64,000 nucleotides of DNA from the NCBI RefSeq assembly GCF_009908315.1, contig NZ_JAAATW010000001.1:496001-560000 (forward strand). Reading direction: 5' to 3'. This DNA is from Paragemmobacter ruber. Lineage in GTDB: Bacteria; Pseudomonadota; Alphaproteobacteria; Rhodobacterales; Rhodobacteraceae. Both the position numbers and the translations under genes were made by a program. Below, piece by piece: positions 1 to 64,000 of this stretch; within the stretch, counting starts at the first letter, position 1, and each line of letters begins with the position of its first letter. The notes below the pieces were generated by a model, which had not been told where the DNA came from, did not search any database, and saw nothing but the letters and a program-made list of their open reading frames with translations.

Positions 1-895
1 AGAAATCGAGGTCACCGCCAAAGACGAGGCCGCCCTTGTCGGACTGGCTGATGTAGAAATGCCCCATGCCGAAGCTGACGACATGGTCGATCACGGGTTT
101 GAGCCCTTCGGTGACGAAGGCCTGCAGGATGTGGGATTCAATCGGCAGGCGCATCCCGGCCATGGCGGCGACCTGGGATGACCGACCTGCGACCACGATC
201 CCCACCTTCCGGGCCTTGATCGCGCCGCGCGTCGTCTGCACGCCCGTGACGCGGCCATTCTCGATGTCGACCCCCGTCACTTCGCAATTCTGGATCAGGT
301 CCACGCCGCGCTTGTCGGCCGCCCGCGCATAGCCCCAGGCCACGGCATCGTGCCGCGCCGTACCGCCGCGCGGGTGGTAGAGCCCGCCATAGATCGGAAA
401 GCGCGTCTGTTCGAAATCGAGATAGGGCAGCATCTCGCGCACGCCTTCGCGGTCCAGCAGGATCGCGTCATCGCCCTGATTGATCATGGAATTGCCGCGC
501 CGGACGAAGGCATCGCGCTGGCCGTCGGAATGGAACAGGTTGATGAGGCCGCGCTGCGAGTGCATCACGTTGTAGTTGAGGTCGATCTCCAGCCCTTCCC
601 AGAGCTTCATCGAATGGCTGTAGAATTCCGAATTGCCCTGCAGGAAATAGTTGGCGCGCACGATCGTGGTGTTGCGACCGATATTGCCAGAGCCGAGATA
701 GCCCTTTTCCAGCACGGCGATGTTGGTCAGCCCGTGGTTCTTGGCGAGGTAATAGGCGGTGGACAGGCCATGGCCGCCGCCGCCGATGATGATGGCGTCA
801 TATTCGGCCTTGGGCGCCGGATCGCGCCATGCGGGTTTCCAGCCCTTGTTGCCGAAAAGCCCTTCGGTGATGACCTTTAGCCCGGAGTAGCGCAT
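1..895 (-). CDS. soxB: Sarcosine oxidase subunit beta (5' part, runs off the left edge)
   Basis: About 298 N-terminal residues are visible. The gene starts at an ATG at 895 preceded by AGGTGGG, and its C-terminus lies outside the window. The start MRYSGLKVITEGLFGNKGWK is typical of the beta subunit of heterotetrameric sarcosine oxidase. A dinucleotide (FAD) fold follows with IIIGGGGHGLSTAYYLA, and then GSGNIGRNTTIVRANY, a region that binds FAD in this family. The enzyme complex oxidatively demethylates sarcosine, passing the C1 unit to tetrahydrofolate, in glycine betaine/choline breakdown. The other subunit genes (soxD, A, G) would be expected beyond the left edge; none is visible here. Confidence 0.9.
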   Translation of the reverse strand, partial: MRYSGLKVITEGLFGNKGWKPAWRDPAPKAEYDAIIIGGGGHGLSTAYYLAKNHGLTNIAVLEKGYLGSGNIGRNTTIVRANYFLQGNSEFYSHSMKLWEGLEIDLNYNVMHSQRGLINLFHSDGQRDAFVRRGNSMINQGDDAILLDREGVREMLPYLDFEQTRFPIYGGLYHPRGGTARHDAVAWGYARAADKRGVDLIQNCEVTGVDIENGRVTGVQTTRGAIKARKVGIVVAGRSSQVAAMAGMRLPIESHILQAFVTEGLKPVIDHVVSFGMGHFYISQSDKGGLVFGGDLDF

Positions 896-1126
896 CCCAC
901 CTGTCCCGTTCGCGAAGCGCGCCCAGCAAAGCGCCGCGGGGCGGAGGATGCAACCCCCGCCCTGCGAAGCCATTGCCGCAGCCGACACCATCATGTCGCT
1001 TTTCGGACAGGCGGCCAGCGCCTTGTCAGAGCGCGAAACCGTGGCACAAGGTGGGGACACAGGGTGAGGCGTAGGGTGGGTGGTTCCGCGCCGCCCCGGC
1101 GCGGGTTCACCCACCGCCCCCCCGGA

Positions 1127-2557
1127 TCACAGCCCCTTGGAGCGGTAGGTCTGGGCCACGCGACCAATCGACACGATATAGGCGGCCATGCGCAGGTCTT
1201 CGACATCCGGGCGGCTGTGCCAGACCTCGCGCATGGCCTGATAGGCGGTGCGCATCGTATCGTCGAGGCCGGAGCGGACAAGCTCCAGCTCCCCTGCCCC
1301 GCGCAGGTAGCTTTCCTTGAAGCCCGGCGACAGGGTCCAGCCCAGCCCCTTGTCGGCGGACAGCCGTTCCAGTTCGTCCACCAGCAGGTGGTGACGCGCC
1401 TCTTCGGCGCGGCGCTGCATGCGGCCAAAGCGGATGTGGGACAGGTTCTTGACCCATTCGAAATAGCTGACCGTCACGCCGCCTGCATTGGCATACATGT
1501 CGGGGATGATGACGGCGCCCTTGGCGCGCAGGATTTCATCGGCGCCGAAGGTGACGGGGCCATTCGCGGCCTCGACGATCAGGGGGGCCTGGATCCGGGG
1601 GGCGTTGCCCTTGTGGATCACGCCTTCTATGGCGGCGGGGATCAGGATGTCACAGGCCTGTTCCAGCACCGCGGCGCCGTCTTCGACATATTGCGCGCCC
1701 GCAAAACCCTTGAGCCCGCCGGTGGTGGAGAGGTGCTGGCGCACCGCTTCGACATCGAGCCCCGCATCGGCAAGCAGCGCGCCATCGCGTTCGATGATGG
1801 CGGTGATGCGGACGCCGTCCTCTTCCGACAGGAACTTGGCGGCGTGATAGCCCACATTGCCCAGGCCCTGCACGATCACGCGCTTGCCGTCGAGCTTGCC
1901 CGCAAGGCCCGCCTTGGCCACATCGGCCGGGTGGCGGAAGAATTCGCGCAGCGCGTATTGCACGCCCCGCCCCGTCGCCTCTACCCGGCCCTGGATGCCG
2001 CCGGCATGGGGCGGCTTGCCGGTGACGCAGGCCTTGGCGTTGATGTCGGTGGTGTTCATGCGGGCGTATTGATCGGCGATCCAGGCCATTTCGCGTTCGC
2101 CCGTGCCCATGTCGGGGGCGGGCACGTTCTGCGCCGGATGGATCAGATCGCGCTTGATGAGTTCATAGGCGAAGCGGCGGGTGATCTGTTCCAGTTCATG
2201 TTCGTCCCATTGCCGCGGGTCGATGCACAGGCCGCCTTTCGATCCGCCGAAGGGGGTTTCGACGAGCGCGCATTTGTAGGTCATGAGCGCGGCCAGCGCC
2301 TCGACCTCGTCCTGGCTGACGGAGAGGGCGTAGCGGATGCCGCCCTTGACGGGTTCCATATGTTCGGAATGGACCGAGCGGTAGCCGGTGAAGGTTTCGA
2401 TCTTGCCGCGCAGGCGCACCCCGAACCGGACGGTGTAGGTCGAGTTGCAGACGCGGATCTTCTGCTCCAGCCCGGGGCTGAGATCCATCAGCCGCACCGC
2501 ACGGTTGAACATCAGATCGACGGATTCCCGAAAGCTCGGTTCACCAGAATGTAGCAT
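1127..2557 (-). CDS. Glu/Leu/Phe/Val dehydrogenase family (probable glutamate dehydrogenase)
   Basis: The product has 476 residues, the usual length for this family. I start it at the ATG at 2557 because a clear GGAGGAA lies just upstream; an upstream in-frame extension to 2605 is possible but has no such site. The substrate-binding segment reads PFGGSKGGLCIDP, with an upstream lysine in MTYKCALVE. The C-terminal Rossmann half carries VQGLGNVGYHAA. It most likely interconverts glutamate and 2-oxoglutarate with NAD(P). It lies 231 bases upstream of the sarcosine oxidase gene on the same strand, a gap large enough for a separate promoter. Confidence 0.88.
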   Translation of the reverse strand: MLHSGEPSFRESVDLMFNRAVRLMDLSPGLEQKIRVCNSTYTVRFGVRLRGKIETFTGYRSVHSEHMEPVKGGIRYALSVSQDEVEALAALMTYKCALVETPFGGSKGGLCIDPRQWDEHELEQITRRFAYELIKRDLIHPAQNVPAPDMGTGEREMAWIADQYARMNTTDINAKACVTGKPPHAGGIQGRVEATGRGVQYALREFFRHPADVAKAGLAGKLDGKRVIVQGLGNVGYHAAKFLSEEDGVRITAIIERDGALLADAGLDVEAVRQHLSTTGGLKGFAGAQYVEDGAAVLEQACDILIPAAIEGVIHKGNAPRIQAPLIVEAANGPVTFGADEILRAKGAVIIPDMYANAGGVTVSYFEWVKNLSHIRFGRMQRRAEEARHHLLVDELERLSADKGLGWTLSPGFKESYLRGAGELELVRSGLDDTMRTAYQAMREVWHSRPDVEDLRMAAYIVSIGRVAQTYRSKGL

Positions 2558-3120
2558 GCCTTCCTCCCTATCGCGCCGAAGAGGGGGGCGCGTCCCCAAG
2601 ATCACGCTAGCACGGACCGGCAGGGTGCGCGCCAGAGGCAGAAACTACTCTGCCCTGTCCTTGACTACGGCCATGTGAAGCAAAGGGGCCGGTTCGCCCC
2701 GATCCTTGCGAAATTCAAGAATAATCGCGCCAATCTTTCCCAATCCTGCCGCAATCCTGCCCAGCCGGATGGTTAAGAAATGCCAACTTGGGGCGATGTC
2801 CAATCCGTTTGGATGGCCCCGGAAAGGGCGGCAAATGACGAAGCATCATATCCAGCGCCGGACCAGCGCCATTCTGGCAAGGGCAGCGGCCTGCGAATCA
2901 GCGGGCGGTGCGCTGCGCAGTGCGCGGAAAGCACTGTCTGCGGGATCGCCACAATCATGGCGGGATTTGGCCGAGTGTTTCGGCGGAATACCGCTCATAC
3001 CGCCGAAAGTTAACGCTTCCTTGCAGGAAGTCGGGGCTTCCCGCACACCAAAGCGGGGGCAAGACGGAACGGCTGACCGGGCGACCGGACAGACGTGCAA
3101 CGATAATGGGATCGGGTTTC
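2558..3120. other. Intergenic region between dehydrogenase and tad-like operon
   Basis: About 560 bases with no convincing gene; short open frames here have no family features and unnatural composition. It must contain the divergent promoters of the dehydrogenase and the TadG-like gene. The only motif I can name is ATGGTTAA at 2769-2776, the reverse complement of the CtrA half-site TTAACCAT, with a further GTTAACG near 3010. Confidence 0.5.
2769..2776. promoter_or_regulatory. Possible CtrA half-site (ATGGTTAA)
   Basis: An 8-base match to the TTAACCAT half-site read on the minus strand, 345 bases upstream of the TadG-like gene. CtrA controls motility and pilus genes in many Rhodobacterales. 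The match is short and the distance is long, so this is only a candidate. Confidence 0.25.
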
Positions 3121-4782
3121 ATGCGTAGGATTGTCCTCTCACTTCTTGGTCGAACCCTGCTTCGGTTCCGCCGTGGCGAGGACGGCTCGCTGCTCGTCTT
3201 CGGTCTGTTCCTTTTTGCGACCTTCTTTTTGATGAGCGGCATGGCCGTCGATCTGATGCGGACGGAGAACCGCCGCACGGCGCTGTCGCAATCGCTGGAC
3301 CGCTGCGCGCTGAATGCGGCCGCCCTGCGCCAGACGCTGGATCCGGCGACCGTGGTGCGCGATTGCGTGGATCGCGACGGCCTGCTGCCGCATCTGACCG
3401 AGGTGAAGGTCACCAACAGCGCCGGTCAGCGGTCGGTGGAGGTGAAGGGCGAAATCTCGCTTGAGACCATGTTCATGCATGCATCAGGCGTCGATGTGAT
3501 CGACGTGAACGCCCGGTCCGTCGCCGAACAGCGCGCGACGAATATCGAGATCGTGCTGGTGCTGGACGTGTCGGGCTCGATGGAGGGCAGCAAGCTTTCA
3601 TCGCTCAAGACTTCGGCGAAGAACTTTGTCAGCACGGTTCTGGCCAACAATACGAACCGCATCTCGATCGCGATCGTGCCGTATAACGGGCAGGTGAACC
3701 TTGGTTCGTCGCTGCGCACGAAGTTCAACGTGACCCATGCGTCGGGCCTGACAACCACCGTCAACGGTGACATGCGGACGGTGAACTGCGTCGACATGCC
3801 GTCGTCGGTTTACAACAACACCGGGATTTCCCGCACCCTGGCGATGCCCGCCACGGGATGGGCGGATGCGTTCACCTCGCTGAGCAGTTTCCCCACCACC
3901 CATTCCACGAATGGCCGCACACCCAACCAGGGCAACGTGTGGTGTCCGCCGTCTTCGGTGAACGTGGTGCGCCTGCAGGATGACAGCATTTCTGCCATGC
4001 ATACCTATATCGACAACCTGGTCGCGATCGGTGCGACATCGATCAACGCGGGCATGAAATGGGGTGGTGCGCTGCTGGACCCGCAGTTCCGCACCGTAGT
4101 GAATGAATATGTCGATGCCGGCACGATCCCGCCGGAGTTCCGTGACCGCCCGTTCGACTATACCAAGCGGGACGCGCTGAAGATCGTCGTGCTGATGACC
4201 GACGGCGAAAACTTTGGCGATGTGCGGCTGAACGATGCGTACCGTGTGGGTGACTCGCCCATCTTCAAGGGGACGGATGGCAACTATTCCATCCAGTTCA
4301 CCTCGGGTCGGCCTGCATCGGCCGGGGCCAACCAATTCTGGGTGCCGCATACCAATGATGGCGCGGGCCAGTGGCGTTCGACCGCGTGGAGCAGTGGCAC
4401 GCGGATGACCTGGCAACAGGTCTGGCAGGAATTGAACGTCAGCTGGACGGCGTGGCATATGTATGCCCGGGCTCTTGGCACCAGCAGCTCCACCCGCAGC
4501 AGCCAGTACTCTACCTGGTACGGCAACTTCCGCACGCAGCGCGGTGATGACAAATCGACCCCTGCGATGGATGCCGAACTGCAGCAGATCTGCACCTTGA
4601 CCAAGCAACAGGGTGTGCTGATCTACGGGATCGCCTTCTCGGCGCCCACGCGCGGCATCAATGCGGTGAAGGGCTGTGCCTCGTCGGACGGACATTTCTT
4701 CAACTCGACCAGCACGAACCAGCTTAACGCCGCCTTCCAGGCGATCGCCACGAACATCACGCAGCTGAGGCTTGTGAACTGA
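3121..4782 (+). CDS. TadG-like pilus assembly protein with von Willebrand factor A domain
   Basis: A 553-residue protein. Residues about 15-45 form the hydrophobic N-terminal segment of the Tad/TadG family (EDGSLLVFGLFLFATFF), which anchors it in the inner membrane. A vWA domain follows with the MIDAS motif DVSGSMEG near residue 145 and a later MTDGENFG that supplies another metal-site loop. TadG-type proteins take part in Flp/tight-adherence pilus assembly in the envelope. The stop codon overlaps the next start (ATGA at 4782). An alternative ATG at 3106 adds five residues; neither start has a strong ribosome site. No TadA, TadB, TadC or RcpA genes are nearby. Confidence 0.8.
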   Translation: MRRIVLSLLGRTLLRFRRGEDGSLLVFGLFLFATFFLMSGMAVDLMRTENRRTALSQSLDRCALNAAALRQTLDPATVVRDCVDRDGLLPHLTEVKVTNSAGQRSVEVKGEISLETMFMHASGVDVIDVNARSVAEQRATNIEIVLVLDVSGSMEGSKLSSLKTSAKNFVSTVLANNTNRISIAIVPYNGQVNLGSSLRTKFNVTHASGLTTTVNGDMRTVNCVDMPSSVYNNTGISRTLAMPATGWADAFTSLSSFPTTHSTNGRTPNQGNVWCPPSSVNVVRLQDDSISAMHTYIDNLVAIGATSINAGMKWGGALLDPQFRTVVNEYVDAGTIPPEFRDRPFDYTKRDALKIVVLMTDGENFGDVRLNDAYRVGDSPIFKGTDGNYSIQFTSGRPASAGANQFWVPHTNDGAGQWRSTAWSSGTRMTWQQVWQELNVSWTAWHMYARALGTSSSTRSSQYSTWYGNFRTQRGDDKSTPAMDAELQQICTLTKQQGVLIYGIAFSAPTRGINAVKGCASSDGHFFNSTSTNQLNAAFQAIATNITQLRLVN

Positions 4783-5315
4783 TGCGCATGTCAAAGCTTT
4801 TCCATCGCTACAAGCGGGACGAGGACGGAACGTCTACCGTCGAATTCGTGATCCTGGTGCCGTTGCTGTTTTCGATCTTCGTGGCAACGCTGGAGATCGG
4901 CATGATGATGTCGCGCTGGTCGAGCATCGACCGCGCCGCCGACATGGTGATCCGGTCGCTGCGACTGGGCCAGTATGCGAACCCCAATGCCGAACTGCTG
5001 CGCCGCGAAATCTGCAACCGTGTCTTCCTGGTAGAGAACTGCTTTGAGAACACGGCCGTGGACATCCGCGAGATCAACCGCGCGACATTCGTCATGCCCG
5101 ATGAGGACGAACCCTGCGTGACCCGCGATGACGAGGTGATCCAGCCGGTTACGCAGATCACGCCGGGCCAGCAGAACGACCTGATGCTGATCCGCGTCTG
5201 CGTGACGGTGGATGCGATGTTCCCGACCTCAAGCTCGGCCCTGCCGATCCAGCTTGATGCGCAGGGCGGTTATGCGCTGTCCATCGCGTCTGTCTATGTG
5301 AACGAACCGAGCTGA
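4782..5315 (+). CDS. TadE-like pseudopilin-related protein
   Basis: A 177-residue protein starting in an ATGA overlap with the TadG-like gene. The N-terminus has the TadE pattern: a short basic segment, then DEDGTSTVEFVILVPLLF, where the glutamate after TSTV resembles the E+5 position of pilin-like precursors, then a transmembrane helix to about residue 45. The remainder is a periplasmic domain with cysteines (REICNRVF, VENCFEN, EPCVTRD). It is translationally coupled to the genes on both sides, so the three probably act together in a minor-pilin role. Confidence 0.75.
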   Translation: MRMSKLFHRYKRDEDGTSTVEFVILVPLLFSIFVATLEIGMMMSRWSSIDRAADMVIRSLRLGQYANPNAELLRREICNRVFLVENCFENTAVDIREINRATFVMPDEDEPCVTRDDEVIQPVTQITPGQQNDLMLIRVCVTVDAMFPTSSSALPIQLDAQGGYALSIASVYVNEPS

Positions 5316-5328
5316 GGAGGGCAGAACC

Positions 5329-5913
5329 ATGAAGATGTTGTTGTCTTCCGCGAAGGAAAGCATCAAGGGCGCGCTGCGCCGTTTCGGGACGGATACATCG
5401 GGCACGCTGCTGGCGGAGACGATGTTCATCGTGCCGGTGATGGCCATGGGGATGACGGGCTTTTTCGCTTTCTGGGACGCCTATCAGACCCAGAACCGCG
5501 TGCAGAAGGGCGCCTATGCCGTATCGGACATGCTGTCGCGCGAGATGATCCCCGCGACGCCGGCCTTCCTGACGGGTCTGGAACGGACGCTGGAATATCT
5601 GATCGGCGAAGATGCCCGGATCCGCGTGACCAGCATCCGGCGGGTGTCGGACGGTCCTTTGGGATTGAAGGGGCTGGATGTGCTGTGGTCCTTTTCGCCG
5701 GCCAATGTGATGCCGCCGCTGACCGAGACCGCGCTAAACCAGATCGAGGGTGATATCCCCATGATGGCCATAGGGTCGAACATGGTGGTCTTCGAGGTTG
5801 TGGTCCCCTACAGCCCGGTCACCGAAATCCTTGAGATCGACACGATCAACGAGACGGTGGCGATGCGCCCGCGCTTCCTGCCGACGCTCTGCCTGACAGG
5901 GGTGTCCTGCTGA
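5329..5913 (+). CDS. TadE/TadF-like envelope protein
   Basis: A 194-residue protein, 13 bases after the preceding gene, with AGGAGG in the gap deciding the start. The N-terminus resembles the previous protein (DTSGTLLAETMFIVPVMAMG), one membrane helix followed by QNRVQKGAYAVSDMLSREM and a periplasmic domain ending in a two-cysteine segment (LCLTGVSC). It is the third member of the tad-like operon and is closed by the hairpin at 5959-5983. Confidence 0.7.
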   Translation: MKMLLSSAKESIKGALRRFGTDTSGTLLAETMFIVPVMAMGMTGFFAFWDAYQTQNRVQKGAYAVSDMLSREMIPATPAFLTGLERTLEYLIGEDARIRVTSIRRVSDGPLGLKGLDVLWSFSPANVMPPLTETALNQIEGDIPMMAIGSNMVVFEVVVPYSPVTEILEIDTINETVAMRPRFLPTLCLTGVSC

Positions 5914-5958
5914 GGCGCGGGGGACGCCGTTCTTCGAAAGACGCACATAGGTTCTGCG

Positions 5959-5983
5959 AGGGGCGGCGTTGTCCGCCCCTTTT
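5959..5983 (+). terminator. Rho-independent terminator after the tad-like operon
   Basis: An 8-base perfect stem (AGGGGCGG / CCGCCCCT) with the loop CGTTGT is followed by TTTT, 46 bases after the last tad-like stop codon. Confidence 0.75.
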
Positions 5984-6025
5984 GCATGCCCTACCTTCCA
6001 TGTGTCCGTGTAGCAGGAGGCCCGA

Positions 6026-6937
6026 ATGTCCATCCGTCCCGTCGTTCAGGAAGACCGCGCCCAGCCGACCTATGAGGGGGCGGGGGTGCATCTGCACCGC
6101 GCCTTCGGCTTTGGCGACCCAAGCCGGATGGACCCGTTCCTTCTGTTCGACGACTTCCGCAACGAAGACCCGCGCGATTACATGCGCGGCTTTCCCTGGC
6201 ACCCTCACCGGGGGATCGAGACGATCACCTATGTGCTGGCGGGTGCCGTGGAGCATGGCGACAGTCTGGGCAATCACGGCCTGCTGAAGGGCGGCGATGT
6301 GCAATGGATGACCGCAGGGTCGGGTATCCTGCATCAGGAGATGCCGCGCGGAAATGCGAAGGGGCAGATGCACGGGTTCCAGCTGTGGGCGAACCTTCCG
6401 TCCAGCCTGAAGATGACGGCGCCGCGCTATCAGGACGTGAAAGGCAAGGACATCCCAGAAATCATGGATGATGACGGCACCGTGGTGAAGGTGATCGTCG
6501 GGTCCTTCTGGGGCAAGACCGGCCCCGTGGACGGGATCGCCGCTGATCCGCAATATCTGGATATCTACGTCCCGCCCCATCGGAAGAAGACCTTCAAGGT
6601 CGATACCTATCGCCACGCCTTCGCCTATGTCTTCGAGGGGAAGGGCGATTTCCGCGATGCCAGCCGCCCGCGCGGCGTGCTGTTGGAGAAAGAGGTGATG
6701 GGTCAGGAGGTGAACATCCGCGACATGTCGGGTGACCGCACGCTGATCCAGTTCGGCACAGGCGACGAGGTGACGGTGCAGGCCGGGCCGGATGGCATCC
6801 GCTTCCTGCTGATTTCCGGCGCGCCGATCCAGGAACCCGTGGCCTGGCACGGGCCGATCGTGATGAACACGCAGGCCGAGATCCGGCAGGCGATGGCCGA
6901 TCTGAAGAACGGCACCTTCATCCGGCCCGCGCATTGA
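6026..6937 (+). CDS. Pirin family protein (bicupin)
   Basis: A 303-residue protein with AGGAGG upstream of the ATG. The N-terminal cupin holds the pirin metal site: FPWHPHRGIETITYV supplies two histidines, and GSGILHQEMP supplies the third histidine and the glutamate. The C-terminal cupin (from YLDIYVPPHRKKTF) is the usual non-metal half. Some bacterial pirins have quercetinase activity and others act on metabolic enzymes; nothing in the neighbourhood points to a substrate. It appears to be a single-gene unit between a terminator and the next gene. Confidence 0.88.
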   Translation: MSIRPVVQEDRAQPTYEGAGVHLHRAFGFGDPSRMDPFLLFDDFRNEDPRDYMRGFPWHPHRGIETITYVLAGAVEHGDSLGNHGLLKGGDVQWMTAGSGILHQEMPRGNAKGQMHGFQLWANLPSSLKMTAPRYQDVKGKDIPEIMDDDGTVVKVIVGSFWGKTGPVDGIAADPQYLDIYVPPHRKKTFKVDTYRHAFAYVFEGKGDFRDASRPRGVLLEKEVMGQEVNIRDMSGDRTLIQFGTGDEVTVQAGPDGIRFLLISGAPIQEPVAWHGPIVMNTQAEIRQAMADLKNGTFIRPAH

Positions 6938-7014
6938 ACGGGGGGCGGGCGCGGGCCTTGGCTTCCGCGCCCGGACGGGGATAGGATATGGCCTGCCGTC
7001 TGGAGCCTGATGTG

Positions 7015-7254
7015 ATGCGCCACCGCCCTGCCCTAAGCCTTGCCCGCCCCGCGCTCTGCGCGGTGGCGCTTGCCGCGCTCGCAGGATGCACGGAGCCGGG
7101 CTTTCTGCGGCAGGCCGAACCCGCGCCGACGCCCGCGCTTCTGCCCATCGAAGAGCTGCTGACAGGCGACAGCGCGCGGCTTGACGCCGAAGCGGCGGCC
7201 GCGCTTTCGGCGCGCGGGGCGGCCCTGCGGACACGGGCGCAGGCCACACCGTGA
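7015..7254 (+). CDS. Small putative lipoprotein
   Basis: A 79-residue protein taken from MRHRPALSLA. A signal sequence is followed by the lipobox LAALAGC, and after the cysteine by a proline/alanine-rich linker (AEPAPTPALLP) and a short alpha-helical tail. I do not recognise a family. It lies just before the homoserine dehydrogenase gene on the same strand, and could be anchored to the inner or outer membrane. An upstream ATG at 6988 would spoil the signal-peptide geometry. Confidence 0.6.
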   Translation: MRHRPALSLARPALCAVALAALAGCTEPGFLRQAEPAPTPALLPIEELLTGDSARLDAEAAAALSARGAALRTRAQATP

Positions 7255-7308
7255 CGCTGCCCGGCAGCGGCGCGTTGCAAGCCCGTGCCTGACAGGCTAA
7301 GGGGCAGG

Positions 7309-8631
7309 ATGCCCGACAGCTTTATGGAGAACCCCATGCCCGCGCCCCTTCGCCTTGGTCTTGCCGGTCTGGGAACCGTGGGCATCGGCGTGGTGAAGAT
7401 CGTGCAGAAACATGCCGATCTGATCGCCCTGCGCGCGGGCCGCCCGGTGGTGATCACCGCCGTTTCGGCCCGGGACCGCGGCCGCAACCGGGATGCTGAT
7501 CTGTCCGGCTATGCGTGGGAAAACGATCCCGTTGCACTGGCGCGGCGCGACGATGTGGATGTGTTCGTCGAGGTGATGGGGGGCCATGAGGGCCCGGCCA
7601 AGGCCGCGACCGAGGCCGCGATCGCGGCGGGCAAGGATGTGGTTACGGCCAACAAGGCCCTGTTGGCCCATCACGGGCAGGCCCTCGCCCTTGCAGCGGA
7701 AGCGGCGGGCCGGGTGATCCGCTTCGAGGCCGCCGTCGCCGGTGGAATCCCGGTGATCAAGGCCCTGACCGAGGGGCTGGCCGGAAACCGGATGCGCCGC
7801 GTGATGGGCGTGATGAACGGGACGTGCAACTACATCCTGACCCGGATGCAGAACGCCGGTCTGCCCTATGAGACGGTGTTCGAAGAAGCGCGGCAGCTGG
7901 GTTATCTGGAGGCCGACCCGAACCTCGATGTGGGCGGCATCGACGCGGGCCACAAGCTTTCGCTGCTGGCCGCCATCGCCTTTGGCACCAAGGTCAGCTT
8001 TGACCATGTCGAACTGGAGGGGATCGGCAACGTGTCGATCGAAGATATCCGGATGGCCGACGACATGGGCTATCACATCAAGCTTCTGGGCGTGGCGCAG
8101 ATGACGGGGCGGGGGCTGGAGCAGCGGATGACGCCCTGCCTCGTGCCGGCCGACAGCCCGCTGGGGCAGTTGCAGGGCGGCACCAACATGGTCGTTCTGG
8201 AAGGCGACAGCGTGGGCCAGATCGTGCTGCGCGGCCCTGGCGCGGGCGAGGGACCGACCGCCAGCGCGGTGATGGGCGACGTGATCGACATCGCGCGCGG
8301 TCTGCGGCTTTCGACTTTCGGACAGCCGGCGGCAACGCTGGTCGATCCGGTCCCGGCCAAGGCGGCGACACCGGCCCCTTACTACCTGCGGATGACGCTG
8401 CTCGACAAACCCGGCGCTCTGGCCAAGGTGGCCACCTGTCTGGGCGAGGCCGGCATCTCGATTGACCAGATGCGCCAGATCAATCAGGCTGGCGAGGCCG
8501 ATGACAAGGCGATCGTCCTGATCGTGACGCACAAGGCCGCCCCTGCCGACATCGCCTATGCCCTTTCGCGCTTTGCAGAGACAGGCGTGGTGATGGGCGC
8601 GCCGGTCGCGATCCGCATCGAGGAAGTCTGA
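7309..8631 (+). CDS. hom: Homoserine dehydrogenase
   Basis: A 440-residue enzyme that reduces aspartate semialdehyde to homoserine on the branch to threonine and methionine. It shows the dinucleotide fold GLAGLGTVGIGVV, the family signature in AVAGGIPVIKALTEGLAGN and VMNGTCNYILTRM, the catalytic lysine region DVGGIDAGHKLSLLAA, and a C-terminal ACT domain beginning MTLLDKPGALAKVATCL, the usual site of threonine feedback. I start at the ATG at 7309 with AAGGGGCAGG upstream; later ATGs at 7324 and 7336 are possible. The order hom-glpX-recJ is common in Rhodobacteraceae. Confidence 0.95.
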   Translation: MPDSFMENPMPAPLRLGLAGLGTVGIGVVKIVQKHADLIALRAGRPVVITAVSARDRGRNRDADLSGYAWENDPVALARRDDVDVFVEVMGGHEGPAKAATEAAIAAGKDVVTANKALLAHHGQALALAAEAAGRVIRFEAAVAGGIPVIKALTEGLAGNRMRRVMGVMNGTCNYILTRMQNAGLPYETVFEEARQLGYLEADPNLDVGGIDAGHKLSLLAAIAFGTKVSFDHVELEGIGNVSIEDIRMADDMGYHIKLLGVAQMTGRGLEQRMTPCLVPADSPLGQLQGGTNMVVLEGDSVGQIVLRGPGAGEGPTASAVMGDVIDIARGLRLSTFGQPAATLVDPVPAKAATPAPYYLRMTLLDKPGALAKVATCLGEAGISIDQMRQINQAGEADDKAIVLIVTHKAAPADIAYALSRFAETGVVMGAPVAIRIEEV

Positions 8632-8640
8632 CGCCGGGCA

Positions 8641-8751
8641 GAAAACTTTTCGACGAATAGTTTTCCCAAGCTGCAAATTTTCCGGCGGAAAATTTGCCCA
8701 CTGGCCCCGTCGGGGGCCAGTGTTGAGAAAATTCTTCGTCGAAGAATTTTC
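8641..8751. repeat. Array of four consecutive inverted repeats
   Basis: Four hairpins sit one after another between hom and glpX. They are 8641-8665 (GAAAACT...AGTTTTC, imperfect centre), 8673-8697 (perfect 11-base arms around GGC, starting GCAAATTTTCC), 8699-8722 (10-base arms CACTGGCCCC/GGGGCCAGTG around GTCG), and 8727-8751 (12-base arms starting GAAAATTCTTCG around one base). The AT-rich hairpins share the GAAAA..TTTTC theme. None is followed by a long T run. They may form a transcription barrier or be short palindromic repeats of the kind scattered through Rhodobacter genomes. Confidence 0.85.
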
Positions 8752-8879
8752 GTCCCGTCAGCTGACCCGACGGAGGCGCATCCCATGAAGAGGCCCGTTG
8801 TTAGCGTGACCATGCTTGCCCCGGCCTGCCCCCTTCGATAACCAAAGCGCAAGGGGACAGCCGCAGGGAGCGCAAGAGC

Positions 8880-9845
8880 ATGGCCGACAAGCAGGAATTC
8901 GAGGATCGCCTCCTCTCGCTCGGGCTCGCCCGGGTGTCGGAGGCGGCGGCTCTGGCCAGTGCGCAGCTGATCGGACGGGGCGATGAGAAGGCAGCTGATC
9001 AGGCCGCCGTTAACGCGATGCGCGACCAGCTGAACCTGCTTGAAATCGCAGGCGTTGTCGTGATCGGCGAGGGCGAGCGGGACGAGGCGCCGATGCTCTA
9101 TATCGGCGAAAAGGTCGGCACGGGGAACGGCCCCGCTGTCGACATCGCACTGGACCCTCTGGAAGGCACGACGCTGACGGCGAAGGACATGCCGAACGCG
9201 CTGACGGTGATCGCCATGGCCCCGCGCGGCACGCTGCTGCATGCGCCGGATGTCTACATGGAAAAGCTGGCCATCGGCCCTGGCTACAAGCCCGGCACCG
9301 TCACCATGTCGATGAGTCCGGGCGAGCGCGTCTCGGCCCTGGCTGCTGCGAAGGGTTGTTCGACCGAGGACATCACCGTCTGCGTGCTGGAACGCCCGCG
9401 GCATGAGGAGATGATCAAGGAAATCCGTGCAACCGGCGCGTCGATCCGGCTGATCACTGATGGCGACGTGGCGGGGGTGATGCATTGTGCAGAACCCGAG
9501 GTGACGGGCATCGACATGTATATGGGATCGGGCGGCGCGCCCGAGGGGGTGCTGGCGGCGGCGGCGCTGAAATGCATGGGCGGGCAGTTCTTTGGCAAGC
9601 TCCTGTTCCGCAACGAGGATGAGCGCGCACGCGCGAAGAAGGCCGGGATCACCAATTTCGACCGTGTCTATACGCGCGATGATCTGGTGCGGGGCGATGT
9701 GATCTTTGCCGCGACCGGGGTGACGAGCGGATCGCTTCTGGCGGGGATCAAGCGTGAGCCGGGCTGGGTGACGACCGAGACGATCCTGATGCGGTCCAAG
9801 ACCGGATCGGTCCGCCGGGTGAGCTATCGCAGCCCGGTGAAGTGA
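8880..9845 (+). CDS. glpX: Class II fructose-1,6-bisphosphatase
   Basis: A 321-residue GlpX-type phosphatase that converts fructose 1,6-bisphosphate to fructose 6-phosphate in gluconeogenesis and the Calvin cycle. The metal/phosphate motif ALDPLEGTTLTAKDMPNA is intact, and IGEGERDEAPMLYIG supplies upstream metal ligands. ITDGDVAGV and GSGGAPEGVLAAAAL complete the inositol-phosphatase-like fold. Its length matches the family. It stands between hom and recJ on the same strand, after the hairpin array. Confidence 0.95.
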   Translation: MADKQEFEDRLLSLGLARVSEAAALASAQLIGRGDEKAADQAAVNAMRDQLNLLEIAGVVVIGEGERDEAPMLYIGEKVGTGNGPAVDIALDPLEGTTLTAKDMPNALTVIAMAPRGTLLHAPDVYMEKLAIGPGYKPGTVTMSMSPGERVSALAAAKGCSTEDITVCVLERPRHEEMIKEIRATGASIRLITDGDVAGVMHCAEPEVTGIDMYMGSGGAPEGVLAAAALKCMGGQFFGKLLFRNEDERARAKKAGITNFDRVYTRDDLVRGDVIFAATGVTSGSLLAGIKREPGWVTTETILMRSKTGSVRRVSYRSPVK

Positions 9846-9908
9846 CCGGGCTTTCAGCTTGGCGCGCGGGACTTGCGGCCTTGCCGGCTTTGCGACAGGT
9901 AAGGCGGA

Positions 9909-11660
9909 ATGATGCAACGCGCCTTTCTGAATGTCGAAACCTCGCTGACCGGGCGGCGGTGGATTGGCCCCACCGCCGACGAAGATCGTCTGGCCGAGGC
10001 CATGGCGCAGGTGACGCGCCTGCCGCTTGCCCTTTGCCACACGCTGGTGAAGCGCGGGGTCGCGCCTGAGGATTGCGCGGCCTATCTTGATCCGCTGGTG
10101 CGTGACCTGCTGCCCGATCCCCTGTCCTTGCGTGACATGGGGCCTGCCGCCGCGCGGTTCCTGCGGGCGCTGAAGGGGCGCGAACGGATCGCGGTCTTTG
10201 CCGATTACGATGTGGATGGGGGGTCTTCGGCGGCCCTGCTCATGGTCTGGCTGCGGGCGATGGGACATGGCGCCACGCTTTATATCCCCGACCGGATCGA
10301 CGAAGGCTATGGGCCGAATGTGCCTGCCATGGCGACCCTGGCAGAAGGCCACCGTCTGATCGTCTGCGTCGATTGCGGGACCCTGTCGCATGAGCCCATC
10401 GCGGCGGCAGTTGCGAAGGGCGCGGATGTCGTGGTGCTGGATCACCATCTGGGGGGCGAAGTGCTGCCGCCCGCGCTGGCAGTGGTCAATCCCAACCGGC
10501 AGGATGAGGACGGCACGCTGGGCCATCTCTGCGCGGCGGCGGTGGTGTTCCTGATGCTGGTCGAAGCGAACCGGCAGCTGCGCGCCGAAGGCGTGCAGGG
10601 GCCGAACCTGATCGACCTGCTGGATCTGGTGGCGCTGGCGACGGTGGCGGATGTGGCGCCGCTGATCGGGGTGAACCGGGCGCTGGTGCGGCAGGGGCTG
10701 CGGGTGATGGCCCGGCGCGAGCGGGTGGGTCTGCGCGCGCTGGCCGATATCGCGCGGATGGATGCGGCCCCCAACACCTATGCGCTGGGCTTCCTGCTGG
10801 GGCCGCGGGTCAATGCGGGAGGGCGGATCGGCGCGGCGGATCTGGGGGCGCGGCTTCTGTTCACCGAGGATGAGGCCGAGGCGCAGGCGCTGGCGGCGCG
10901 GCTGGACGAGCTGAATACCGAGCGGCGCGAGATCGAGATGCGCGTGCGTGACGCGGCGCTGGCGCAGGCCGAGGCGCGCGGTCTGGATGCGCCGCTGGTC
11001 TGGGCGGCAGGCGAAGGATGGCATCCGGGCGTGGTGGGCATCGTGGCCAGCCGGTTGAAGGAGGCGACGAACCGCCCTGCGGTGGTCATCGGGCTGGATG
11101 GCGGGGTTGGCAAGGGATCGGGGCGGTCGATTTCGGGCGTTGATCTGGGGGCTTCGGTGCATCGGCTGGCGGCGGAGGGGCTGTTGATCAAGGGCGGCGG
11201 GCATCGCATGGCGGCCGGGCTGACCGTGGCCGAGGACCGGCTGGAAGAGGCGATGGCGCGGCTGTCCGATCTGCTGGCGCGGCAGGGCGCGGGAACGGCC
11301 GGCCCGGCGGACCTGCGGCTGGATGGTCTGCTGATGCCCGGCGCCGCCGACCGCGATCTGGTGGACCGGCTGGAAGAGGCCGGGCCCTTCGGCGCGGCCT
11401 CGCCCGCGCCGCGCTTTGCCTTTGCCGGGATGGCCGTGAGCGCGCGGCGGATCGGGGAAAATCACCTGCGGGTCACCTTTGGGGACGGATCGGGGGTAAA
11501 GCTGGATGGCGTCGCCTTCGGGGCCTTTGACGGCCCGCTCGGCCCGGCGCTGCTGGAAGGGGGGCATCAGCGGTTCCATCTGGCGGGGCGGCTGGAGTTG
11601 AACCAGTGGAACGGCAAGACCAAGGTGCAGTTGCGACTGGAAGACGCGGCGCGGGCCTGA
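9909..11660 (+). CDS. recJ: Single-stranded-DNA-specific exonuclease RecJ
   Basis: A 583-residue 5'-3' ssDNA exonuclease of the DHH superfamily, acting in recombination and mismatch/base-excision repair. The metal-binding motifs are visible in order: FADYDVDGGSSAALL near residue 97, VCVDCGT near 156, and the DHH motif LDHHLGGE near 178. DHHA1 follows with GGGHRMAAGLT, and the C-terminal OB-like domain ends the protein. ATGs at 9909 and 9912 share AAGGCGGA. A 1007-residue open frame on the opposite strand across recJ and glpX is a high-GC shadow. Confidence 0.95.
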   Translation: MMQRAFLNVETSLTGRRWIGPTADEDRLAEAMAQVTRLPLALCHTLVKRGVAPEDCAAYLDPLVRDLLPDPLSLRDMGPAAARFLRALKGRERIAVFADYDVDGGSSAALLMVWLRAMGHGATLYIPDRIDEGYGPNVPAMATLAEGHRLIVCVDCGTLSHEPIAAAVAKGADVVVLDHHLGGEVLPPALAVVNPNRQDEDGTLGHLCAAAVVFLMLVEANRQLRAEGVQGPNLIDLLDLVALATVADVAPLIGVNRALVRQGLRVMARRERVGLRALADIARMDAAPNTYALGFLLGPRVNAGGRIGAADLGARLLFTEDEAEAQALAARLDELNTERREIEMRVRDAALAQAEARGLDAPLVWAAGEGWHPGVVGIVASRLKEATNRPAVVIGLDGGVGKGSGRSISGVDLGASVHRLAAEGLLIKGGGHRMAAGLTVAEDRLEEAMARLSDLLARQGAGTAGPADLRLDGLLMPGAADRDLVDRLEEAGPFGAASPAPRFAFAGMAVSARRIGENHLRVTFGDGSGVKLDGVAFGAFDGPLGPALLEGGHQRFHLAGRLELNQWNGKTKVQLRLEDAARA

Positions 11661-11750
11661 CCGGGCCTGCGTGGATGAGAGTGACGGGCAAGGACAATTT
11701 TCCCCTTGCGAGTCACCCTGCCCGGCTTTAGACAGCCGCCCACCGACAGT

Positions 11751-11825
11751 GGCCCGTTCGTCTATCGGTTAGGACACCAGGTTTTCAACCTGGGAAGAGG
11801 GGTTCGACTCCCCTACGGGCTGCCA
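11751..11825 (+). tRNA. tRNA-Glu (anticodon TTC)
   Basis: The 75-base gene includes an encoded CCA end. The acceptor arms GGCCCGT and ACGGGCT pair with one G-U. The D arm contains GGTTAGGA. The anticodon stem CCAGG/CCTGG closes the loop TTTTCAA with TTC at the anticodon, and the T arm has GGTTCGACTCC. It reads GAA (and GAG by wobble). Confidence 0.95.
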
Positions 11826-12064
11826 CTTTCCCAAAAGATGAACAGGGTTGATCGCGGGCGTCGCCCCATACGGTTTGCCGTCGGCGTCCACCAAGGCCCC
11901 GTTCCGCCCTGTTTTGCGGCGCGCGGCAGAGACATGTGAGCGGTTGCACAACAGGTTTCACACGAAACGGCGCTTTACTTGGTCGATTATGCCGGCGAGT
12001 TCCCCTATCTCCCGCAGCAAGGCCCCGTCGATGGGGCGGCATGAGATGGACAGGAGCGGGTCAG

Positions 12065-12556
12065 ATGACCGAACCGGACGGCAAGGTATTTCGCGATGCG
12101 ATGCGTGGCTTTGTGGGCCATTGCAGCCTTATCACTGTGGGCGAGGGGGACGAGGCGACGGGGCTTGTCGTGACATCGGCCACGTCGCTTTCGGCGGAGC
12201 CGCCGCTGCTTTTGGCCTGCGTGAACCGATCCGCGTCGAGCCATCCGCTGTTCGCCCGCTATGGCCATTTCGGGTGGAGTGCGCTGGGCGCCGTGCATCA
12301 GCCGGTGGCGGAACGCTTTTCGGGCTTTGGCGGTGTGCGCGGCCCGGCGCGGTATGAAGGGGCGGAGTGGGAAACCGCGGTGACGGGGGCGCGGCTGTTG
12401 AAAGGGGCGCCTGCGGCCTTTGATTGCACCTTGGAAGAGATGATCGACCGGGCCACCCATTCCATCCTAATCGGGCGGGTGCGGGCGATCCGCACCACCG
12501 CCGGTGCCGGGGCGCTGCTGTACTGGAACGGGGCCTATCGGGTGATGGAAAGCTGA
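12065..12556 (+). CDS. Flavin reductase family protein (FMN-binding)
   Basis: A 163-residue protein with the split-barrel FMN-binding fold of the flavin reductase/HpaC group: FRDAMRGFVGHCSLITVG, then LVVTSATSLSAEPPLLLACV, which contacts the flavin, and a C-terminal DHxxx-like segment replaced by TLEEMIDRATHSILIGRV. Such proteins use NAD(P)H to reduce free FMN for a partner monooxygenase; no monooxygenase is adjacent. The start at 12065 is chosen for AGGAG upstream. The open frame extends further upstream without family features. Confidence 0.85.
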   Translation: MTEPDGKVFRDAMRGFVGHCSLITVGEGDEATGLVVTSATSLSAEPPLLLACVNRSASSHPLFARYGHFGWSALGAVHQPVAERFSGFGGVRGPARYEGAEWETAVTGARLLKGAPAAFDCTLEEMIDRATHSILIGRVRAIRTTAGAGALLYWNGAYRVMES

Positions 12557-12663
12557 GATACGACGGCGGCCCCCCCTGCCCCGGCGCCGTGCCCCGAACC
12601 AGCCGTGGCAATTGGGTATTTGGGCCAAGATGAAGCGGTAGCCGGATCCCGGGGAGGGGCAGG

Positions 12664-13578
12664 TCAGGGCGGGGTGTGACCCATGCGTTGGGCAAGGCCC
12701 GCGGCGCGGACTATATCGGCCACCTGCATCAGCGGCTTGGACAGGGGCGAGGTGCGGCGCCAGACCATGCCGATCCGGCGCGAGGGTTGGGTGCCGTTGA
12801 AGCGGGCGATGGCGACATGGGCCGATCGGGTTTCCACGGCCACGGCCATTTCGGGGATCAGCGTGACGCCGATTCCTGCGCCCACCATCTGCACCAGCGT
12901 GGAGAGCGAACTGCCATCCAGCAATTCGCGGGGCGCGGCCTGCCCGGCATAGCAGAAGGAAAGGGCCTGATCGCGGAAGCAATGCCCCTCTTCCAGCAGC
13001 AAAAGCCGCATCTCGCGCAGGGTTTCGGGATTGGGGACCGGCTTTTCGGCATCCGCACCGGGGCGGACGAGGACGAAATCCTCGGCGAAAAGGTCAACCT
13101 CGGTCAGGGCGGGTTCCGAGACGGGAAGGGCCACGATGGCGGTGTCGAGCCGCCCCTCTTCGAGTTCGCGGATCAGTTTCGGCGTGACGGTTTCGCGCAG
13201 GTGGATGTCGAGATCGGGGTTGGCTTCGGTCAGCCGCGCGATGATGGCCGGCAGGAGATAGGGCGCGATCGTCGGGATCACCCCGATGCGCAGGCGCCCC
13301 GACAGGCTGCCGCGCGCCGCGCGCGCCATGTCGGACAGTTCATCGACACTGCGCAGGATGTCGCGGGCGCGATGCAGCACCTCTTCGCCAAAATTGGTGA
13401 GCCGGACCTGCCGCGCGCCGCGTTCCACGAGATCGGAGCCCAGCACCTCTTCCATCTCGCGGATCTGCATCGACAGGGCGGGTTGCGAAATGGAACAGGC
13501 CTCGGCGGCGCGGCCGAAATGGCCGTGGCGGGCAAGGGCATCGAAATAGCGCAACTGGCGGAGCGTCAGGTTTATCAT
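12664..13578 (-). CDS. oxyR: Peroxide-responsive LysR-type activator OxyR
   Basis: A 304-residue LysR-family regulator. The N-terminal winged helix reads LTLRQLRYFDALARHGHF and ACSISQPALSMQIREME. The effector domain contains EEGHCFRDQALSFC, in which the two cysteines are nine positions apart, exactly as Cys199 and Cys208 of E. coli OxyR, the peroxide-sensing disulfide pair. It is divergent from katG, the classic OxyR target, over a 154-base gap. The ATG at 13578 has no obvious ribosome site, so the message may be leaderless or nearly so. Confidence 0.93.
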   Translation of the reverse strand: MINLTLRQLRYFDALARHGHFGRAAEACSISQPALSMQIREMEEVLGSDLVERGARQVRLTNFGEEVLHRARDILRSVDELSDMARAARGSLSGRLRIGVIPTIAPYLLPAIIARLTEANPDLDIHLRETVTPKLIRELEEGRLDTAIVALPVSEPALTEVDLFAEDFVLVRPGADAEKPVPNPETLREMRLLLLEEGHCFRDQALSFCYAGQAAPRELLDGSSLSTLVQMVGAGIGVTLIPEMAVAVETRSAHVAIARFNGTQPSRRIGMVWRRTSPLSKPLMQVADIVRAAGLAQRMGHTPP

Positions 13579-13602
13579 AACGTGAACTTATCATGACAAT
13601 CA
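13577..13602. promoter_or_regulatory. Candidate OxyR operator between oxyR and katG
   Basis: The tetranucleotides ATAA, TTAT and ATCA recur at 7-base spacing (13577-13580, 13588-13591, 13599-13602), matching the ATAG-N7-CTAT-N7-ATAG layout recognised by OxyR tetramers. The first two form an inverted repeat (ATCATAA / TTATCAT with one mismatch). It overlaps the oxyR start codon, fitting autoregulation. Confidence 0.4.
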
Positions 13603-13639
13603 GAAAATCCAACTTAAACTAATCAGGCAGGAGTGTTAG

Positions 13640-15898
<2,259 letters not shown>

Positions 15899-15918
15899 TC
15901 GGCATCCGCTGATGAGCC

Positions 15919-15951
15919 AAGGCGCCCCGGGTCATGCCGGGGCGCCTTTTT
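15919..15951 (+). terminator. Rho-independent terminator of katG
   Basis: A perfect 10-base GC stem (GGCGCCCCGG / CCGGGGCGCC) with the loop GTCATG runs into TTTTT. Flanking AA extends the pairing with the T run, so it could also serve the convergent gene on the other strand. Confidence 0.9.
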
Positions 15952-16589
15952 CAATCCATGGCTGTAGTCACATTGCCGGTTTGCAGGCCGATGCCAGCGG
16001 CAAGACGGCGGGGGGCCTGTTCGAACACCATCACCCAGCGCGCCGGATTGTCGGGGTTCTGCATGGAGATGAAGGTGTATCCGGTGCGCGCCCAAGGCAG
16101 GATCCGATCGGTTACATTATCCAGCACGTAATCGCCTGCCTCGGTCCGCAGGATCAGGACGGCGTGGGGGCTGTCGCGCCGGTCAAGAACGACGGCGATG
16201 AGCAGGCTGCGTGCCGGAACGCCCGCCGCGATCAGCGCCTGCTTCTTGTAGAGGACATAATCTTCGCAATCGCCGCCAAGATCGCCGGGCAGGGACCAAT
16301 GCTCGGCCCGGCCATATTGCGCCTGATCCGATATGGCCGGGATGGTGGCGTTGGCCTTTCGGTTGATGTCGGCCGCCACGTCCAGAAGCGCGCCCTCGGT
16401 GGCGTTGGCGGCCAGTTTGCCCGCGCAGGCCCAGGGGTAGGTCTGGCAAAGCTTTGCCGCACCGTCGGGGGCGGGTGCTGTCTGCTTGGCGGGGAGGAAG
16501 GGCGGAACACCCCCTTCGCTTGCAGCGGAAGGCGCGCCGGTGGCAAGCACAAGGCACAAGGCTGCAGACGCGGTGCAGAGCAGGCGCAT
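15951..16589 (-). CDS. Transglutaminase-like cysteine protease (BTLCP/LapG-type), periplasmic
   Basis: A 212-residue protein with a signal peptide (MRLLCTASAALCLVLATG, cleaved near APSAAS). The catalytic triad of the bacterial transglutaminase-like cysteine proteinase family is visible: Cys in GGDCEDYVLYKKQAL, His in RDSPHAVLIL and Asp in YVLDNVTD. LapG, a member of this family, cleaves surface adhesins when c-di-GMP is low. Here the adjacent genes encode a diguanylate cyclase, but no LapD or adhesin is visible, so that role is only suggested. The start at 16589 is chosen because it begins the signal peptide; the frame is open to 16661. Confidence 0.8.
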   Translation of the reverse strand: MRLLCTASAALCLVLATGAPSAASEGGVPPFLPAKQTAPAPDGAAKLCQTYPWACAGKLAANATEGALLDVAADINRKANATIPAISDQAQYGRAEHWSLPGDLGGDCEDYVLYKKQALIAAGVPARSLLIAVVLDRRDSPHAVLILRTEAGDYVLDNVTDRILPWARTGYTFISMQNPDNPARWVMVFEQAPRRLAAGIGLQTGNVTTAMD

Positions 16590-16783
16590 GGCAAAAGATC
16601 CCCGAGCAGGAGGTGGCGTGTTCGATGCCCCGGTGGCGTATCCCGCACGCATCGTTTCCAAACCATGTCACAATGGCGGCAAGCCTGTCCCGTTGCTGCG
16701 GAATTGGTGGCGAATATCCGCCCGCGCGCAACGCCGCGGGGCGTTGATCCTGCGCGGGGTGGTTCGGCCATGATCCGGCGCCG

Positions 16784-17773
16784 TCATTCCACCGCCATGT
16801 CCGGCCCCCAGAGAAAGGCCCGCCCGCGCCCGGCGCGCTTTGCCACGTAAAGCGCCGCATCGGCCTGCGCCAGAAGCCGTGTCATATCCGCGCCGTCGGC
16901 CGTGGAGGACAGGACAACCCCGGCGCTGGCCCCGATCCGGGCCTGCGCATCGGCATAGTCGATCGGTTCGGACAGGCGGGCGATGATCCGCTCCACCCGC
17001 GTCAGGGCGGCGGCGGGATCGGTCAGTCCCGGCATCAGGATCACGAACTCATCCCCGCCGATGCGCGCGACGGTATCGCCTTTGCGGCTTTCCTCGCGCA
17101 GGATCCGGGCGACGACGAGCAGCACATGATCACCCGCGGCATGGCCCATCTCGTCATTCACCTGCTTGAACAGGTCGAGGTCCAGATGCACCAGCGCGAA
17201 ATCGGGGTCAGCCACCACCTCGGCGGCAAGGTCCAATCCGCGCCGGTTGCGCAGGCCTGTCAGCGCATCGGTCAGGGCCTGCTCTTCGGCCACCACCTTG
17301 TCGCCCTGAAGCCGGGCGTTCAGCGCGCGCAACTCATCCAGCACGGCGGTTTTCGCCTCATACAGGTAGAGCAGTTCGACGGTGAGATCGGTCGGCGCGA
17401 AATCCGCCTCGGTCAAGGCGAAGCGACGGACGGCTTCGACCACGCCGATCCCGAAGGACAGGTTGACCAGCGCCCCCTCCCCCGGCCCCATCGGCACGGC
17501 CAGACCTCGAAAGGCCAGATCGGCCCGACCGCGCGCACCCAGTTGCAGACGCGCCCCGCTTGTGGCGAGAAGGCCGGGAACCGTGGCAGCCCCGGCCTCG
17601 TGTCGGAGATCGAAGTGATCTGCAAAGCGCGCACCGACAAGCCCCCCTTCGCCCATCAAACGGTTCAGCGTGGCCCCGGCCGACAGGATCAGCCCGTCGT
17701 GATCAAGGGCAAGGTGCATGGGCATCAGCCGCAGCAGGGCTTCGGGGCAGAGTTCGAACGGAAAGGTCGTCAC
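16784..17773 (-). CDS. Diguanylate cyclase with N-terminal HNOB-associated domain
   Basis: A 329-residue protein starting at a GTG that overlaps the H-NOX stop codon (GTGA at 17770-17773). The N-terminal ~150 residues resemble the heme-NO-binding-associated (HNOBA) domain, beginning ALLRLMPMHLALDHDGLI. A coiled-coil linker (LYLYEAKTAVLDELRALNA) leads to a GGDEF domain with the active site ARIGGDEFVIL. The inhibitory site RKGD lies exactly five residues before GGDEF. It should therefore make c-di-GMP with product inhibition, under control of the H-NOX partner encoded just upstream. The longer open frame toward 18361 is a shadow of the H-NOX gene. Confidence 0.88.
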   Translation of the reverse strand: MTTFPFELCPEALLRLMPMHLALDHDGLILSAGATLNRLMGEGGLVGARFADHFDLRHEAGAATVPGLLATSGARLQLGARGRADLAFRGLAVPMGPGEGALVNLSFGIGVVEAVRRFALTEADFAPTDLTVELLYLYEAKTAVLDELRALNARLQGDKVVAEEQALTDALTGLRNRRGLDLAAEVVADPDFALVHLDLDLFKQVNDEMGHAAGDHVLLVVARILREESRKGDTVARIGGDEFVILMPGLTDPAAALTRVERIIARLSEPIDYADAQARIGASAGVVLSSTADGADMTRLLAQADAALYVAKRAGRGRAFLWGPDMAVE

Positions 17774-18354
17774 AGCGCCCCCAGCACGAAAGCGCGCCCT
17801 TCGCCATGGGTGGCGTCGAGCAGCCGGATTGTCAGAACGGCCGCGCCATCGGTATCCATCCCCTCCGGCTCCAGCAGGACGAGTGCGCCGTAATCGTCGG
17901 CCATCGCCCGCAACAGACCCAGCGCGACCGGCCCGGCCCCGATGAAACCGGGCGCGATGGACAGGCGGAAAAGGTCTGCCGCCGGGTGTTCCAGCCGCAG
18001 GTCCGGCAAGGCCAGTTCCGGCAGGGCGAGGCGCGCGCGGGCAGGCAGATCTTCGAGCGACTGGAGAAAATCGTGGAAACTGATGCCGCCAAAGCGCAGA
18101 AGCCGCCGCACGGCGGCACGGGAGGGGTGCGATACGAGATAGGTTCCCAGATCTTCCAGCAGGTCGTCGCGCCCGCGGTTCAGCCGGACCGATGCCGCCG
18201 CCAGCAGGTGATGCGTCAGGTCGGCCGGATAGTCGAGCAGGGGTTCGAACCCGCGCGGCGACAGTCCGGCCGCCCGCGCGACATCGCACCAGACGCCCAT
18301 GCCCCAGACATCCCGCAAGAAACACTGGATCGCCCTGTTGATCAGTACGTTCAT
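17770..18354 (-). CDS. H-NOX (heme NO-binding) domain protein lacking the heme histidine
   Basis: A 194-residue single-domain H-NOX-like protein (MNVLINRAIQCFLRDVWG start; GGISFHDFLQSL before the proximal helix). H-NOX proteins sense NO through a heme held by a proximal histidine and a YxSxR motif. Aligned by eye with guanylate cyclase (LDALHDHL), this protein reads LEDLPARA, so proline replaces the histidine. The YxSxR position reads IAPGF. It probably does not bind heme in the usual way. It is translationally coupled to the diguanylate cyclase gene, so a partner role in c-di-GMP control is likely, with an altered or lost ligand. Confidence 0.85.
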   Translation of the reverse strand: MNVLINRAIQCFLRDVWGMGVWCDVARAAGLSPRGFEPLLDYPADLTHHLLAAASVRLNRGRDDLLEDLGTYLVSHPSRAAVRRLLRFGGISFHDFLQSLEDLPARARLALPELALPDLRLEHPAADLFRLSIAPGFIGAGPVALGLLRAMADDYGALVLLEPEGMDTDGAAVLTIRLLDATHGEGRAFVLGAL

Positions 18355-18415
18355 CGCCCATCCGGCCCCGACCTGTTCCGCCTAGGGACTATCGCCGAAT
18401 CGTATCAACAAACCC

Positions 18416-20170
18416 TTACGGCAGCAGCAAAAGGCCCCCCGCGGCCCCCAGCATGTTCAGAGGGGTGGGCGCGACTGGGGCCGGCGCGTCCTGCAGGGCG
18501 GCGATCAGCGCCTCGCCCTCGGCCTGATCGGGCAGGAGGCCCGACATCGCCGCGACTGACCGGCGCTGCACTTCGCCCGCGCGCATCCCCAGCCCTTCAT
18601 AGCGGATGAAACCCGACGCCTCGCGCAGCAGCACCAGCGCCTCTTCGCCCGGTTCATCCGGCCAGAGGTCGGCCACCACGAAGACGCAGCCCGGCCGATC
18701 CCATCCCGGCAGATCGGTGCGGCAGGCATCAATCCAGCTTTGCAATTCCATGGCCGGGATGGCCGCAAGCAGCATGTCCCGCGTGGCGGTGGCGGTGGCG
18801 GGTTGCAGGGGCATGACCTGACGCAGGTCGGCCAGCAGCGCCTCGGCCTGTTGGGTGGCGACGGCGGGATCGCCGCTCTCGACGCGCCCGGCGGCATGCG
18901 CGGCGAGACGGTCTGCCAATGCGGTCTGCTCCGGTTCCAGCGCCAGCGTGGCCAGCCTGTCCAGCGCCACAGCGCCCGGGCGCCCCCACGCCTCGAGCGC
19001 GGCGAGATCGAGTTCAGGCACAGGCAGGCGGCCGGATTCGAAGCGCGCCATCTGCGAACGGGTGGAAATCGCCTCGGCGTTCAGCGCGGGCGTCAGCCAC
19101 AGCGCGGCAAAGGCCATCCCCGCCGCGGCCATGGCCACATTCGCGCGGCGCACCTGATGCCGCCAGCGCGCGCCCGACAAGGCGGCGCGCAGGTACAAAA
19201 GCGCATAACCCGCCGCCAGAACAACGAGCAACGCCCCGAACAGCCGCCCGGGCGTCCAGCCATGCTGATCGACGCGCAGCCACAATGCCCAGCCCGCCAG
19301 GGCCACCGGCAGCGGCAGAAGAACGGCCATCACCCGCGCGGCGCGCGGGATCACCGCGCCGATGGGTGCGGTGGCGTCGTCCCGTTCGACCACTGCGCTG
19401 ATCAGCGTGACCGCCCCTGCCGCCAGAACGAGCAGCGTGACGGTGGCAGAAATCCCTTCGGGAAGGGCGGACAGGCCCTGAACGGGCAGCGCCACGAGGA
19501 AGACCGCCATGACAATCAGCAGGGGCAGCGCCAGAAGGCGCAAAAGGCGCAAGACCAGATCCGGCGAGAGGAGATCGACATTTTCGGTGGCCACGGCGAT
19601 GCCCACCCCCAGTGCGACGCCTGTCACGATCCCAGGCAGCGGCCCACCTTCGGCCATCAGCCAATCCAGAACCCCAAGCCCGACAAGCCCCAAGAGCGCA
19701 TCGGCCAGCCAGATCAGCCCCCAGATCAACCCGGCGAAGAGCCAGCCCAGCATCACGCGGACCACGATCAGCCAGCTTTCGGTGAACAGCGCCGCGTAGT
19801 TCCGCCACCCCGGCCCCGCCGCCACGATCAGGAAGGGCAAGGCCAAGGCAGACAAGACAAAGGCCGCGACGAAAGAGAGCGCCGCGAACTGGAATTCGGC
19901 CACGCCAGCGTAGCGCAGCGATGCGAGAAGCAGAAGCATCGCCACGGCCGCCGCCAGTGGCGCGGCCCCAGCCATGGCCCTGCGCAGTGTGAGAGGCCCC
20001 GCCATCGCCAGCGTCCCCCCGAAGAAGACCACCGCGAGCGCGCTGAGGAAGAAGATCACACGGTCGGGCAGATCCCCGCGCAGGCCCAATTGGCCAAGAA
20101 GCCATAGCGAGAGCCCCGCCACGGCCCCGATCAGCGCCAGCCGACCGCGCCTTTGCATCTGATCTTCCAT
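18416..20170 (-). CDS. DUF4153 integral membrane protein
   Basis: A 584-residue protein. The first ~370 residues contain about ten hydrophobic helices (for example ALIGAVAGLSLWLLGQLGL and GIVTGVALGVGIAVATENV), matching the DUF4153 family. The C-terminal third is soluble and helical (RLPVPELDLAALEAWGRPGA onward). The function is unknown. An ATG at 20158 is a possible shorter start. It lies 61 bases upstream of the H-NOX gene on the same strand and could share its transcript. Confidence 0.75.
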   Translation of the reverse strand: MEDQMQRRGRLALIGAVAGLSLWLLGQLGLRGDLPDRVIFFLSALAVVFFGGTLAMAGPLTLRRAMAGAAPLAAAVAMLLLLASLRYAGVAEFQFAALSFVAAFVLSALALPFLIVAAGPGWRNYAALFTESWLIVVRVMLGWLFAGLIWGLIWLADALLGLVGLGVLDWLMAEGGPLPGIVTGVALGVGIAVATENVDLLSPDLVLRLLRLLALPLLIVMAVFLVALPVQGLSALPEGISATVTLLVLAAGAVTLISAVVERDDATAPIGAVIPRAARVMAVLLPLPVALAGWALWLRVDQHGWTPGRLFGALLVVLAAGYALLYLRAALSGARWRHQVRRANVAMAAAGMAFAALWLTPALNAEAISTRSQMARFESGRLPVPELDLAALEAWGRPGAVALDRLATLALEPEQTALADRLAAHAAGRVESGDPAVATQQAEALLADLRQVMPLQPATATATRDMLLAAIPAMELQSWIDACRTDLPGWDRPGCVFVVADLWPDEPGEEALVLLREASGFIRYEGLGMRAGEVQRRSVAAMSGLLPDQAEGEALIAALQDAPAPVAPTPLNMLGAAGGLLLLP

Positions 20171-20318
20171 CCACCCGACCCCTCTGGAGGGCGACCCGAC
20201 TCCGCAGGTCTTCCCGGTATCAGGCTAACCTGCGGGCATCCGTGGGAAAAGGGCAAAGCGATCACCGGGGTGGGCAGTCGTTGCCGGGCGCGTGTCCGAA
20301 GGGCGCGTGTCTGGTGGA

Positions 20319-21872
20319 TCAGAAATCCGTGGGCGCGCCGCCCTCTTGCTTGCGGCGGGCGACGAAGCGGCGCAGTTCCTCTTGCGCGGTGGCGTCCATG
20401 GCGGGTGCCTCGAATTCATCAAGGATCTGCTTGTAGATCCGGTGGGCGCGTTCGGGTGTCCAGACCGAACCATCCTGCTGCCACGCCTCGTAGTTGCGCC
20501 AGTCGCTGACGAAGGGCGCGTAGAAGGCCGTGGAATAGCGTTCCTGCGTGTGCTGGCAGCCGAAGTAATGCCCGCCTGCGCCCACTTCGCGGATTGCATC
20601 GAAGGCCAGATCATCCTCGTCCGTGGCGAAGGTCACCTCTTCGAAATAGCGCTGGATCATCTGCAGCACTTCGCAATCCATCACGAATTTCTCGGGGCTG
20701 GCGATCAGGCCGCCTTCCAGCCATCCGGCGGCGTGATAGACCATGTTCGTGCGGCTTTGCACGGCGGCCCAGAGGCTGTTTGACGTCTCCCACATCGCCT
20801 GCCCGTCCGGGATGTTTGCCGCGCAGACGCCCGACGACCGCAGGGGCAGCTTGTAAAAGCGCACCAGTTGCCCGGTCATCTGCGTGGCGCGCATGTATTC
20901 CGGCGTGCCGAAGGCGGGCGCGCCGGATTTCATATCGACGTTCGAGGTGAAGGTGCCGATCGCCACGGGGCAGCCGGGCGCGATGTATTGCAGAAGGGCG
21001 ATGGCGGCCAGCGCCTCGGCCAGCGACAGGGCCACGGCGCCCGCCATCGTCACCGGGGCCATCGCGCCCGCAAGCGTGAAGGGCGTGACCACCACGGGCT
21101 GCCCCCGCTTGGCCAGACGCATCGCGCCATCGAGCATCGGGAAATCGTGCTTGAGCGGGCTGACCGAGTTGATGTTGGTATACATCCGCGGCTTGGCGCG
21201 GAATTCCTCTTCCGTCAGGCCGCCCGCGATGCGCGTCATCTCCATCACGTCTTCCACCCGCTCTGCCCCGAGCGAATAGGCGTGGACGACCTTGTCGGTC
21301 AGTGTGAGCTTTTCATAAAGGCAGTCGAGGTGACGCACCGACGGGTGGATGTCGATGGGTTCGACAGGATAGCCGCCCGCGATGTGGATGCAGTTGAAAT
21401 ACTGCGTCAGCTTCATGAATTCCTTGAACGTCTCGAAATCGCCCGAGCGTTTGCCACGCTCCAGATCCCACGCGTTGGGGGGAGAGGAGACGTTGACGAA
21501 GACCATGTGCTTGCCGCCGATGATCAGCTCGCGGTCGGGATTGCGCGGGGTGATGGTGAATTCGGACGGCGCATGCGACAGCATCTCCATCACGAAGGGT
21601 TCGTCCATCCGCACGTTGGTGCCATCGACCTTGCAGCCCGCACGCTTCAGATGCGCCACGGCATCGGGATTCAGGAATTCGATCCCGATGTCCCTGAGGA
21701 TGCGCATCGCCGTCTTGTGGATGCGCTGCACGCCATCGGCATCCAGCGGTTCCACCGGCGCGTCGGGGTTGACGGGGATGCGCCACGGCATCTGGTCGAT
21801 GACCGCCGTTCCGGCCCGCTGCTTGTTGCCTGCACGTCCCCCGGCGCGGCGTTTGCGTGGCTCTTCGTTCAT
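20319..21872 (-). CDS. Trimethylamine methyltransferase (MttB) family protein, non-pyrrolysine
   Basis: A 517-residue member of the MttB superfamily; GGAGGG upstream sets the start at 21872. Family landmarks include DADGVQRIHKTAMRILRDIG, SGAPAFGTPEYMRATQMTGQ and AGWLEGGLIASPEKFVMDCE. True MttB has an amber-coded pyrrolysine; this gene reads through without one, so it belongs to the non-Pyl group whose characterised members demethylate quaternary amines such as glycine betaine to a corrinoid protein. No corrinoid protein gene is adjacent. The sarcosine oxidase gene at the left edge is at least consistent with methylated-amine use. Confidence 0.82.
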   Translation of the reverse strand: MNEEPRKRRAGGRAGNKQRAGTAVIDQMPWRIPVNPDAPVEPLDADGVQRIHKTAMRILRDIGIEFLNPDAVAHLKRAGCKVDGTNVRMDEPFVMEMLSHAPSEFTITPRNPDRELIIGGKHMVFVNVSSPPNAWDLERGKRSGDFETFKEFMKLTQYFNCIHIAGGYPVEPIDIHPSVRHLDCLYEKLTLTDKVVHAYSLGAERVEDVMEMTRIAGGLTEEEFRAKPRMYTNINSVSPLKHDFPMLDGAMRLAKRGQPVVVTPFTLAGAMAPVTMAGAVALSLAEALAAIALLQYIAPGCPVAIGTFTSNVDMKSGAPAFGTPEYMRATQMTGQLVRFYKLPLRSSGVCAANIPDGQAMWETSNSLWAAVQSRTNMVYHAAGWLEGGLIASPEKFVMDCEVLQMIQRYFEEVTFATDEDDLAFDAIREVGAGGHYFGCQHTQERYSTAFYAPFVSDWRNYEAWQQDGSVWTPERAHRIYKQILDEFEAPAMDATAQEELRRFVARRKQEGGAPTDF

Positions 21873-22031
21873 GGCACCCTCCGTCGGGCGAACCGGCCCG
21901 CTTTTCGCCAACATGACGAAGCGGCGCGGCAAAGGACACTCTGCCGACGACGCGGTTATGTCGTTTTTTGCAGGCGCCCTGCGGCGCGCTGTGACGAAAG
22001 GGCGGTGGGCGCCGCCGCAGCGGCGCGCAAA

Positions 22032-22727
22032 TCAGGCGGACAGACCGTCGATCCACGCCGCGAGATGGCCGATGTCGGGCAGCACGGCATCGGCATGGGG
22101 GGCAAGGTCTGCCGCGCCGGCAATGCCGGTGAGCACGGCCACGACCCGCATGCCGGCGGCGCGACCGGCTTCCAGATCGTGGCGGCTGTCACCCACCATC
22201 ACCACCCGCTCCGGCGCAAGCCCAAGCTGGCGCGCGAAGGCCGCGCACATGCCCGGGCCCGGCTTTGGCCCGTGGCCGCTGTCGTAGCCCGCCACATAGT
22301 CAAACAGGGCAGAGATGCCATGCGCGGCCAGATGGGCGTGTGCGGTCACCTCGACGTCGTTGGTGGCCAACCCGATCTTGAGCCCGCGGTTGCGCAGATC
22401 GCCCAGAACGGCAGGCAGGTCCACCGCGGGCAGCATGGGCGCGCCTTCGGCCATGCGGTTCATGCGATCTTCCAGATCCTTGGCCTGCGACCCCGGCACC
22501 TGTGCAGCCAAGGCTGCGGCGATTTCGGCCGAAGTTCCTGCGATCACAACGCTGTCCGGCGCGAAACGCTGGGCGACAGGATCAAAGCCGATGGCCGCCC
22601 CCAGTTGCGCGGCGGGAAGCCCCGTTTCCTTGGCCAAGACCTCGACCAGCCGCAGCGCCCAGGCGCCCCAGCTGGCGCGGAAATCGAACAGGGTTCCGTC
22701 CTTGTCGAAGATCACGCCGTCAATCAC
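22032..22727 (-). CDS. HAD-family hydrolase (phosphoglycolate phosphatase-like)
   Basis: A 231-residue HAD phosphatase. The motif I nucleophile is in VIFDKDGTLFDF, motif II in IGLATND, the lysine of motif III in GHGPKPGPG, and motif IV in MVGDSRHDLEAGRAAG. The cap is of the small helical Gph type, so 2-phosphoglycolate is a likely substrate, but related sugar phosphates cannot be excluded. The start is a GTG at 22727 with GGAG eight bases upstream; no ATG is available near the fold's N-terminus. Confidence 0.85.
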   Translation of the reverse strand: MIDGVIFDKDGTLFDFRASWGAWALRLVEVLAKETGLPAAQLGAAIGFDPVAQRFAPDSVVIAGTSAEIAAALAAQVPGSQAKDLEDRMNRMAEGAPMLPAVDLPAVLGDLRNRGLKIGLATNDVEVTAHAHLAAHGISALFDYVAGYDSGHGPKPGPGMCAAFARQLGLAPERVVMVGDSRHDLEAGRAAGMRVVAVLTGIAGAADLAPHADAVLPDIGHLAAWIDGLSA

Positions 22728-22794
22728 GCCCCGCACTCCCTGCCCTGTTGCCGTTCCGCCCGCCATCCATGCCCGCCTTCGCGGGCGCTGGCAA

Positions 22795-23073
22795 TCATGT
22801 CCAATGCAGCGCCTGCCCGCCGGGCAGGGCCGCGCGCGCCTGCATCGGCATGGCATAGGCGAGCCCCGCCGCATCGCAGAAGGCGATGATGCGCGCATCC
22901 TCTTGCAGCAGGAAATCCAGCACGGCGGCCAGGAATTCGGGCCGTCCCGCCGCCTCGGCCACCGCGACGGGCGTGGCACCCGTGGCGCCAAGAAAAGCGC
23001 CGAACATGTCGTCTTGACCCGCCAGCCAGCCCAGCGCCTGCAGGGCCAGAGTTTCCGCCGCCTCGACCTTCAT
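22795..23073 (-). CDS. DUF3572 family protein
   Basis: A 92-residue helical protein (ETLALQALGWLAGQDDMFGAF, then LDFLLQEDARIIAFCDAAG). It matches the DUF3572 family of alphaproteobacteria, whose function is unknown. It is divergent from the PleD-like gene; in other genomes I recall the same neighbour pair, which suggests a link with that regulator but does not prove it. About 68 bases separate it from the downstream HAD gene. Confidence 0.75.
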   Translation of the reverse strand: MKVEAAETLALQALGWLAGQDDMFGAFLGATGATPVAVAEAAGRPEFLAAVLDFLLQEDARIIAFCDAAGLAYAMPMQARAALPGGQALHWT

Positions 23074-23124
23074 CGCCGCTCCTTCCAGTTTTCTTCAACT
23101 TGCATCCGCTTTGGAAAGATTCCG

Positions 23125-23139
23125 TTAACACCTTGGTAA
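23125..23139. promoter_or_regulatory. Candidate CtrA box (TTAA-N7-GTAA)
   Basis: TTAA at 23125-23128 and GTAA at 23136-23139 are spaced by seven bases, one mismatch from the full CtrA consensus TTAA-N7-TTAA. It lies 58 bases before the PleD-like start and within the divergent DUF3572 promoter region. Confidence 0.4.
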
Positions 23140-23196
23140 CGGTTCCTGAACCACACTGCACCGCAGCGTAGCAGGGACCGACCGTCAAGACACGCC

Positions 23197-24570
23197 ATGG
23201 CAGGCAAGATATTGATCGTAGATGACGTGGCGACGAACCGCATCGTTCTGAAGGTGCGGCTCGGGGCTGTGTTTCATGAAACCTTCATCGCTGCTGACGG
23301 CGCAGGCGCCTTGCGGCAGGTGCGGGAGCGGCGGCCCGATCTTCTGCTTCTTGATCTTGAACTGCCGGACATGGACGGGATCGCCGTGCTGCACGCCCTG
23401 CGCGCCGATCCGACCAGCCGCGACCTGCCCGTGATCGTCCATACCGCGACGACCAATCCCGAGGCGCGGCTGGCCGCGCTGCGCGCCGGGGCCGATGACG
23501 TGATCGCAAAACCCGCCGATGACCAGCTTTTGCTGGCGCGCATCCGCAGTTTGTTGCGGCGGCGCGATCCGACCGAGGCCGGGCAAGGGCCGCTCTTGAC
23601 CCTGCAGGAACAGGCGGCGCCTTTCGATTGGCCCGGCATTGTTGCGCTGACGGCCTTTCGGCCCGAGGCCGGCCCGCGCCTGCGCCGCGCCCTTACCCCG
23701 CTGGTGCCGCATCGGCTTACGCTGTTCGGGCGGGCGGCTGCACTGGGCGGTGACGCCGCTGCAGGCGGCGGTGATGCGGGTCTGTCCGGGCAGCCGGATG
23801 CCTATCTGATCGACGGGACCGGCGACAGCGCCGGTGCCGCCTTTGGCATGCTGTCAGAGCTTCGCGCCGATCCCGACAGCCGCCATGCGGGGATCGCCCT
23901 CTTGACCGACGGGGCGGCGGGCGCGGCCATGGCCTTTGATCTGGGCGCGGATGATGCCATCAGCCCGGATGTGCCGGATGCCGAACTTGCCCTGCGGCTG
24001 AGCGTTCTGGTGGCACGGACGCGGGCCGAGGCGAACCGCCGCGCGTCACTGCGTGACAATATCCGCCTTGCGATGACCGATCCCCTGACCGGGCTATTCA
24101 ACCGCCGCTACGCCCTGCGGCGCATGGGCGAGATGTCGGTGCTGGCGGTGGACAGCGGCGCCGGGCCCGCAGTGATGGTCATTGATATCGACCGTTTCAA
24201 AGAGGTGAATGACCGCCACGGCCATGCCGCGGGCGACGCTGTTCTGGTGGAGGTGGCGGCCCGGCTGTCGGCCGGGCTGGCGCCGGGCGACCTGATCGCC
24301 CGGATCGGGGGGGAAGAGTTCCTGATCGCCCTGCCGAACCGGGACATTCGCGAAGCGCAGGCGCAGGCGCATGCCCTGTGCGCGGCGATCCATGACCGGC
24401 CCATCCCGCTGCCCGGCGGGGATCAGGTCGGGCTTACGATTTCGATCGGGCTGGCCATGGCCCGACCGGGTAGCCTGCCGGACGAGGCGATCGACCGCGC
24501 GGACCGGGCGCTGCTGGCGGCCAAGATGCAGGGCCGCAATCGCGTGATCGTCGGTCGGTCCGCCGCGTGA
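23197..24570 (+). CDS. pleD: PleD-like response regulator diguanylate cyclase (REC-REC-GGDEF)
   Basis: A 457-residue protein with the Caulobacter PleD architecture. REC1 (residues 1-125) has the acidic pocket IVDDVATN, the phospho-acceptor Asp in LLLLDLELPDMDG and Lys in VIAKPADD. REC2 (about 150-285) is degenerate (AYLIDGTGDSAG), as in PleD, where it is a dimerisation adapter. GGDEF (about 290-457) has IARIGGEEFLIAL. The usual RxxD inhibitory site five residues before reads APGD, so product inhibition through that site is probably lost. It makes c-di-GMP when phosphorylated, likely at the cell pole by analogy. Confidence 0.88.
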   Translation: MAGKILIVDDVATNRIVLKVRLGAVFHETFIAADGAGALRQVRERRPDLLLLDLELPDMDGIAVLHALRADPTSRDLPVIVHTATTNPEARLAALRAGADDVIAKPADDQLLLARIRSLLRRRDPTEAGQGPLLTLQEQAAPFDWPGIVALTAFRPEAGPRLRRALTPLVPHRLTLFGRAAALGGDAAAGGGDAGLSGQPDAYLIDGTGDSAGAAFGMLSELRADPDSRHAGIALLTDGAAGAAMAFDLGADDAISPDVPDAELALRLSVLVARTRAEANRRASLRDNIRLAMTDPLTGLFNRRYALRRMGEMSVLAVDSGAGPAVMVIDIDRFKEVNDRHGHAAGDAVLVEVAARLSAGLAPGDLIARIGGEEFLIALPNRDIREAQAQAHALCAAIHDRPIPLPGGDQVGLTISIGLAMARPGSLPDEAIDRADRALLAAKMQGRNRVIVGRSAA

Positions 24571-24574
24571 TCGG

Positions 24575-25117
24575 TCAGGGCGCGTCCGCGCCATTGGCCG
24601 GTCGTCCCTGACCTCCGCCCCGGCGCAGGCGCTGTTCCAGACGATCGGCAAAGGCTGCGCGTTCCTCTGGCGACATCATGGCCAGACGTTCGATCAGGAG
24701 TTCGCGGCCGATCTCGATCCGGCGCGCCATGCGGCCCTGCTGGCTGTCCATCACCGCCTGAAGCGTGGCCGCGTCGAAGGGTTCGCGCCTGAGCACCCCG
24801 AGCAGGGTTTCCAAATCCGCCCGGATCTCTTGGCGGATTTCGCGCATCTCGGGCGCACGGGCCACGAATTCGCGGCGCAGCGCCTCGCGGTCACGGGGTG
24901 AGAGTGCCTCGGTGAAGGGGCCGAAATCCAGGTCGCGCACCACCCGCCCCCGGGGATCACCATCGCGCAGAAGCGCCCCGGCCACGACGCCCACCACCAG
25001 CAGGTTGAGGGCAACCGACAGCGCCAGCGCGATGCGCAGGCCCTTGCCAGACCGGGCGGGCGGGGAGGCGGGCGGGGGTGCGGCTGGGGTGGAAGTCGTC
25101 TGTGTCATGTCGCTCAT
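24575..25117 (-). CDS. CpxP/ZraP-like periplasmic heavy-metal sensor family protein
   Basis: A 180-residue protein with one membrane helix (about residues 26-48, GLRIALALSVALNLLVVG) after a proline-rich cytoplasmic tail. A helical periplasmic domain of the Spy/CpxP/ZraP kind follows (EALSPRDREALRREFVA, MSPEERAAFADRLEQRLRR). It is four bases downstream of the anti-sigma-like gene, so it is part of the sigma-factor operon. In similar operons such proteins modulate envelope-stress signalling. A second ATG at 25108 is possible. Confidence 0.78.
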   Translation of the reverse strand: MSDMTQTTSTPAAPPPASPPARSGKGLRIALALSVALNLLVVGVVAGALLRDGDPRGRVVRDLDFGPFTEALSPRDREALRREFVARAPEMREIRQEIRADLETLLGVLRREPFDAATLQAVMDSQQGRMARRIEIGRELLIERLAMMSPEERAAFADRLEQRLRRGGGQGRPANGADAP

Positions 25118-25120
25118 GGT

Positions 25121-25480
25121 TCAGTTCCCGACGAGAAAGCCGTCAACACTGGGGACAAGTTCCACCGTCTCCAGCGGGGAGCCCAGCATCGCATCCTCCA
25201 GCGTTGCAAGGTTGCTGGGCTGGGCAAAGCCGATGAGCAGGCCCGCTGCCGCCGCCGTTCCCATGCCCGCCAAGGCCCCTGCCCCGCCGAACAGCGCTGC
25301 CAGCCGCGACCACAGCCCCCCCGCCGCCGCGGCAGGCGGGCGCATCAGGGGTGCAGTGTGCGGGCGTGGCTGCGCATCCAGACCATCGGCCAGAACCCGA
25401 TCCAGCAGCGCCGCCGAGGGGCGCACCGGCATGTGGCGGGCCGTGGCAAAGAGATCTTCGAGATCATCTTGCGCGCGCAT
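25121..25480 (-). CDS. Small membrane protein, probable anti-sigma partner
   Basis: A 119-residue protein starting four bases after the sigma-factor stop codon. A cytoplasmic helical part (AQDDLEDLFATARHMPVRPS) is followed by a glycine/alanine-rich membrane segment (about 70-92) and a short periplasmic tail ending SVDGFLVGN. There is no zinc anti-sigma motif. Position and layout suggest it holds the sigma factor at the membrane; that is inference. An ATG at 25501 would overlap the sigma gene by 17 bases. Confidence 0.6.
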   Translation of the reverse strand: MRAQDDLEDLFATARHMPVRPSAALLDRVLADGLDAQPRPHTAPLMRPPAAAAGGLWSRLAALFGGAGALAGMGTAAAAGLLIGFAQPSNLATLEDAMLGSPLETVELVPSVDGFLVGN

Positions 25481-25484
25481 CGGA

Positions 25485-26093
25485 TCAATCCTCGTCTTCA
25501 TAGCCCAACTCCTCGCGCCGTCCGGCCAGAATGGCCGACAGCGCCCGTTTTCCGCGGGCGGTCAGACTTTCGACCGCCTCCACGCCAATGTCCATCACCG
25601 CCGCGATTTCGGGGTTGGTGAGGCCCTCGATATGGCGCAGCACGACCGCCTGTCGCTGCCGGTCGGGCAGCGCATCTAGCGCGGCCTGCAGCGCGGCCAT
25701 GCGGTCGGCCTCGATCATCCCGGCCACGGCGCCGGGGCCGCCATCGGCCATCTCGGGCGCGGCCTCGAGCGCGGTCACGGGGCGGCGCTTGCGGCTGCGC
25801 AGCCGATCGGTGCACAGATTGGTGACCACACGGTAGAGCCATGTTGTCACCTGCGCCTCGCCGCTGCGCCAGCCCGGGGCGGCACGCCAAAGCCGCAGCA
25901 TCGCCTCCTGCGCCACATCCTCGGCCTCGGCCGCGTCGCCCAGAAGCCGCGCCGCATAGCCAAGCGCGCGCGGCACCAGACGCAGCGTGAGAGCCCGCGC
26001 CGCTGCCGGATCGCCCGCAGCGTAACGGTCCAGCAGGGCCGCATCGGTGTGTTGCGCCAGTTGCTCCAGCTGCATGTCGCGGGGCATGTCCAT
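25485..26093 (-). CDS. RNA polymerase sigma factor, ECF type
   Basis: A 202-residue protein taken from MDMPRDMQLEQLAQ. Sigma region 2 is present (DAAEAEDVAQEAMLRLWRAA and TTWLYRVVTNLCTDRLRSR), as is region 4 (ALDALPDRQRQAVVLRHIEG then IAAVMDIGVEAVESLTARGK). Regions 1 and 3 are missing, as in extracytoplasmic-function sigma factors. It heads a three-gene unit with the anti-sigma-like and CpxP-like genes and follows the EF-hand gene. In-frame ATGs upstream (26111) and downstream (26075) leave the exact start open. Confidence 0.88.
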   Translation of the reverse strand: MDMPRDMQLEQLAQHTDAALLDRYAAGDPAAARALTLRLVPRALGYAARLLGDAAEAEDVAQEAMLRLWRAAPGWRSGEAQVTTWLYRVVTNLCTDRLRSRKRRPVTALEAAPEMADGGPGAVAGMIEADRMAALQAALDALPDRQRQAVVLRHIEGLTNPEIAAVMDIGVEAVESLTARGKRALSAILAGRREELGYEDED

Positions 26094-26197
26094 CCTGCAT
26101 CGGGCCTGCATCGGATCCCGGATCGGGATTATCGCGTCCGATCCTGTCCTGCAAACCCCGCGCGCCCTTGGGACAAGGCGCGCGGGGTGCGGTGTCA

Positions 26198-26773
26198 TCA
26201 ATCGCGCGGGAACCAGCCGCCGTGATCGCCGCGGCCATGGCCGTGACCGCGGCCCTTGCCGTGGTTTTCGCGCATCTCGGCCATGCGTTCGCGGGCTGCC
26301 TGCACCTCGGCCTCGGTCAGCGCACCGTCGCCATCGGTATCGGCGCGACCGAAGAGCCGTTCGGGACCCGGCGGCGTTGCCAGTTCCGCCACGGTCAACA
26401 GCCCGTCCCCATCCGCATCATGACGCTCGATCATGCGGGTGGCCATCCTGTCGGCCCGCGCCTGCATCCGTGCCATATGCATCGCCGACAGTTCCGCCGC
26501 CGACAGCTTGCCATCCTGATCGGTATCGACGCCGGTCACGCGAGCGGCGCGGAAGGCCTCCATCTCGGCGGCGGTGATCTTGCCGTCCTTGTCGGCATCG
26601 AGCGTGGCGAAATCAAATCCGCCGATATCCATATCGGGGGCCATCTCTGCCTGATCGGCGGCCGGGGCTTCGGCCTCTTGTGCCCGCACGGCGGTGGACA
26701 GGGCCGCGCCCGTCACGGCCACGACCGCGAGAATAGACAGCATGCTGCGTGTCATCATCATCTTGTTCGGCAT
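26198..26773 (-). CDS. Secreted EF-hand calcium-binding protein
   Basis: A 191-residue exported protein: signal peptide (SMLSILAVVAVTGAALSTAV, cleaved near VRAQEA), then four canonical EF-hand loops, DADKDGKITAAE, DTDQDGKLSAAE, DADGDGLLTVAE and DTDGDGALTEAE, each with acidic residues at positions 1, 3, 5 and 12. A His/Gly-rich tail (GHGHGRGDHGGW) could bind transition metals. It lies about 100 bases upstream of the sigma factor on the same strand; GGAGACC precedes the ATG at 26773. It may be the sensor or target of the sigma system. Confidence 0.85.
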   Translation of the reverse strand: MPNKMMMTRSMLSILAVVAVTGAALSTAVRAQEAEAPAADQAEMAPDMDIGGFDFATLDADKDGKITAAEMEAFRAARVTGVDTDQDGKLSAAELSAMHMARMQARADRMATRMIERHDADGDGLLTVAELATPPGPERLFGRADTDGDGALTEAEVQAARERMAEMRENHGKGRGHGHGRGDHGGWFPRD

Positions 26774-27010
26774 TTCACCGGTCTCCTGGTGATTGGGGGC
26801 AGGCCAATCCTGCCGCCCTTCTGATCCTTCAAACGCTGGAAGGCGCGGTTTCCGTCGCGGGGCGCGAGACAAACCTTGCGCGGATTTCCGCGGCCGCCCC
26901 GGTCTGTGGCGATCTGTCCCCTCCCACCGCGCGGTTCGGAAGAGTAGGAACAGACGTCCCGCGCAGCCCCGCGCGGGATCGCCCCACCGCTCAATCCACA
27001 GGATCGCCAG

Positions 27011-27424
27011 ATGCCCGACGGACAGTTTCCGAAAGATGACCTGCGCGACGACCTGCCGGAGGAGCGCCCGCTGCGCCCGGCCGTGATGCGCGGCTGGCGG
27101 CGGCGCTGCCCCTGCTGCGGATCCGGGCCGCTGCTGCGCGGGTATCTGACCGTGCGGGAAAGCTGCCCTGTCTGTGGCGAGGCGTTGCATCACCAGCGCG
27201 CCGATGACGGCCCGGCCTATCTGACGATCCTGATCGTGGGGCATGTGCTGGGGCCGCTGATGCTGTGGGTCTTTACGCGGTGGCGGCCCGATCCGCTGGT
27301 GCTGGCCAGCATCTTCTCGGTTGGCACGGTGGCGATGTCGCTTTACCTTCTGCCCCGGCTGAAGGGGGCCTTGGTGGCGCTGCAATGGGCGAAACGGATG
27401 CACGGGTTCGGGGGCAAGGCGTGA
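27011..27424 (+). CDS. DUF983 family membrane protein
   Basis: A 137-residue protein with the DUF983 layout: a zinc-ribbon-like CPCCGSGPLL...CPVCGEAL near the N-terminus, then two membrane helices (YLTILIVGHVLGPLMLWVF and LASIFSVGTVAMSLYLLP). The function is unknown; relatives are often found near cytochrome oxidase genes, which are absent here. Its stop codon overlaps the GTG of the NUDIX gene. Confidence 0.82.
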   Translation: MPDGQFPKDDLRDDLPEERPLRPAVMRGWRRRCPCCGSGPLLRGYLTVRESCPVCGEALHHQRADDGPAYLTILIVGHVLGPLMLWVFTRWRPDPLVLASIFSVGTVAMSLYLLPRLKGALVALQWAKRMHGFGGKA

Positions 27425-28047
27425 CAGGACCGGGGCCGGACGCGGAACCGATCCGCCCGGCCGCGACGACCGTGCTGCTGCGCCGCACCGACACGGGGCC
27501 GCAGGTCCTGATGGGGCAGCGCGGTGCGGGGGCGGTGTTCATGCCGTCCAAATACGTCTTTCCCGGCGGCGGGGTAGACCCCGCCGATCATCAGGCCCTG
27601 ACGCCTGGCCTTTTGGGGGAACCCTGCCTGTCGCGGCTGGCGCAGCACCTGCCCGATGGCGCGCCCCCGCCCGCGGCATTGGCCGCGGCCGCCCTGCGCG
27701 AACTGTCCGAAGAGACGGGGCTATCCCTTGCCCCGACCGCCGAACCGGCACTGCGCTTCATATTCCGCGCCATCACGCCGCCGGGCCGGTCGCGCCGGTT
27801 CGATGCGCGCTTCTTCCTGATCGAGGCCAGCCGCATCGCAGGCGATCCCGAGGATTTCAGCGCCGCCTCGGACGAGCTGTCGCATCTGCACTGGATCGGA
27901 ACCGATGCGGCGCGCGCGCTCGACCTGCCCTTCATCACCGAGGTGGTGCTGGCCGAGATCGGCGCATTGGCCGCCGGCCGCCCGGATCAGGGTGTGCCCT
28001 TCTTCGACAATTCCGGCCCCGTTCCGACCTTTCGCAGGCTGGCCTGA
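27421..28047 (+). CDS. NUDIX hydrolase
   Basis: A 208-residue enzyme starting at a GTG in a GTGA overlap with the DUF983 gene. The NUDIX helix reads AALRELSEETGLSL, with the essential REL.EE. The N-terminal glycine part (KYVFPGGGVDPAD) is separated from it by about 35 residues, as in NUDT8/NUDT19-type hydrolases that act on CoA or similar diphosphates. The substrate is not predictable from sequence. It ends ten bases from the convergent imuA gene. Confidence 0.85.
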   Translation: MTGPGPDAEPIRPAATTVLLRRTDTGPQVLMGQRGAGAVFMPSKYVFPGGGVDPADHQALTPGLLGEPCLSRLAQHLPDGAPPPAALAAAALRELSEETGLSLAPTAEPALRFIFRAITPPGRSRRFDARFFLIEASRIAGDPEDFSAASDELSHLHWIGTDAARALDLPFITEVVLAEIGALAAGRPDQGVPFFDNSGPVPTFRRLA

Positions 28048-28056
28048 GCGCAGGGC

Positions 28057-28704
28057 TTACACCGCCACCGGCTCCAGCAGCGCCGCATCATCGCTGCGCC
28101 GCAGATGCCATGCGGCGGGCGGGGCGATGCGCGCCCGTTCGCGCGTCAGATGCCAGACCTGGCCCGGGTCCTTCTGCAGCGTCGATGGCGCAGGCAGGGG
28201 GCGCATCCGCCAGCGGCTTTCCACCCCGGGCGCGCCCCCCTCGCCCGCCGTCAGCAGGATGCCCAAAGGCGCGGTGCCATGGCCTGAATGATGCGTCACC
28301 TCTGCCCCCGCTTCGGCGGCCAGATGCAGCCGCCGCACCGGCGTGAGCGCGGGCAGGGTGGGCAGTTCGGCCACCACCAGCGGCACCGCACCGCAGCGCA
28401 GCGCCTCTTCCATCGCCCAGAGCGCCTCTTCCACCCGCCGCACCCGGACCGCGATGATCCGCCCCGGATCGGCAAAACGCGCCACCCCGTCGGGAAACAG
28501 CCGCTCCATCTGCCAGCTGGGGCTGATCCAGATCACCGGCCCCGTCCCTGCCCCCATCACCTGAACCGCCAGTGCCACCCGCGCCGGACCGCAGAATTCA
28601 TGCACCCGTCCGCGTGCAATCCCGATGCCCGCCGCCGCCCCGCCGGGCATCGGCTGCATCCCCCGCGGGCGCGGGCCATGGCTGGACAGGATCGGCAGAC
28701 TCAT
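28057..28704 (-). CDS. imuA: ImuA-like SOS mutagenesis protein
   Basis: A 215-residue RecA-like protein of the ImuA family: GIARGRVHEFCGPARVALA, PVIWISPSWQMERLFPDG, and the conserved EEALWAMEEALRCGAVPLVV and VESRWRMRPLP segments. The P-loop region is degenerate, as usual for ImuA. With ImuB and DnaE2 this protein performs error-prone translesion synthesis. A perfect LexA box lies 18 bases upstream. In this window neither imuB nor dnaE2 follows: the next gene is a convergent NUDIX gene, so this copy is separated from its usual partners. Confidence 0.75.
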   Translation of the reverse strand: MSLPILSSHGPRPRGMQPMPGGAAAGIGIARGRVHEFCGPARVALAVQVMGAGTGPVIWISPSWQMERLFPDGVARFADPGRIIAVRVRRVEEALWAMEEALRCGAVPLVVAELPTLPALTPVRRLHLAAEAGAEVTHHSGHGTAPLGILLTAGEGGAPGVESRWRMRPLPAPSTLQKDPGQVWHLTRERARIAPPAAWHLRRSDDAALLEPVAV

Positions 28705-28721
28705 GCTTCACAAGCTACCTT

Positions 28722-28736
28722 GTTCACCATATGTTC
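28722..28736. promoter_or_regulatory. LexA (SOS) box of imuA
   Basis: The sequence GTTCACCATATGTTC is a perfect alphaproteobacterial LexA site (GTTC-N7-GTTC). It lies 18 bases before the imuA start, and about 67 bases before the divergent aldo-keto reductase, which it might also affect. Confidence 0.88.
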
Positions 28737-28802
28737 TCAAGCCCGCCCCTTGCCCCTGCCGGTCACAGGGCTAGGCTTCCCCGGCGCGACCAGAAGGAAG
28801 AG

Positions 28803-29849
28803 ATGATGCAAACGACCCGCCTCGGCACCAGTGACCTGACCGTATCCCGGCTCTGCCTCGGCACCATGACATGGGGCAGCCAGAACAGCGAAGCCGAAGG
28901 TCATGCCCAGATGGATATGGCGCTCGATCATGGCTGCACCTTCTGGGACACGGCCGAGATGTACCCCGTGAACCCCGTCAGCGCCGAAACCGCCGGCCGC
29001 ACGGAAGAGATCATGGGCACATGGTTGGCCTCGCGCGGCGGGCGCGACCGGCTGGTGATCGCGACCAAGATCACCGGCGAGGGGCAAAAGGCCGTGCGCG
29101 ATGGCGCCCCCATCACCGGCGCCAGCTTCCGCGCCGCCGTGGAAGGGTCGCTCCGCCGCCTGCAGACGGATGTGATCGACCTCTATCAGCTGCACTGGCC
29201 CAACCGGGGCAGCTATCACTTCCGCCAGATCTGGGGCTATGATCCCCGCCCGCTCGACCGGGCCGAGGTCACCGATCACATGCTCGACATCCTGCGCACC
29301 GCCGATGACCTGATCCGTGCGGGCAAGTTGCGCCACATCGCGCTGTCCAATGAATCCGTCTGGGGCACGGCGCGCTGGCTGCATCTGGCCGAGCTTCACA
29401 ACCTGCCGCGCGTGATCAGCGTGCAGAACGAATACTCGCTTCTCTGCCGCCAGTTCGACAGCGACTGGGCCGAACTCTCGGTGGCCGAAAACCTGCCGCT
29501 TCTGGCCTTCTCGCCGCTCGCCACGGGCCTGCTGACGGGGAAATATGCCGGCGACGTGATCCCCGAAGGATCGCGCCGCAGCGTGAACCCGCAATTGGGC
29601 GGCCGCATCACGCCGCGCGTCTTCCCGGCTGTCGCCGCCTATATGGGCATCGCCACGCGGCACGGGCTGGACCCGGCACAGATGGCCATTGCCTTCTGCC
29701 TGCAGCGGCCATTCCCCTGCATCCCGATCTTCGGGGCCACCACACTCGACCAGCTGCGCGTGGCCCTTGGCGCCGCCGAGGTGACCCTGTCCGACGCGGT
29801 GCTGGCCGAGATCGACCTCGCGCATCGCGACCATCCCCAGCCCTATTGA
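28803..29849 (+). CDS. Aldo-keto reductase, Tas-like
   Basis: A 348-residue NADPH-dependent aldo/keto reductase; AGGAAGAG upstream of ATGs at 28803/28806. The catalytic tetrad is visible: Asp and Tyr in FWDTAEMYPVNP, Lys in VIATKITGE and His in LYQLHWPNRG. The insertion EMYPVNPVSAETAGRTEEI and the C-terminal FGATTLDQL match the E. coli Tas (YgdS) subgroup. The physiological carbonyl substrate is unknown. It is transcribed away from imuA. Confidence 0.9.
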   Translation: MMQTTRLGTSDLTVSRLCLGTMTWGSQNSEAEGHAQMDMALDHGCTFWDTAEMYPVNPVSAETAGRTEEIMGTWLASRGGRDRLVIATKITGEGQKAVRDGAPITGASFRAAVEGSLRRLQTDVIDLYQLHWPNRGSYHFRQIWGYDPRPLDRAEVTDHMLDILRTADDLIRAGKLRHIALSNESVWGTARWLHLAELHNLPRVISVQNEYSLLCRQFDSDWAELSVAENLPLLAFSPLATGLLTGKYAGDVIPEGSRRSVNPQLGGRITPRVFPAVAAYMGIATRHGLDPAQMAIAFCLQRPFPCIPIFGATTLDQLRVALGAAEVTLSDAVLAEIDLAHRDHPQPY

Positions 29850-29930
29850 CGCGCCCGCCCTGCGGCGATTCCCCGCAAGCCACAGCGGCCCGGCAAGGCG
29901 GAAGGGGGATGGGGCCTTTCTCGCTGCCCC

Positions 29931-29980
29931 CTTCATCTTGGCAAAAAATACCCCGGGGGTCCGGGGGCTGGCCCCCGGTC
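29931..29980. repeat. TTCATCTTGGC intergenic element, copy 1
   Basis: TTCATCTTGGCAAAAAATACC is shared, apart from two internal bases, with 34980-35000. Here it is followed by a GC-rich inverted repeat (CCGGGGG-CTGG-CCCCCGG at 29961-29978). Elements of this type are common after genes in Rhodobacteraceae; a terminator role is possible. Confidence 0.6.
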
Positions 29981-30074
29981 GCGGTCTGCCGATTGTGACC
30001 CGGGCAAAGGGATGCGGGCTTGCAACCACGCGCGGCTTCTGCCCTTCTGCCGCCATGCCATCGCAGGATCCCTG

Positions 30075-30626
30075 ATGCGCCGTGCCATGCTCACCTTCCT
30101 CCTCGCCCTGCCCTTGCTGGCGGCCTGTCAGTTGTCGCTGCCGGGAAGCGATCGCCGCGCGGCGCCCACGGCAGATGTGACGGGCGGCACGATCACGACG
30201 ACATCGCTCGATGCCGCCCCTGCGCCGTCGGATCTGGATCCTTCCGCGCCGGATCCCGCCATCGCGACGGAGCGCCCGGCCGCGGCAGAGGCAGAGGTCA
30301 CAGCGGATGCGCCCCCGGGCGAACCGCCCGCAGACGCGGCCGGGGCGCCGCCCGGGGATGCGGTGCCACCCGCACCCGTGGTGACCAAATCACCCAGCCA
30401 GATCGCCTGCGAAGACGATGACGGCATCTGGGCGCGGGCCGGATCGGGGGGTGGCATGGCCTGCGTGCGGACCACCCGCGATGCGGGCCGGCAATGCAGC
30501 AGCAAGACCGACTGCCAAGGGGAATGTCTGGCACGATCGCGCACCTGTGCGCCGGTCCAGCCCCTGTTCGGCTGCAACGCGGTGTTGATGGACAACGGGG
30601 CGGAGGTCAATCTGTGCATCGAATGA
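30075..30626 (+). CDS. Putative lipoprotein with cysteine-rich C-terminus
   Basis: A 183-residue protein taken from MRRAMLTFLLALPLLAAC, which has a lipobox (LAAC). A long proline/alanine/acidic low-complexity linker (about residues 25-110) leads to a compact C-terminal domain with seven or more cysteines (ACEDDDGIWARAG, QCSSKTDCQGECLARSRTC), likely disulfide-bonded in the periplasm. The family is not recognised by name. It overlaps the lipocalin-like gene by ATGA and is probably co-transcribed with it. Confidence 0.7.
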   Translation: MRRAMLTFLLALPLLAACQLSLPGSDRRAAPTADVTGGTITTTSLDAAPAPSDLDPSAPDPAIATERPAAAEAEVTADAPPGEPPADAAGAPPGDAVPPAPVVTKSPSQIACEDDDGIWARAGSGGGMACVRTTRDAGRQCSSKTDCQGECLARSRTCAPVQPLFGCNAVLMDNGAEVNLCIE

Positions 30627-31156
30627 TCCTGCCCCCGATCCTGGTGCTGATCCTGCTGCCGATCCTGCTGCTGGCGGCTTGCGCACCACAGGCAACGCGG
30701 ATCGACGGGTTCCGCAGCAAGGGGCCGATCTATTCCAACGCGGTGCTGGATCTGACCGCGCTCGCCGGGCGCTGGACGCAGGTTGCGGCTTTCTCTGCCA
30801 CCGGCGCAGCGGGCTGCGCGCCCGGCGCGGCAGACTTCACGGCGGCACCCGGCGGGCTGGTGCTGTCTGGGCGACTTTGCCTGAACGGGGAAAGCCTGTC
30901 CTATCGCGGACCGATGGCCTTTACCGGCCCTGGGCGGCTGACCCCGGCCGCCCGCGCGCCCCAACCGCTGGATCGCGAATGGTGGGTGCTCTGGGCCGAT
31001 ACGGACCTGCGCACGGTGGTGATCGGCACCCCGGATGGCAGCTTCGGCTTCATCCTGAACCGTGGCGGCGCCTTGCCTGCGGATCGCCTCGTCGCTGCGC
31101 GCGAGATCCTTGACTGGAACGGCTATGACATCGGACGGCTGGCCCTGTTCCGCTAG
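30623..31156 (+). CDS. Lipocalin-like lipoprotein
   Basis: A 177-residue protein with an N-terminal lipobox (LLLAAC). After it comes a bacterial lipocalin (Blc-like) pattern: ALAGRWTQVAAF near the start of the barrel, and DREWWVLWADTDLRTVVIGTPDG toward the end. Such proteins bind lipophilic molecules at the outer membrane. It starts inside the stop codon of the preceding lipoprotein gene (ATGA), so the two are translationally coupled. Confidence 0.75.
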   Translation: MILPPILVLILLPILLLAACAPQATRIDGFRSKGPIYSNAVLDLTALAGRWTQVAAFSATGAAGCAPGAADFTAAPGGLVLSGRLCLNGESLSYRGPMAFTGPGRLTPAARAPQPLDREWWVLWADTDLRTVVIGTPDGSFGFILNRGGALPADRLVAAREILDWNGYDIGRLALFR

Positions 31157-31228
31157 CGCCTGCGGCACGGCCGGGCCTGATGCGGCATCCGTCCTATGCC
31201 CTGGACGCGCGCGGCGCGCCGTCAGCGG

Positions 31229-32089
31229 TCAGCGCAGAACCCGATCCCGCAGCGTTTCGAGATGGGCCGGCACGTCACGGGCGCTGAAGGCGGCTTCCTT
31301 CACCAGCCAGTCGAAATGCTGGCTGATCTGTTCCACGCGGGCGGTATCGCGAAACGCAAGGTAATGGCGGCCGAGATAGACCACGGCGAGAAGCGGCCCG
31401 AACACCGTCACGGGCGACGAGAACACCCGCTGCGCGTCGAATAGATATAGCCGCAACGATGGGTAAAGCTGCCGCGTCAGGTGGATCAGACGATCCATCT
31501 GTTCGGCGCGCGTCCGTGCGGGCAGCCCCTCGTAATAGCCCGTCCCATCGGCAAAGGCGGTCAGCTCGTGCAGGGGCAGCGCGATTTCATAGTCGGAGCG
31601 GGCGCTGCGCATCCATTGCAAGCGATCCTCGAAGGCACCCAGCGCCTGTTCCGCCGTCCGGCCGAGTTGGGGGCGGTATTCCCATTCCACCATGGCGCGG
31701 GTCTTCAGCATGTCGGGCAGGGTCGCGGGCACATGCCGGATCTTGTATCCGGCCGCTTCGCGATGCCAGTTGAAGATCGCCTCGTCCATCAGAGCGCGGG
31801 GGGCCTCGGTCACCGTCAAGCTGGTGGCGAGCAGATCGGCGATGGGCTCCGGACGCCCCGTCAGGCCCAGCAGCCAATCGGCGGAAATGCCAAGGACCTG
31901 CGCGCAATCCGCCGCAAGCTGGGCGTTCGGCAGGCGCGTCCCCGGAGCCAGCAGTTGCGACAGGGTGGAACGGTCCACCCCCACCGCGCGGGCCAGCGCG
32001 GCCCGCGTCACGCCCCGATCAGCCATCGCCTCGGCCAGCCGGGCGCGGAAGAGTTCGGCCCGGTCGCGCTTGTCCAATTTGGTCTGCAT
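31229..32089 (-). CDS. XRE-family transcriptional regulator
   Basis: A 286-residue protein starting at MQTKLDKRDRAELF. The helix-turn-helix covers about residues 10-65 (AALARAVGVDRSTLSQLLAP). The large C-terminal domain (from DEAIFNWHREAAGYKIRHVP) has no family name I can assign and may sense a ligand. It is divergent from the desaturase gene, with an inverted repeat across its start codon, so it probably controls itself and the desaturase. The frame is open to 32128 but the extension lacks a start signal. Confidence 0.78.
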   Translation of the reverse strand: MQTKLDKRDRAELFRARLAEAMADRGVTRAALARAVGVDRSTLSQLLAPGTRLPNAQLAADCAQVLGISADWLLGLTGRPEPIADLLATSLTVTEAPRALMDEAIFNWHREAAGYKIRHVPATLPDMLKTRAMVEWEYRPQLGRTAEQALGAFEDRLQWMRSARSDYEIALPLHELTAFADGTGYYEGLPARTRAEQMDRLIHLTRQLYPSLRLYLFDAQRVFSSPVTVFGPLLAVVYLGRHYLAFRDTARVEQISQHFDWLVKEAAFSARDVPAHLETLRDRVLR

Positions 32090-32108
32090 TGGTGATTTTT
32101 CCCACCAA
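32089..32108. promoter_or_regulatory. Inverted repeat operator TTGGTG-N8-CACCAA
   Basis: Perfect 6-base arms separated by eight bases lie directly at the start codon of the XRE regulator and 80 bases from the divergent desaturase. The size and symmetry suit a dimeric HTH regulator, so autoregulation is the likely purpose. Confidence 0.5.
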
Positions 32109-32187
32109 AATTGAGAAAACGTTTCCAATCTTCCGAATTCTACACCCGCCTTGCAAGTGCTAGCGTTCCTGCAAGCAGAACAACACC

Positions 32188-33138
32188 TTGGAAGTCCCCG
32201 TCATCTTGCGCGCCCGTGCTCCCGCCGTCGAATGGCCGACGCTTCTGTTGCTGATTGCCACCTATGGCGTCTGGGCCATCGGAACCACCGCTGCCTTTCA
32301 CCTGCATCCCGCCTTGGGGATCGTGATCACCGGGATCAGCATCGCGCAGTTTTCGTCGCTGCAGCATGAGATATTGCATGGCCATCCGTTCCGGTCGCGC
32401 CGCGTGAACGAGGCGCTGGCCTTTCCAGCGCTGACGCTGACCGTGCCCTATGGCCGCTTTCGCGACACCCACCTTGCCCATCACCATGATCCGGTCCTGA
32501 CCGATCCCTATGATGACCCGGAGTCGAACTATCTCGATCCGGTTGTCTGGGCGCGCGTGCCGGGGTGGCTGCAATGCATCTACCGCATCAACAACACGCT
32601 GGCCGGACGGGTGGTGGTTGGATCGCTGCTGGGCAACATCCGCTGGCTGGTCATCGAATGGGGCGGCATCCGGCGCAATCTGCCGGGGCTACGGCGCGAC
32701 TGGGCGCTGCATCTGGCCGGTCTGGTGCCGGTGGTGGCCTGGCTGTGGATGGCCGCAATGCCGTGGTGGGGCTATCTTCTGGCGGCCTGGCTGGGCCACG
32801 CCTTGCTCAAGATCCGCACCTTCCTTGAACACCGCGCGCATGAGATGGCCCGCGCCCGGACCGTGGTGGTCGAGGATCGCGGCCCGCTCGCCCTGCTGTT
32901 TCTGAACAACAATCTGCATGTCGTGCATCACATGCATCCGCAGGTGCCGTGGTATCGGCTTCCCGCGCTCTATGCCGCGAACCGCGACCATTACCTGCGT
33001 CGCAACGAGGGGTATCTCTACCGCTCCTACATGGATGTGTTCCGGACGCATTTCTTCCGGGCCAAGGACCCTGTTCCGCATCCCTTGATGCCGGGACCAG
33101 AGACAGAGGGTGCCGCAGACAAGGTACAGGCGGCCTGA
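32188..33138 (+). CDS. Membrane fatty acid desaturase family protein
   Basis: A 316-residue di-iron membrane enzyme with the three histidine boxes HEILHGH (HxxxH type), HLAHHHD (HxxHH) and HVVHHMHP (HxxHH), and four or more membrane helices (LLLLIATYGVWAIGTTAAFH first). It introduces a double bond or hydroxyl into an acyl chain or related lipid. No ATG or GTG is available: upstream of the TTG at 32188 an in-frame TAG occurs at 32161 with no other start between. The TTG start and weak ribosome site suggest low or regulated translation. Confidence 0.85.
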   Translation: MEVPVILRARAPAVEWPTLLLLIATYGVWAIGTTAAFHLHPALGIVITGISIAQFSSLQHEILHGHPFRSRRVNEALAFPALTLTVPYGRFRDTHLAHHHDPVLTDPYDDPESNYLDPVVWARVPGWLQCIYRINNTLAGRVVVGSLLGNIRWLVIEWGGIRRNLPGLRRDWALHLAGLVPVVAWLWMAAMPWWGYLLAAWLGHALLKIRTFLEHRAHEMARARTVVVEDRGPLALLFLNNNLHVVHHMHPQVPWYRLPALYAANRDHYLRRNEGYLYRSYMDVFRTHFFRAKDPVPHPLMPGPETEGAADKVQAA

Positions 33139-33252
33139 CACGGCGCGCGGGCGGGAAAAAACCCGCCGGTCGGCCCGGGGCCTTTGCTTGGGTCTGGCCC
33201 TTGTCCCGGCTGCACGCTAAACAGCGCGCGCATCGGGACGAAAGGCGCATCC

Positions 33253-34971
33253 ATGGCACGGATTCTGATCACCTCCGCCATCCCTTACATCAACGGGATC
33301 AAGCATCTGGGCAACCTCGTGGGCAGCCAGCTGCCCGCCGATCTGTTCGCCCGCTACATGCGCGCCCGGGGGCATGAGGTGATGTTCATCTGCGCCACCG
33401 ACGAACACGGCACCCCGGCCGAGCTTGCCGCCGCCAAGGCGGGCAAACCGGTCGAGGTCTATTGCGCCGAGATGCACGCCGTTCAGGCGGATCTCGCGCG
33501 CGGCTTCCGGCTGTCTTTCGATCATTTCGGGCGGTCCTCCAGCCAGCGCAACCACCGGCTGACGCAGCATTTCGCCGGCCGTCTGGCCGAAAACGGCCTG
33601 ATTGCGGAAGTGTCGGAAAAGCAGGTCTTTTCCATCGACGACAACCGCTTCCTGCCCGACCGCTACATCACCGGCACCTGCCCCAATTGCGGGTATGAGG
33701 CGGCACGCGGCGACCAGTGCGAGAATTGCACCAAGCAGCTTGATCCGACCGACCTGATCAACCCCCGCTCTTCCATCTCCGGTTCCACCAACCTCGAGGT
33801 GCGGGAAACCAAACACCTCTACCTGCGCCAGCGCGCCCTAAAAGACAAGCTGGAGGCATGGATCGACAGCAAGACCGACTGGCCGATCCTGACCACCTCC
33901 ATCGCCAAGAAATGGCTGAATGACGGTGATGGCTTGCAGGATCGCGGCATCACCCGCGATCTCTACTGGGGCATCCCGGTGAAGAAGGGCAGCGAAGACT
34001 GGCCCGGCATGGAAGGCAAGGTCTTCTATGTCTGGTTCGATGCCCCCATCGAATATATCGCAGGCACCGCCGAATGGGCCGATGCCAACGGTCTGCCCGA
34101 TGCCGCATGGGAACGCTGGTGGCGCACCGACAAGGGCGCCGCGGACGTGACCTATTATCAGTTCATGGGCAAGGACAACGTCCCTTTCCACACCCTGTCC
34201 TTCCCCGCCACCATCCTCGGGTCGGGCGAGCCGTGGAAGCTGGTGGATTACCTCAAATCCTTCAATTACCTCAATTATGACGGCGGCCAATTCTCCACCA
34301 GCCAAGGTCGGGGCGTCTTCATGGATCAGGCCCTGTCGATCCTGCCCGCCGATTACTGGCGCTGGTGGCTTCTGTCGCATGCGCCCGAAAACTCTGACAG
34401 CGAGTTCACATGGGACAATTTCCAGGCATCGGTGAACAAGGACCTCGCCGATGTGCTGGGCAATTTCGTCAGCCGCGTGACGAAGTTCGCCAAATCCAAA
34501 CTCGGCGAAACCATTCCGGCGGGCGGGGATTTCGGCCCGGCTGAGGCGGCCCTGATCACCGATCTCAGCACCCGCATCCGCGACTACGAAACCCTGATGG
34601 CGCAGATGGAGGTCCGCAAGGCCGCCGCCGAACTGCGTGCGATCTGGGTGATCGGCAACGAATACCTGCAATCCGCCGCCCCCTGGTCCGCCGTCAAGAC
34701 CGATCCCGCGCGGGCCGAGGCGATCGTGCGCCTCTCGCTTAACCTGATCCGCGTCTATGCGATCCTGTCGCAGCCCTTCATCCCGGACGCCGCCGCCACC
34801 ATGATGCAGGCGATGGGGTCCGACGATTGGTCATGGCCCGAAGACGTGCCCGCCGCGCTCAACGCCCTGCCGGCCGGGCATCACTTCACCGTCCCCGAAA
34901 ACCTCTTCCGCAAGATCACGGATGAGGAACGGGCAGACTGGCAGCAGAAGTTCTCGGGCGTCCGGACCTGA
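33253..34971 (+). CDS. metG: Methionyl-tRNA synthetase
   Basis: A 572-residue class I synthetase that charges tRNA-Met. The HIGH-like motif is in [11 protein letters not shown]. The zinc knuckle [17 protein letters not shown] has all four cysteines. The KMSKS loop reads [11 protein letters not shown], the variant usual in Rhodobacteraceae. The anticodon-binding helical domain follows ([19 protein letters not shown]). There is no C-terminal tRNA-binding (EMAP-like) domain. The start at 33253 has AAAGG upstream. Confidence 0.96.
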
Positions 34972-34979
34972 CATCCGGC

Positions 34980-35025
34980 TTCATCTTGGCCCAAATACCC
35001 TCAGGGGGAGGCGCCCCTGCGGGGC
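34980..35025. repeat. TTCATCTTGGC intergenic element, copy 2
   Basis: TTCATCTTGGCCCAAATACCC, nine bases after the metG stop codon, repeats the element at 29931. It is followed by CAGGGGGAGG and a GC-rich inverted repeat (GCGCCCC-TGC-GGGGCG). Position right after a gene again fits a 3'-end element. Confidence 0.6.
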
Positions 35026-35130
35026 GACGGGGGCGGAACGCCCCCCGGCGGAGCCGACGCGGCAGCGGAGGCGACACAAAAGGAATGCGGGCCGGAACGG
35101 CCCGCGCAATTCTGGCAACAGGAGCGTGAC

Positions 35131-36123
35131 ATGACCCTCTCGACCACCCAATTCGGCAGAACCGGCCACACCGTCACCCGCATCGGCTTTGGCGCCTGGG
35201 CCATCGGCGGCAGCTGGGGCGACGTGTCCGAGGCCGAGGCGAAAGCCACGCTTGAAGCCGCGCTCGACGCGGGCATGACCTTCATCGACACCGCGGATGT
35301 CTATGGCGATGGCCGCTCTGAACGCATCATCCGCGACGTGCTCAAGGCGCGCGGCGGCGCCCGCCCCTTTGTCGCGACCAAGGCGGGCCGGCGCCTGTTG
35401 CCCCACATCGCCGCGGGCTACACGACCCAAAACATCGAAGCCTTCATCGACCGCAGCCTGACGAACCTCGGGCTTGATTGCCTCGACCTCGTGCAGCTTC
35501 ACTGCCCGCCGACCGAGGTCTATTACACCCCCGCCCTGTTCGACGGGCTGGAAGCCCTGAAAGCCAAGGGCAAGATCGCCCAATGGGGTGTCTCGGTCGA
35601 AAAGGTGGAAGAGGCGCTCAAGGCCATCGAATATCCGGGCTGCGCCTCGGTCCAGATCATCTACAACCTCTTCCGCCAGCGTCCCGCCAGCCTGTTCTTC
35701 CGTGAGGCAAAGGCGCGCGGCGTGGCCACCATCATCCGCGTCCCGCTCGCCTCTGGCATGCTCACGGGAAAGATGACCGCCGCCAGCACCTTCGCCGCCG
35801 ACGATCATCGCAATTTCAACCGCAATGGCGAGGCGTTTGACGTGGGCGAAACCTTCTCGGGCGTGCCCTATGACGTGGCCCTGCAAGCGGTGGAGGAGTT
35901 GCGCCCCCTCGTGCCCCAGGGTGCGAGCATGGCGCAATTCGCCCTGCGCTGGATCCTGATGGAAGAGGCCGCGACCGTGGTGATCCCGGGGGCGCGCACG
36001 CCTGCACAAAGCATCGCCAATGCGGGGGCGGATGCCCTTGCCCCCCTGCCCGTGGCCACGATGGAGGCCTGCCGCGACGTCTATGCCCGCCTGATCGCGC
36101 CGCATGTCCACCAGCGCTGGTAG
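35131..36123 (+). CDS. Aldo/keto reductase
   Basis: A 330-residue oxidoreductase with AGGAG before the ATG. The tetrad residues are Asp and Tyr in FIDTADVYGDGRSE, Lys in FVATKAG and His in VQLHCPP. IPGARTPAQ near the C-terminus binds the NADPH phosphate. It belongs to a different subgroup from the Tas-like enzyme at 28.8 kb. The substrate is unknown. It is convergent with the two-component operon. Confidence 0.9.
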   Translation: MTLSTTQFGRTGHTVTRIGFGAWAIGGSWGDVSEAEAKATLEAALDAGMTFIDTADVYGDGRSERIIRDVLKARGGARPFVATKAGRRLLPHIAAGYTTQNIEAFIDRSLTNLGLDCLDLVQLHCPPTEVYYTPALFDGLEALKAKGKIAQWGVSVEKVEEALKAIEYPGCASVQIIYNLFRQRPASLFFREAKARGVATIIRVPLASGMLTGKMTAASTFAADDHRNFNRNGEAFDVGETFSGVPYDVALQAVEELRPLVPQGASMAQFALRWILMEEAATVVIPGARTPAQSIANAGADALAPLPVATMEACRDVYARLIAPHVHQRW

Positions 36124-36173
36124 CGCGGGACTGCGGCCGGCCCGGCCCTGCGACATCCACAGGTCACGCGGCC

Positions 36174-36812
36174 CTAAAGGCCCATCTCCCGCGCCTTGAG
36201 CGCCGCTTCGACCCGGTTTCTAACCTGCAGCTTCTGCAGGATGTTGGTCATGTAATGCTTGACGGTCTTTTCCTGCAGGTCCAACTCGCGCGCGATCTCC
36301 TTGTTCGATCGCCCGGTCGCGACCAGGCGCAGGATCTCGGCCTCGCGCGGGACCAGCGCCTCGGCTTCGGGCACCTCGCGCGGGCCGCGCCCTTGCATGG
36401 AGGCAAGCACGCGGGCGGCGAGCGCGGGCGGAACGTAGGATCCGCCCGTGGCCACACCTTGCAGCACCTCGACCAGTTCCGCAGCCGAGACACCCTTGAG
36501 CACATAGCCGCGCGCCCCGGCGCGCAGGGCTTCCAGCAGATCGTCATCCGCCTCGGATATGGTGAGCATGACGATCTTGATCGCGGGGAAGCGGGCCGAG
36601 ATGGTGGCGGCGGCCTTCAGGCCGGACCCTGGCATCGACACATCCAGCAGCACGATGTCGGGCATATGCGCCTCGACCTTTGCGACAGCCTCCAGAGCGT
36701 CGCCCGCCTGCCCCACGACGACGAAGGCACCGCTTTCCACAAGCGACAGAACCACCCCTTCGCGCAGGAGGGGATGGTCATCGGCCACGACGATCTGGAT
36801 GGGTTCGGTCAT
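36174..36812 (-). CDS. LuxR/NarL-type response regulator
   Basis: A 212-residue regulator. The receiver domain has ADDHPLLREGV, phospho-acceptor Asp in IVLLDVSMPG and Lys in YVLKGVS. The C-terminal LuxR helix-turn-helix reads VPREAEILRLVATGRSNKEI followed by EKTVKHYMTNILQKL. Its ATG overlaps the kinase stop codon (ATGA), so the pair is made together. The upstream part of the longer open frame is a shadow of the kinase gene. The likely target is the divergent secreted-protein gene at 38452, by position only. Confidence 0.9.
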   Translation of the reverse strand: MTEPIQIVVADDHPLLREGVVLSLVESGAFVVVGQAGDALEAVAKVEAHMPDIVLLDVSMPGSGLKAAATISARFPAIKIVMLTISEADDDLLEALRAGARGYVLKGVSAAELVEVLQGVATGGSYVPPALAARVLASMQGRGPREVPEAEALVPREAEILRLVATGRSNKEIARELDLQEKTVKHYMTNILQKLQVRNRVEAALKAREMGL

Positions 36813-38266
36813 GCCATCCCGTCCAGTGCCAGCCGGATCGTCAGGCGCGCGCCCTTGCCCGGCGCGGCATTGACCTGAAAACTGCCGCCGATGCTTTCCA
36901 CACGTTCCCGCAAACCGGCAAGCCCGATGCCCCTTGCGTTGCGACCCCAGACCCGGCCATTGAAGCCCGGCCCATCGTCGGCGACGAACACGATCAGACG
37001 CCCGGCCTGCTGGTGGCATCCGACCCGCACCGGGGCCCCCGCCGCGTGGCGGAAGGCGTTCATCAGCCCTTCCTGCACGAAGCGGTAGACGCAGATCAGG
37101 ATCGGATGCGCCGGGGCAAGATCCGGCCACGGCCCGCCCGTCAGATCGCGTTCAACCGTGGTGCCTGTCCGCCGCTCATGCGCACCGATGGCCCGTTCCA
37201 GTGTCTGGGGGATGGACAGCCCTTCCAGTTCCGGCAGGGTCAGCCCCCGGCACAGGTCGCGCACATCATGCAGGGCGGCATCTAGAACCTCGCGCAGCGC
37301 CAGCGCCTCGGGGTCGTCCGCCGCGACCGATGCGCGGCGCACCAGCGCATCAAGCCGCAGCGAGGCCAGCGCAAGCGCCTGCGCCGGGCCGTCATGCAGT
37401 TCCGCGCTGATCCGGCGCATCTGGCGTTCGTTCATCTCGCTCACCCGCTGCGCCGCCCCCTGCACCCGCGTGCGCAGCGCCGCGTTCAGGGCCGAGACGC
37501 GGGCAAGATCATCAAGCCGTCCGGCCAGCGCGCGGTTCTGCGCGGCAATCGTATGGCTGCCCGCGCGCACGATCCCGAACAGCGCCGCGAAGGTCGCGGC
37601 CGTCACCGCGATCATCATCGCCCAGGCACGCGCCTTGGCCGCCCAAAGGTCGGCCTGCAGTTCTGACGCCACCAGATAGAATTCCGCCACCGCGATAACT
37701 TCGCCCGTCACGATCGAATGGATCGGGTTGTAGACCTCGAACAGCGGAACCCCGGTTTCACGTTCGGCCGCGCTTTCATCCCCCTCAAGCTCATCGAAGC
37801 TGGCCGAAAGCTCCCCCTGCCAGGCGTCGCGCAAGGCCGCATCTTCGGCAAAGCGCTGCCCGATCAGACCGCTGTCGCTGGCAAAGGCGATCAGCCCGCC
37901 CTCGCGCCAGATCTTCACGGATCGCACGCGGTCGGCGAGGGGTTCGCTTTCCAGCAAGACGCGCATCCGGTTCAGCGTTTCGTCCGTGAAGGCCTGACGT
38001 TCGGCAAGCTCCTGCGACAGGGGGGCGATGAAACTTTCCATATAGACCGCGCTGGAGATCGCCGCATTGCGGACAACGCCGGTTTCGATGGACTCCGTGA
38101 CCACCTCGCCCATGGCGAACATGCCGATCAGGCTGACAAGGCTGCCGACGATCGCGAAGCGATGATGCAGGGGCCGCGCCGCAAAGCGGCTGCGCAAGGA
38201 CGGGCGCCGGGCGCTGCGGGCATCCGCGCCGGACGGCGCGAGGGGGGACGTCTCATGCAGGGTCAT
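36809..38266 (-). CDS. Sensor histidine kinase (HisKA_3 type)
   Basis: A 485-residue membrane kinase. TM1 lies at about residues 38-58 (FAIVGSLVSLIGMFAMG) and TM2 at about 213-235 (AWAMMIAVTAATFAALFG). Between them is a periplasmic sensor of about 155 residues with no cysteine or heme motif. The phosphorylated His is in ISAELHDGPAQALALASL. ATPase boxes are EGLMNAFRHA (N), ADDGPGFNG and GIGLAGLRERVESIGG. It forms a two-component system with the overlapping response regulator gene. The signal is not evident. Confidence 0.9.
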   Translation of the reverse strand: MTLHETSPLAPSGADARSARRPSLRSRFAARPLHHRFAIVGSLVSLIGMFAMGEVVTESIETGVVRNAAISSAVYMESFIAPLSQELAERQAFTDETLNRMRVLLESEPLADRVRSVKIWREGGLIAFASDSGLIGQRFAEDAALRDAWQGELSASFDELEGDESAAERETGVPLFEVYNPIHSIVTGEVIAVAEFYLVASELQADLWAAKARAWAMMIAVTAATFAALFGIVRAGSHTIAAQNRALAGRLDDLARVSALNAALRTRVQGAAQRVSEMNERQMRRISAELHDGPAQALALASLRLDALVRRASVAADDPEALALREVLDAALHDVRDLCRGLTLPELEGLSIPQTLERAIGAHERRTGTTVERDLTGGPWPDLAPAHPILICVYRFVQEGLMNAFRHAAGAPVRVGCHQQAGRLIVFVADDGPGFNGRVWGRNARGIGLAGLRERVESIGGSFQVNAAPGKGARLTIRLALDGMA

Positions 38267-38403
38267 GCGCGAAGGATGGCCGAGAACAGGCCTTCACGCC
38301 AGCATTCAGACAGGTCGATCAGACCTTGGTCTGATGCGGTTTCGGGCTGTGGTCGCACACCCTTTGGAGGAGGTCCGGCACGGGTAGCCCCGCGCCGCGG
38401 TTT

Positions 38404-38451
38404 CAGACTTCATCGCCATATCGGGCACTGTCGCCCGACGGGAGAAGTCTG
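38404..38451 (+). promoter_or_regulatory. Nested inverted repeats in the leader of the small secreted protein gene
   Basis: An inner repeat TCGGGC-ACTGTC-GCCCGA (38421-38438) sits inside an outer perfect 7-base repeat CAGACTT / AAGTCTG (38404-38410, 38445-38451). The ribosome site GGAGAAG at 38441-38447 lies partly in the outer right arm, so the fold could hide it from ribosomes. Confidence 0.5.
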
Positions 38452-38715
38452 ATGATGATGAGTTCCTATCGCGGCATGGCCGCAGCAACCCTGACGCTGG
38501 CCCTTTCCGTTGCGGTGGCCCCCCTGCCCGCGGCCGCACATATGGGTGATGGCGCCCCGGCGACGAAACAGGCGATCGCCACCGCGCCCGCATCGCCCGA
38601 AGCGGGTGTTGAAATGGCCCGCCGCGGGCGCGGTGCCGATGATGGCCCCGGCCATGTGCGCGGCGGCGGCAAGGGGCGTGGGCGCGGCGCCGATGACGGC
38701 CCCAACCACACCTGA
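38452..38715 (+). CDS. Small secreted protein with RGRGADDGP repeats
   Basis: An 87-residue protein with a signal peptide (MAAATLTLALSVAVAPLPAA, cleaved near AAAHMG). The mature C-terminus carries two copies of a short repeat, RGRGADDGPGH and RGRGADDGPNH, joined by a glycine/basic linker. ATGs at 38452, 38455 and 38458 share GGAGAAG. No family is recognised. It is divergent from the histidine kinase and may be its main output or part of its signal. Confidence 0.6.
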   Translation: MMMSSYRGMAAATLTLALSVAVAPLPAAAHMGDGAPATKQAIATAPASPEAGVEMARRGRGADDGPGHVRGGGKGRGRGADDGPNHT

Positions 38716-38771
38716 CAGGGGCGTGCCAGGGGGCGCCGCACGAACAGGCGAACCCTACAGCCGCCACAGAC

Positions 38772-38802
38772 CAGTATGCCCGGGCCTTGCCCGGGCATAC
38801 TG
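38772..38802. terminator. Bidirectional terminator-like hairpin
   Basis: A perfect 14-base inverted repeat (CAGTATGCCCGGGC / GCCCGGGCATACTG) around CTT lies between the convergent small secreted protein gene and ilvD. There is no T run on either side. Confidence 0.65.
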
Positions 38803-38829
38803 CAAATCATCCCGGCCAAGGGCGCCCGA

Positions 38830-40671
38830 TCAGGCGCCTTCGGGCAGCACCCGCACCGCGCCCTTGTCGGCCGATGCCGCGAACAGCGCATAGGCCTTCA
38901 GCGCCGTGGTCACCTTGCGCGGCCGCGGTTTGGCAGGCTTCCAGCCCAGCTTGTCCTGTTCCGCGCGACGGGCGGCCAGTTCGGCATCCGAGATGCGCAG
39001 GTTGATCGTGCGGCTGGGGATGTCGATGTCGATCATGTCGCCGTCACGCACCAGCCCAATCGCCCCACCCGACGCGGCCTCGGGCGAGGCGTGGCCGATC
39101 GACAACCCCGACGTCCCGCCCGAGAAACGGCCATCCGTCAGCAGCGCGCAGACCTTCCCCAGACCCTTCGATTTCAGGTAGCTGGTGGGATAAAGCATCT
39201 CTTGCATCCCCGGCCCGCCCTTGGGGCCTTCGTAGCGGATCACCACCACATCGCCGGCCTTCACCTCGTTGTTGAGGATGCCCGCCACCGCGTCATTCTG
39301 CGATTCGTAGACTTTCGCAGGGCCAGAGAAGACAAAGATCGACTCATCCACCCCGGCGGTCTTCACGATGCAGCCGTCCAGCGCGATGTTGCCTTTCAGC
39401 ACGGCCAGACCGCCCTCTTTGGTAAAGGCATGTTCCGCCGACCGGATCACGCCCTTTTCACGGTCGAGGTCCAGTTCGGCATAGCGCTTGTCCTGGCTGA
39501 AGGCGGTGGCCGAACGCACATTGCCCGGCGCGGCCTTGAAGAAATGGCGCACGCTTTCGTGGTTCGTGCGGCTGATGTCCCAGTGATCCAGCGCGGCCCC
39601 CATCGTGGGGGAATGGACCGTCACGCAATCGCGGTGCAGAAGGCCCGCGTTATCCAACTGGCCCAGGATCGCCATGATGCCCCCGGCGCGGTGGACATCC
39701 TCCATATGGACATCCTGTTTGGCCGGGGCGACCTTGCACAGACAGGGGACCTTGCGCGACAGGGTGTCGATGTCATCCTGATTGAAGTCGATCCCGCCTT
39801 CATGCGCGGCGGCAAGGATGTGCAGGATCGTATTGGTCGAACCGCCCATCGCGATATCCAGCGCCATCGCGTTTTCAAAGGCCTTCTTGTTCGCCACGTT
39901 GCGCGGCAGGATGCTTTCGTCGTTCTGTTCATAGTAGCGCTTGGCCAGATCGACGATCAGATGCCCCGCCTCGACGAACAGCCGCTTGCGGTCGCCATGG
40001 GTGGCAAGGGTCGATCCATTGCCGGGCAGCGACAGGCCCAGCGCCTCGGTCAGGCAGTTCATCGAATTGGCGGTAAACATGCCGCTGCAGGATCCGCAGG
40101 TCGGGCAGGCGGCCTTTTCGATCTCTTCCACCTCGGCATCCGAATATTTCTCGTCCGCCGCGACGACCATCGCATCCACGAGATCCAGCGCGATTTCCTT
40201 GCCCTTGATGATCGCCTTGCCCGCTTCCATCGGCCCACCAGACACGAAGACGGCAGGGATGTTCAGCCGCATCGCGGCCATCAGCATGCCGGGGGTGATC
40301 TTGTCGCAGTTGGAAATGCAGACCATCGCATCGGCGCAATGGGCGTTGACCATGTATTCCACGCTGTCGGCGATGATTTCGCGCGAGGGCAGCGAATAGA
40401 GCATCCCGTCATGGCCCATGGCGATGCCGTCATCCACCGCGATGGTGTTGAACTCTTTCGCCACGCCCCCCGCAGCCTCGACCTCGCGCGCGACCATCTG
40501 GCCCAAGTCCTTCAGGTGGACATGGCCGGGCACGAACTGGGTGAAGCTGTTCACAATGGCGATGATCGGCTTGCCGAAATCGCCGTCCTTCATGCCTGTC
40601 GCGCGCCAGAGGCCACGGGCACCGGCCATGTTGCGGCCATGGGTGGTGGTGCGGGAACGGTAGACGGGCAT
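38830..40671 (-). CDS. ilvD: Dihydroxy-acid dehydratase
   Basis: A 613-residue iron-sulfur enzyme converting 2,3-dihydroxy-3-methyl acids to the 2-keto acids of valine, leucine and isoleucine. The cluster cysteines are in [13 protein letters not shown] and [19 protein letters not shown], and SGGPMEAG and [11 protein letters not shown] are further IlvD/Edd signatures. GGAGATGCC precedes the ATG at 40671. It is apparently monocistronic; the FAH-family gene lies 70 bases upstream on the same strand. Confidence 0.96.
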
Positions 40672-40741
40672 GGCATCTCCTTGGTCTGGCGTATCGGGCC
40701 GACATGGCACTCGTGCCACGTCGGGTCAAGGCGCGGGCCTG

Positions 40742-41881
40742 CTAAAGAAGCCCGCGAGAGGCAAGATTGCGCATCAGGGCGCCCGCGCCGAAGGTCCATT
40801 CCGGGGCCTCGGTCGACAAGCGCACGGTATTGGTCAGCGATCCCAGTTCGGCGGCGGAGATCGTCACCACGTCGCCAAGATGATGGGTGAACCCCTGCCC
40901 CGGCGCATCCCGATCAAGGACCGGGGCGAACATCGTGCCGCAGTAAAGGACAAAGCCATCGGGATACTGATGATGCCGCCCGCGCGCCTGCGCCACCAGA
41001 TCGGCCGGATCGCGGCTGATCTCGGACATGGAGGATTGCCCTTCCAGAACAAAGCCGTCCTCGCCCTGCACGGTCAGGGACAGTTCCATCCGGCGCACAT
41101 CCTCGATCGAGAAGCTGTCGTCGAAGACGCGGATGAAGGGGCCAAGGCTGGCGGCGGCGTTGTTGTCCTTGGCCTTGCCCAAGAGCAGCGCCGACCGCCC
41201 CTCGACATCGCGGAGGTTGACGTCATTGCCCAGCGTGGCGCCCACGATGCGGCCTGACGAATCCACCGCCAGCACCACCTCGGGTTCGGGGTTGTTCCAC
41301 TGGCTGATGGGGTGCAGCCCGACGCTCGCCCCCCAGCCGACGGCGGCCATGGCCTGTGCCTTGGTGAAGACCTCGGCATCCGGGCCGATCCCCACCTCGA
41401 GATATTGCGACCACAACCCTTCCTTCTGCAGCAGGCGTTTCACCTCGGCCGCCTCGTCCGATCCGGGGACAAGGTCGCGCAGGCTGTCGCCGATCACCTC
41501 GGCCACGCGGGCGCGGATCGCTTCGGCCCGGGCAGGATCGCCACCGGCGCGTTCCTCGATCACGCGTTCGACCATGGAACGCGCAAATGTCACGCCGCAG
41601 GCTTTCACCGCCTGCAGGTCCACCGGGGCGATCAGGCGCGTGATCCCGCCCGTCGCCTCGACCGATGCCTGTGCAAGCCCGTCCAGTGACCCGATCACCT
41701 CGCCCGGGATGGATTCCACGAAACCGGGGATGTCTTCCTGTTCAAGAAGATCGCGCATGGTGGGCGCCTCGCGGGTCGTGATATCCACAACATCCGCACC
41801 GCGCACCGTCACCACTGCCGGGCCGATCCCCCGCCGCCACGCGCGGCCGACGAACATGCCCCCTTCCGGCAGGTTCAACAT
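40742..41881 (-). CDS. Fumarylacetoacetate hydrolase family protein
   Basis: A 379-residue protein. The FAH fold is seen in the C-terminal two thirds: EPEVVLAVDSSGRIVGATLG with the metal-binding acidic residues, then NDVNLRDVEGRSALLLGKAK and the terminal TISAAELGSLTNTVRLST. The N-terminal region (MRDLLEQEDIPGFVES) suggests the 2-keto-3-deoxy sugar acid dehydratase/hydrolase branch. It is possibly linked to the neighbouring dehydratase, but the substrate is not determinable here. Confidence 0.82.
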   Translation of the reverse strand: MLNLPEGGMFVGRAWRRGIGPAVVTVRGADVVDITTREAPTMRDLLEQEDIPGFVESIPGEVIGSLDGLAQASVEATGGITRLIAPVDLQAVKACGVTFARSMVERVIEERAGGDPARAEAIRARVAEVIGDSLRDLVPGSDEAAEVKRLLQKEGLWSQYLEVGIGPDAEVFTKAQAMAAVGWGASVGLHPISQWNNPEPEVVLAVDSSGRIVGATLGNDVNLRDVEGRSALLLGKAKDNNAAASLGPFIRVFDDSFSIEDVRRMELSLTVQGEDGFVLEGQSSMSEISRDPADLVAQARGRHHQYPDGFVLYCGTMFAPVLDRDAPGQGFTHHLGDVVTISAAELGSLTNTVRLSTEAPEWTFGAGALMRNLASRGLL

Positions 41882-42032
41882 TCCTTCCCCCCGAACTCCC
41901 CCAGTCGTTGCCGCCCTTTCTGCGCAGGGTCGGCGCGAAGGGCAGGCGCAGGAGGTTTATCGCCCCAACCTGCGCCCGGCAAGCCACAGAAGGTGCATTT
42001 CCGCGGCAGATTTAGCGGGTGCGGGGACGGCC

Positions 42033-42674
42033 CTAGCCGTTGGGAAGCAGGTAGTCGGCGTCCCGGCTTTCCGCCATCACCGTGCGGCCATTCGGCAGAT
42101 CATTTCCATCCAGTTTCCACGCGATTTCGTCCGCCGTCAGGTTGTAATGCATCCAGCGCGCCGCAAGCCGGGCGCGCAGGACAGCTTCGGGCACGTCCAC
42201 CAGAACCGCCACATCGAAAAGCGGGCGCAGCCGCGACCAGGGCGACCGCCCCAGCAGCAGATAATTGCCCTCGACGATGATCACCGGAACGGCCGCCGGG
42301 ATCAGGCGCGCCCCGGCGCGGGCGATCTCGATATCGCGGTCAAAGACCGGCACGGCGACGAAATCCTCGTCCCGCGCCCGGATGCGGTGCAGCGTATGAT
42401 ACAGGCCCCCGACATCGAATGTGTCGGGTGCGCCCTTGCGGGGGCGCAGGCCGGCGGGGACCAGATGCAGATCGTCATAGTGATACCCATCCATCGGCAG
42501 CACCGCCGCCATGTCGGGGGCATTCGCGTTCAAACGCGCGGCCAGGGTTTCGGCCACGGTGGACTTGCCCGATCCCGGCGCCCCGGCCAGCGCCGCGATG
42601 ACGCGTCGGCCCCCCGCGGCGCGGTCGGCCAGCAGATCGGCAAGGGCGGCGATGTCGATGGTTGGGGTGGTCAC
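42033..42674 (-). CDS. P-loop nucleoside/nucleotide kinase family protein
   Basis: A 213-residue kinase related to uridine kinase and pantothenate kinase. The Walker A loop ALAGAPGSGKSTVAETL is near the N-terminus, LPMDGYHYDD supplies the catalytic acid, and VPVIIVEGNYLLLG the Walker B strand. The start is a GTG at 42674 with GAGGTGCAAG upstream. In related genomes similar kinases stand by sugar transport operons; none is here. The phosphate acceptor is unknown. Confidence 0.82.
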   Translation of the reverse strand: MTTPTIDIAALADLLADRAAGGRRVIAALAGAPGSGKSTVAETLAARLNANAPDMAAVLPMDGYHYDDLHLVPAGLRPRKGAPDTFDVGGLYHTLHRIRARDEDFVAVPVFDRDIEIARAGARLIPAAVPVIIVEGNYLLLGRSPWSRLRPLFDVAVLVDVPEAVLRARLAARWMHYNLTADEIAWKLDGNDLPNGRTVMAESRDADYLLPNG

Positions 42675-42782
42675 CTTGCACCTCGGGTCAGGGATGATGA
42701 CCGGGCTTATAGCGCGGCTGTCGGTCTTGCGCACCCCCGCCCTCGGGAAAGGCCATCCGTTCCGGCCCCGGGTGGCTTTGCC

Positions 42783-42962
42783 TTAGTGGACCGGCTCACC
42801 CAGACGGCATTGCAGCAAAGCCACGAATTTTTCGCGGAACTCGGGCGTGCCGGAGAGGATCGTCATCACCTCATTGGCGCCCCACTGGCCCACATCAATC
42901 CGCCCGGTGCGCGACCATTCTCCGATAAGCGCCTGAAGTTCCGTCAATTCACGATCATACAT
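42783..42962 (-). CDS. Small hypothetical protein overlapping the KpsS-like gene
   Basis: A 59-residue acidic protein (MYDRELTELQALIGEW start, QCRLGEPVH end), mostly helical by appearance, with no membrane segment. Its ATG overlaps the KpsS-like stop codon (ATGTATGA), which is the main reason to accept it as a gene. The function is unknown; translational coupling suggests it belongs to the capsule unit. An in-frame ATG at 42992 would lengthen the overlap. Confidence 0.55.
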   Translation of the reverse strand: MYDRELTELQALIGEWSRTGRIDVGQWGANEVMTILSGTPEFREKFVALLQCRLGEPVH

Positions 42963-44361
42963 CGGTGCGTTCTGCCCTTTTCTTGTTGTCATGCCGGAAT
43001 AGCGGGGATGGGCTGGCGGAACAATTCGACTGAAGTCCCGCCGCAGGGTGCAAAAGGGGCCGCGCGGCGGGGCCTTCGTCCCATGGGGCGATAGGAAGGC
43101 CCATATCCCGCGCGCGGGCAAGGCGCGGTGGCGGGGTCACGAAGGCCCCGGCCGGGCGGGCAAGCCCGGCCTCAAGCAGGGCCGTGAAGGCCGCGACCCC
43201 CGCGCGCCGCCCCTCGGGCGAAAAGAAATCACCCCGCACATGCAGCGCCGCCGCCATCAGACGCACCAGCGCCGAAACCCCCGCCGGATCAGGCCGTTCC
43301 GGCCTCTGCCAAAAGGCATCAAGGCTGCCCTGATGGGTCAGACCCGGCATGTCATAGGTCGCAATCCCAAGGCATTTGACCGGGCAACCCGCCTGCAGGG
43401 CATGCAGGCCCACCGTGCTGTTGATCACCACACAGCCCGCCGCGCGCGACAAAAGCGCCGCAAGGTCGCCGCCGTCGAGGAACAAGACCCTGTCGCCATG
43501 TCCCTCTGCCGCCGCCACCTGCCGCGTCAGCCGCGCCCAAGGCACGCGCCCGTTCTCCATCGGATGCAGCTTCACGACCAGCGCCGCGTCGGGCGCCGCA
43601 TGGGCTGCGTGCGAACGGATGACCTGCTGCAGGAAGGCGCGCGGATCGCCAAAGGCGGAATTGGCGCGGAGCTGGTAATCACCCGCCATCTGCAGGGCCA
43701 GAATGTGGAACGGTCGCGCCCCCCCGGTCAGCCGGGCGACCAGACGCCGCGCCGGGCCCGCCGCCCGTGCCGCCGCCAGATGGCGCGGCAGATAGGACAG
43801 ATACTCCACCAACGGATGATCCACCCGATCCGGCCGGAAACGGGGGTAAAGCGGCCACAGGACCGCGTTGCCCAGATGATAGGCCATTTCCTGCACGGCC
43901 TCTTGCCAGAAGGGGTGGCGGAAGCGGCGCGTCATGTCTGGTTCGGGAAAACCCGCCGCCTTCTGGCACACCACCGACAGATCGTCGGGGAAATGGCTGA
44001 AGGCCGATTGCCCCCCCTCTTCCACCAGAATCCAGTCCGGGCGCAGATAGCCGAACTCATGCGAGACGCAGACCACGCCAAGACGCCGCGCCGCCCGCTG
44101 CGCGGCGACGTGATAGGGATGGCGATCCGCGAAATAGATCAGATGCGTCGTCCCCTGGGCGCGCATCCGTGCTTCGATCCATCCCTCCCAATCGGCGAGG
44201 CTGCCGCGATAGCTTTCGCAGTCGGGCCCGTGCCAGAACAGCCAGTCGCCGAAACACAGGTTCACGCGGCGCACGGCATGGCCGCGCGCCGCCAGCGCCC
44301 GGCCCAGATCGCGCGCGAAGGCCGAAGGATGGCCCTGCAGGAACATCACGCGCATGGCCAT
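42955..44361 (-). CDS. kpsS: KpsS-like capsule polysaccharide synthesis/export protein
   Basis: A 468-residue protein of the Capsule_synth (KpsS/KpsC) family: MRVMFLQGHPSAFARDLGRA, CFGDWLFWHGPD, the family segment LIYFADRHPYHVAA, and the EFGYLRPDWILVEEGG motif. In E. coli KpsS and KpsC are beta-Kdo transferases that build the linker between lipid and capsule. KpsC is not in this window. The exact start is uncertain; 44361 has GGGGCTG upstream, and ATGs lie further upstream. It faces away from the methyltransferase gene across 86 bases. Confidence 0.85.
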   Translation of the reverse strand: MAMRVMFLQGHPSAFARDLGRALAARGHAVRRVNLCFGDWLFWHGPDCESYRGSLADWEGWIEARMRAQGTTHLIYFADRHPYHVAAQRAARRLGVVCVSHEFGYLRPDWILVEEGGQSAFSHFPDDLSVVCQKAAGFPEPDMTRRFRHPFWQEAVQEMAYHLGNAVLWPLYPRFRPDRVDHPLVEYLSYLPRHLAAARAAGPARRLVARLTGGARPFHILALQMAGDYQLRANSAFGDPRAFLQQVIRSHAAHAAPDAALVVKLHPMENGRVPWARLTRQVAAAEGHGDRVLFLDGGDLAALLSRAAGCVVINSTVGLHALQAGCPVKCLGIATYDMPGLTHQGSLDAFWQRPERPDPAGVSALVRLMAAALHVRGDFFSPEGRRAGVAAFTALLEAGLARPAGAFVTPPPRLARARDMGLPIAPWDEGPAARPLLHPAAGLQSNCSASPSPLFRHDNKKRAERTDV

Positions 44362-44447
44362 CAGCCCCATCCCCATTGCATCCGGGCCAAGGCTGTGGTC
44401 TGCCATCGGACGATGCGCCGCGCGCGCGTTGCCGAAGGTGTTTTCCA

Positions 44448-45281
44448 GTGCCCGATCTTGTTCGTATCCGGCAGTCCGCTGCCCCAAAACCCATCCGGCT
44501 TGCGCTTCACCTGTTCGATCTTGCCGCCTATGAGGTGCTGTACAGGTTTTCGCCCGTGCGGCGGAAACGGTTCTTCAACGGGGGCTATCTGCCCCTCTCC
44601 CCCGATCTGCAGAGCGTGCCGGAACTGCAGGACGAGGCGGCGGCCGCGATGATGTATCACCTGCTGCTCTGCGACATGGTGGCGGGGCTGTCGCCCGATC
44701 CCGAGGCGATCCTTGATGTCGGATGCGGGCAGGGCGGGGGCCTTCTCTATGCGCATCGGCTGTTCCCGAATGCGCGGCTGCTGGGCACCGATCGCAATGG
44801 CACGGCCACCCGCATGGCGCGCCGTCTTCTGGATCGCACGGGCCTCGCCACCCTGCGCAAGGGCGGGGGCGATACCATCGCCTTCGCCGACCGCACGGCG
44901 GATTTTGTGCTCAGCGTCGGGGCGCCCACCTATTTCGGCCTGTCCCGCTATGTGGCCGAAGCGGCCCGCGTCTGCCGCCCCGGCGGGATCATCGCCTTTT
45001 CGGGCGGCTACAGGCAGGGCGATCACGCGGTGATCGAGGCCGAGTCGCGCGCTGCTGCACGGGATCAGGGCCTGCTGTTTCATGCCTATGCCAACATCAC
45101 ACCGCACACCTTTGCCGCGCTTGAGGCCGACATCCCGCGCCGCGCCGCCGAACTGGCCCGCGTGCCTTGGCCGTTCCGCGCCTATGGCTGGAAATGGGCC
45201 GACATGCCGGGCAGCGCGGAATACGAGGAATATGCCACAGGCCGCCGCGCGGATTTCGCCTGCGTCTTGCGCAAACCCTGA
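44448..45281 (+). CDS. Class I SAM-dependent methyltransferase
   Basis: A 277-residue protein. The SAM motif I is ILDVGCGQGGGLLYAH near residue 85, with LLGTDRNGTA as the acidic strand-2 end and AADFVLSVGAP-like motif (ADFVLSVGAPTYFGL) as motif II. The N-terminus LALHLFDLAAYEVLYRF is family-specific. No ATG fits; the GTG at 44448 is the best start. It lies between the KpsS-like and glycosyltransferase genes on the other strand, so it may methylate the lipid or glycan of the capsule. The acceptor is unknown. Confidence 0.75.
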   Translation: MPDLVRIRQSAAPKPIRLALHLFDLAAYEVLYRFSPVRRKRFFNGGYLPLSPDLQSVPELQDEAAAAMMYHLLLCDMVAGLSPDPEAILDVGCGQGGGLLYAHRLFPNARLLGTDRNGTATRMARRLLDRTGLATLRKGGGDTIAFADRTADFVLSVGAPTYFGLSRYVAEAARVCRPGGIIAFSGGYRQGDHAVIEAESRAAARDQGLLFHAYANITPHTFAALEADIPRRAAELARVPWPFRAYGWKWADMPGSAEYEEYATGRRADFACVLRKP

Positions 45282-45290
45282 CGTCACCGC

Positions 45291-47225
45291 CTAGTCCCTT
45301 GCCTGCCCGAATTCGCGCGCCCAATGCGCGCGATCCCGCAACGCGGGAAGCCGGTCGCGCCAACGCATCGCGGCCTTCTGCCGCGTCAGCCCGTAGCGCA
45401 GCGAAAGCCAAAGCGCGCGCGCCAGAAGGCGCAGGAACAGACCCTTGCGCGGAAGCATCACAAGACAGCGCCGCCCCTGCGGCTCCAGCGCCAGAAGATA
45501 GGGCGCGCCTCCGATGGCGAGCGGATCGGGGGCGCCGATCTGCAGCGTCGTGATCTGCCGGGGGCGCAGCCCGATCAGGATCCGCAGCGTCAGCAGGGCG
45601 GCCGATGTCACGGTCAGCGGGCGCGACGCGGCCACGTCATAGGCCGCGGGCTGGCGCATCCCCGCCACCTCGGGAACCTGCCGCCGATCCGGCATCGGCA
45701 AGACCTTCATCGCTTCGACCAGACGGCGGTGACGGGCGGCCCCGTTCGGGCGCAAGGCCACATCCGGGCCGCCAAGGAAATCGGCCACCGCCATGAGGCT
45801 GGCCGCAGCGGCACGGTAGCGGTGGACCAGCAGGTGGTGCATGGCCCAGCCCAGAACCTGCAACGCCCCGGGCGGCGGCGCCAGGGACGGATGTGAGGCG
45901 GCGGTGATCAGACCGTTGCGCAGATCGTAATACTGCACCATGCCCACATGCTTGTACCGCACCGAGGCATGCCAGACCCCCAGCCCGGGCAGCGGCACTG
46001 TCGGCACGCCTGACGCGCGCAGCCGCAGGCCATACTCGATGTCGTCGCCCCGCAGGAAGATGGGCGTCGGCAAACCACAGGCGCGTATCGCCCGCAGGGG
46101 GATCAGGCTGAACCACCACCCGTTGTAATGCACGTCGGGACAGCGGTCCCAGAATTGCAGCGCCCCGGGCGCTGCCAGATCAAGATGGCTTCCCTCCATC
46201 CGGGGCAGCCAGTTTTCACCCAGCCGCCCCCATGCCTCTTGCAGGCGGGCCGGGCATTCCAGCTCGATCGCCTGCCCGCCCACCACCACATCGGCGGCGG
46301 CATGGGCCGCAAAGGCCGCCGCACGCGCGATGATGCGCGGGTCCAACAGGATATCGTCATCCATCAGCAGCAGATGCGTGGGCGCCTCTGGGGCCTCCAT
46401 CGCCTCGACCATGGCGCGGGCAAAGCCGCCGCAGCCGCCCAGATTGGGTTGCTCCACGACGTGGAACAAGGGGCGGTCCAGCAAGGTGCGAAGGCCCTCG
46501 CCGCGGAAGGCGGGTCCGTGGTTCACGACATGGACGCGCAGGAGATCGGGCATCACGGTCGCCAGATCGGCCAGCGCGCGCGCGGTCGGTTCAAACAGCG
46601 CCTCGCGGTCATGGGTCACGATCCCCACGGCCAGCCGCACCTCGCGCGCGGGCGGGCGGTCAGAGACAAAGGCGATCTCGGCAATCCGCGCTTCCGACAG
46701 CGCTTCGACAGACAGGCTCAGCCTTACGGCATCGGCGGCCATCGCCTCGTCCCAGATCCAGCGGAGGCTCACCTCCACGTCGCCGGGATGATCCCAGACG
46801 GCAAGCCGCCGCGTCCGCCCGCCGGGAAAATGACCCACCAGCCGCAACCGCAGCGCCCCGTTCGCCCGGCAGGTGATGCCCACGCGCCGGATCCCCGCCC
46901 GCGCCCGCCAGAAATCGAGGAAGAAGGCGTTGAAAAAGGTATCACCCTCCAACCGTCCGCCCGGCGAAAGGTGCAGGCTGCCCCGTCGCCCAAGGCGGAC
47001 GCGGCTGGACGGGCCGAGATACAGCTCATTCGGCGCGCCCGGCATGGGGGAAAGCAGCACCTGCAGCCGATGCAGGCCCGCACGCCGGGCCGTCGATGGC
47101 GTTGGCGTGGCCAGGGGATCGGCAAACGTGCCCCTCGCTGACCCGGTATCGCGCAGAAGGTCTGCCTGATCGTCGGGATCCAGCAGCATCGGATGGTACA
47201 GTTCGCCCGAGGCATCCGCCATCAT
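45291..47225 (-). CDS. GlfT2-like galactofuranosyltransferase
   Basis: A 644-residue three-part glycosyltransferase. The N-terminal beta domain carries TFFNAFFLDFWRARAG, the counterpart of the GlfT2 NTYFNAF segment. The central GT-A domain has AVGIVTHDREALFEPTARAL, QPNLGGCGGFARAMVEAM and the metal motif LLLMDDDILLD near residue 288, then GDDIEYGLR. The C-terminal helical domain completes the family length. Mycobacterial GlfT2 polymerises galactofuranose from UDP-Galf. UDP-galactopyranose mutase is encoded 14 kb away in the same locus, which supports this donor. It is downstream of the PLP enzyme on the same strand. Confidence 0.83.
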   Translation of the reverse strand: MMADASGELYHPMLLDPDDQADLLRDTGSARGTFADPLATPTPSTARRAGLHRLQVLLSPMPGAPNELYLGPSSRVRLGRRGSLHLSPGGRLEGDTFFNAFFLDFWRARAGIRRVGITCRANGALRLRLVGHFPGGRTRRLAVWDHPGDVEVSLRWIWDEAMAADAVRLSLSVEALSEARIAEIAFVSDRPPAREVRLAVGIVTHDREALFEPTARALADLATVMPDLLRVHVVNHGPAFRGEGLRTLLDRPLFHVVEQPNLGGCGGFARAMVEAMEAPEAPTHLLLMDDDILLDPRIIARAAAFAAHAAADVVVGGQAIELECPARLQEAWGRLGENWLPRMEGSHLDLAAPGALQFWDRCPDVHYNGWWFSLIPLRAIRACGLPTPIFLRGDDIEYGLRLRASGVPTVPLPGLGVWHASVRYKHVGMVQYYDLRNGLITAASHPSLAPPPGALQVLGWAMHHLLVHRYRAAAASLMAVADFLGGPDVALRPNGAARHRRLVEAMKVLPMPDRRQVPEVAGMRQPAAYDVAASRPLTVTSAALLTLRILIGLRPRQITTLQIGAPDPLAIGGAPYLLALEPQGRRCLVMLPRKGLFLRLLARALWLSLRYGLTRQKAAMRWRDRLPALRDRAHWAREFGQARD

Positions 47226-47313
47226 TACCCCCTGCCCCCTGTGGTACAGGCCAGCGGCCCGTGCCTCCGCACCGGGTTGGCCACAGGGCGGCGCAGGTAG
47301 CAGGCCGCGCCCA

Positions 47314-48651
47314 TCACAAAGCCACCAATCCGGGCGGCAGCGCCGTGCCAAAGCCTTCCCGGCGCAGCTGTTCCAGCGCATCCGCCGTAAGGGCGACCGC
47401 CTGCCGGATGTCTGCCTCGCTGTGCAGGGCGCTCAGAAAAAAGCGCAGACGTGCGGCCCGCATTGGCACGGCAGGGAACATGACCGGCATCACATTCACC
47501 CCGCGTTGCAGCAGCCGTTCCGACAGTTTGGCCGCAAGCAGCGTGTCGCCCACCATCACCGGGACGATGCCGAACGGCCCGGCATTGCCCGTATCCAGCC
47601 CGGCTTCGCGTGCGGCGGTCAGGAAGAGGGCGGCGTTTTCCTGCAGGCGCGTGGCGCGACCGGGTTCCACAGCCAGCAGGTCCAGCGCGCACAGCGCCGC
47701 CGCTGCAAGCGCCGGGGCAAGCGCGACCGAATAGACAAACCCCGACGCATGGCCGCGCAGCACATCAATTAGCGCCTGAGTGCCCGCAATATAGCCCCCG
47801 GTCGCGGCAAGGGTCTTTGACAGGGTCCCCATCCAGATGTCGACCTTGCCTCGATCAATCCCCTCCAGCGCGAAACTGCCCACCCCTCCCGGCCCGACAC
47901 AGCCCAGCGCGTGCGCCTCATCCACCATGAGCCAGCAGCCGAAGCGTTCCTTCAGCGCGATCAGCGCGCCAAGGGGCGGCGCATCGCCATCCATGGAGAA
48001 CAGCCCTTCGGTCACGATCAGCGCATGGCGATACTGCGCCCGGTTCTCGATCAGCAACGCCTCGAGCGCGGCCATGTCGTTATGGGCAAAGGCCCGCCGC
48101 GCCGCACCCGAAAGCTTCATGCCGATCTGGATCGAGTTGTGGCAGAGCGTGTCATAAAGGATCAGATCGCCCTCGCCCATCAGATGACCGATGGTCGAGA
48201 CATTGGTGGAATGGCCACTGACAAAGGTCAGCGCGGCGGCAGCGCCATAGTGGCGCGCCAGCGCCGCCTCGAGCGCGTCATGCACCGGGCGGCAGCCCGC
48301 CACCAGCCGACTGCCCGAGGGCGAGGTGCCGTAGCGGTCGATCGCCGCCTTCGCGGCCTCGGCCACGCGGGGATCGGCGTTCAGCCCGCAATAATCATAG
48401 GACGCGAAATTGAGCAGATCGCGCCCGTCGATCCGGGTCTGCGCCGCGGCATGCCCGTCATGCAGCCGGAAAAAGGGGTTCTCCACCCCGATCAGCGCCC
48501 CGGCGCGGCGCATCCGTTCCATCTCCTGATGTTCGGGAAGCTGGGAAAAGGACGGGGCGGGTGCGGCGTTCGCCTCTCCCCGCCGCGTCTGGCGGCGCAG
48601 GGCCGCCGCACGCGCTGCGGCAACGGCGTCCGATCGTGCGTCGCCCGTCAT
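47314..48651 (-). CDS. Alpha-oxoamine synthase (KBL/SPT-like, RkpG-like)
   Basis: A 445-residue fold-type I PLP enzyme of the family of serine palmitoyltransferase, AONS and ALAS. The PLP lysine lies in MGTLSKTLAATGGYIAG near residue 278. Other landmarks are FASYDYCGLNADPRV, the aromatic-stacking histidine in FVSGHSTNVSTIG, and LMVDEAHALGCVG. The ATG overlaps the polyketide synthase stop (ATGA), so the two are made together. The synthase has no thioesterase, so this enzyme probably releases the chain by decarboxylative condensation with an amino acid, giving a 2-amino-3-ketone. Rhizobial RkpG is the nearest analogue I know. Confidence 0.87.
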   Translation of the reverse strand: MTGDARSDAVAAARAAALRRQTRRGEANAAPAPSFSQLPEHQEMERMRRAGALIGVENPFFRLHDGHAAAQTRIDGRDLLNFASYDYCGLNADPRVAEAAKAAIDRYGTSPSGSRLVAGCRPVHDALEAALARHYGAAAALTFVSGHSTNVSTIGHLMGEGDLILYDTLCHNSIQIGMKLSGAARRAFAHNDMAALEALLIENRAQYRHALIVTEGLFSMDGDAPPLGALIALKERFGCWLMVDEAHALGCVGPGGVGSFALEGIDRGKVDIWMGTLSKTLAATGGYIAGTQALIDVLRGHASGFVYSVALAPALAAAALCALDLLAVEPGRATRLQENAALFLTAAREAGLDTGNAGPFGIVPVMVGDTLLAAKLSERLLQRGVNVMPVMFPAVPMRAARLRFFLSALHSEADIRQAVALTADALEQLRREGFGTALPPGLVAL

Positions 48652-51600
48652 TCCGCCGCCTCCGCCGGGGCGGCGACATGGTCTTGCGCCACCGACAGGT
48701 GCTGGACGGCCAGACGCACCTCTTCGGTCGCCTCCGCAGGTGCGGCCCCCGCTCCGCCATGCAGGTGTCGCACGATGCGCGCGGCAATCTCCTCGATGCT
48801 CAGCGCATCGGACACAAGGCTGACGGGCACGTCGTCACCCAGCGACTCCTGCAGGGTCAGGCCAAGCTCCACCCCCATCAGCGAGTCGATCCCAAGATCC
48901 GCGACAGGACGCCCCGGAACGACGGCCTTTTCGGGAACCTGCAGGATATGGGCAATCCGGCCCACCAGCCATGCGGTCAGCCGCGCCTCGGCACGGTCCT
49001 GCGTCATCGCGACAAGCGCCGCGCGCAAGTCATCGTCGGATGCCTCACCCTCGGCCCGTTTGCCCAAGGCTTTCAACAGGCCAAAGGCCGGTTCGGCGAT
49101 GGTGCGCAGTGTGACGGACACCGCGTTCCAGCCCATGGGCGAGATATGGACCACCGGATCCACCGTCAGGCCCAGCGCCAGCAGGCGATCCAGCGCCCGC
49201 GTCACCTGAACCCCGGTGAAATCCAGCCCGCCCGACATGCGGCGAACCAGGGCGGCCGTGTCGCGGTCGCGCGTCAGATAACCCACATCGGAGATCGCCC
49301 CCCAGCCCACGGCCAGTGCCGGCAGGCCAGCCGCACGCCGTTGCCGGGCGATGCCCTCCAGATAGCCGTTCGCGGCGACATAGGCGGATTGACCGTGGTT
49401 CCCGATCAACGTGGCCATGGACGAGAACAGGACAAAGTAATCCAGCCCATCCTGCCGCGTCAGCCGGTCAAGATGCGCAGCACCGGCCACCTTGGCGGGC
49501 AGAACACGCGCCAGCACGGCATCTGTCAGCGCCGCCATCGGCATGTCTTCCAACACCATCGCGGAATGGATCACGCCCGCCAGCGGGCGCAGGTCTGCCA
49601 AGGCGGCCTCCAACGCGGCGGGATCGGCCACGTCGCAAGCCACGGCCCAGACCTCTGCCCCCTTGTTGCGCCACCGCCGGAAAGCGGCCTCTGCCTCGGG
49701 CGACAGATCCGCGCGGCGGCCCATCAGGGCCACGCGACGCGCCCCGCCCTCGATCAGCCACTCCGCCACTTCCAGACCAAGGCCGCCCAAGCCGCCAATC
49801 ACCAGATGCGTCCGCTCGGGGCAGAGCGGTGCGCGCCCGGTCGGGATATCCTGCATTTGAACCGCCTCGGGCGCGGGCGGGGTGATCAGCACCTTGCCCA
49901 CATGCCCGGATTTCTGCATCAGGCGGAAGGCCGACACCGCCTCGGCCGGGCCGAAGGCGCGGTAGGGCAAGGGGCGCAGGGCGCCACTGGCGAAGGCGTC
50001 CATCACCTCGGCAAAGACCCGCGCGGCCAGATCCGGGCGCGCGGCCATGACCTGATCCACGTCGATGCCGTGATAGCTGATATTCTCCTTCAGCGGCCGC
50101 ATCCCCATGGCGGTGTTGCCATAGAAATCCTGCTTGCCCAGTTCGAGGAACCGCCCGAAGGGCGCAAGGCAGGCAAGGCTGCGCTCCATCGCGGCACCTG
50201 CCAGCCCGTTCAGCACGGCATCCACGCCGCGCCCCCCGGTCAGTTCGCATACCTCATCCGCAAAGCCCAGCGATCGGCTGTCGAGGACATGCTCCACCCC
50301 TTCGGCCCGCAAGAGCGACCGCTTCACCCCGGAACCTGCCGTCGCGATTACGCGCAGGCCCAGATGCCGGGCGATCTGGATCGCGGCCAGGCCGACACCG
50401 CCCGCCCCACCATGGATCAGCACCCATTCCCCGGCCCGCAGATTGCCCAGCGTCACCAGCGCGTACCACGCGGTGAAGAACGCAACCGGCACGGTCGCCG
50501 CCGCCTCGGCCTGCATCCCATCAGGCAGGCGCGCGGCAATATCCGCGCGCACCACGACATGCGAGGCAAAGGAAGACGGGCCAAAGGTCAGGACCGTGTC
50601 ACCGACAGCAAGGCCTTCCACACCGGGGCCGCAGCGCGAGACCACGCCCGCACATTCGATGCCGATGGTCGGCCCGGCAAAGCCGCGCTCCAGCGCCTCT
50701 TCCGGCAGAAGGCCCATGGTCCACATCACGTCGCGGTAGTTCAGCCCCGTCGCGGTGACGGTGACCTCTACCTCGCCCGGTCCCGGCTCCTGCCGCGGCA
50801 CCACCTCCCAGCGCAGGTCATCCAGTCCGCCCACCGCAGGCGCGACGAGCACCGCCCGCATCGGCGCAGGGGGTGGCAAGGAACCCTGCGTCACACCCTG
50901 CGTGACGCGCAGCACCGCGTCCCCATCGGCCCGCAGGATGACCTCGGTTTCCGCTGACTGAGCTGCCACCCGCGCGGCGATGCGGTCCCCCACCTCTTGC
51001 GCGGCTAGGGCGGGATCCGGGTCCACCCGCAACAGGGAAAGTGTCGGATTTTCGTTCGCCGCCGAACGGAGAAACGCCCAAAGCGCCGTCTGCGCCGGGT
51101 CATGACTTGCGTCCGATCGCCCGGTCCCCCCCGAGACGACACAGATCAACTGCCCATCCCGTGCAGTGGTCTGCGCCACCACATCACGCAGCATCAGGAT
51201 CCGCCGGGACAGCATGGCCACGGCATCCTCTCCTGTCGCTACCGGCGGGAAGGTGCAGATCACCCTGCCCTGCCCGTCTTGGACCACCCGATCCTGCCGC
51301 TGCACCCAACTGTCGGCGATCAGGGCGGCCAGATCTGGCAGCGCGTCAGACGCCGCGCGCGCCGCATTTTCCGGCGCGGCCAGGATCAGCACATTGGCCA
51401 AGCCGCAGCCATCGGGAAGGGCGTCGGCCTGCAGCGCGCCAAGACCCAGCCGGGCCACCATATCGGCCCACTCTTCCCGCGCCCACCGCCGCGAGATGGG
51501 ACCATCCGGCATATGGAACGACGTGAACCAATCCGGGTCGCTCCCATACACCAGATCGGCGAAATCGGATGGCCCGGGCTCCAAAGCGACAAGCCGCCCT

Positions 51601-54600
51601 GCGGGCGCAAGCGCCGAGTGCAGCAGGGTAAGCAAGGCTTCGGGGCGGGCCGCGGCTCCGATCATGCCATCCGACAGGATCAGGTCGAACGGGCCAGCCG
51701 CGCGCATGGCATCAGGCTCTGCCGCGATGCTGCGCACGCGGTCTTGCGCCAGCACGCTGCCCTCTGACGCGCCGGACAGGGCAATCTCGGCGAATGTCGC
51801 GCGATCCGGCCCGATGGCCGCCAGCAGCGCGGGAAGCAGGCGGGCAGTACTGTCCGTGACCTCTGCGATCCGGACCATACGCCCCGCGGGCAGGGCCGCA
51901 ACCACATCGCATACAGCCTGCACCATGGCCAGCCGCCGTCTGCGGCAGTAGACCGACCCCTCTTCCAGATTTTCGATCGCGGCACGCCCGAAGATGCCTT
52001 CCGGCAAAGGCAGGGCGTCCGCATCCGTGCGCGCCAGCAGGGGCAGTTGGGCCACAAGATGCGCCAGAACGGCCCGTTCAGGCCCGAGTTCAGGCCCTTT
52101 CTCGCCCAGCCACGCCATCAAGGGCGCGGGGTCTGCCGTCCGTGCTGCGTCGGTCAGGCGCCAGCCGCCATCGGTGGCGACCACCATGTCGGACCGCAGC
52201 GCGATGCCGATCAATCCGGCAAGATAGGGGCTTGCAGCGGGGGCGGGCAGAAACCCGCCCGGGGCCAGATCACGCAGCGTGACGGCTGCCAAGGCCTGCG
52301 CAACGGCCTCGACCAGAAAGATCCCGTCATCGTCGGGTCGAAGCTCGGGCTGTTCTGCCACCCGCTGCGGGGCAGGCGCAGCAAGCACACCTGCCGTTTC
52401 CGGCAGGGCGATCTGGCGAAACGCATGCTGGACAAGGCTCACCTCGCGGATCAGCCGAACCGCCTGAAAGCGCACCTGTTCCATCCGGGCGACCCTTTGC
52501 CCTTGCCGATTGAACAGGGTGAAATCGGCCAGCACCGACCGGCTGCCCTGTCGCAGCACGCGCAACCTGCCGCTCGCGATCTTTTCATGCGGCAGGTCCA
52601 GAACCATGCGCGCGATCCGCACCGGCACGAAGGCCAGCCCGCCCCGCTCGGCAAGGGTTCCCTCCAGCGCGGCGATCAGGCCATGGAACACCGCATCCGC
52701 ACCGCAGACATCGAGAAGCGTCGCATGGCCGGGCGTCAGTTCAAGCGCGTTTTCCCGCAGCAGAACCTCCACCTCGCCCGGTGCGATCACGCGCGCCCGT
52801 TCCACGAGCGCAAAGCCCGGCCCATAGTCCAGCCCGATGCGCCGCGCCGCGACATAGGTCCGCTCGCCCAGCAGATCGCGCGGATCGGCGGCAGGATCGG
52901 GCGCCGAGGCCATGGTCGCCTCCGCCTCGGCCGCCCGGAAGAACCGCGCCTGCACATGCAGGCGATAGCTGCCTTCGTCGCCCTTTGCACGTCCGCCGAT
53001 GGTCAGCCGTGACTGATCCGGCAGGGCACGCACCTGTACTTCGGTCAGCGATTGCCGCGCCAGCACAAGCGGCGCCAGAAGATCGACATCGCGCAGTTCC
53101 AGCCGGTGCGTGCCAAGCACCGATGACGCCGCCGCCAGCGCCATTTCCGTCAGCATCGTGCCGGGAACCACCACGCGCCCACCGACGCGATGATCGGCCA
53201 CGACAGGGCGCATGTGCGCATCCATATCGGAAAACCAGACGCGCGCATCCACCCCTTCCTCGCGGCCCAGTAAGGGATGCTGCACCGCGCTGTCGCCCAG
53301 CCGGTTCAGGATGCCCGGCGTGCGGTCGATGCGCACCTCTACCGGGTTCCACGGATAGGTGGGCAGATCTGCCCGCATCCCGCGCGGGCGCGGCAGAACC
53401 CGGTTGCCATCCAGCCGCAGGCCCTGGACCACGGCCCGCGCGAGGATCCGATCCACCGGGTTGATGCCGATCCCTTCATCGCTGCGATCCAGCGTCGGCA
53501 GGATCGCGCCCCCCTCCGCCGGAAGACATCCCGCCATATAGGCCTGCAGCACGGGTGATGGCCCGATCTCGACAAAGGCCTGCAAACCCATGTCGCGCAG
53601 CGTGGCCATGGCCGTGACAAAGGCCACCGGGCGGCGGACGTTCTCGCACCAATAGCCGCTGTCCAACGCCTCGCCCTCGGTCCTCTGCCCCGTGACAGAT
53701 GACACGAAGGGGATTTGCGCCCGACCGGGGGACAGGTCTGCAAGCCCCGCGCGCAGGGCAACCGCCACGCTGTCCACGGCGCTGCTGTGATAGGGATAGT
53801 CGATGGCCAGCCGCACCGCAGGCCAGCGCAGGCTGCGCCGGGCGTGGCGCAGGAAGGCGTCCAGCTCCCCGGCCTCGCCCACGACCGACACGCTGCGCGG
53901 GCTGTTTTCGGCCGCGATCTCAAGCCCACCGCCGAAACGGGCGATGGCCTCGGCCACATCGGGGGCCGGGGCCTGCACGGCGGCCATCGTCCCCCGCCCG
54001 CGCAGTTTCTGCAAAGCCGTGCTGCGGCGATGGATCACCCTCAGCGCCTGATCGAGCGTCAGCGCCCCGCTCGCACAGGCTGCTGCAACCTCACCCCCGG
54101 AATGGCCCATGACGGCGGCAGGGCGCAGCCCCCGCGCCCCAAGCGCCCAGACCAGCGCCATCTGATCGGCGAACAACAGCGGCTGGGCCACCTCGGCATC
54201 GCGCAACTGCTCGTCCAGGTCGCCCGCCCGCATCCGTGCGATGATCGACCAGCCCGCCACCGCCCGAAAGGCGCGGTCGATCCGCCGCAGACCCCGCGCA
54301 TAGTCGGGATCGCGCGCCATCGCCACCAGACCCATGCCAGAATACTGCGACCCGTTGCCGGAAAAGACGAACGCCGCAGGTGCATCGCGCAGCGCGCTGC
54401 TTGCGGTCACAAGGCGCGGGTCCCCGTTGCCGGACGCCCCGTCGACCAGTGCAGCCGCGGCCGCTTCGGGATCATCGCAGATCAGCGCCGCACGCTGGGG
54501 CAGACGCCCGCGATAGGCCGCAGCCTCGGCGCAAAGCTCGCGCAGGCCCGCGCGGCCCGCCTCGGCGGCGACGAGGGGCTGCCAGTTGCGCATGGACCGG

Positions 54601-55961
54601 CGCAGCGCCTCTTCTCCCGTCGCGCTTAAAAACAGGATCGGCGCATCCGTGCCGCCTGCCGTCAAGGGCGGGCGCACCGATGGCTGCACACTTTCAAGGA
54701 TGGCATGGGCATTGGCCCCGCCGAACCCGAAGGAGCTGACCCCGGCGAAAAGCGGGCCTTCTGCAAGCGTCACATGATCCTGCGCCACGGCGAGGTTCAG
54801 ATCGGCAAAGGGGATGCCCGGGTTCAGTTCGGATGCGTGCAAGGTGGCGGGGAACTGCCGCCGCTCCATCGCGACGAGCGCCTTCAGCAGGCCTGCCACA
54901 CCGGATGCAGGTTCCAGATGCCCGATGTTCGACTTCACCGATCCGATGGGCAGCGGGGCGGTGCGCGCCTGTCCGAGCACGCGGCCCAGCGCTGATGCCT
55001 CGACGGGATCACCCGCAAGCGTGCCGGTCCCATGCGCCTCGACAAAGGCAAGCGCGGCGGGATCAATACCGCAGCGATCGTAAACCCGCCGCAACAGCGC
55101 CGCCTGACCATCTGCCGACGGCAGGGCCACGTTCAGCGTGCGCCCGTCGGTGTTCGTCTCCACCCCCACGAGCGCGGCATAGGCCCGGCGCGGCCCCAGC
55201 GCGGCGGCCGTCTTGCGTTCCAGAACAAAGGCAACCGCGCCTTCGGCCCGCACATACCCATCCGCCCGCGCCGAAAACGGCTGGCAGCGCCCCACCGGCG
55301 ACAGCATCCGCGCGGCCGAGAAACCCACATAATGGATCGGGTCAAGGATGGCGTTCACGCCCGCCACGATCGCGGTGTCAACCTCGCCCCGCAGCAGGGC
55401 TTCTTCGGCCAGACGCAGCGCCACGATCGACGAGGAGCAGGCGGTATCCACCGTGATCGACGGGCCGCGCAGGTCCAGCGCATGCGAGATGCGGTTGGAG
55501 ACAAGCGCCAGCGTGTTGCCGGTCATCAGATAGCTGTCAGTAACCGCCGCATCCTGCGCCAGACGCGCCGCATGGGCCATGGCCGAACAGCCCACGAAGA
55601 CGCCCACATTCTTGCCTGCAAGCCCATCGGGCGGCAGACCGGCATCTTCCAGCGCCTCCCACGCGACCTGCAGAAGAAGGCGTTGCTGCGGGTCCATCTG
55701 CCCTGCCTCGCGCGGGGAAATGCCGAAGGCTGCCGAATCAAAGCACCACAGATCCGGAACGATCCCGGCCGCGAAGGTATAGGTCTTGCCTTTGGTTCCC
55801 GGCACGGGATGCAGAAAGTACTCATGCACCCAGCGGTCCCGCGGCACCTCGGTGACCGCATCGCCGCGCGCGAAAAGCAATTCTGAAAACTGCGCGACGT
55901 TTGCCGCACCGGGAAGGCGGCAGGAACGTCCGGTGATGAAAATCCGTCGGACCAAGGGCAC
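48648..55961 (-). CDS. Highly reducing type I polyketide synthase (KS-AT-DH-pseudoMT-ER-KR-ACP)
   Basis: A 2437-residue multidomain protein, start GTG. KS: Cys ~175 in TVDTACSSSIV, His in EAHGTGTLAGDP and in NIGHLEPASGVAG. AT: GHSGGEVAAA ~615, with DYPYHSS in place of the HAFH/YASH selectivity motif. DH: DHRVGGRVVVPG ~920. A methyltransferase-like region at ~1280-1500 has lost the SAM glycine motif (RIAEVTDSTARLL). ER: IHGGAGGVGLAA ~1850. KR: VIGGLGGLGLEVAE ~2053 with YVAANGYLE. ACP: DLGIDSLMGVE ~2358. There is no thioesterase or reductase end. One module with a full reducing loop suggests iterative synthesis of a saturated chain. It is divergent from the capsule exporter genes and resembles RkpA/WcbR of capsule loci. 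Confidence 0.95.
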   Translation of the reverse strand: MPLVRRIFITGRSCRLPGAANVAQFSELLFARGDAVTEVPRDRWVHEYFLHPVPGTKGKTYTFAAGIVPDLWCFDSAAFGISPREAGQMDPQQRLLLQVAWEALEDAGLPPDGLAGKNVGVFVGCSAMAHAARLAQDAAVTDSYLMTGNTLALVSNRISHALDLRGPSITVDTACSSSIVALRLAEEALLRGEVDTAIVAGVNAILDPIHYVGFSAARMLSPVGRCQPFSARADGYVRAEGAVAFVLERKTAAALGPRRAYAALVGVETNTDGRTLNVALPSADGQAALLRRVYDRCGIDPAALAFVEAHGTGTLAGDPVEASALGRVLGQARTAPLPIGSVKSNIGHLEPASGVAGLLKALVAMERRQFPATLHASELNPGIPFADLNLAVAQDHVTLAEGPLFAGVSSFGFGGANAHAILESVQPSVRPPLTAGGTDAPILFLSATGEEALRRSMRNWQPLVAAEAGRAGLRELCAEAAAYRGRLPQRAALICDDPEAAAAALVDGASGNGDPRLVTASSALRDAPAAFVFSGNGSQYSGMGLVAMARDPDYARGLRRIDRAFRAVAGWSIIARMRAGDLDEQLRDAEVAQPLLFADQMALVWALGARGLRPAAVMGHSGGEVAAACASGALTLDQALRVIHRRSTALQKLRGRGTMAAVQAPAPDVAEAIARFGGGLEIAAENSPRSVSVVGEAGELDAFLRHARRSLRWPAVRLAIDYPYHSSAVDSVAVALRAGLADLSPGRAQIPFVSSVTGQRTEGEALDSGYWCENVRRPVAFVTAMATLRDMGLQAFVEIGPSPVLQAYMAGCLPAEGGAILPTLDRSDEGIGINPVDRILARAVVQGLRLDGNRVLPRPRGMRADLPTYPWNPVEVRIDRTPGILNRLGDSAVQHPLLGREEGVDARVWFSDMDAHMRPVVADHRVGGRVVVPGTMLTEMALAAASSVLGTHRLELRDVDLLAPLVLARQSLTEVQVRALPDQSRLTIGGRAKGDEGSYRLHVQARFFRAAEAEATMASAPDPAADPRDLLGERTYVAARRIGLDYGPGFALVERARVIAPGEVEVLLRENALELTPGHATLLDVCGADAVFHGLIAALEGTLAERGGLAFVPVRIARMVLDLPHEKIASGRLRVLRQGSRSVLADFTLFNRQGQRVARMEQVRFQAVRLIREVSLVQHAFRQIALPETAGVLAAPAPQRVAEQPELRPDDDGIFLVEAVAQALAAVTLRDLAPGGFLPAPAASPYLAGLIGIALRSDMVVATDGGWRLTDAARTADPAPLMAWLGEKGPELGPERAVLAHLVAQLPLLARTDADALPLPEGIFGRAAIENLEEGSVYCRRRRLAMVQAVCDVVAALPAGRMVRIAEVTDSTARLLPALLAAIGPDRATFAEIALSGASEGSVLAQDRVRSIAAEPDAMRAAGPFDLILSDGMIGAAARPEALLTLLHSALAPAGRLVALEPGPSDFADLVYGSDPDWFTSFHMPDGPISRRWAREEWADMVARLGLGALQADALPDGCGLANVLILAAPENAARAASDALPDLAALIADSWVQRQDRVVQDGQGRVICTFPPVATGEDAVAMLSRRILMLRDVVAQTTARDGQLICVVSGGTGRSDASHDPAQTALWAFLRSAANENPTLSLLRVDPDPALAAQEVGDRIAARVAAQSAETEVILRADGDAVLRVTQGVTQGSLPPPAPMRAVLVAPAVGGLDDLRWEVVPRQEPGPGEVEVTVTATGLNYRDVMWTMGLLPEEALERGFAGPTIGIECAGVVSRCGPGVEGLAVGDTVLTFGPSSFASHVVVRADIAARLPDGMQAEAAATVPVAFFTAWYALVTLGNLRAGEWVLIHGGAGGVGLAAIQIARHLGLRVIATAGSGVKRSLLRAEGVEHVLDSRSLGFADEVCELTGGRGVDAVLNGLAGAAMERSLACLAPFGRFLELGKQDFYGNTAMGMRPLKENISYHGIDVDQVMAARPDLAARVFAEVMDAFASGALRPLPYRAFGPAEAVSAFRLMQKSGHVGKVLITPPAPEAVQMQDIPTGRAPLCPERTHLVIGGLGGLGLEVAEWLIEGGARRVALMGRRADLSPEAEAAFRRWRNKGAEVWAVACDVADPAALEAALADLRPLAGVIHSAMVLEDMPMAALTDAVLARVLPAKVAGAAHLDRLTRQDGLDYFVLFSSMATLIGNHGQSAYVAANGYLEGIARQRRAAGLPALAVGWGAISDVGYLTRDRDTAALVRRMSGGLDFTGVQVTRALDRLLALGLTVDPVVHISPMGWNAVSVTLRTIAEPAFGLLKALGKRAEGEASDDDLRAALVAMTQDRAEARLTAWLVGRIAHILQVPEKAVVPGRPVADLGIDSLMGVELGLTLQESLGDDVPVSLVSDALSIEEIAARIVRHLHGGAGAAPAEATEEVRLAVQHLSVAQDHVAAPAEAAE

Positions 55962-55968
55962 TCACATT

Positions 55969-56022
55969 TCCGGCACATGCCGGATCACTTGTTACAAGTC
56001 GCGGCCACCACAAGAACCGCGA
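55969..56022. promoter_or_regulatory. Three palindromes in the PKS/kpsM divergent promoter
   Basis: Three inverted repeats follow each other: TCCGGCA-CA-TGCCGGA (55969-55984), ACTTGT-T-ACAAGT (55987-55999), and TCGCGG-N12-CCGCGA (55999-56022). The first lies within 25 bases of the synthase start codon and includes its only ribosome-site-like bases; the second is a compact 13-base site. They could be regulator operators shared by both transcription units. Confidence 0.5.
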
Positions 56023-56157
56023 CAGAATTAGTTAGCGGAGGATAGCGCGCCGGGTCAATGTTTCGAGAAGCGGGTTGCTGATTTCTTCATTCTGTACCAA
56101 AGCTGTGCACAAGAGGCGCCCTTTTTTTTGCCGCCGTCGAGAGTGAGACAGTAACCA

Positions 56158-56976
56158 GTGACCGCCGGATCGCCCCTGTCCAGCGTTGAAACCGCGCGCA
56201 GCCCGTCCTTCCGCACCTGCCTGCGGATCCAGATCCGCACGATCTTTGCCCTGATCCTGCGCGAAACGCGCGTGCGCTATGGGCGGTCGCGCATGGGGTA
56301 TGCCTGGGCCTTCATCGAACCCATCCTGATCGTCGCCTTCATTTCGCTTGCCATATCGGGGATCATCGGGCGCCGCGCGCTTTCTTATGAATTTGGCATT
56401 TTCTACGCGCTCGGGGTGGTGAATTTTCAGTTCTTCCGCCACGCCTGCATCTTCATCGGCCAGTCGATCGAGGCGAATGCCCCGCTGTTCAACTATCCGG
56501 CGGTTCACGAAGTCGACGCCGCCCTTGCGCGGATCATCCTTGAAGCGGCGACTTATCTTGTCATCAACCTTGCGATCTTCCTTTTCATCGTCCTTGTCTT
56601 CGGGGCCACCTGGCCTGCCCATCCCGAAGCGATGATCATCGCCTTTCTGGGCCTTGCAATGCTGGCCTTTGGCGTGGGCCTGAACCTGGCCGCGCTGCAG
56701 CGCCGTTTCGAGATGACGTTGCAGATCTACGGCCTTGTGACGGCGCCGCTGCTGCTGCTTTCCGCGGTCATCTTCTCGCTTGAGAATGTCAGCCCCGAAT
56801 ATCGCGCGATCCTGATCTGGAACCCCGTCGTCCACGGGGTCGAAGGCGCACGCATGGGTTACTACACCAGTTACGGCGAAACCTATGTCAGCTTTGGCTA
56901 TCTGTACTTCGTCGGCCTGACTGCCGTGGCGCTGGGACTGTTCCAGGTGCTTCTCACGCGCCGGGGCATGCGATGA
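56158..56976 (+). CDS. kpsM: Capsule ABC exporter permease, KpsM-like
   Basis: A 272-residue ABC-2 type permease with six hydrophobic helices. The family segment RETRVRYGRSRMGYAWAFIE lies before TM1. It would form the inner-membrane channel for the lipid-linked polysaccharide with the KpsT-like ATPase. The start is a GTG at 56158 with a weak ribosome site; the end overlaps kpsT by ATGA. It is the first gene of the right-hand transcription unit, divergent from the polyketide synthase. Confidence 0.92.
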   Translation: MTAGSPLSSVETARSPSFRTCLRIQIRTIFALILRETRVRYGRSRMGYAWAFIEPILIVAFISLAISGIIGRRALSYEFGIFYALGVVNFQFFRHACIFIGQSIEANAPLFNYPAVHEVDAALARIILEAATYLVINLAIFLFIVLVFGATWPAHPEAMIIAFLGLAMLAFGVGLNLAALQRRFEMTLQIYGLVTAPLLLLSAVIFSLENVSPEYRAILIWNPVVHGVEGARMGYYTSYGETYVSFGYLYFVGLTAVALGLFQVLLTRRGMR

Positions 56977-57695
56977 TCCGGCTGATCGACGTGACCAAGA
57001 CCTATCGGATGCAGGGCGGCGGGCGGCGCTGGGTTCTCAACGGCGTCACGGTGACGCTGCCGCGTCGCAACATCGGGATCCTTGGCCGGAACGGGGCGGG
57101 AAAATCCACGCTTCTGCGCATGATCTCGGGCATCGTCGATCCCGACCGTGGCCGCATCCATCGCGATGTGCGGGTGTCATGGCCCATCGGTTTTCGCGGC
57201 AGCTTCCAGAAACAGCTCACCGGGTTGGAGAATGTGCGTTTTGTCGCGCGCCTCTACGGGATGGACGAACGCGAGGTGATCCGCAAGGTCGCCGACTTTG
57301 CCGAACTTGGCCCCTTCCTGTTGCAGCCCGTTCGCACCTATTCCTCGGGCATGAACGCGCGGCTTGCCTTCGGGCTGTCCATGGCCATTCCGTTCGACAC
57401 CTATCTTGTCGATGAATTGATGAGCGTGGGCGATGCGAACTTCAAGCAGAAGTCGCGCGACAGCTTCGAAGCGCTTCTCAAGGATTCCCGGATCATCATG
57501 GCCTCTCATTCCATGGGTGCGCTGCGCAGCTATTGCGACAGCGCGCTTCTGATCGACAACGGGCGCGTCATCTTCTTCGATGACCTGGCCGATGGCATCG
57601 AGGCCTATTTCGACATCAACGGAATCCCCAAGGACAAGCAGGGCCGACGGCACCGCCGGAACGCGGCGGAATGGAGTTTTGACAGTGACGACTGA
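56973..57695 (+). CDS. kpsT: Capsule ABC exporter ATP-binding protein, KpsT-like
   Basis: A 240-residue ATPase. Walker A is GILGRNGAGKSTLLRMI, the signature YSSGMNARLAFGLSMA, Walker B FDTYLVDELMSVGD, and the switch histidine is in IIMASHSMGALRSYC. It lacks the C-terminal carbohydrate-binding domain of Wzt proteins, so it is of the KpsT type, which exports by lipid recognition rather than a terminal sugar mark. It overlaps its neighbours on both sides. Confidence 0.94.
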   Translation: MIRLIDVTKTYRMQGGGRRWVLNGVTVTLPRRNIGILGRNGAGKSTLLRMISGIVDPDRGRIHRDVRVSWPIGFRGSFQKQLTGLENVRFVARLYGMDEREVIRKVADFAELGPFLLQPVRTYSSGMNARLAFGLSMAIPFDTYLVDELMSVGDANFKQKSRDSFEALLKDSRIIMASHSMGALRSYCDSALLIDNGRVIFFDDLADGIEAYFDINGIPKDKQGRRHRRNAAEWSFDSDD

Positions 57696-59301
57696 CGACA
57701 TGGACACGCCCTCGCCCTCGCGCCGCAAGACGGCTGGTCGCACCGGCCCGAAGACGGGCGGCGGGCCGCGCGCCACCGCAGCGCGCAGCAAAGGCGCCGG
57801 CAAGGGAACAGGAACCCCGCGGCGCGCCGCCGCGCAGGCCGCGACGGGGACAGCGGCCAAGCGGCCGCGATCTGCGGCGAAGGCTTCGGCAACCACCGCG
57901 TCCAAGGGACGCGCGCGTCCGCGCGCAGGCGCGGCGGAAGCCAGGGCATCAACCGGGCGTGTCCGGCGCGACGGACCCGCGCCATCGCCCGATGAGACCG
58001 GCCTCGCGCCAAGCCCCAATGCCGGCGAACCGCCGTCAGGCGCCATACCCCCCTTGTCCGCGCCCGATCCGGCACCGGCCGAACCCCAGCCCGAACCGAC
58101 CGCCCCCGCCCCACGGGACGCGGCGGTTTTCTCTGCCGGTCCGGTCGATCTGCTGACCGCAGAAGAAGAGCGGATGTTCAGCCGCACGACGCGCTGGTCT
58201 TTTGTGTTTCTGGTTCTGTTGCCGTTCATCGCCGCGGCGGGTTATCTCAGCTTCTTCGCGGCGGATCGCTATGCCGTGGAAGTGAAGTTCGCCGTCCGAT
58301 CGCCCACCGGCCTGCCTTCAACCGATCTCATCGGTATGGTGACGGGCGGCGCGGCCGCGACAACGCGGTCGGATGCCTATATGGTGGTGGAATACCTGCA
58401 AAGCCGCCAGTTCCTTGACGAGGTGTCAACCCGGCTCGATCTGCCCGTGATCTATGCCACCGATCTGGCCGATCCCCTGATGCGGCTTGAACGCGACGCC
58501 AGCAAGGAGGATCAGGTGGGCTACCTCGAGCGTGTCCTGCATCCCAGCTATGATGCGACCGCTGAGATCATCACGGTGGAGGCGCAGGCCTTCACCCCGA
58601 ATGATGCCCTCCGGGTCGCCTCTGCGGTGCTCGACACGGCCGAGGCGATGGTCAACCGCCTGTCCGAACAGGCCCGCAGCGACACCGTGCGTCTGGCCGA
58701 GGCCGAGCTTGCCCGCGCCGAGGCCGCCCTCAAGGCGCAGCGCGCCGCCATCGCGGCCTTCCGCGAAAACGAGCAGAGCATCGACCCCAACCAGACCGTC
58801 GCCACGCAGGAAAACGTCCTGCGCGATCTGCAAAGCCAACTGGCAACCGCGCAGGCGGAAATGCGCAGCCTGCGTGCCTTCCTGTCCTCAGACGCCCCGA
58901 GCATCCGCGTTCTGGGCAGCAGAATTGCCTCGATCGAAAACCAGATCGCGCAAGAGCGCGCCAACCTTGGGCGGGGCCGCACCGACGGCGCCGCGCCTGC
59001 AGCGCCCTCAGAGACCGATGCCGATACGCTGAACTCTGCCGTCTCGCTTTACGAAGCCCTAGCCGTGGATCTTGAATTTCACGAACGCACCTATGTTTCG
59101 GCTTTGTCATCGCTCGAGGCTGCGCGGCTGGAGGCGGACCGCCAGCAGCGCTATCTCGCCGCGGTCGTCCTGCCATCCCTGCCTGAGTCACCCACCTATC
59201 CCCGCGTTTTCCTGTCGCTCGCGCTGGTCTTTTCTGTCTGCTTCTTCACCTGGGGGATCGTGTCGATGTTCATCCATGTGATCCGCGAACACATGCGGTG
59301 A
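57685..59301 (+). CDS. kpsE: KpsE-like polysaccharide co-polymerase with basic N-terminal extension
   Basis: A 538-residue inner-membrane protein. TM1 lies near residue 172 (FVFLVLLPFIAAAGYLSFFA) and TM2 near 510 (VFLSLALVFSVCFFTWGIV). The periplasmic part between is coiled-coil rich (LAEAELARAEAALKAQRAAI, LRDLQSQLATAQAEMRSL), the PCP-2b/KpsE layout that links exporter to outer-membrane channel. The first ~140 residues are an unusual Ala/Lys/Arg/Pro-rich tail (AAKRPRSAAKASATTASKG), absent from E. coli KpsE. The start is a GTG inside the end of kpsT; an ATG at 57700 is an alternative. Its 3' end overlaps the convergent SDR gene by 114 bases. Confidence 0.87.
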   Translation: MTTDDMDTPSPSRRKTAGRTGPKTGGGPRATAARSKGAGKGTGTPRRAAAQAATGTAAKRPRSAAKASATTASKGRARPRAGAAEARASTGRVRRDGPAPSPDETGLAPSPNAGEPPSGAIPPLSAPDPAPAEPQPEPTAPAPRDAAVFSAGPVDLLTAEEERMFSRTTRWSFVFLVLLPFIAAAGYLSFFAADRYAVEVKFAVRSPTGLPSTDLIGMVTGGAAATTRSDAYMVVEYLQSRQFLDEVSTRLDLPVIYATDLADPLMRLERDASKEDQVGYLERVLHPSYDATAEIITVEAQAFTPNDALRVASAVLDTAEAMVNRLSEQARSDTVRLAEAELARAEAALKAQRAAIAAFRENEQSIDPNQTVATQENVLRDLQSQLATAQAEMRSLRAFLSSDAPSIRVLGSRIASIENQIAQERANLGRGRTDGAAPAAPSETDADTLNSAVSLYEALAVDLEFHERTYVSALSSLEAARLEADRQQRYLAAVVLPSLPESPTYPRVFLSLALVFSVCFFTWGIVSMFIHVIREHMR

Positions 59302-60123
59302 AGCGGCGCGCGAAGGCGGGGCGGGCAGCCGGTTCAGCAGCCGCCGCTCGCGCCATTGCAGAAAAGGCAACAGGATGGGTGCCAGCCACCACATCAGGCC
59401 GACCGGCAGGCTTGGCAAGACGACATAGCGGCCGCGATCCATCCCGCGGATCAGCGCTTGCGCCACCGCTGTGGCGGTCATCCGTGCCGCACCCCCCGCC
59501 ATGCGCGCGGTGACCGGCGACCGTTCGCGTTCCTCGCGCTGCAGCATGGGCGTGTCGGTATCCGGGGGCAGGCACAGCGTGACGGTGATGCCCTGCCCCG
59601 CCAGTTCCACGCGCAGGATATCGGCAAGGCCCCGCAGCGCGAATTTTGCCGGCGCATAGGCGGCATAGCCATAGATCCCGATGATTCCCCCCGCCGATCC
59701 AAGCAGGCCGATCGCCGCCCCGCGCGCCAGATGCGGGGTCACGGCGCGCACCACCCAGAGGCTGCCGAAATAGTTCACCTCCATCCCGCGCCGATGCGCC
59801 GCATCGGACAGGGCCATCGTCTCGCCCAGATCCACGGACCCGGTCGACAGCACCACACGCTGCGGCGCGCCAAGATCACGGATCGCGGCAGAGACCGCGC
59901 GCGTCACGGCCTCGGAATCGGACACGTCCACGGCATAAAGACCAACCACGGTTCCCGGCACCGTCTGTCGGATCAGGTCTGCCGCTGCTTGGAGCCTTGC
60001 GGCGTCGCGGGCGAAGAGGCCGATCCGGCCGTAGTCCTGTGCCAGAAGCATGGCAACCGCCAGCCCGATCCCGCTGGATCCGCCCGTGACAAAGGCGCAT
60101 CCCGCCCGAACCCTGTCGCCCAT
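59188..60123 (-). CDS. Short-chain dehydrogenase, 3-ketosphinganine reductase-like (RkpH-like)
   Basis: A 311-residue classical SDR. The NADPH loop is FVTGGSSGIGLAVAMLLA, the active site is Ser in GSAGGIIGIYGYAAYAPAKF with Tyr and Lys, and CLPPDTDTPMLQ carries the PPDTDTP motif typical of 3-ketodihydrosphingosine reductases. C-terminal hydrophobic residues (LPVGLMWWLAPILLPFLQW) suggest membrane association, also as in that family. It would reduce the 3-ketone made by the alpha-oxoamine synthase. The last ~38 codons run antisense through the end of the KpsE-like gene. An earlier ATG at 60171 exists. Confidence 0.85.
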   Translation of the reverse strand: MGDRVRAGCAFVTGGSSGIGLAVAMLLAQDYGRIGLFARDAARLQAAADLIRQTVPGTVVGLYAVDVSDSEAVTRAVSAAIRDLGAPQRVVLSTGSVDLGETMALSDAAHRRGMEVNYFGSLWVVRAVTPHLARGAAIGLLGSAGGIIGIYGYAAYAPAKFALRGLADILRVELAGQGITVTLCLPPDTDTPMLQREERERSPVTARMAGGAARMTATAVAQALIRGMDRGRYVVLPSLPVGLMWWLAPILLPFLQWRERRLLNRLPAPPSRAASPHVFADHMDEHRHDPPGEEADRKDQRERQENAGIGG

Positions 60124-60240
60124 ACCCGGCCTCGCTTGCACGCCTACAACACAAGCACCGCAACACCCCACCTCGGCTGGACAGGACTTGGCGCTTCGTT
60201 TACCAATCCGGGCATACTAGTAGCCGGAATGTAACGATCA

Positions 60241-61446
60241 ATGCCAGTCGCCCTGCACGGACAACCGCACGATCCAGATGCAGGGAATTGGCCGCGCGCC
60301 ACCCGCGCCGCTTTTGCAAACCCGTCCCGACGCAGCGCACTGCTGGGCATGGTGGCCCTGCTTGCCGCCTGCGGCTTGCCGCAGCAGGGGCCGCGCACGC
60401 CTGCCATCGTCGATGGCGCGACCGACAGCCGCTATGTGCTTATTGATGTCGACGCTGCCAGCGTGCAACGCCTCGGCCATCCCTTGCGCCGCGGCCTGCG
60501 CGGCCTTGGAACGACGGCGGCAAGCCAGCCTTCCCAATCGGTGGGCATTGGCGATGTCCTTGACATCCGCATCCTTGAGGCAGGCAGCGGCGGCCTCTTT
60601 GCGCAGGCCAATGGCGGCGCAGGCGGAACCGAATTTCCGGGGATCGTGGTCAATCGCGAAGGGCGCATCTCGTTGCCCTATGTGGGATCCATCGCCGTGT
60701 CGGGGCAAAGCCCGACCCAGATCGAAGATCGAATCGTCAATGCCCTGCGCGGCAAGGCGATCGAACCGCAGGCGCTGGTGCGTGTCGCCGCGACCGATGG
60801 CGACATGCTGACGCTTGCAGGGGATGTCACCAATCCCGGCCCCTTCAAGATCAGCCTGCGCGGCAGCCGCCTGTCCGAGGCGATCGCGGGCGCGGGCGGC
60901 AGCCGTTTTCCCGCGCATGAGACGCGGGTCTCCCTCATCCGGGACGGCCGACGCGCCGACGCGCAGCTTGACAACATCCTGCTGGACCCGCGCAGCGACA
61001 TCGCGATGCAGCGTGGCGATCTGGTGGTGCTCACGCATGAGCCGCCGCGCTACACGCTGACGGGTGCAGTGGGGCGCCCGGGCACCTTCACCCTGCCCGG
61101 CACCGAATATTCGGTGCTCGAGGCCGTCGCCGCCGCCGGCGGGCCAAATGACAACCGCGCCGATGCCTCTGGCGTCTATCTGTTCCGATACGAACCGCGC
61201 GATCGTCTTGCCACAGTCGGAAAATCCGCGCTCGCCACCGGTCAGGCCACCTCGGCCGGTGTGCCTACGGTCTATCGCTTCGACATGTCCAAACCGGACA
61301 TGCAGTTCTATGCGCGCAGTTTCCTCTTGGCCGATGGCGATGCGCTCTACGTCTCGAATGCGGGTTCGGTGCAGCTGGACAAGATCCTTGGCCTGTTCGA
61401 CCTCGGCCTGACGGCCGCGAACAGGGTGGAGAACGTCACCCAGTAA
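60241..61446 (+). CDS. kpsD: Outer-membrane polysaccharide export lipoprotein (KpsD/Wza-like)
   Basis: A 401-residue protein with a lipobox ending at Cys44 (VALLAACG). The Poly_export domain begins at QSVGIGDVLDIRILEAGSG and continues FPGIVVNREGRISLPYVGSI. Two SLBB-like repeats follow (LTLAGDVTNPGPFKISLRG and YTLTGAVGRPGTFTLPG). It forms the outer-membrane exit for the capsule. It starts 117 bases from the divergent SDR gene, so it probably has its own promoter. It is shorter than E. coli KpsD and close to Wza in size. Confidence 0.9.
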   Translation: MPVALHGQPHDPDAGNWPRATRAAFANPSRRSALLGMVALLAACGLPQQGPRTPAIVDGATDSRYVLIDVDAASVQRLGHPLRRGLRGLGTTAASQPSQSVGIGDVLDIRILEAGSGGLFAQANGGAGGTEFPGIVVNREGRISLPYVGSIAVSGQSPTQIEDRIVNALRGKAIEPQALVRVAATDGDMLTLAGDVTNPGPFKISLRGSRLSEAIAGAGGSRFPAHETRVSLIRDGRRADAQLDNILLDPRSDIAMQRGDLVVLTHEPPRYTLTGAVGRPGTFTLPGTEYSVLEAVAAAGGPNDNRADASGVYLFRYEPRDRLATVGKSALATGQATSAGVPTVYRFDMSKPDMQFYARSFLLADGDALYVSNAGSVQLDKILGLFDLGLTAANRVENVTQ

Positions 61447-61521
61447 GGCCGCCATCGCCGCGCGCGGATCGCAGAAAGGGCTTGTTTCGGCGGCACTTAC
61501 TGCGATAGTCGGGCAGTGTAG

Positions 61522-62691
<1,170 letters not shown>

Positions 62692-62813
62692 GGGGGGGCA
62701 GGTACGGGGCGCGACGGCGCGGCCCCCATGGCCTTCATCCGCCGGACCGCGCCTCTGACAGCCGCGACGCGACGGGCGGCATCGGTCAAAACCTGCAACG
62801 ACAGACGAGTATC

Positions 62814-63932
62814 ATGCGAGTCATCTGCCATATCGGGCATCACAAGACGGGGACGACGACGCTACAGGCCTTCCTGTCGCAGAACTTTGCCGCCCTGATC
62901 AAGGCAGGCACCCTCTATCCCTGGACGGAAAGCGAAGGCGCCGCGCTAGCCCTGTCGCAGACGCTCCACCCTGCGGGATGGTCGCGCCCCCTGTTGCCCA
63001 TCAATTTCCGCGAGGCCCACAACGCGCTTGCCTTCCGGATGCTGGCCGACACGCTGCCGAAATGGAAAGTGCCGCCCTATCACCGGATGCTGCCCCATTC
63101 CCGGCAGATGCTGCTGTCGGTCCGCAACCAGATCAACACCCTGGCCCCTTCGACCGTCGTGCTGTGCTCGGAGGTGATGTCGCATTTCGGTCTGGTCGCG
63201 CCGGAGCAGATCACCCGCCTGCGCGACGAAGCCTTCCCTGACGCCAAGGACATCCGCCTCTGGTGCACCTTGCGCCGCCCGGATGAACAGCTTGTCTCAT
63301 GGCACGGTCAGCAGGTGCGCTTTGGACAGTCCCCGCCGCCGCTGTCGGATGTGGAGCGCGGCCTCAAACTTGACAGCCTGCATGTCGATTATCGCGGGGT
63401 GATAGAGCCATGGCTGCAAAGGCTTGGCGGGGCGACCCCGGTCCTGCGGCCCTATCGCGAAACACTGGCCGAGGGCGGCTCGGTCGAGGATTTCCTGCGC
63501 CATTCCGGCGCCACGGTTCCGCGCGGCCTTGCCAGCGCCCCCACGCTCAACATCAGCCGCAAGCCGGGGATCGTGCTGCTCTTGCGACAGGCGAACGCCG
63601 CCTTGCCTGCCCCGCTTGCCCAGGAACTTGCCGACTGGCTTGACGGGAAAGGGGCGAACCTGACGCTCGCCTCGACATCCGACGTCGAATTCCTCGGCCC
63701 GGACGCCCGCCACCGTTTGGCCGAGCGGTTCCGGCCCATTCACGATTGGCTGTCCGAGGTCACGGGTCGCCCTGCCTTTTTCACCGATCTGGATCGGATG
63801 ACGGCCTGCAACCCGATGTCAGAGGATGCCGCGCTGCGCCAGCTTCTGGATCAGCTTCGCCCGTCGTTCACCGACGACATCCGCTCGCCTCAGATCCGCG
63901 ATTTCCTGAAGGGCCTGCGCCATGCCGCATGA
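62814..63932 (+). CDS. Sulfotransferase-like P-loop protein
   Basis: A 372-residue protein. The N-terminal CHIGHHKTGTTTLQAFLSQN is a PAPS-binding P-loop of sulfotransferases (usual form HxGxxKTGTTxLQ), and LWCTLRRPDEQLVSWHGQQV with the conserved Arg-Pro supplies the 3'-phosphate-binding region. Residues 90-120 and the C-terminal half do not match a well-known subfamily. Located in the capsule locus it may sulfate the glycan. It is 122 bases after glf and ends in an overlap with the next gene. Confidence 0.7.
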   Translation: MRVICHIGHHKTGTTTLQAFLSQNFAALIKAGTLYPWTESEGAALALSQTLHPAGWSRPLLPINFREAHNALAFRMLADTLPKWKVPPYHRMLPHSRQMLLSVRNQINTLAPSTVVLCSEVMSHFGLVAPEQITRLRDEAFPDAKDIRLWCTLRRPDEQLVSWHGQQVRFGQSPPPLSDVERGLKLDSLHVDYRGVIEPWLQRLGGATPVLRPYRETLAEGGSVEDFLRHSGATVPRGLASAPTLNISRKPGIVLLLRQANAALPAPLAQELADWLDGKGANLTLASTSDVEFLGPDARHRLAERFRPIHDWLSEVTGRPAFFTDLDRMTACNPMSEDAALRQLLDQLRPSFTDDIRSPQIRDFLKGLRHAA

Positions 63933-64000
63933 TGTGTTTGCCGCCGGGGATGCCCGGCCCTCCGCCATCGCCGAACCATCGGCCACGGTCCTGCAGGCCT
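63922..64000 (+). CDS. Partial gene at the right edge
   Basis: An open frame begins at ATG 63922, overlapping the sulfotransferase-like stop codon by 11 bases, and runs off the window (about 26 codons, MPHDVFAAGDARPSAIAEPS). The third codon positions are GC-rich like the neighbours. A second possible start is the ATG at 63929 in another frame. The product cannot be named. Confidence 0.4.
   Translation, partial: MPHDVFAAGDARPSAIAEPSATVLQA

Follow-up and report, generated by a model that had tools for sequence, protein, structure and literature searches.

A polyketide synthase, an alpha-oxoamine synthase and a KDSR-like reductase in a Rhodobacteraceae capsule locus: a predicted sphingoid base as a possible capsule lipid

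The window, the whole 64,000-nucleotide stretch of Paragemmobacter ruber DNA that was analysed (contig NZ_JAAATW010000001.1), carries an iterative-type polyketide synthase (PKS), a PLP-dependent alpha-oxoamine synthase (AOS) and an SDR among genes for capsule export. Judged by their sequences, the three enzymes probably make a sphingoid base, and the gene context tips the balance slightly towards this base anchoring or priming the capsule. A 2-amino-3-hydroxy long-chain base, the product proposed in a first-pass annotation of this DNA, is supported as the best candidate because the SDR groups with a 3-ketosphinganine reductase (KDSR) and the PKS and AOS are homologous to enzymes of a sphinganine pathway. 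The pathway type is already known from work of 2025, whereas publication of the capsule genes dates from the 1990s. The sga pathway of Pseudomonas fluorescens and the rkp-type genes for a 'specific lipid carrier' look like one module. The window holds a variant of it, in a member of the Rhodobacteraceae, that has a KDSR-type SDR and galactofuranose enzymes and in which no RkpI-like gene was found.

In fumonisin-type fungal systems, the reduced polyketide of an HR-PKS is released by an AOS, and this was the model first put forward for the PKS-AOS logic of the locus. It is not the nearest precedent, because a bacterial PKS-AOS-sphinganine logic has already been published (2025). In P. fluorescens MYb115, the PKS SgaA and the AOS SgaB make C24-C28 sphinganines, purified PfSgaB is almost exclusive for L-serine, and a nearby SDR, SgaC, with reported homology to eukaryotic KDSRs, is the proposed reductase (PMC12134224). 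Masses shifted by +154 Da were assigned as probable phosphoglycerol-sphingolipids; the MYb115 sphingolipids were detected free and treated as secondary metabolites with effects on the host, and the strings 'capsul', 'wcb', 'rkp' and 'polysaccharide' do not occur in the main text of that paper (PMC12134224). The fungal system is very distant or convergent. Like the window, the fumonisin cluster includes a KDSR homologue (PMC12134224), and SphA, the sole such enzyme named among the PDB matches listed, is a far weaker match (3.9e-27).

The window PKS and AOS are homologous to SgaA and SgaB, as judged through the orthologues in a genome chosen for its sga match (G924) rather than through the MYb115 sequences themselves. 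The published sgaAB primers match G924 at 22 of 22 positions at the start of sgaA, 22 of 23 at its end and 18 of 21 at the end of sgaB, all at the expected places. We surveyed 398 genomes from what is inferred to be the genus of MYb115. An AOS match reaching E 1e-90 was present in 18 of them, and 13 of these 18 loci were examined. In 11 of the 13, the AOS is at least 76% identical to that of the comparison locus L041 (43-44% in the remaining two); within 20 kb, capsule genes accompany 9 of these 11 close loci and an SDR gene 8. The SDR of L041 is the fifth gene from the AOS, which fits the published locus tags if these run in steps of five.

The PKS gene (48648..55961, reverse strand) encodes 2437 residues of RkpA/SgaA-like type. 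Pfam matches comprise KS, AT, DH, ER, KR and one ACP, and the active-site and catalytic motifs are all intact in an alignment with six relatives. Neither a thioesterase nor another release domain is found among the Pfam matches at E 0.001 and no matched domain of any kind follows the ACP, with 81 residues beyond the ACP motif, so that the synthase has the full reducing loop and the missing release domain first ascribed to it. RkpA and the SgaA-like PKS have the same single-module architecture. Identity to five RkpA-, SgaA- and WcbR-like PKSs is 35.9-37.9% over about 2400 columns, with 36.8% over 2393 columns for the SgaA-like PKS of G924.

The stop codon of the PKS and the start codon of the AOS share the four bases ATGA (48648..48651), as originally read. 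The AOS (47314..48651, reverse strand; 445 residues) is 47.7% identical to the SgaB-like AOS of G924 and 49.2% to S. meliloti RkpG (named by gene order). Identities to other families are 38.0-41.2% for BioF, 37.1% for Kbl, 31.8-33.2% for ALAS and 28.2-33.7% for canonical alpha SPTs; the other AOS-family proteins found in the same genome are one Kbl and two ALAS. In a 60-row tree, built carefully with the G924 AOS included and with the long branches L021, L022 and L105:890-2197 left out, the window AOS falls in a 42-row clade (support 98/88) separate from BioF, Kbl, ALAS and the canonical alpha SPTs. Thirty-seven of these rows are PKS-paired, including the window, S. meliloti RkpG and the SgaB-like AOS of G924, and the other five are of Hyphomicrobium-type or other alphaproteobacterial origin with no PKS in the stretch examined. 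The comparison with Spt and RkpG proposed at the outset therefore places the enzyme with the RkpG type and not with canonical SPT. We reject its identification as a canonical SPT, since it scores below every SPT cut-off (279.1/640, 263.4/500 and 191.6/670 bits against the NCBIfam models) and stands outside the SPTalphaP clade; it is likewise below the NCBIfam cut-offs for BioF, Kbl and ALAS.

PKS pairing requires three changes on this tree rather than one origin, and the AOS of locus G273, which is counted as PKS-paired, falls outside the 42-row clade. The closest AOSs beyond the window's own locus type are four from Hyphomicrobium with no PKS in the stretch examined, which counts against our reading. 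AOSs of non-PKS clusters join the 42-row clade at 100/98. Three of these clusters carry MIPS and a KDSR-type SDR.

The SDR gene (59188..60123, forward-strand neighbours on both sides, itself reverse) is RkpH-like and is flanked by kpsE and kpsD; at their 3' ends, the SDR gene and kpsE overlap. Its distance of 3.2 kb from the PKS start agrees with the roughly 3 kb first given. The protein has the YxxxK motif and the sequence PPDTDTP, which had been taken as the signature of 3-ketosphinganine reductases. We rejected this motif as proof by itself because TSC10, a 3-ketodihydrosphingosine reductase, has another sequence at that position; the motif is not universal in KDSRs, and the KDSR-like assignment stands on profile, reverse search and tree instead. 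The form P[PS]DTxT[PA] occurs in 12 of the 24 SDR genes of the compared loci, including that of S. meliloti (RkpH by gene order). A profile of these twelve proteins ranks TSC10 first among 718 matched PDB sequences (159.1 bits), followed by scores of 156.9 bits, summed over two domains, and 147.5. The reverse search is the stronger evidence: with TSC10 as query, the window SDR comes first of 33 candidates scored in the whole genome, its 75.7 bits giving it a lead of 43 bits over the runner-up (32.4). In a 30-row tree, TSC10 lies inside the 12-member motif clade (bootstrap/SH-aLRT 99/97 for the 13), so that the grouping with a KDSR proposed for checking is recovered, with TSC10, on a long branch, as the single KDSR of known activity. 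Twelve WcbP-type SDRs stand apart (100/97), as do the five other SDRs that serve as outgroup; the generic SDR L098:13502-14338 and the paralogue L120, which has no usable frame, were left out. The window SDR is KDSR-like, and 3-ketosphinganine reduction is predicted from its clade.

We also considered the WcbP-type SDRs as KDSRs and rejected this assignment, as they do not group with TSC10, which is absent from the best 60 of their 691 PDB matches. A KDSR-like activity is conceivable for them, a reductase role having been proposed for SgaC (PMC12134224).

The lipid genes are embedded in a capsule locus. Genes for a KpsM-like ABC transporter permease (56158..56976) and a KpsT-like ATPase (56973..57695), identified by similarity, are followed on the forward strand by an open frame for a KpsE-like inner-membrane export protein (57580..59301; BexC/CtrB/KpsE model matched on residues 207-571, 242 bits, below the cut-off of 437.5), a KpsD-like outer-membrane export protein with Poly_export and SLBB domains (60241..61446) and UDP-galactopyranose mutase, Glf (61525..62691). 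The reverse strand carries a KpsS/RkpJ-like Capsule_synth protein (42955..44487; PF05159), which reaches 169 bits against a KpsS cut-off of 600. It also carries a family 2 glycosyltransferase (45291..47381; Glyco_tranf_2_3), weakly GlfT-like (32.6 bits against a GlfT1 cut-off of 330), which probably serves the capsule polymer. The kpsM/T/E/D/S neighbours named in the first-pass annotation are all present by similarity, at scores under the curated NCBIfam cut-offs, with the KpsS-like gene lying outside 47314..60123. An ORF at 44361-45287 on the reverse strand was rejected as a gene, the conserved frame being that of the opposite strand.

The sga-type locus of G924 likewise stands among capsule genes. 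Its PKS and AOS, which share architecture and clade with those of the window, lie near genes for a KpsS-like protein, two KpsC-like proteins (PF05159), a Sulfatase/LTA-synthase-like protein, a GNAT protein and an SDR, and the locus also holds KpsM-, KpsT-, KpsE- and KpsD-like, KpsF, KdsA and KdsB genes. It differs from the window in its SDR, which is WcbP-type rather than KDSR-type, and in having the GNAT, LTA-synthase-like, KpsC-like, KpsF and KdsB genes.

The pairing of PKS and AOS, in many cases accompanied by an SDR and capsule genes, is found repeatedly across Pseudomonadota and exceeds chance. An AOS match was found in 9 of 120 genomes sampled from the family (E 1e-70 or better) and in 25 of 398 sampled from the phylum (1e-75 or better, window genome included); we examined each of the 9 family loci and, apart from the window itself, all 26 places of the phylum sample, in uneven stretches of 10-84 kb that are longer around PKS-paired loci. 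Seven family loci, 20 phylum loci and G924 make 28 PKS-paired AOS loci, a count that leaves aside the plasmid loci L037-L042, the named loci L011-L022 and G100, which was found by its SDR. Capsule genes lie near 19 of the 28, so that the anticipated co-occurrence with kps genes does recur; the stretches examined around the other nine contain none. Eight of the 28 have an LTA-synthase-like protein, although none of the seven family-sample loci does in stretches of 19-84 kb. The SDR is KDSR-type at 6 loci, WcbP-type at 12 and of neither type at 10 in the stretches examined, and because both types occur together at none of the 28, they appear to fill one slot alternatively. The eight non-PKS AOS loci have four KDSR-type and two WcbP-type SDRs and no capsule genes; one of them, G095, probably ends inside its PKS. 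Around three paralogue controls, neither capsule genes nor anything else of the module was found. With stretches limited to 20 kb and G924 left out, capsule genes accompany 14 of 27 PKS-paired loci and 0 of 11 others, controls included (Fisher p 0.0026, uncorrected for kinship).

Kinship with rhizobial RkpA/G/H and Burkholderia WcbR/T, suggested from the start, holds for the PKS and AOS, which are homologous, whereas the beta- and gammaproteobacterial loci examined have a WcbP-type SDR. Our rkp-1 comparison locus is that of S. meliloti Ak57 (L037), in which the rkp names, absent from the record, were assigned by gene order. Its PKS, AOS, KDSR-type SDR and KpsS-like protein are homologous to those of the window, and its PKS and AOS genes overlap by the same number of bases, four. 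The window differs in having kpsM, T, E and D among the lipid genes and in its polymer genes. Wcb-type loci on Burkholderiales plasmids (Caballeronia and Paraburkholderia) resemble the window in PKS, AOS, SDR and capsule genes. They differ in a WcbP-type SDR, an LpxC-like deacetylase and an LTA-synthase-like protein, none of which was found in the window. The LTA-synthase-like proteins of rkp-, wcb- and sga-type loci are Pfam Sulfatase members, the LTA name being that of the record annotation. Of the features of the rkp/wcb module, the window has the PKS, the clade AOS, the SDR and the KpsS/RkpJ-like and kps genes, whereas an RkpI/WcbQ (LTA-synthase-like) protein, present in rkp-1 as RkpI (Sulfatase), was found neither in 84 kb around the window nor in the genome (3.96 Mb, 23 contigs), where neither of two Sulfatase matches was matched by RkpI-type queries at 1e-6.

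As its domains suggest, the PKS would iteratively assemble a long, fully reduced acyl chain bound to its ACP and, because it has no release domain, would hand the chain to the AOS. The AOS would then carry out a decarboxylative condensation of the chain with an amino acid, L-serine being the likeliest, to give a 3-keto long-chain base, as shown for PfSgaB, and the KDSR-type SDR would reduce the ketone to sphinganine. The gene context suggests that this base, with or without a headgroup, would be a dedicated lipid acceptor that either primes the galactofuranose-containing polymer or remains as its anchor, and that KpsMTED would export the lipid-borne polymer. An LTA-synthase-like protein, where a locus has one, would attach phosphoglycerol and so form a sphingoid analogue of lyso-phosphatidylglycerol; it is a natural candidate for this step in rkp-, wcb- and sga-type loci. 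We modestly favour the full explanation, in which PKS-AOS-SDR sphinganine is the lipid acceptor of a capsule exported by KpsMTED.

In a less probable alternative, the sphinganines would be free membrane lipids or secreted metabolites whose genes share the locus for reasons of regulation or gene transfer, with the capsule built on (lyso)phosphatidylglycerol-Kdo; E. coli KpsS is described as placing the first Kdo on (lyso)phosphatidylglycerol (PMC10148158). The free sphinganines, probable phosphoglycerol-sphingolipids and host effects of MYb115 imply that the product need not be capsule-bound (PMC12134224), and a KpsC-like gene and another KpsS-like domain at a separate locus of the P. ruber genome make an ordinary capsule anchor possible. 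The nine PKS-paired loci with no capsule gene in the stretch examined point the same way. So does S. meliloti 1021, whose rkp genes are related to those of the window: an ordinary phospholipid anchor, named at the outset as a finding that would speak against the proposal, is cited for the capsule of this strain (PMC5539429, PMC7902896). Against this stand the repeated linkage of the lipid genes to KpsS-like, KpsC-like and export genes and a 2016 review that attributes to the rkp-1 genes a specific lipid carrier used in secreting the capsule (PMC4881576). Phosphoglycerol-sphingolipids would themselves count as phospholipids, yet the published S. meliloti anchor assignment may well be glycerol-based.

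Extending the capsule-acceptor explanation beyond the window, we tentatively propose, at somewhat less than even confidence, that the capsules of rkp-, wcb- and sga-type loci across Pseudomonadota start from a sphingoid base made by the PKS and not from a glycerophospholipid. Where present, the LTA-synthase-like protein would make sphinganine-phosphoglycerol, a lyso-phosphatidylglycerol mimic and acceptor for KpsS-type Kdo transfer; the P. fluorescens sphingolipids would be intermediates or by-products of capsule synthesis, and the window would represent a variant from the Rhodobacteraceae whose KDSR is eukaryote-like and whose headgroup differs. Among the open-licence PMC matches listed, no statement equates the sga pathway with rkp-type capsule genes. 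Through the sga link, the rkp-1 product, which is needed for capsule secretion in symbiotic rhizobia, gains a concrete and testable structure, and the P. fluorescens sphingolipids gain a possible native role. The link points to a use of sphingoid bases as capsule lipids by bacteria that are not known to make sphingolipids, and it could explain the lipid product of many such capsule clusters; if true, it would add a further class of capsule lipid beside (lyso)phosphatidylglycerol and the Vi type.

Use of glycine, alanine or aminomalonate by the AOS, giving an amino-ketone or a 1-deoxy-type base and not true sphinganine, is improbable. The sequence leaves the amino acid unsettled, with scores below all SPT model cut-offs, and sphingofungin synthesis is cited, in a reference title, as needing aminomalonate. 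However, alanine and glycine are much poorer substrates of PfSgaB than L-serine (PMC12134224), and its orthologue in G924 is the nearest to the window AOS among the families of known activity compared. That the locus has decayed or makes an unrelated polyketide is most improbable: the missing RkpI-like gene is the sole point in its favour, whereas the PKS motifs are all intact and G104, G012 and the named loci L012 and L011, the latter two cut short by the end of the stretch examined or of the contig, keep much of the gene order. The nearest named relatives of the AOS are those of an uncultured Rhodobacteraceae MAG (83% identity) and of Tabrizicola sp. TH137 (76%).

In G924, the genome matching published primers for sgaAB of the Pseudomonas fluorescens MYb115 sphinganine cluster, capsule and Kdo genes surround an orthologue of that cluster (stretches L146 and L186). 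One named locus (L014:9839-14408) resembles a canonical sphingolipid cluster. Its α-oxoamine synthase (AOS), 57% identical to the window AOS, is followed by an unassigned 381-residue protein similar to bacterial ceramide synthase, by an NAD-dependent epimerase and, judged by its translation, by a candidate CDP-alcohol phosphatidyltransferase. Three clusters without a PKS (L051:7036-10951, L100:9324-13100 and L102:6430-10586) share the order AOS, DUF4833, myo-inositol-1-phosphate synthase and 3-ketosphinganine reductase-type SDR, and possibly encode an inositol-sphingolipid pathway in Alphaproteobacteria.

The polymer of the window locus may be a galactofuranan. Directly past the window on contig C1 lies an additional glycosyltransferase (L188:222-1799), weakly GlfT2-like at 20.8 bits, under the cut-off of the model. 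Adjoining the UDP-galactopyranose mutase gene, an ORF (window 62619-63932, +) without a Pfam match contains an in-frame HHKTGTT stretch similar to a sulfotransferase P-loop. Between the glycosyltransferase and KpsS-like genes, a conserved gene (window 44169-45281, +) encodes a product bearing a SAM-methyltransferase-like motif; the frame antisense to it (44361-45287) was rejected as spurious.

A second group of capsule genes (L053:8092-14856; C1, about 293-300 kb) is located about 245 kb from the window PKS-AOS-SDR locus, and comprises KpsD-like and KpsC-like genes and one for a protein of 1151 residues whose C-terminal part is KpsS-like.
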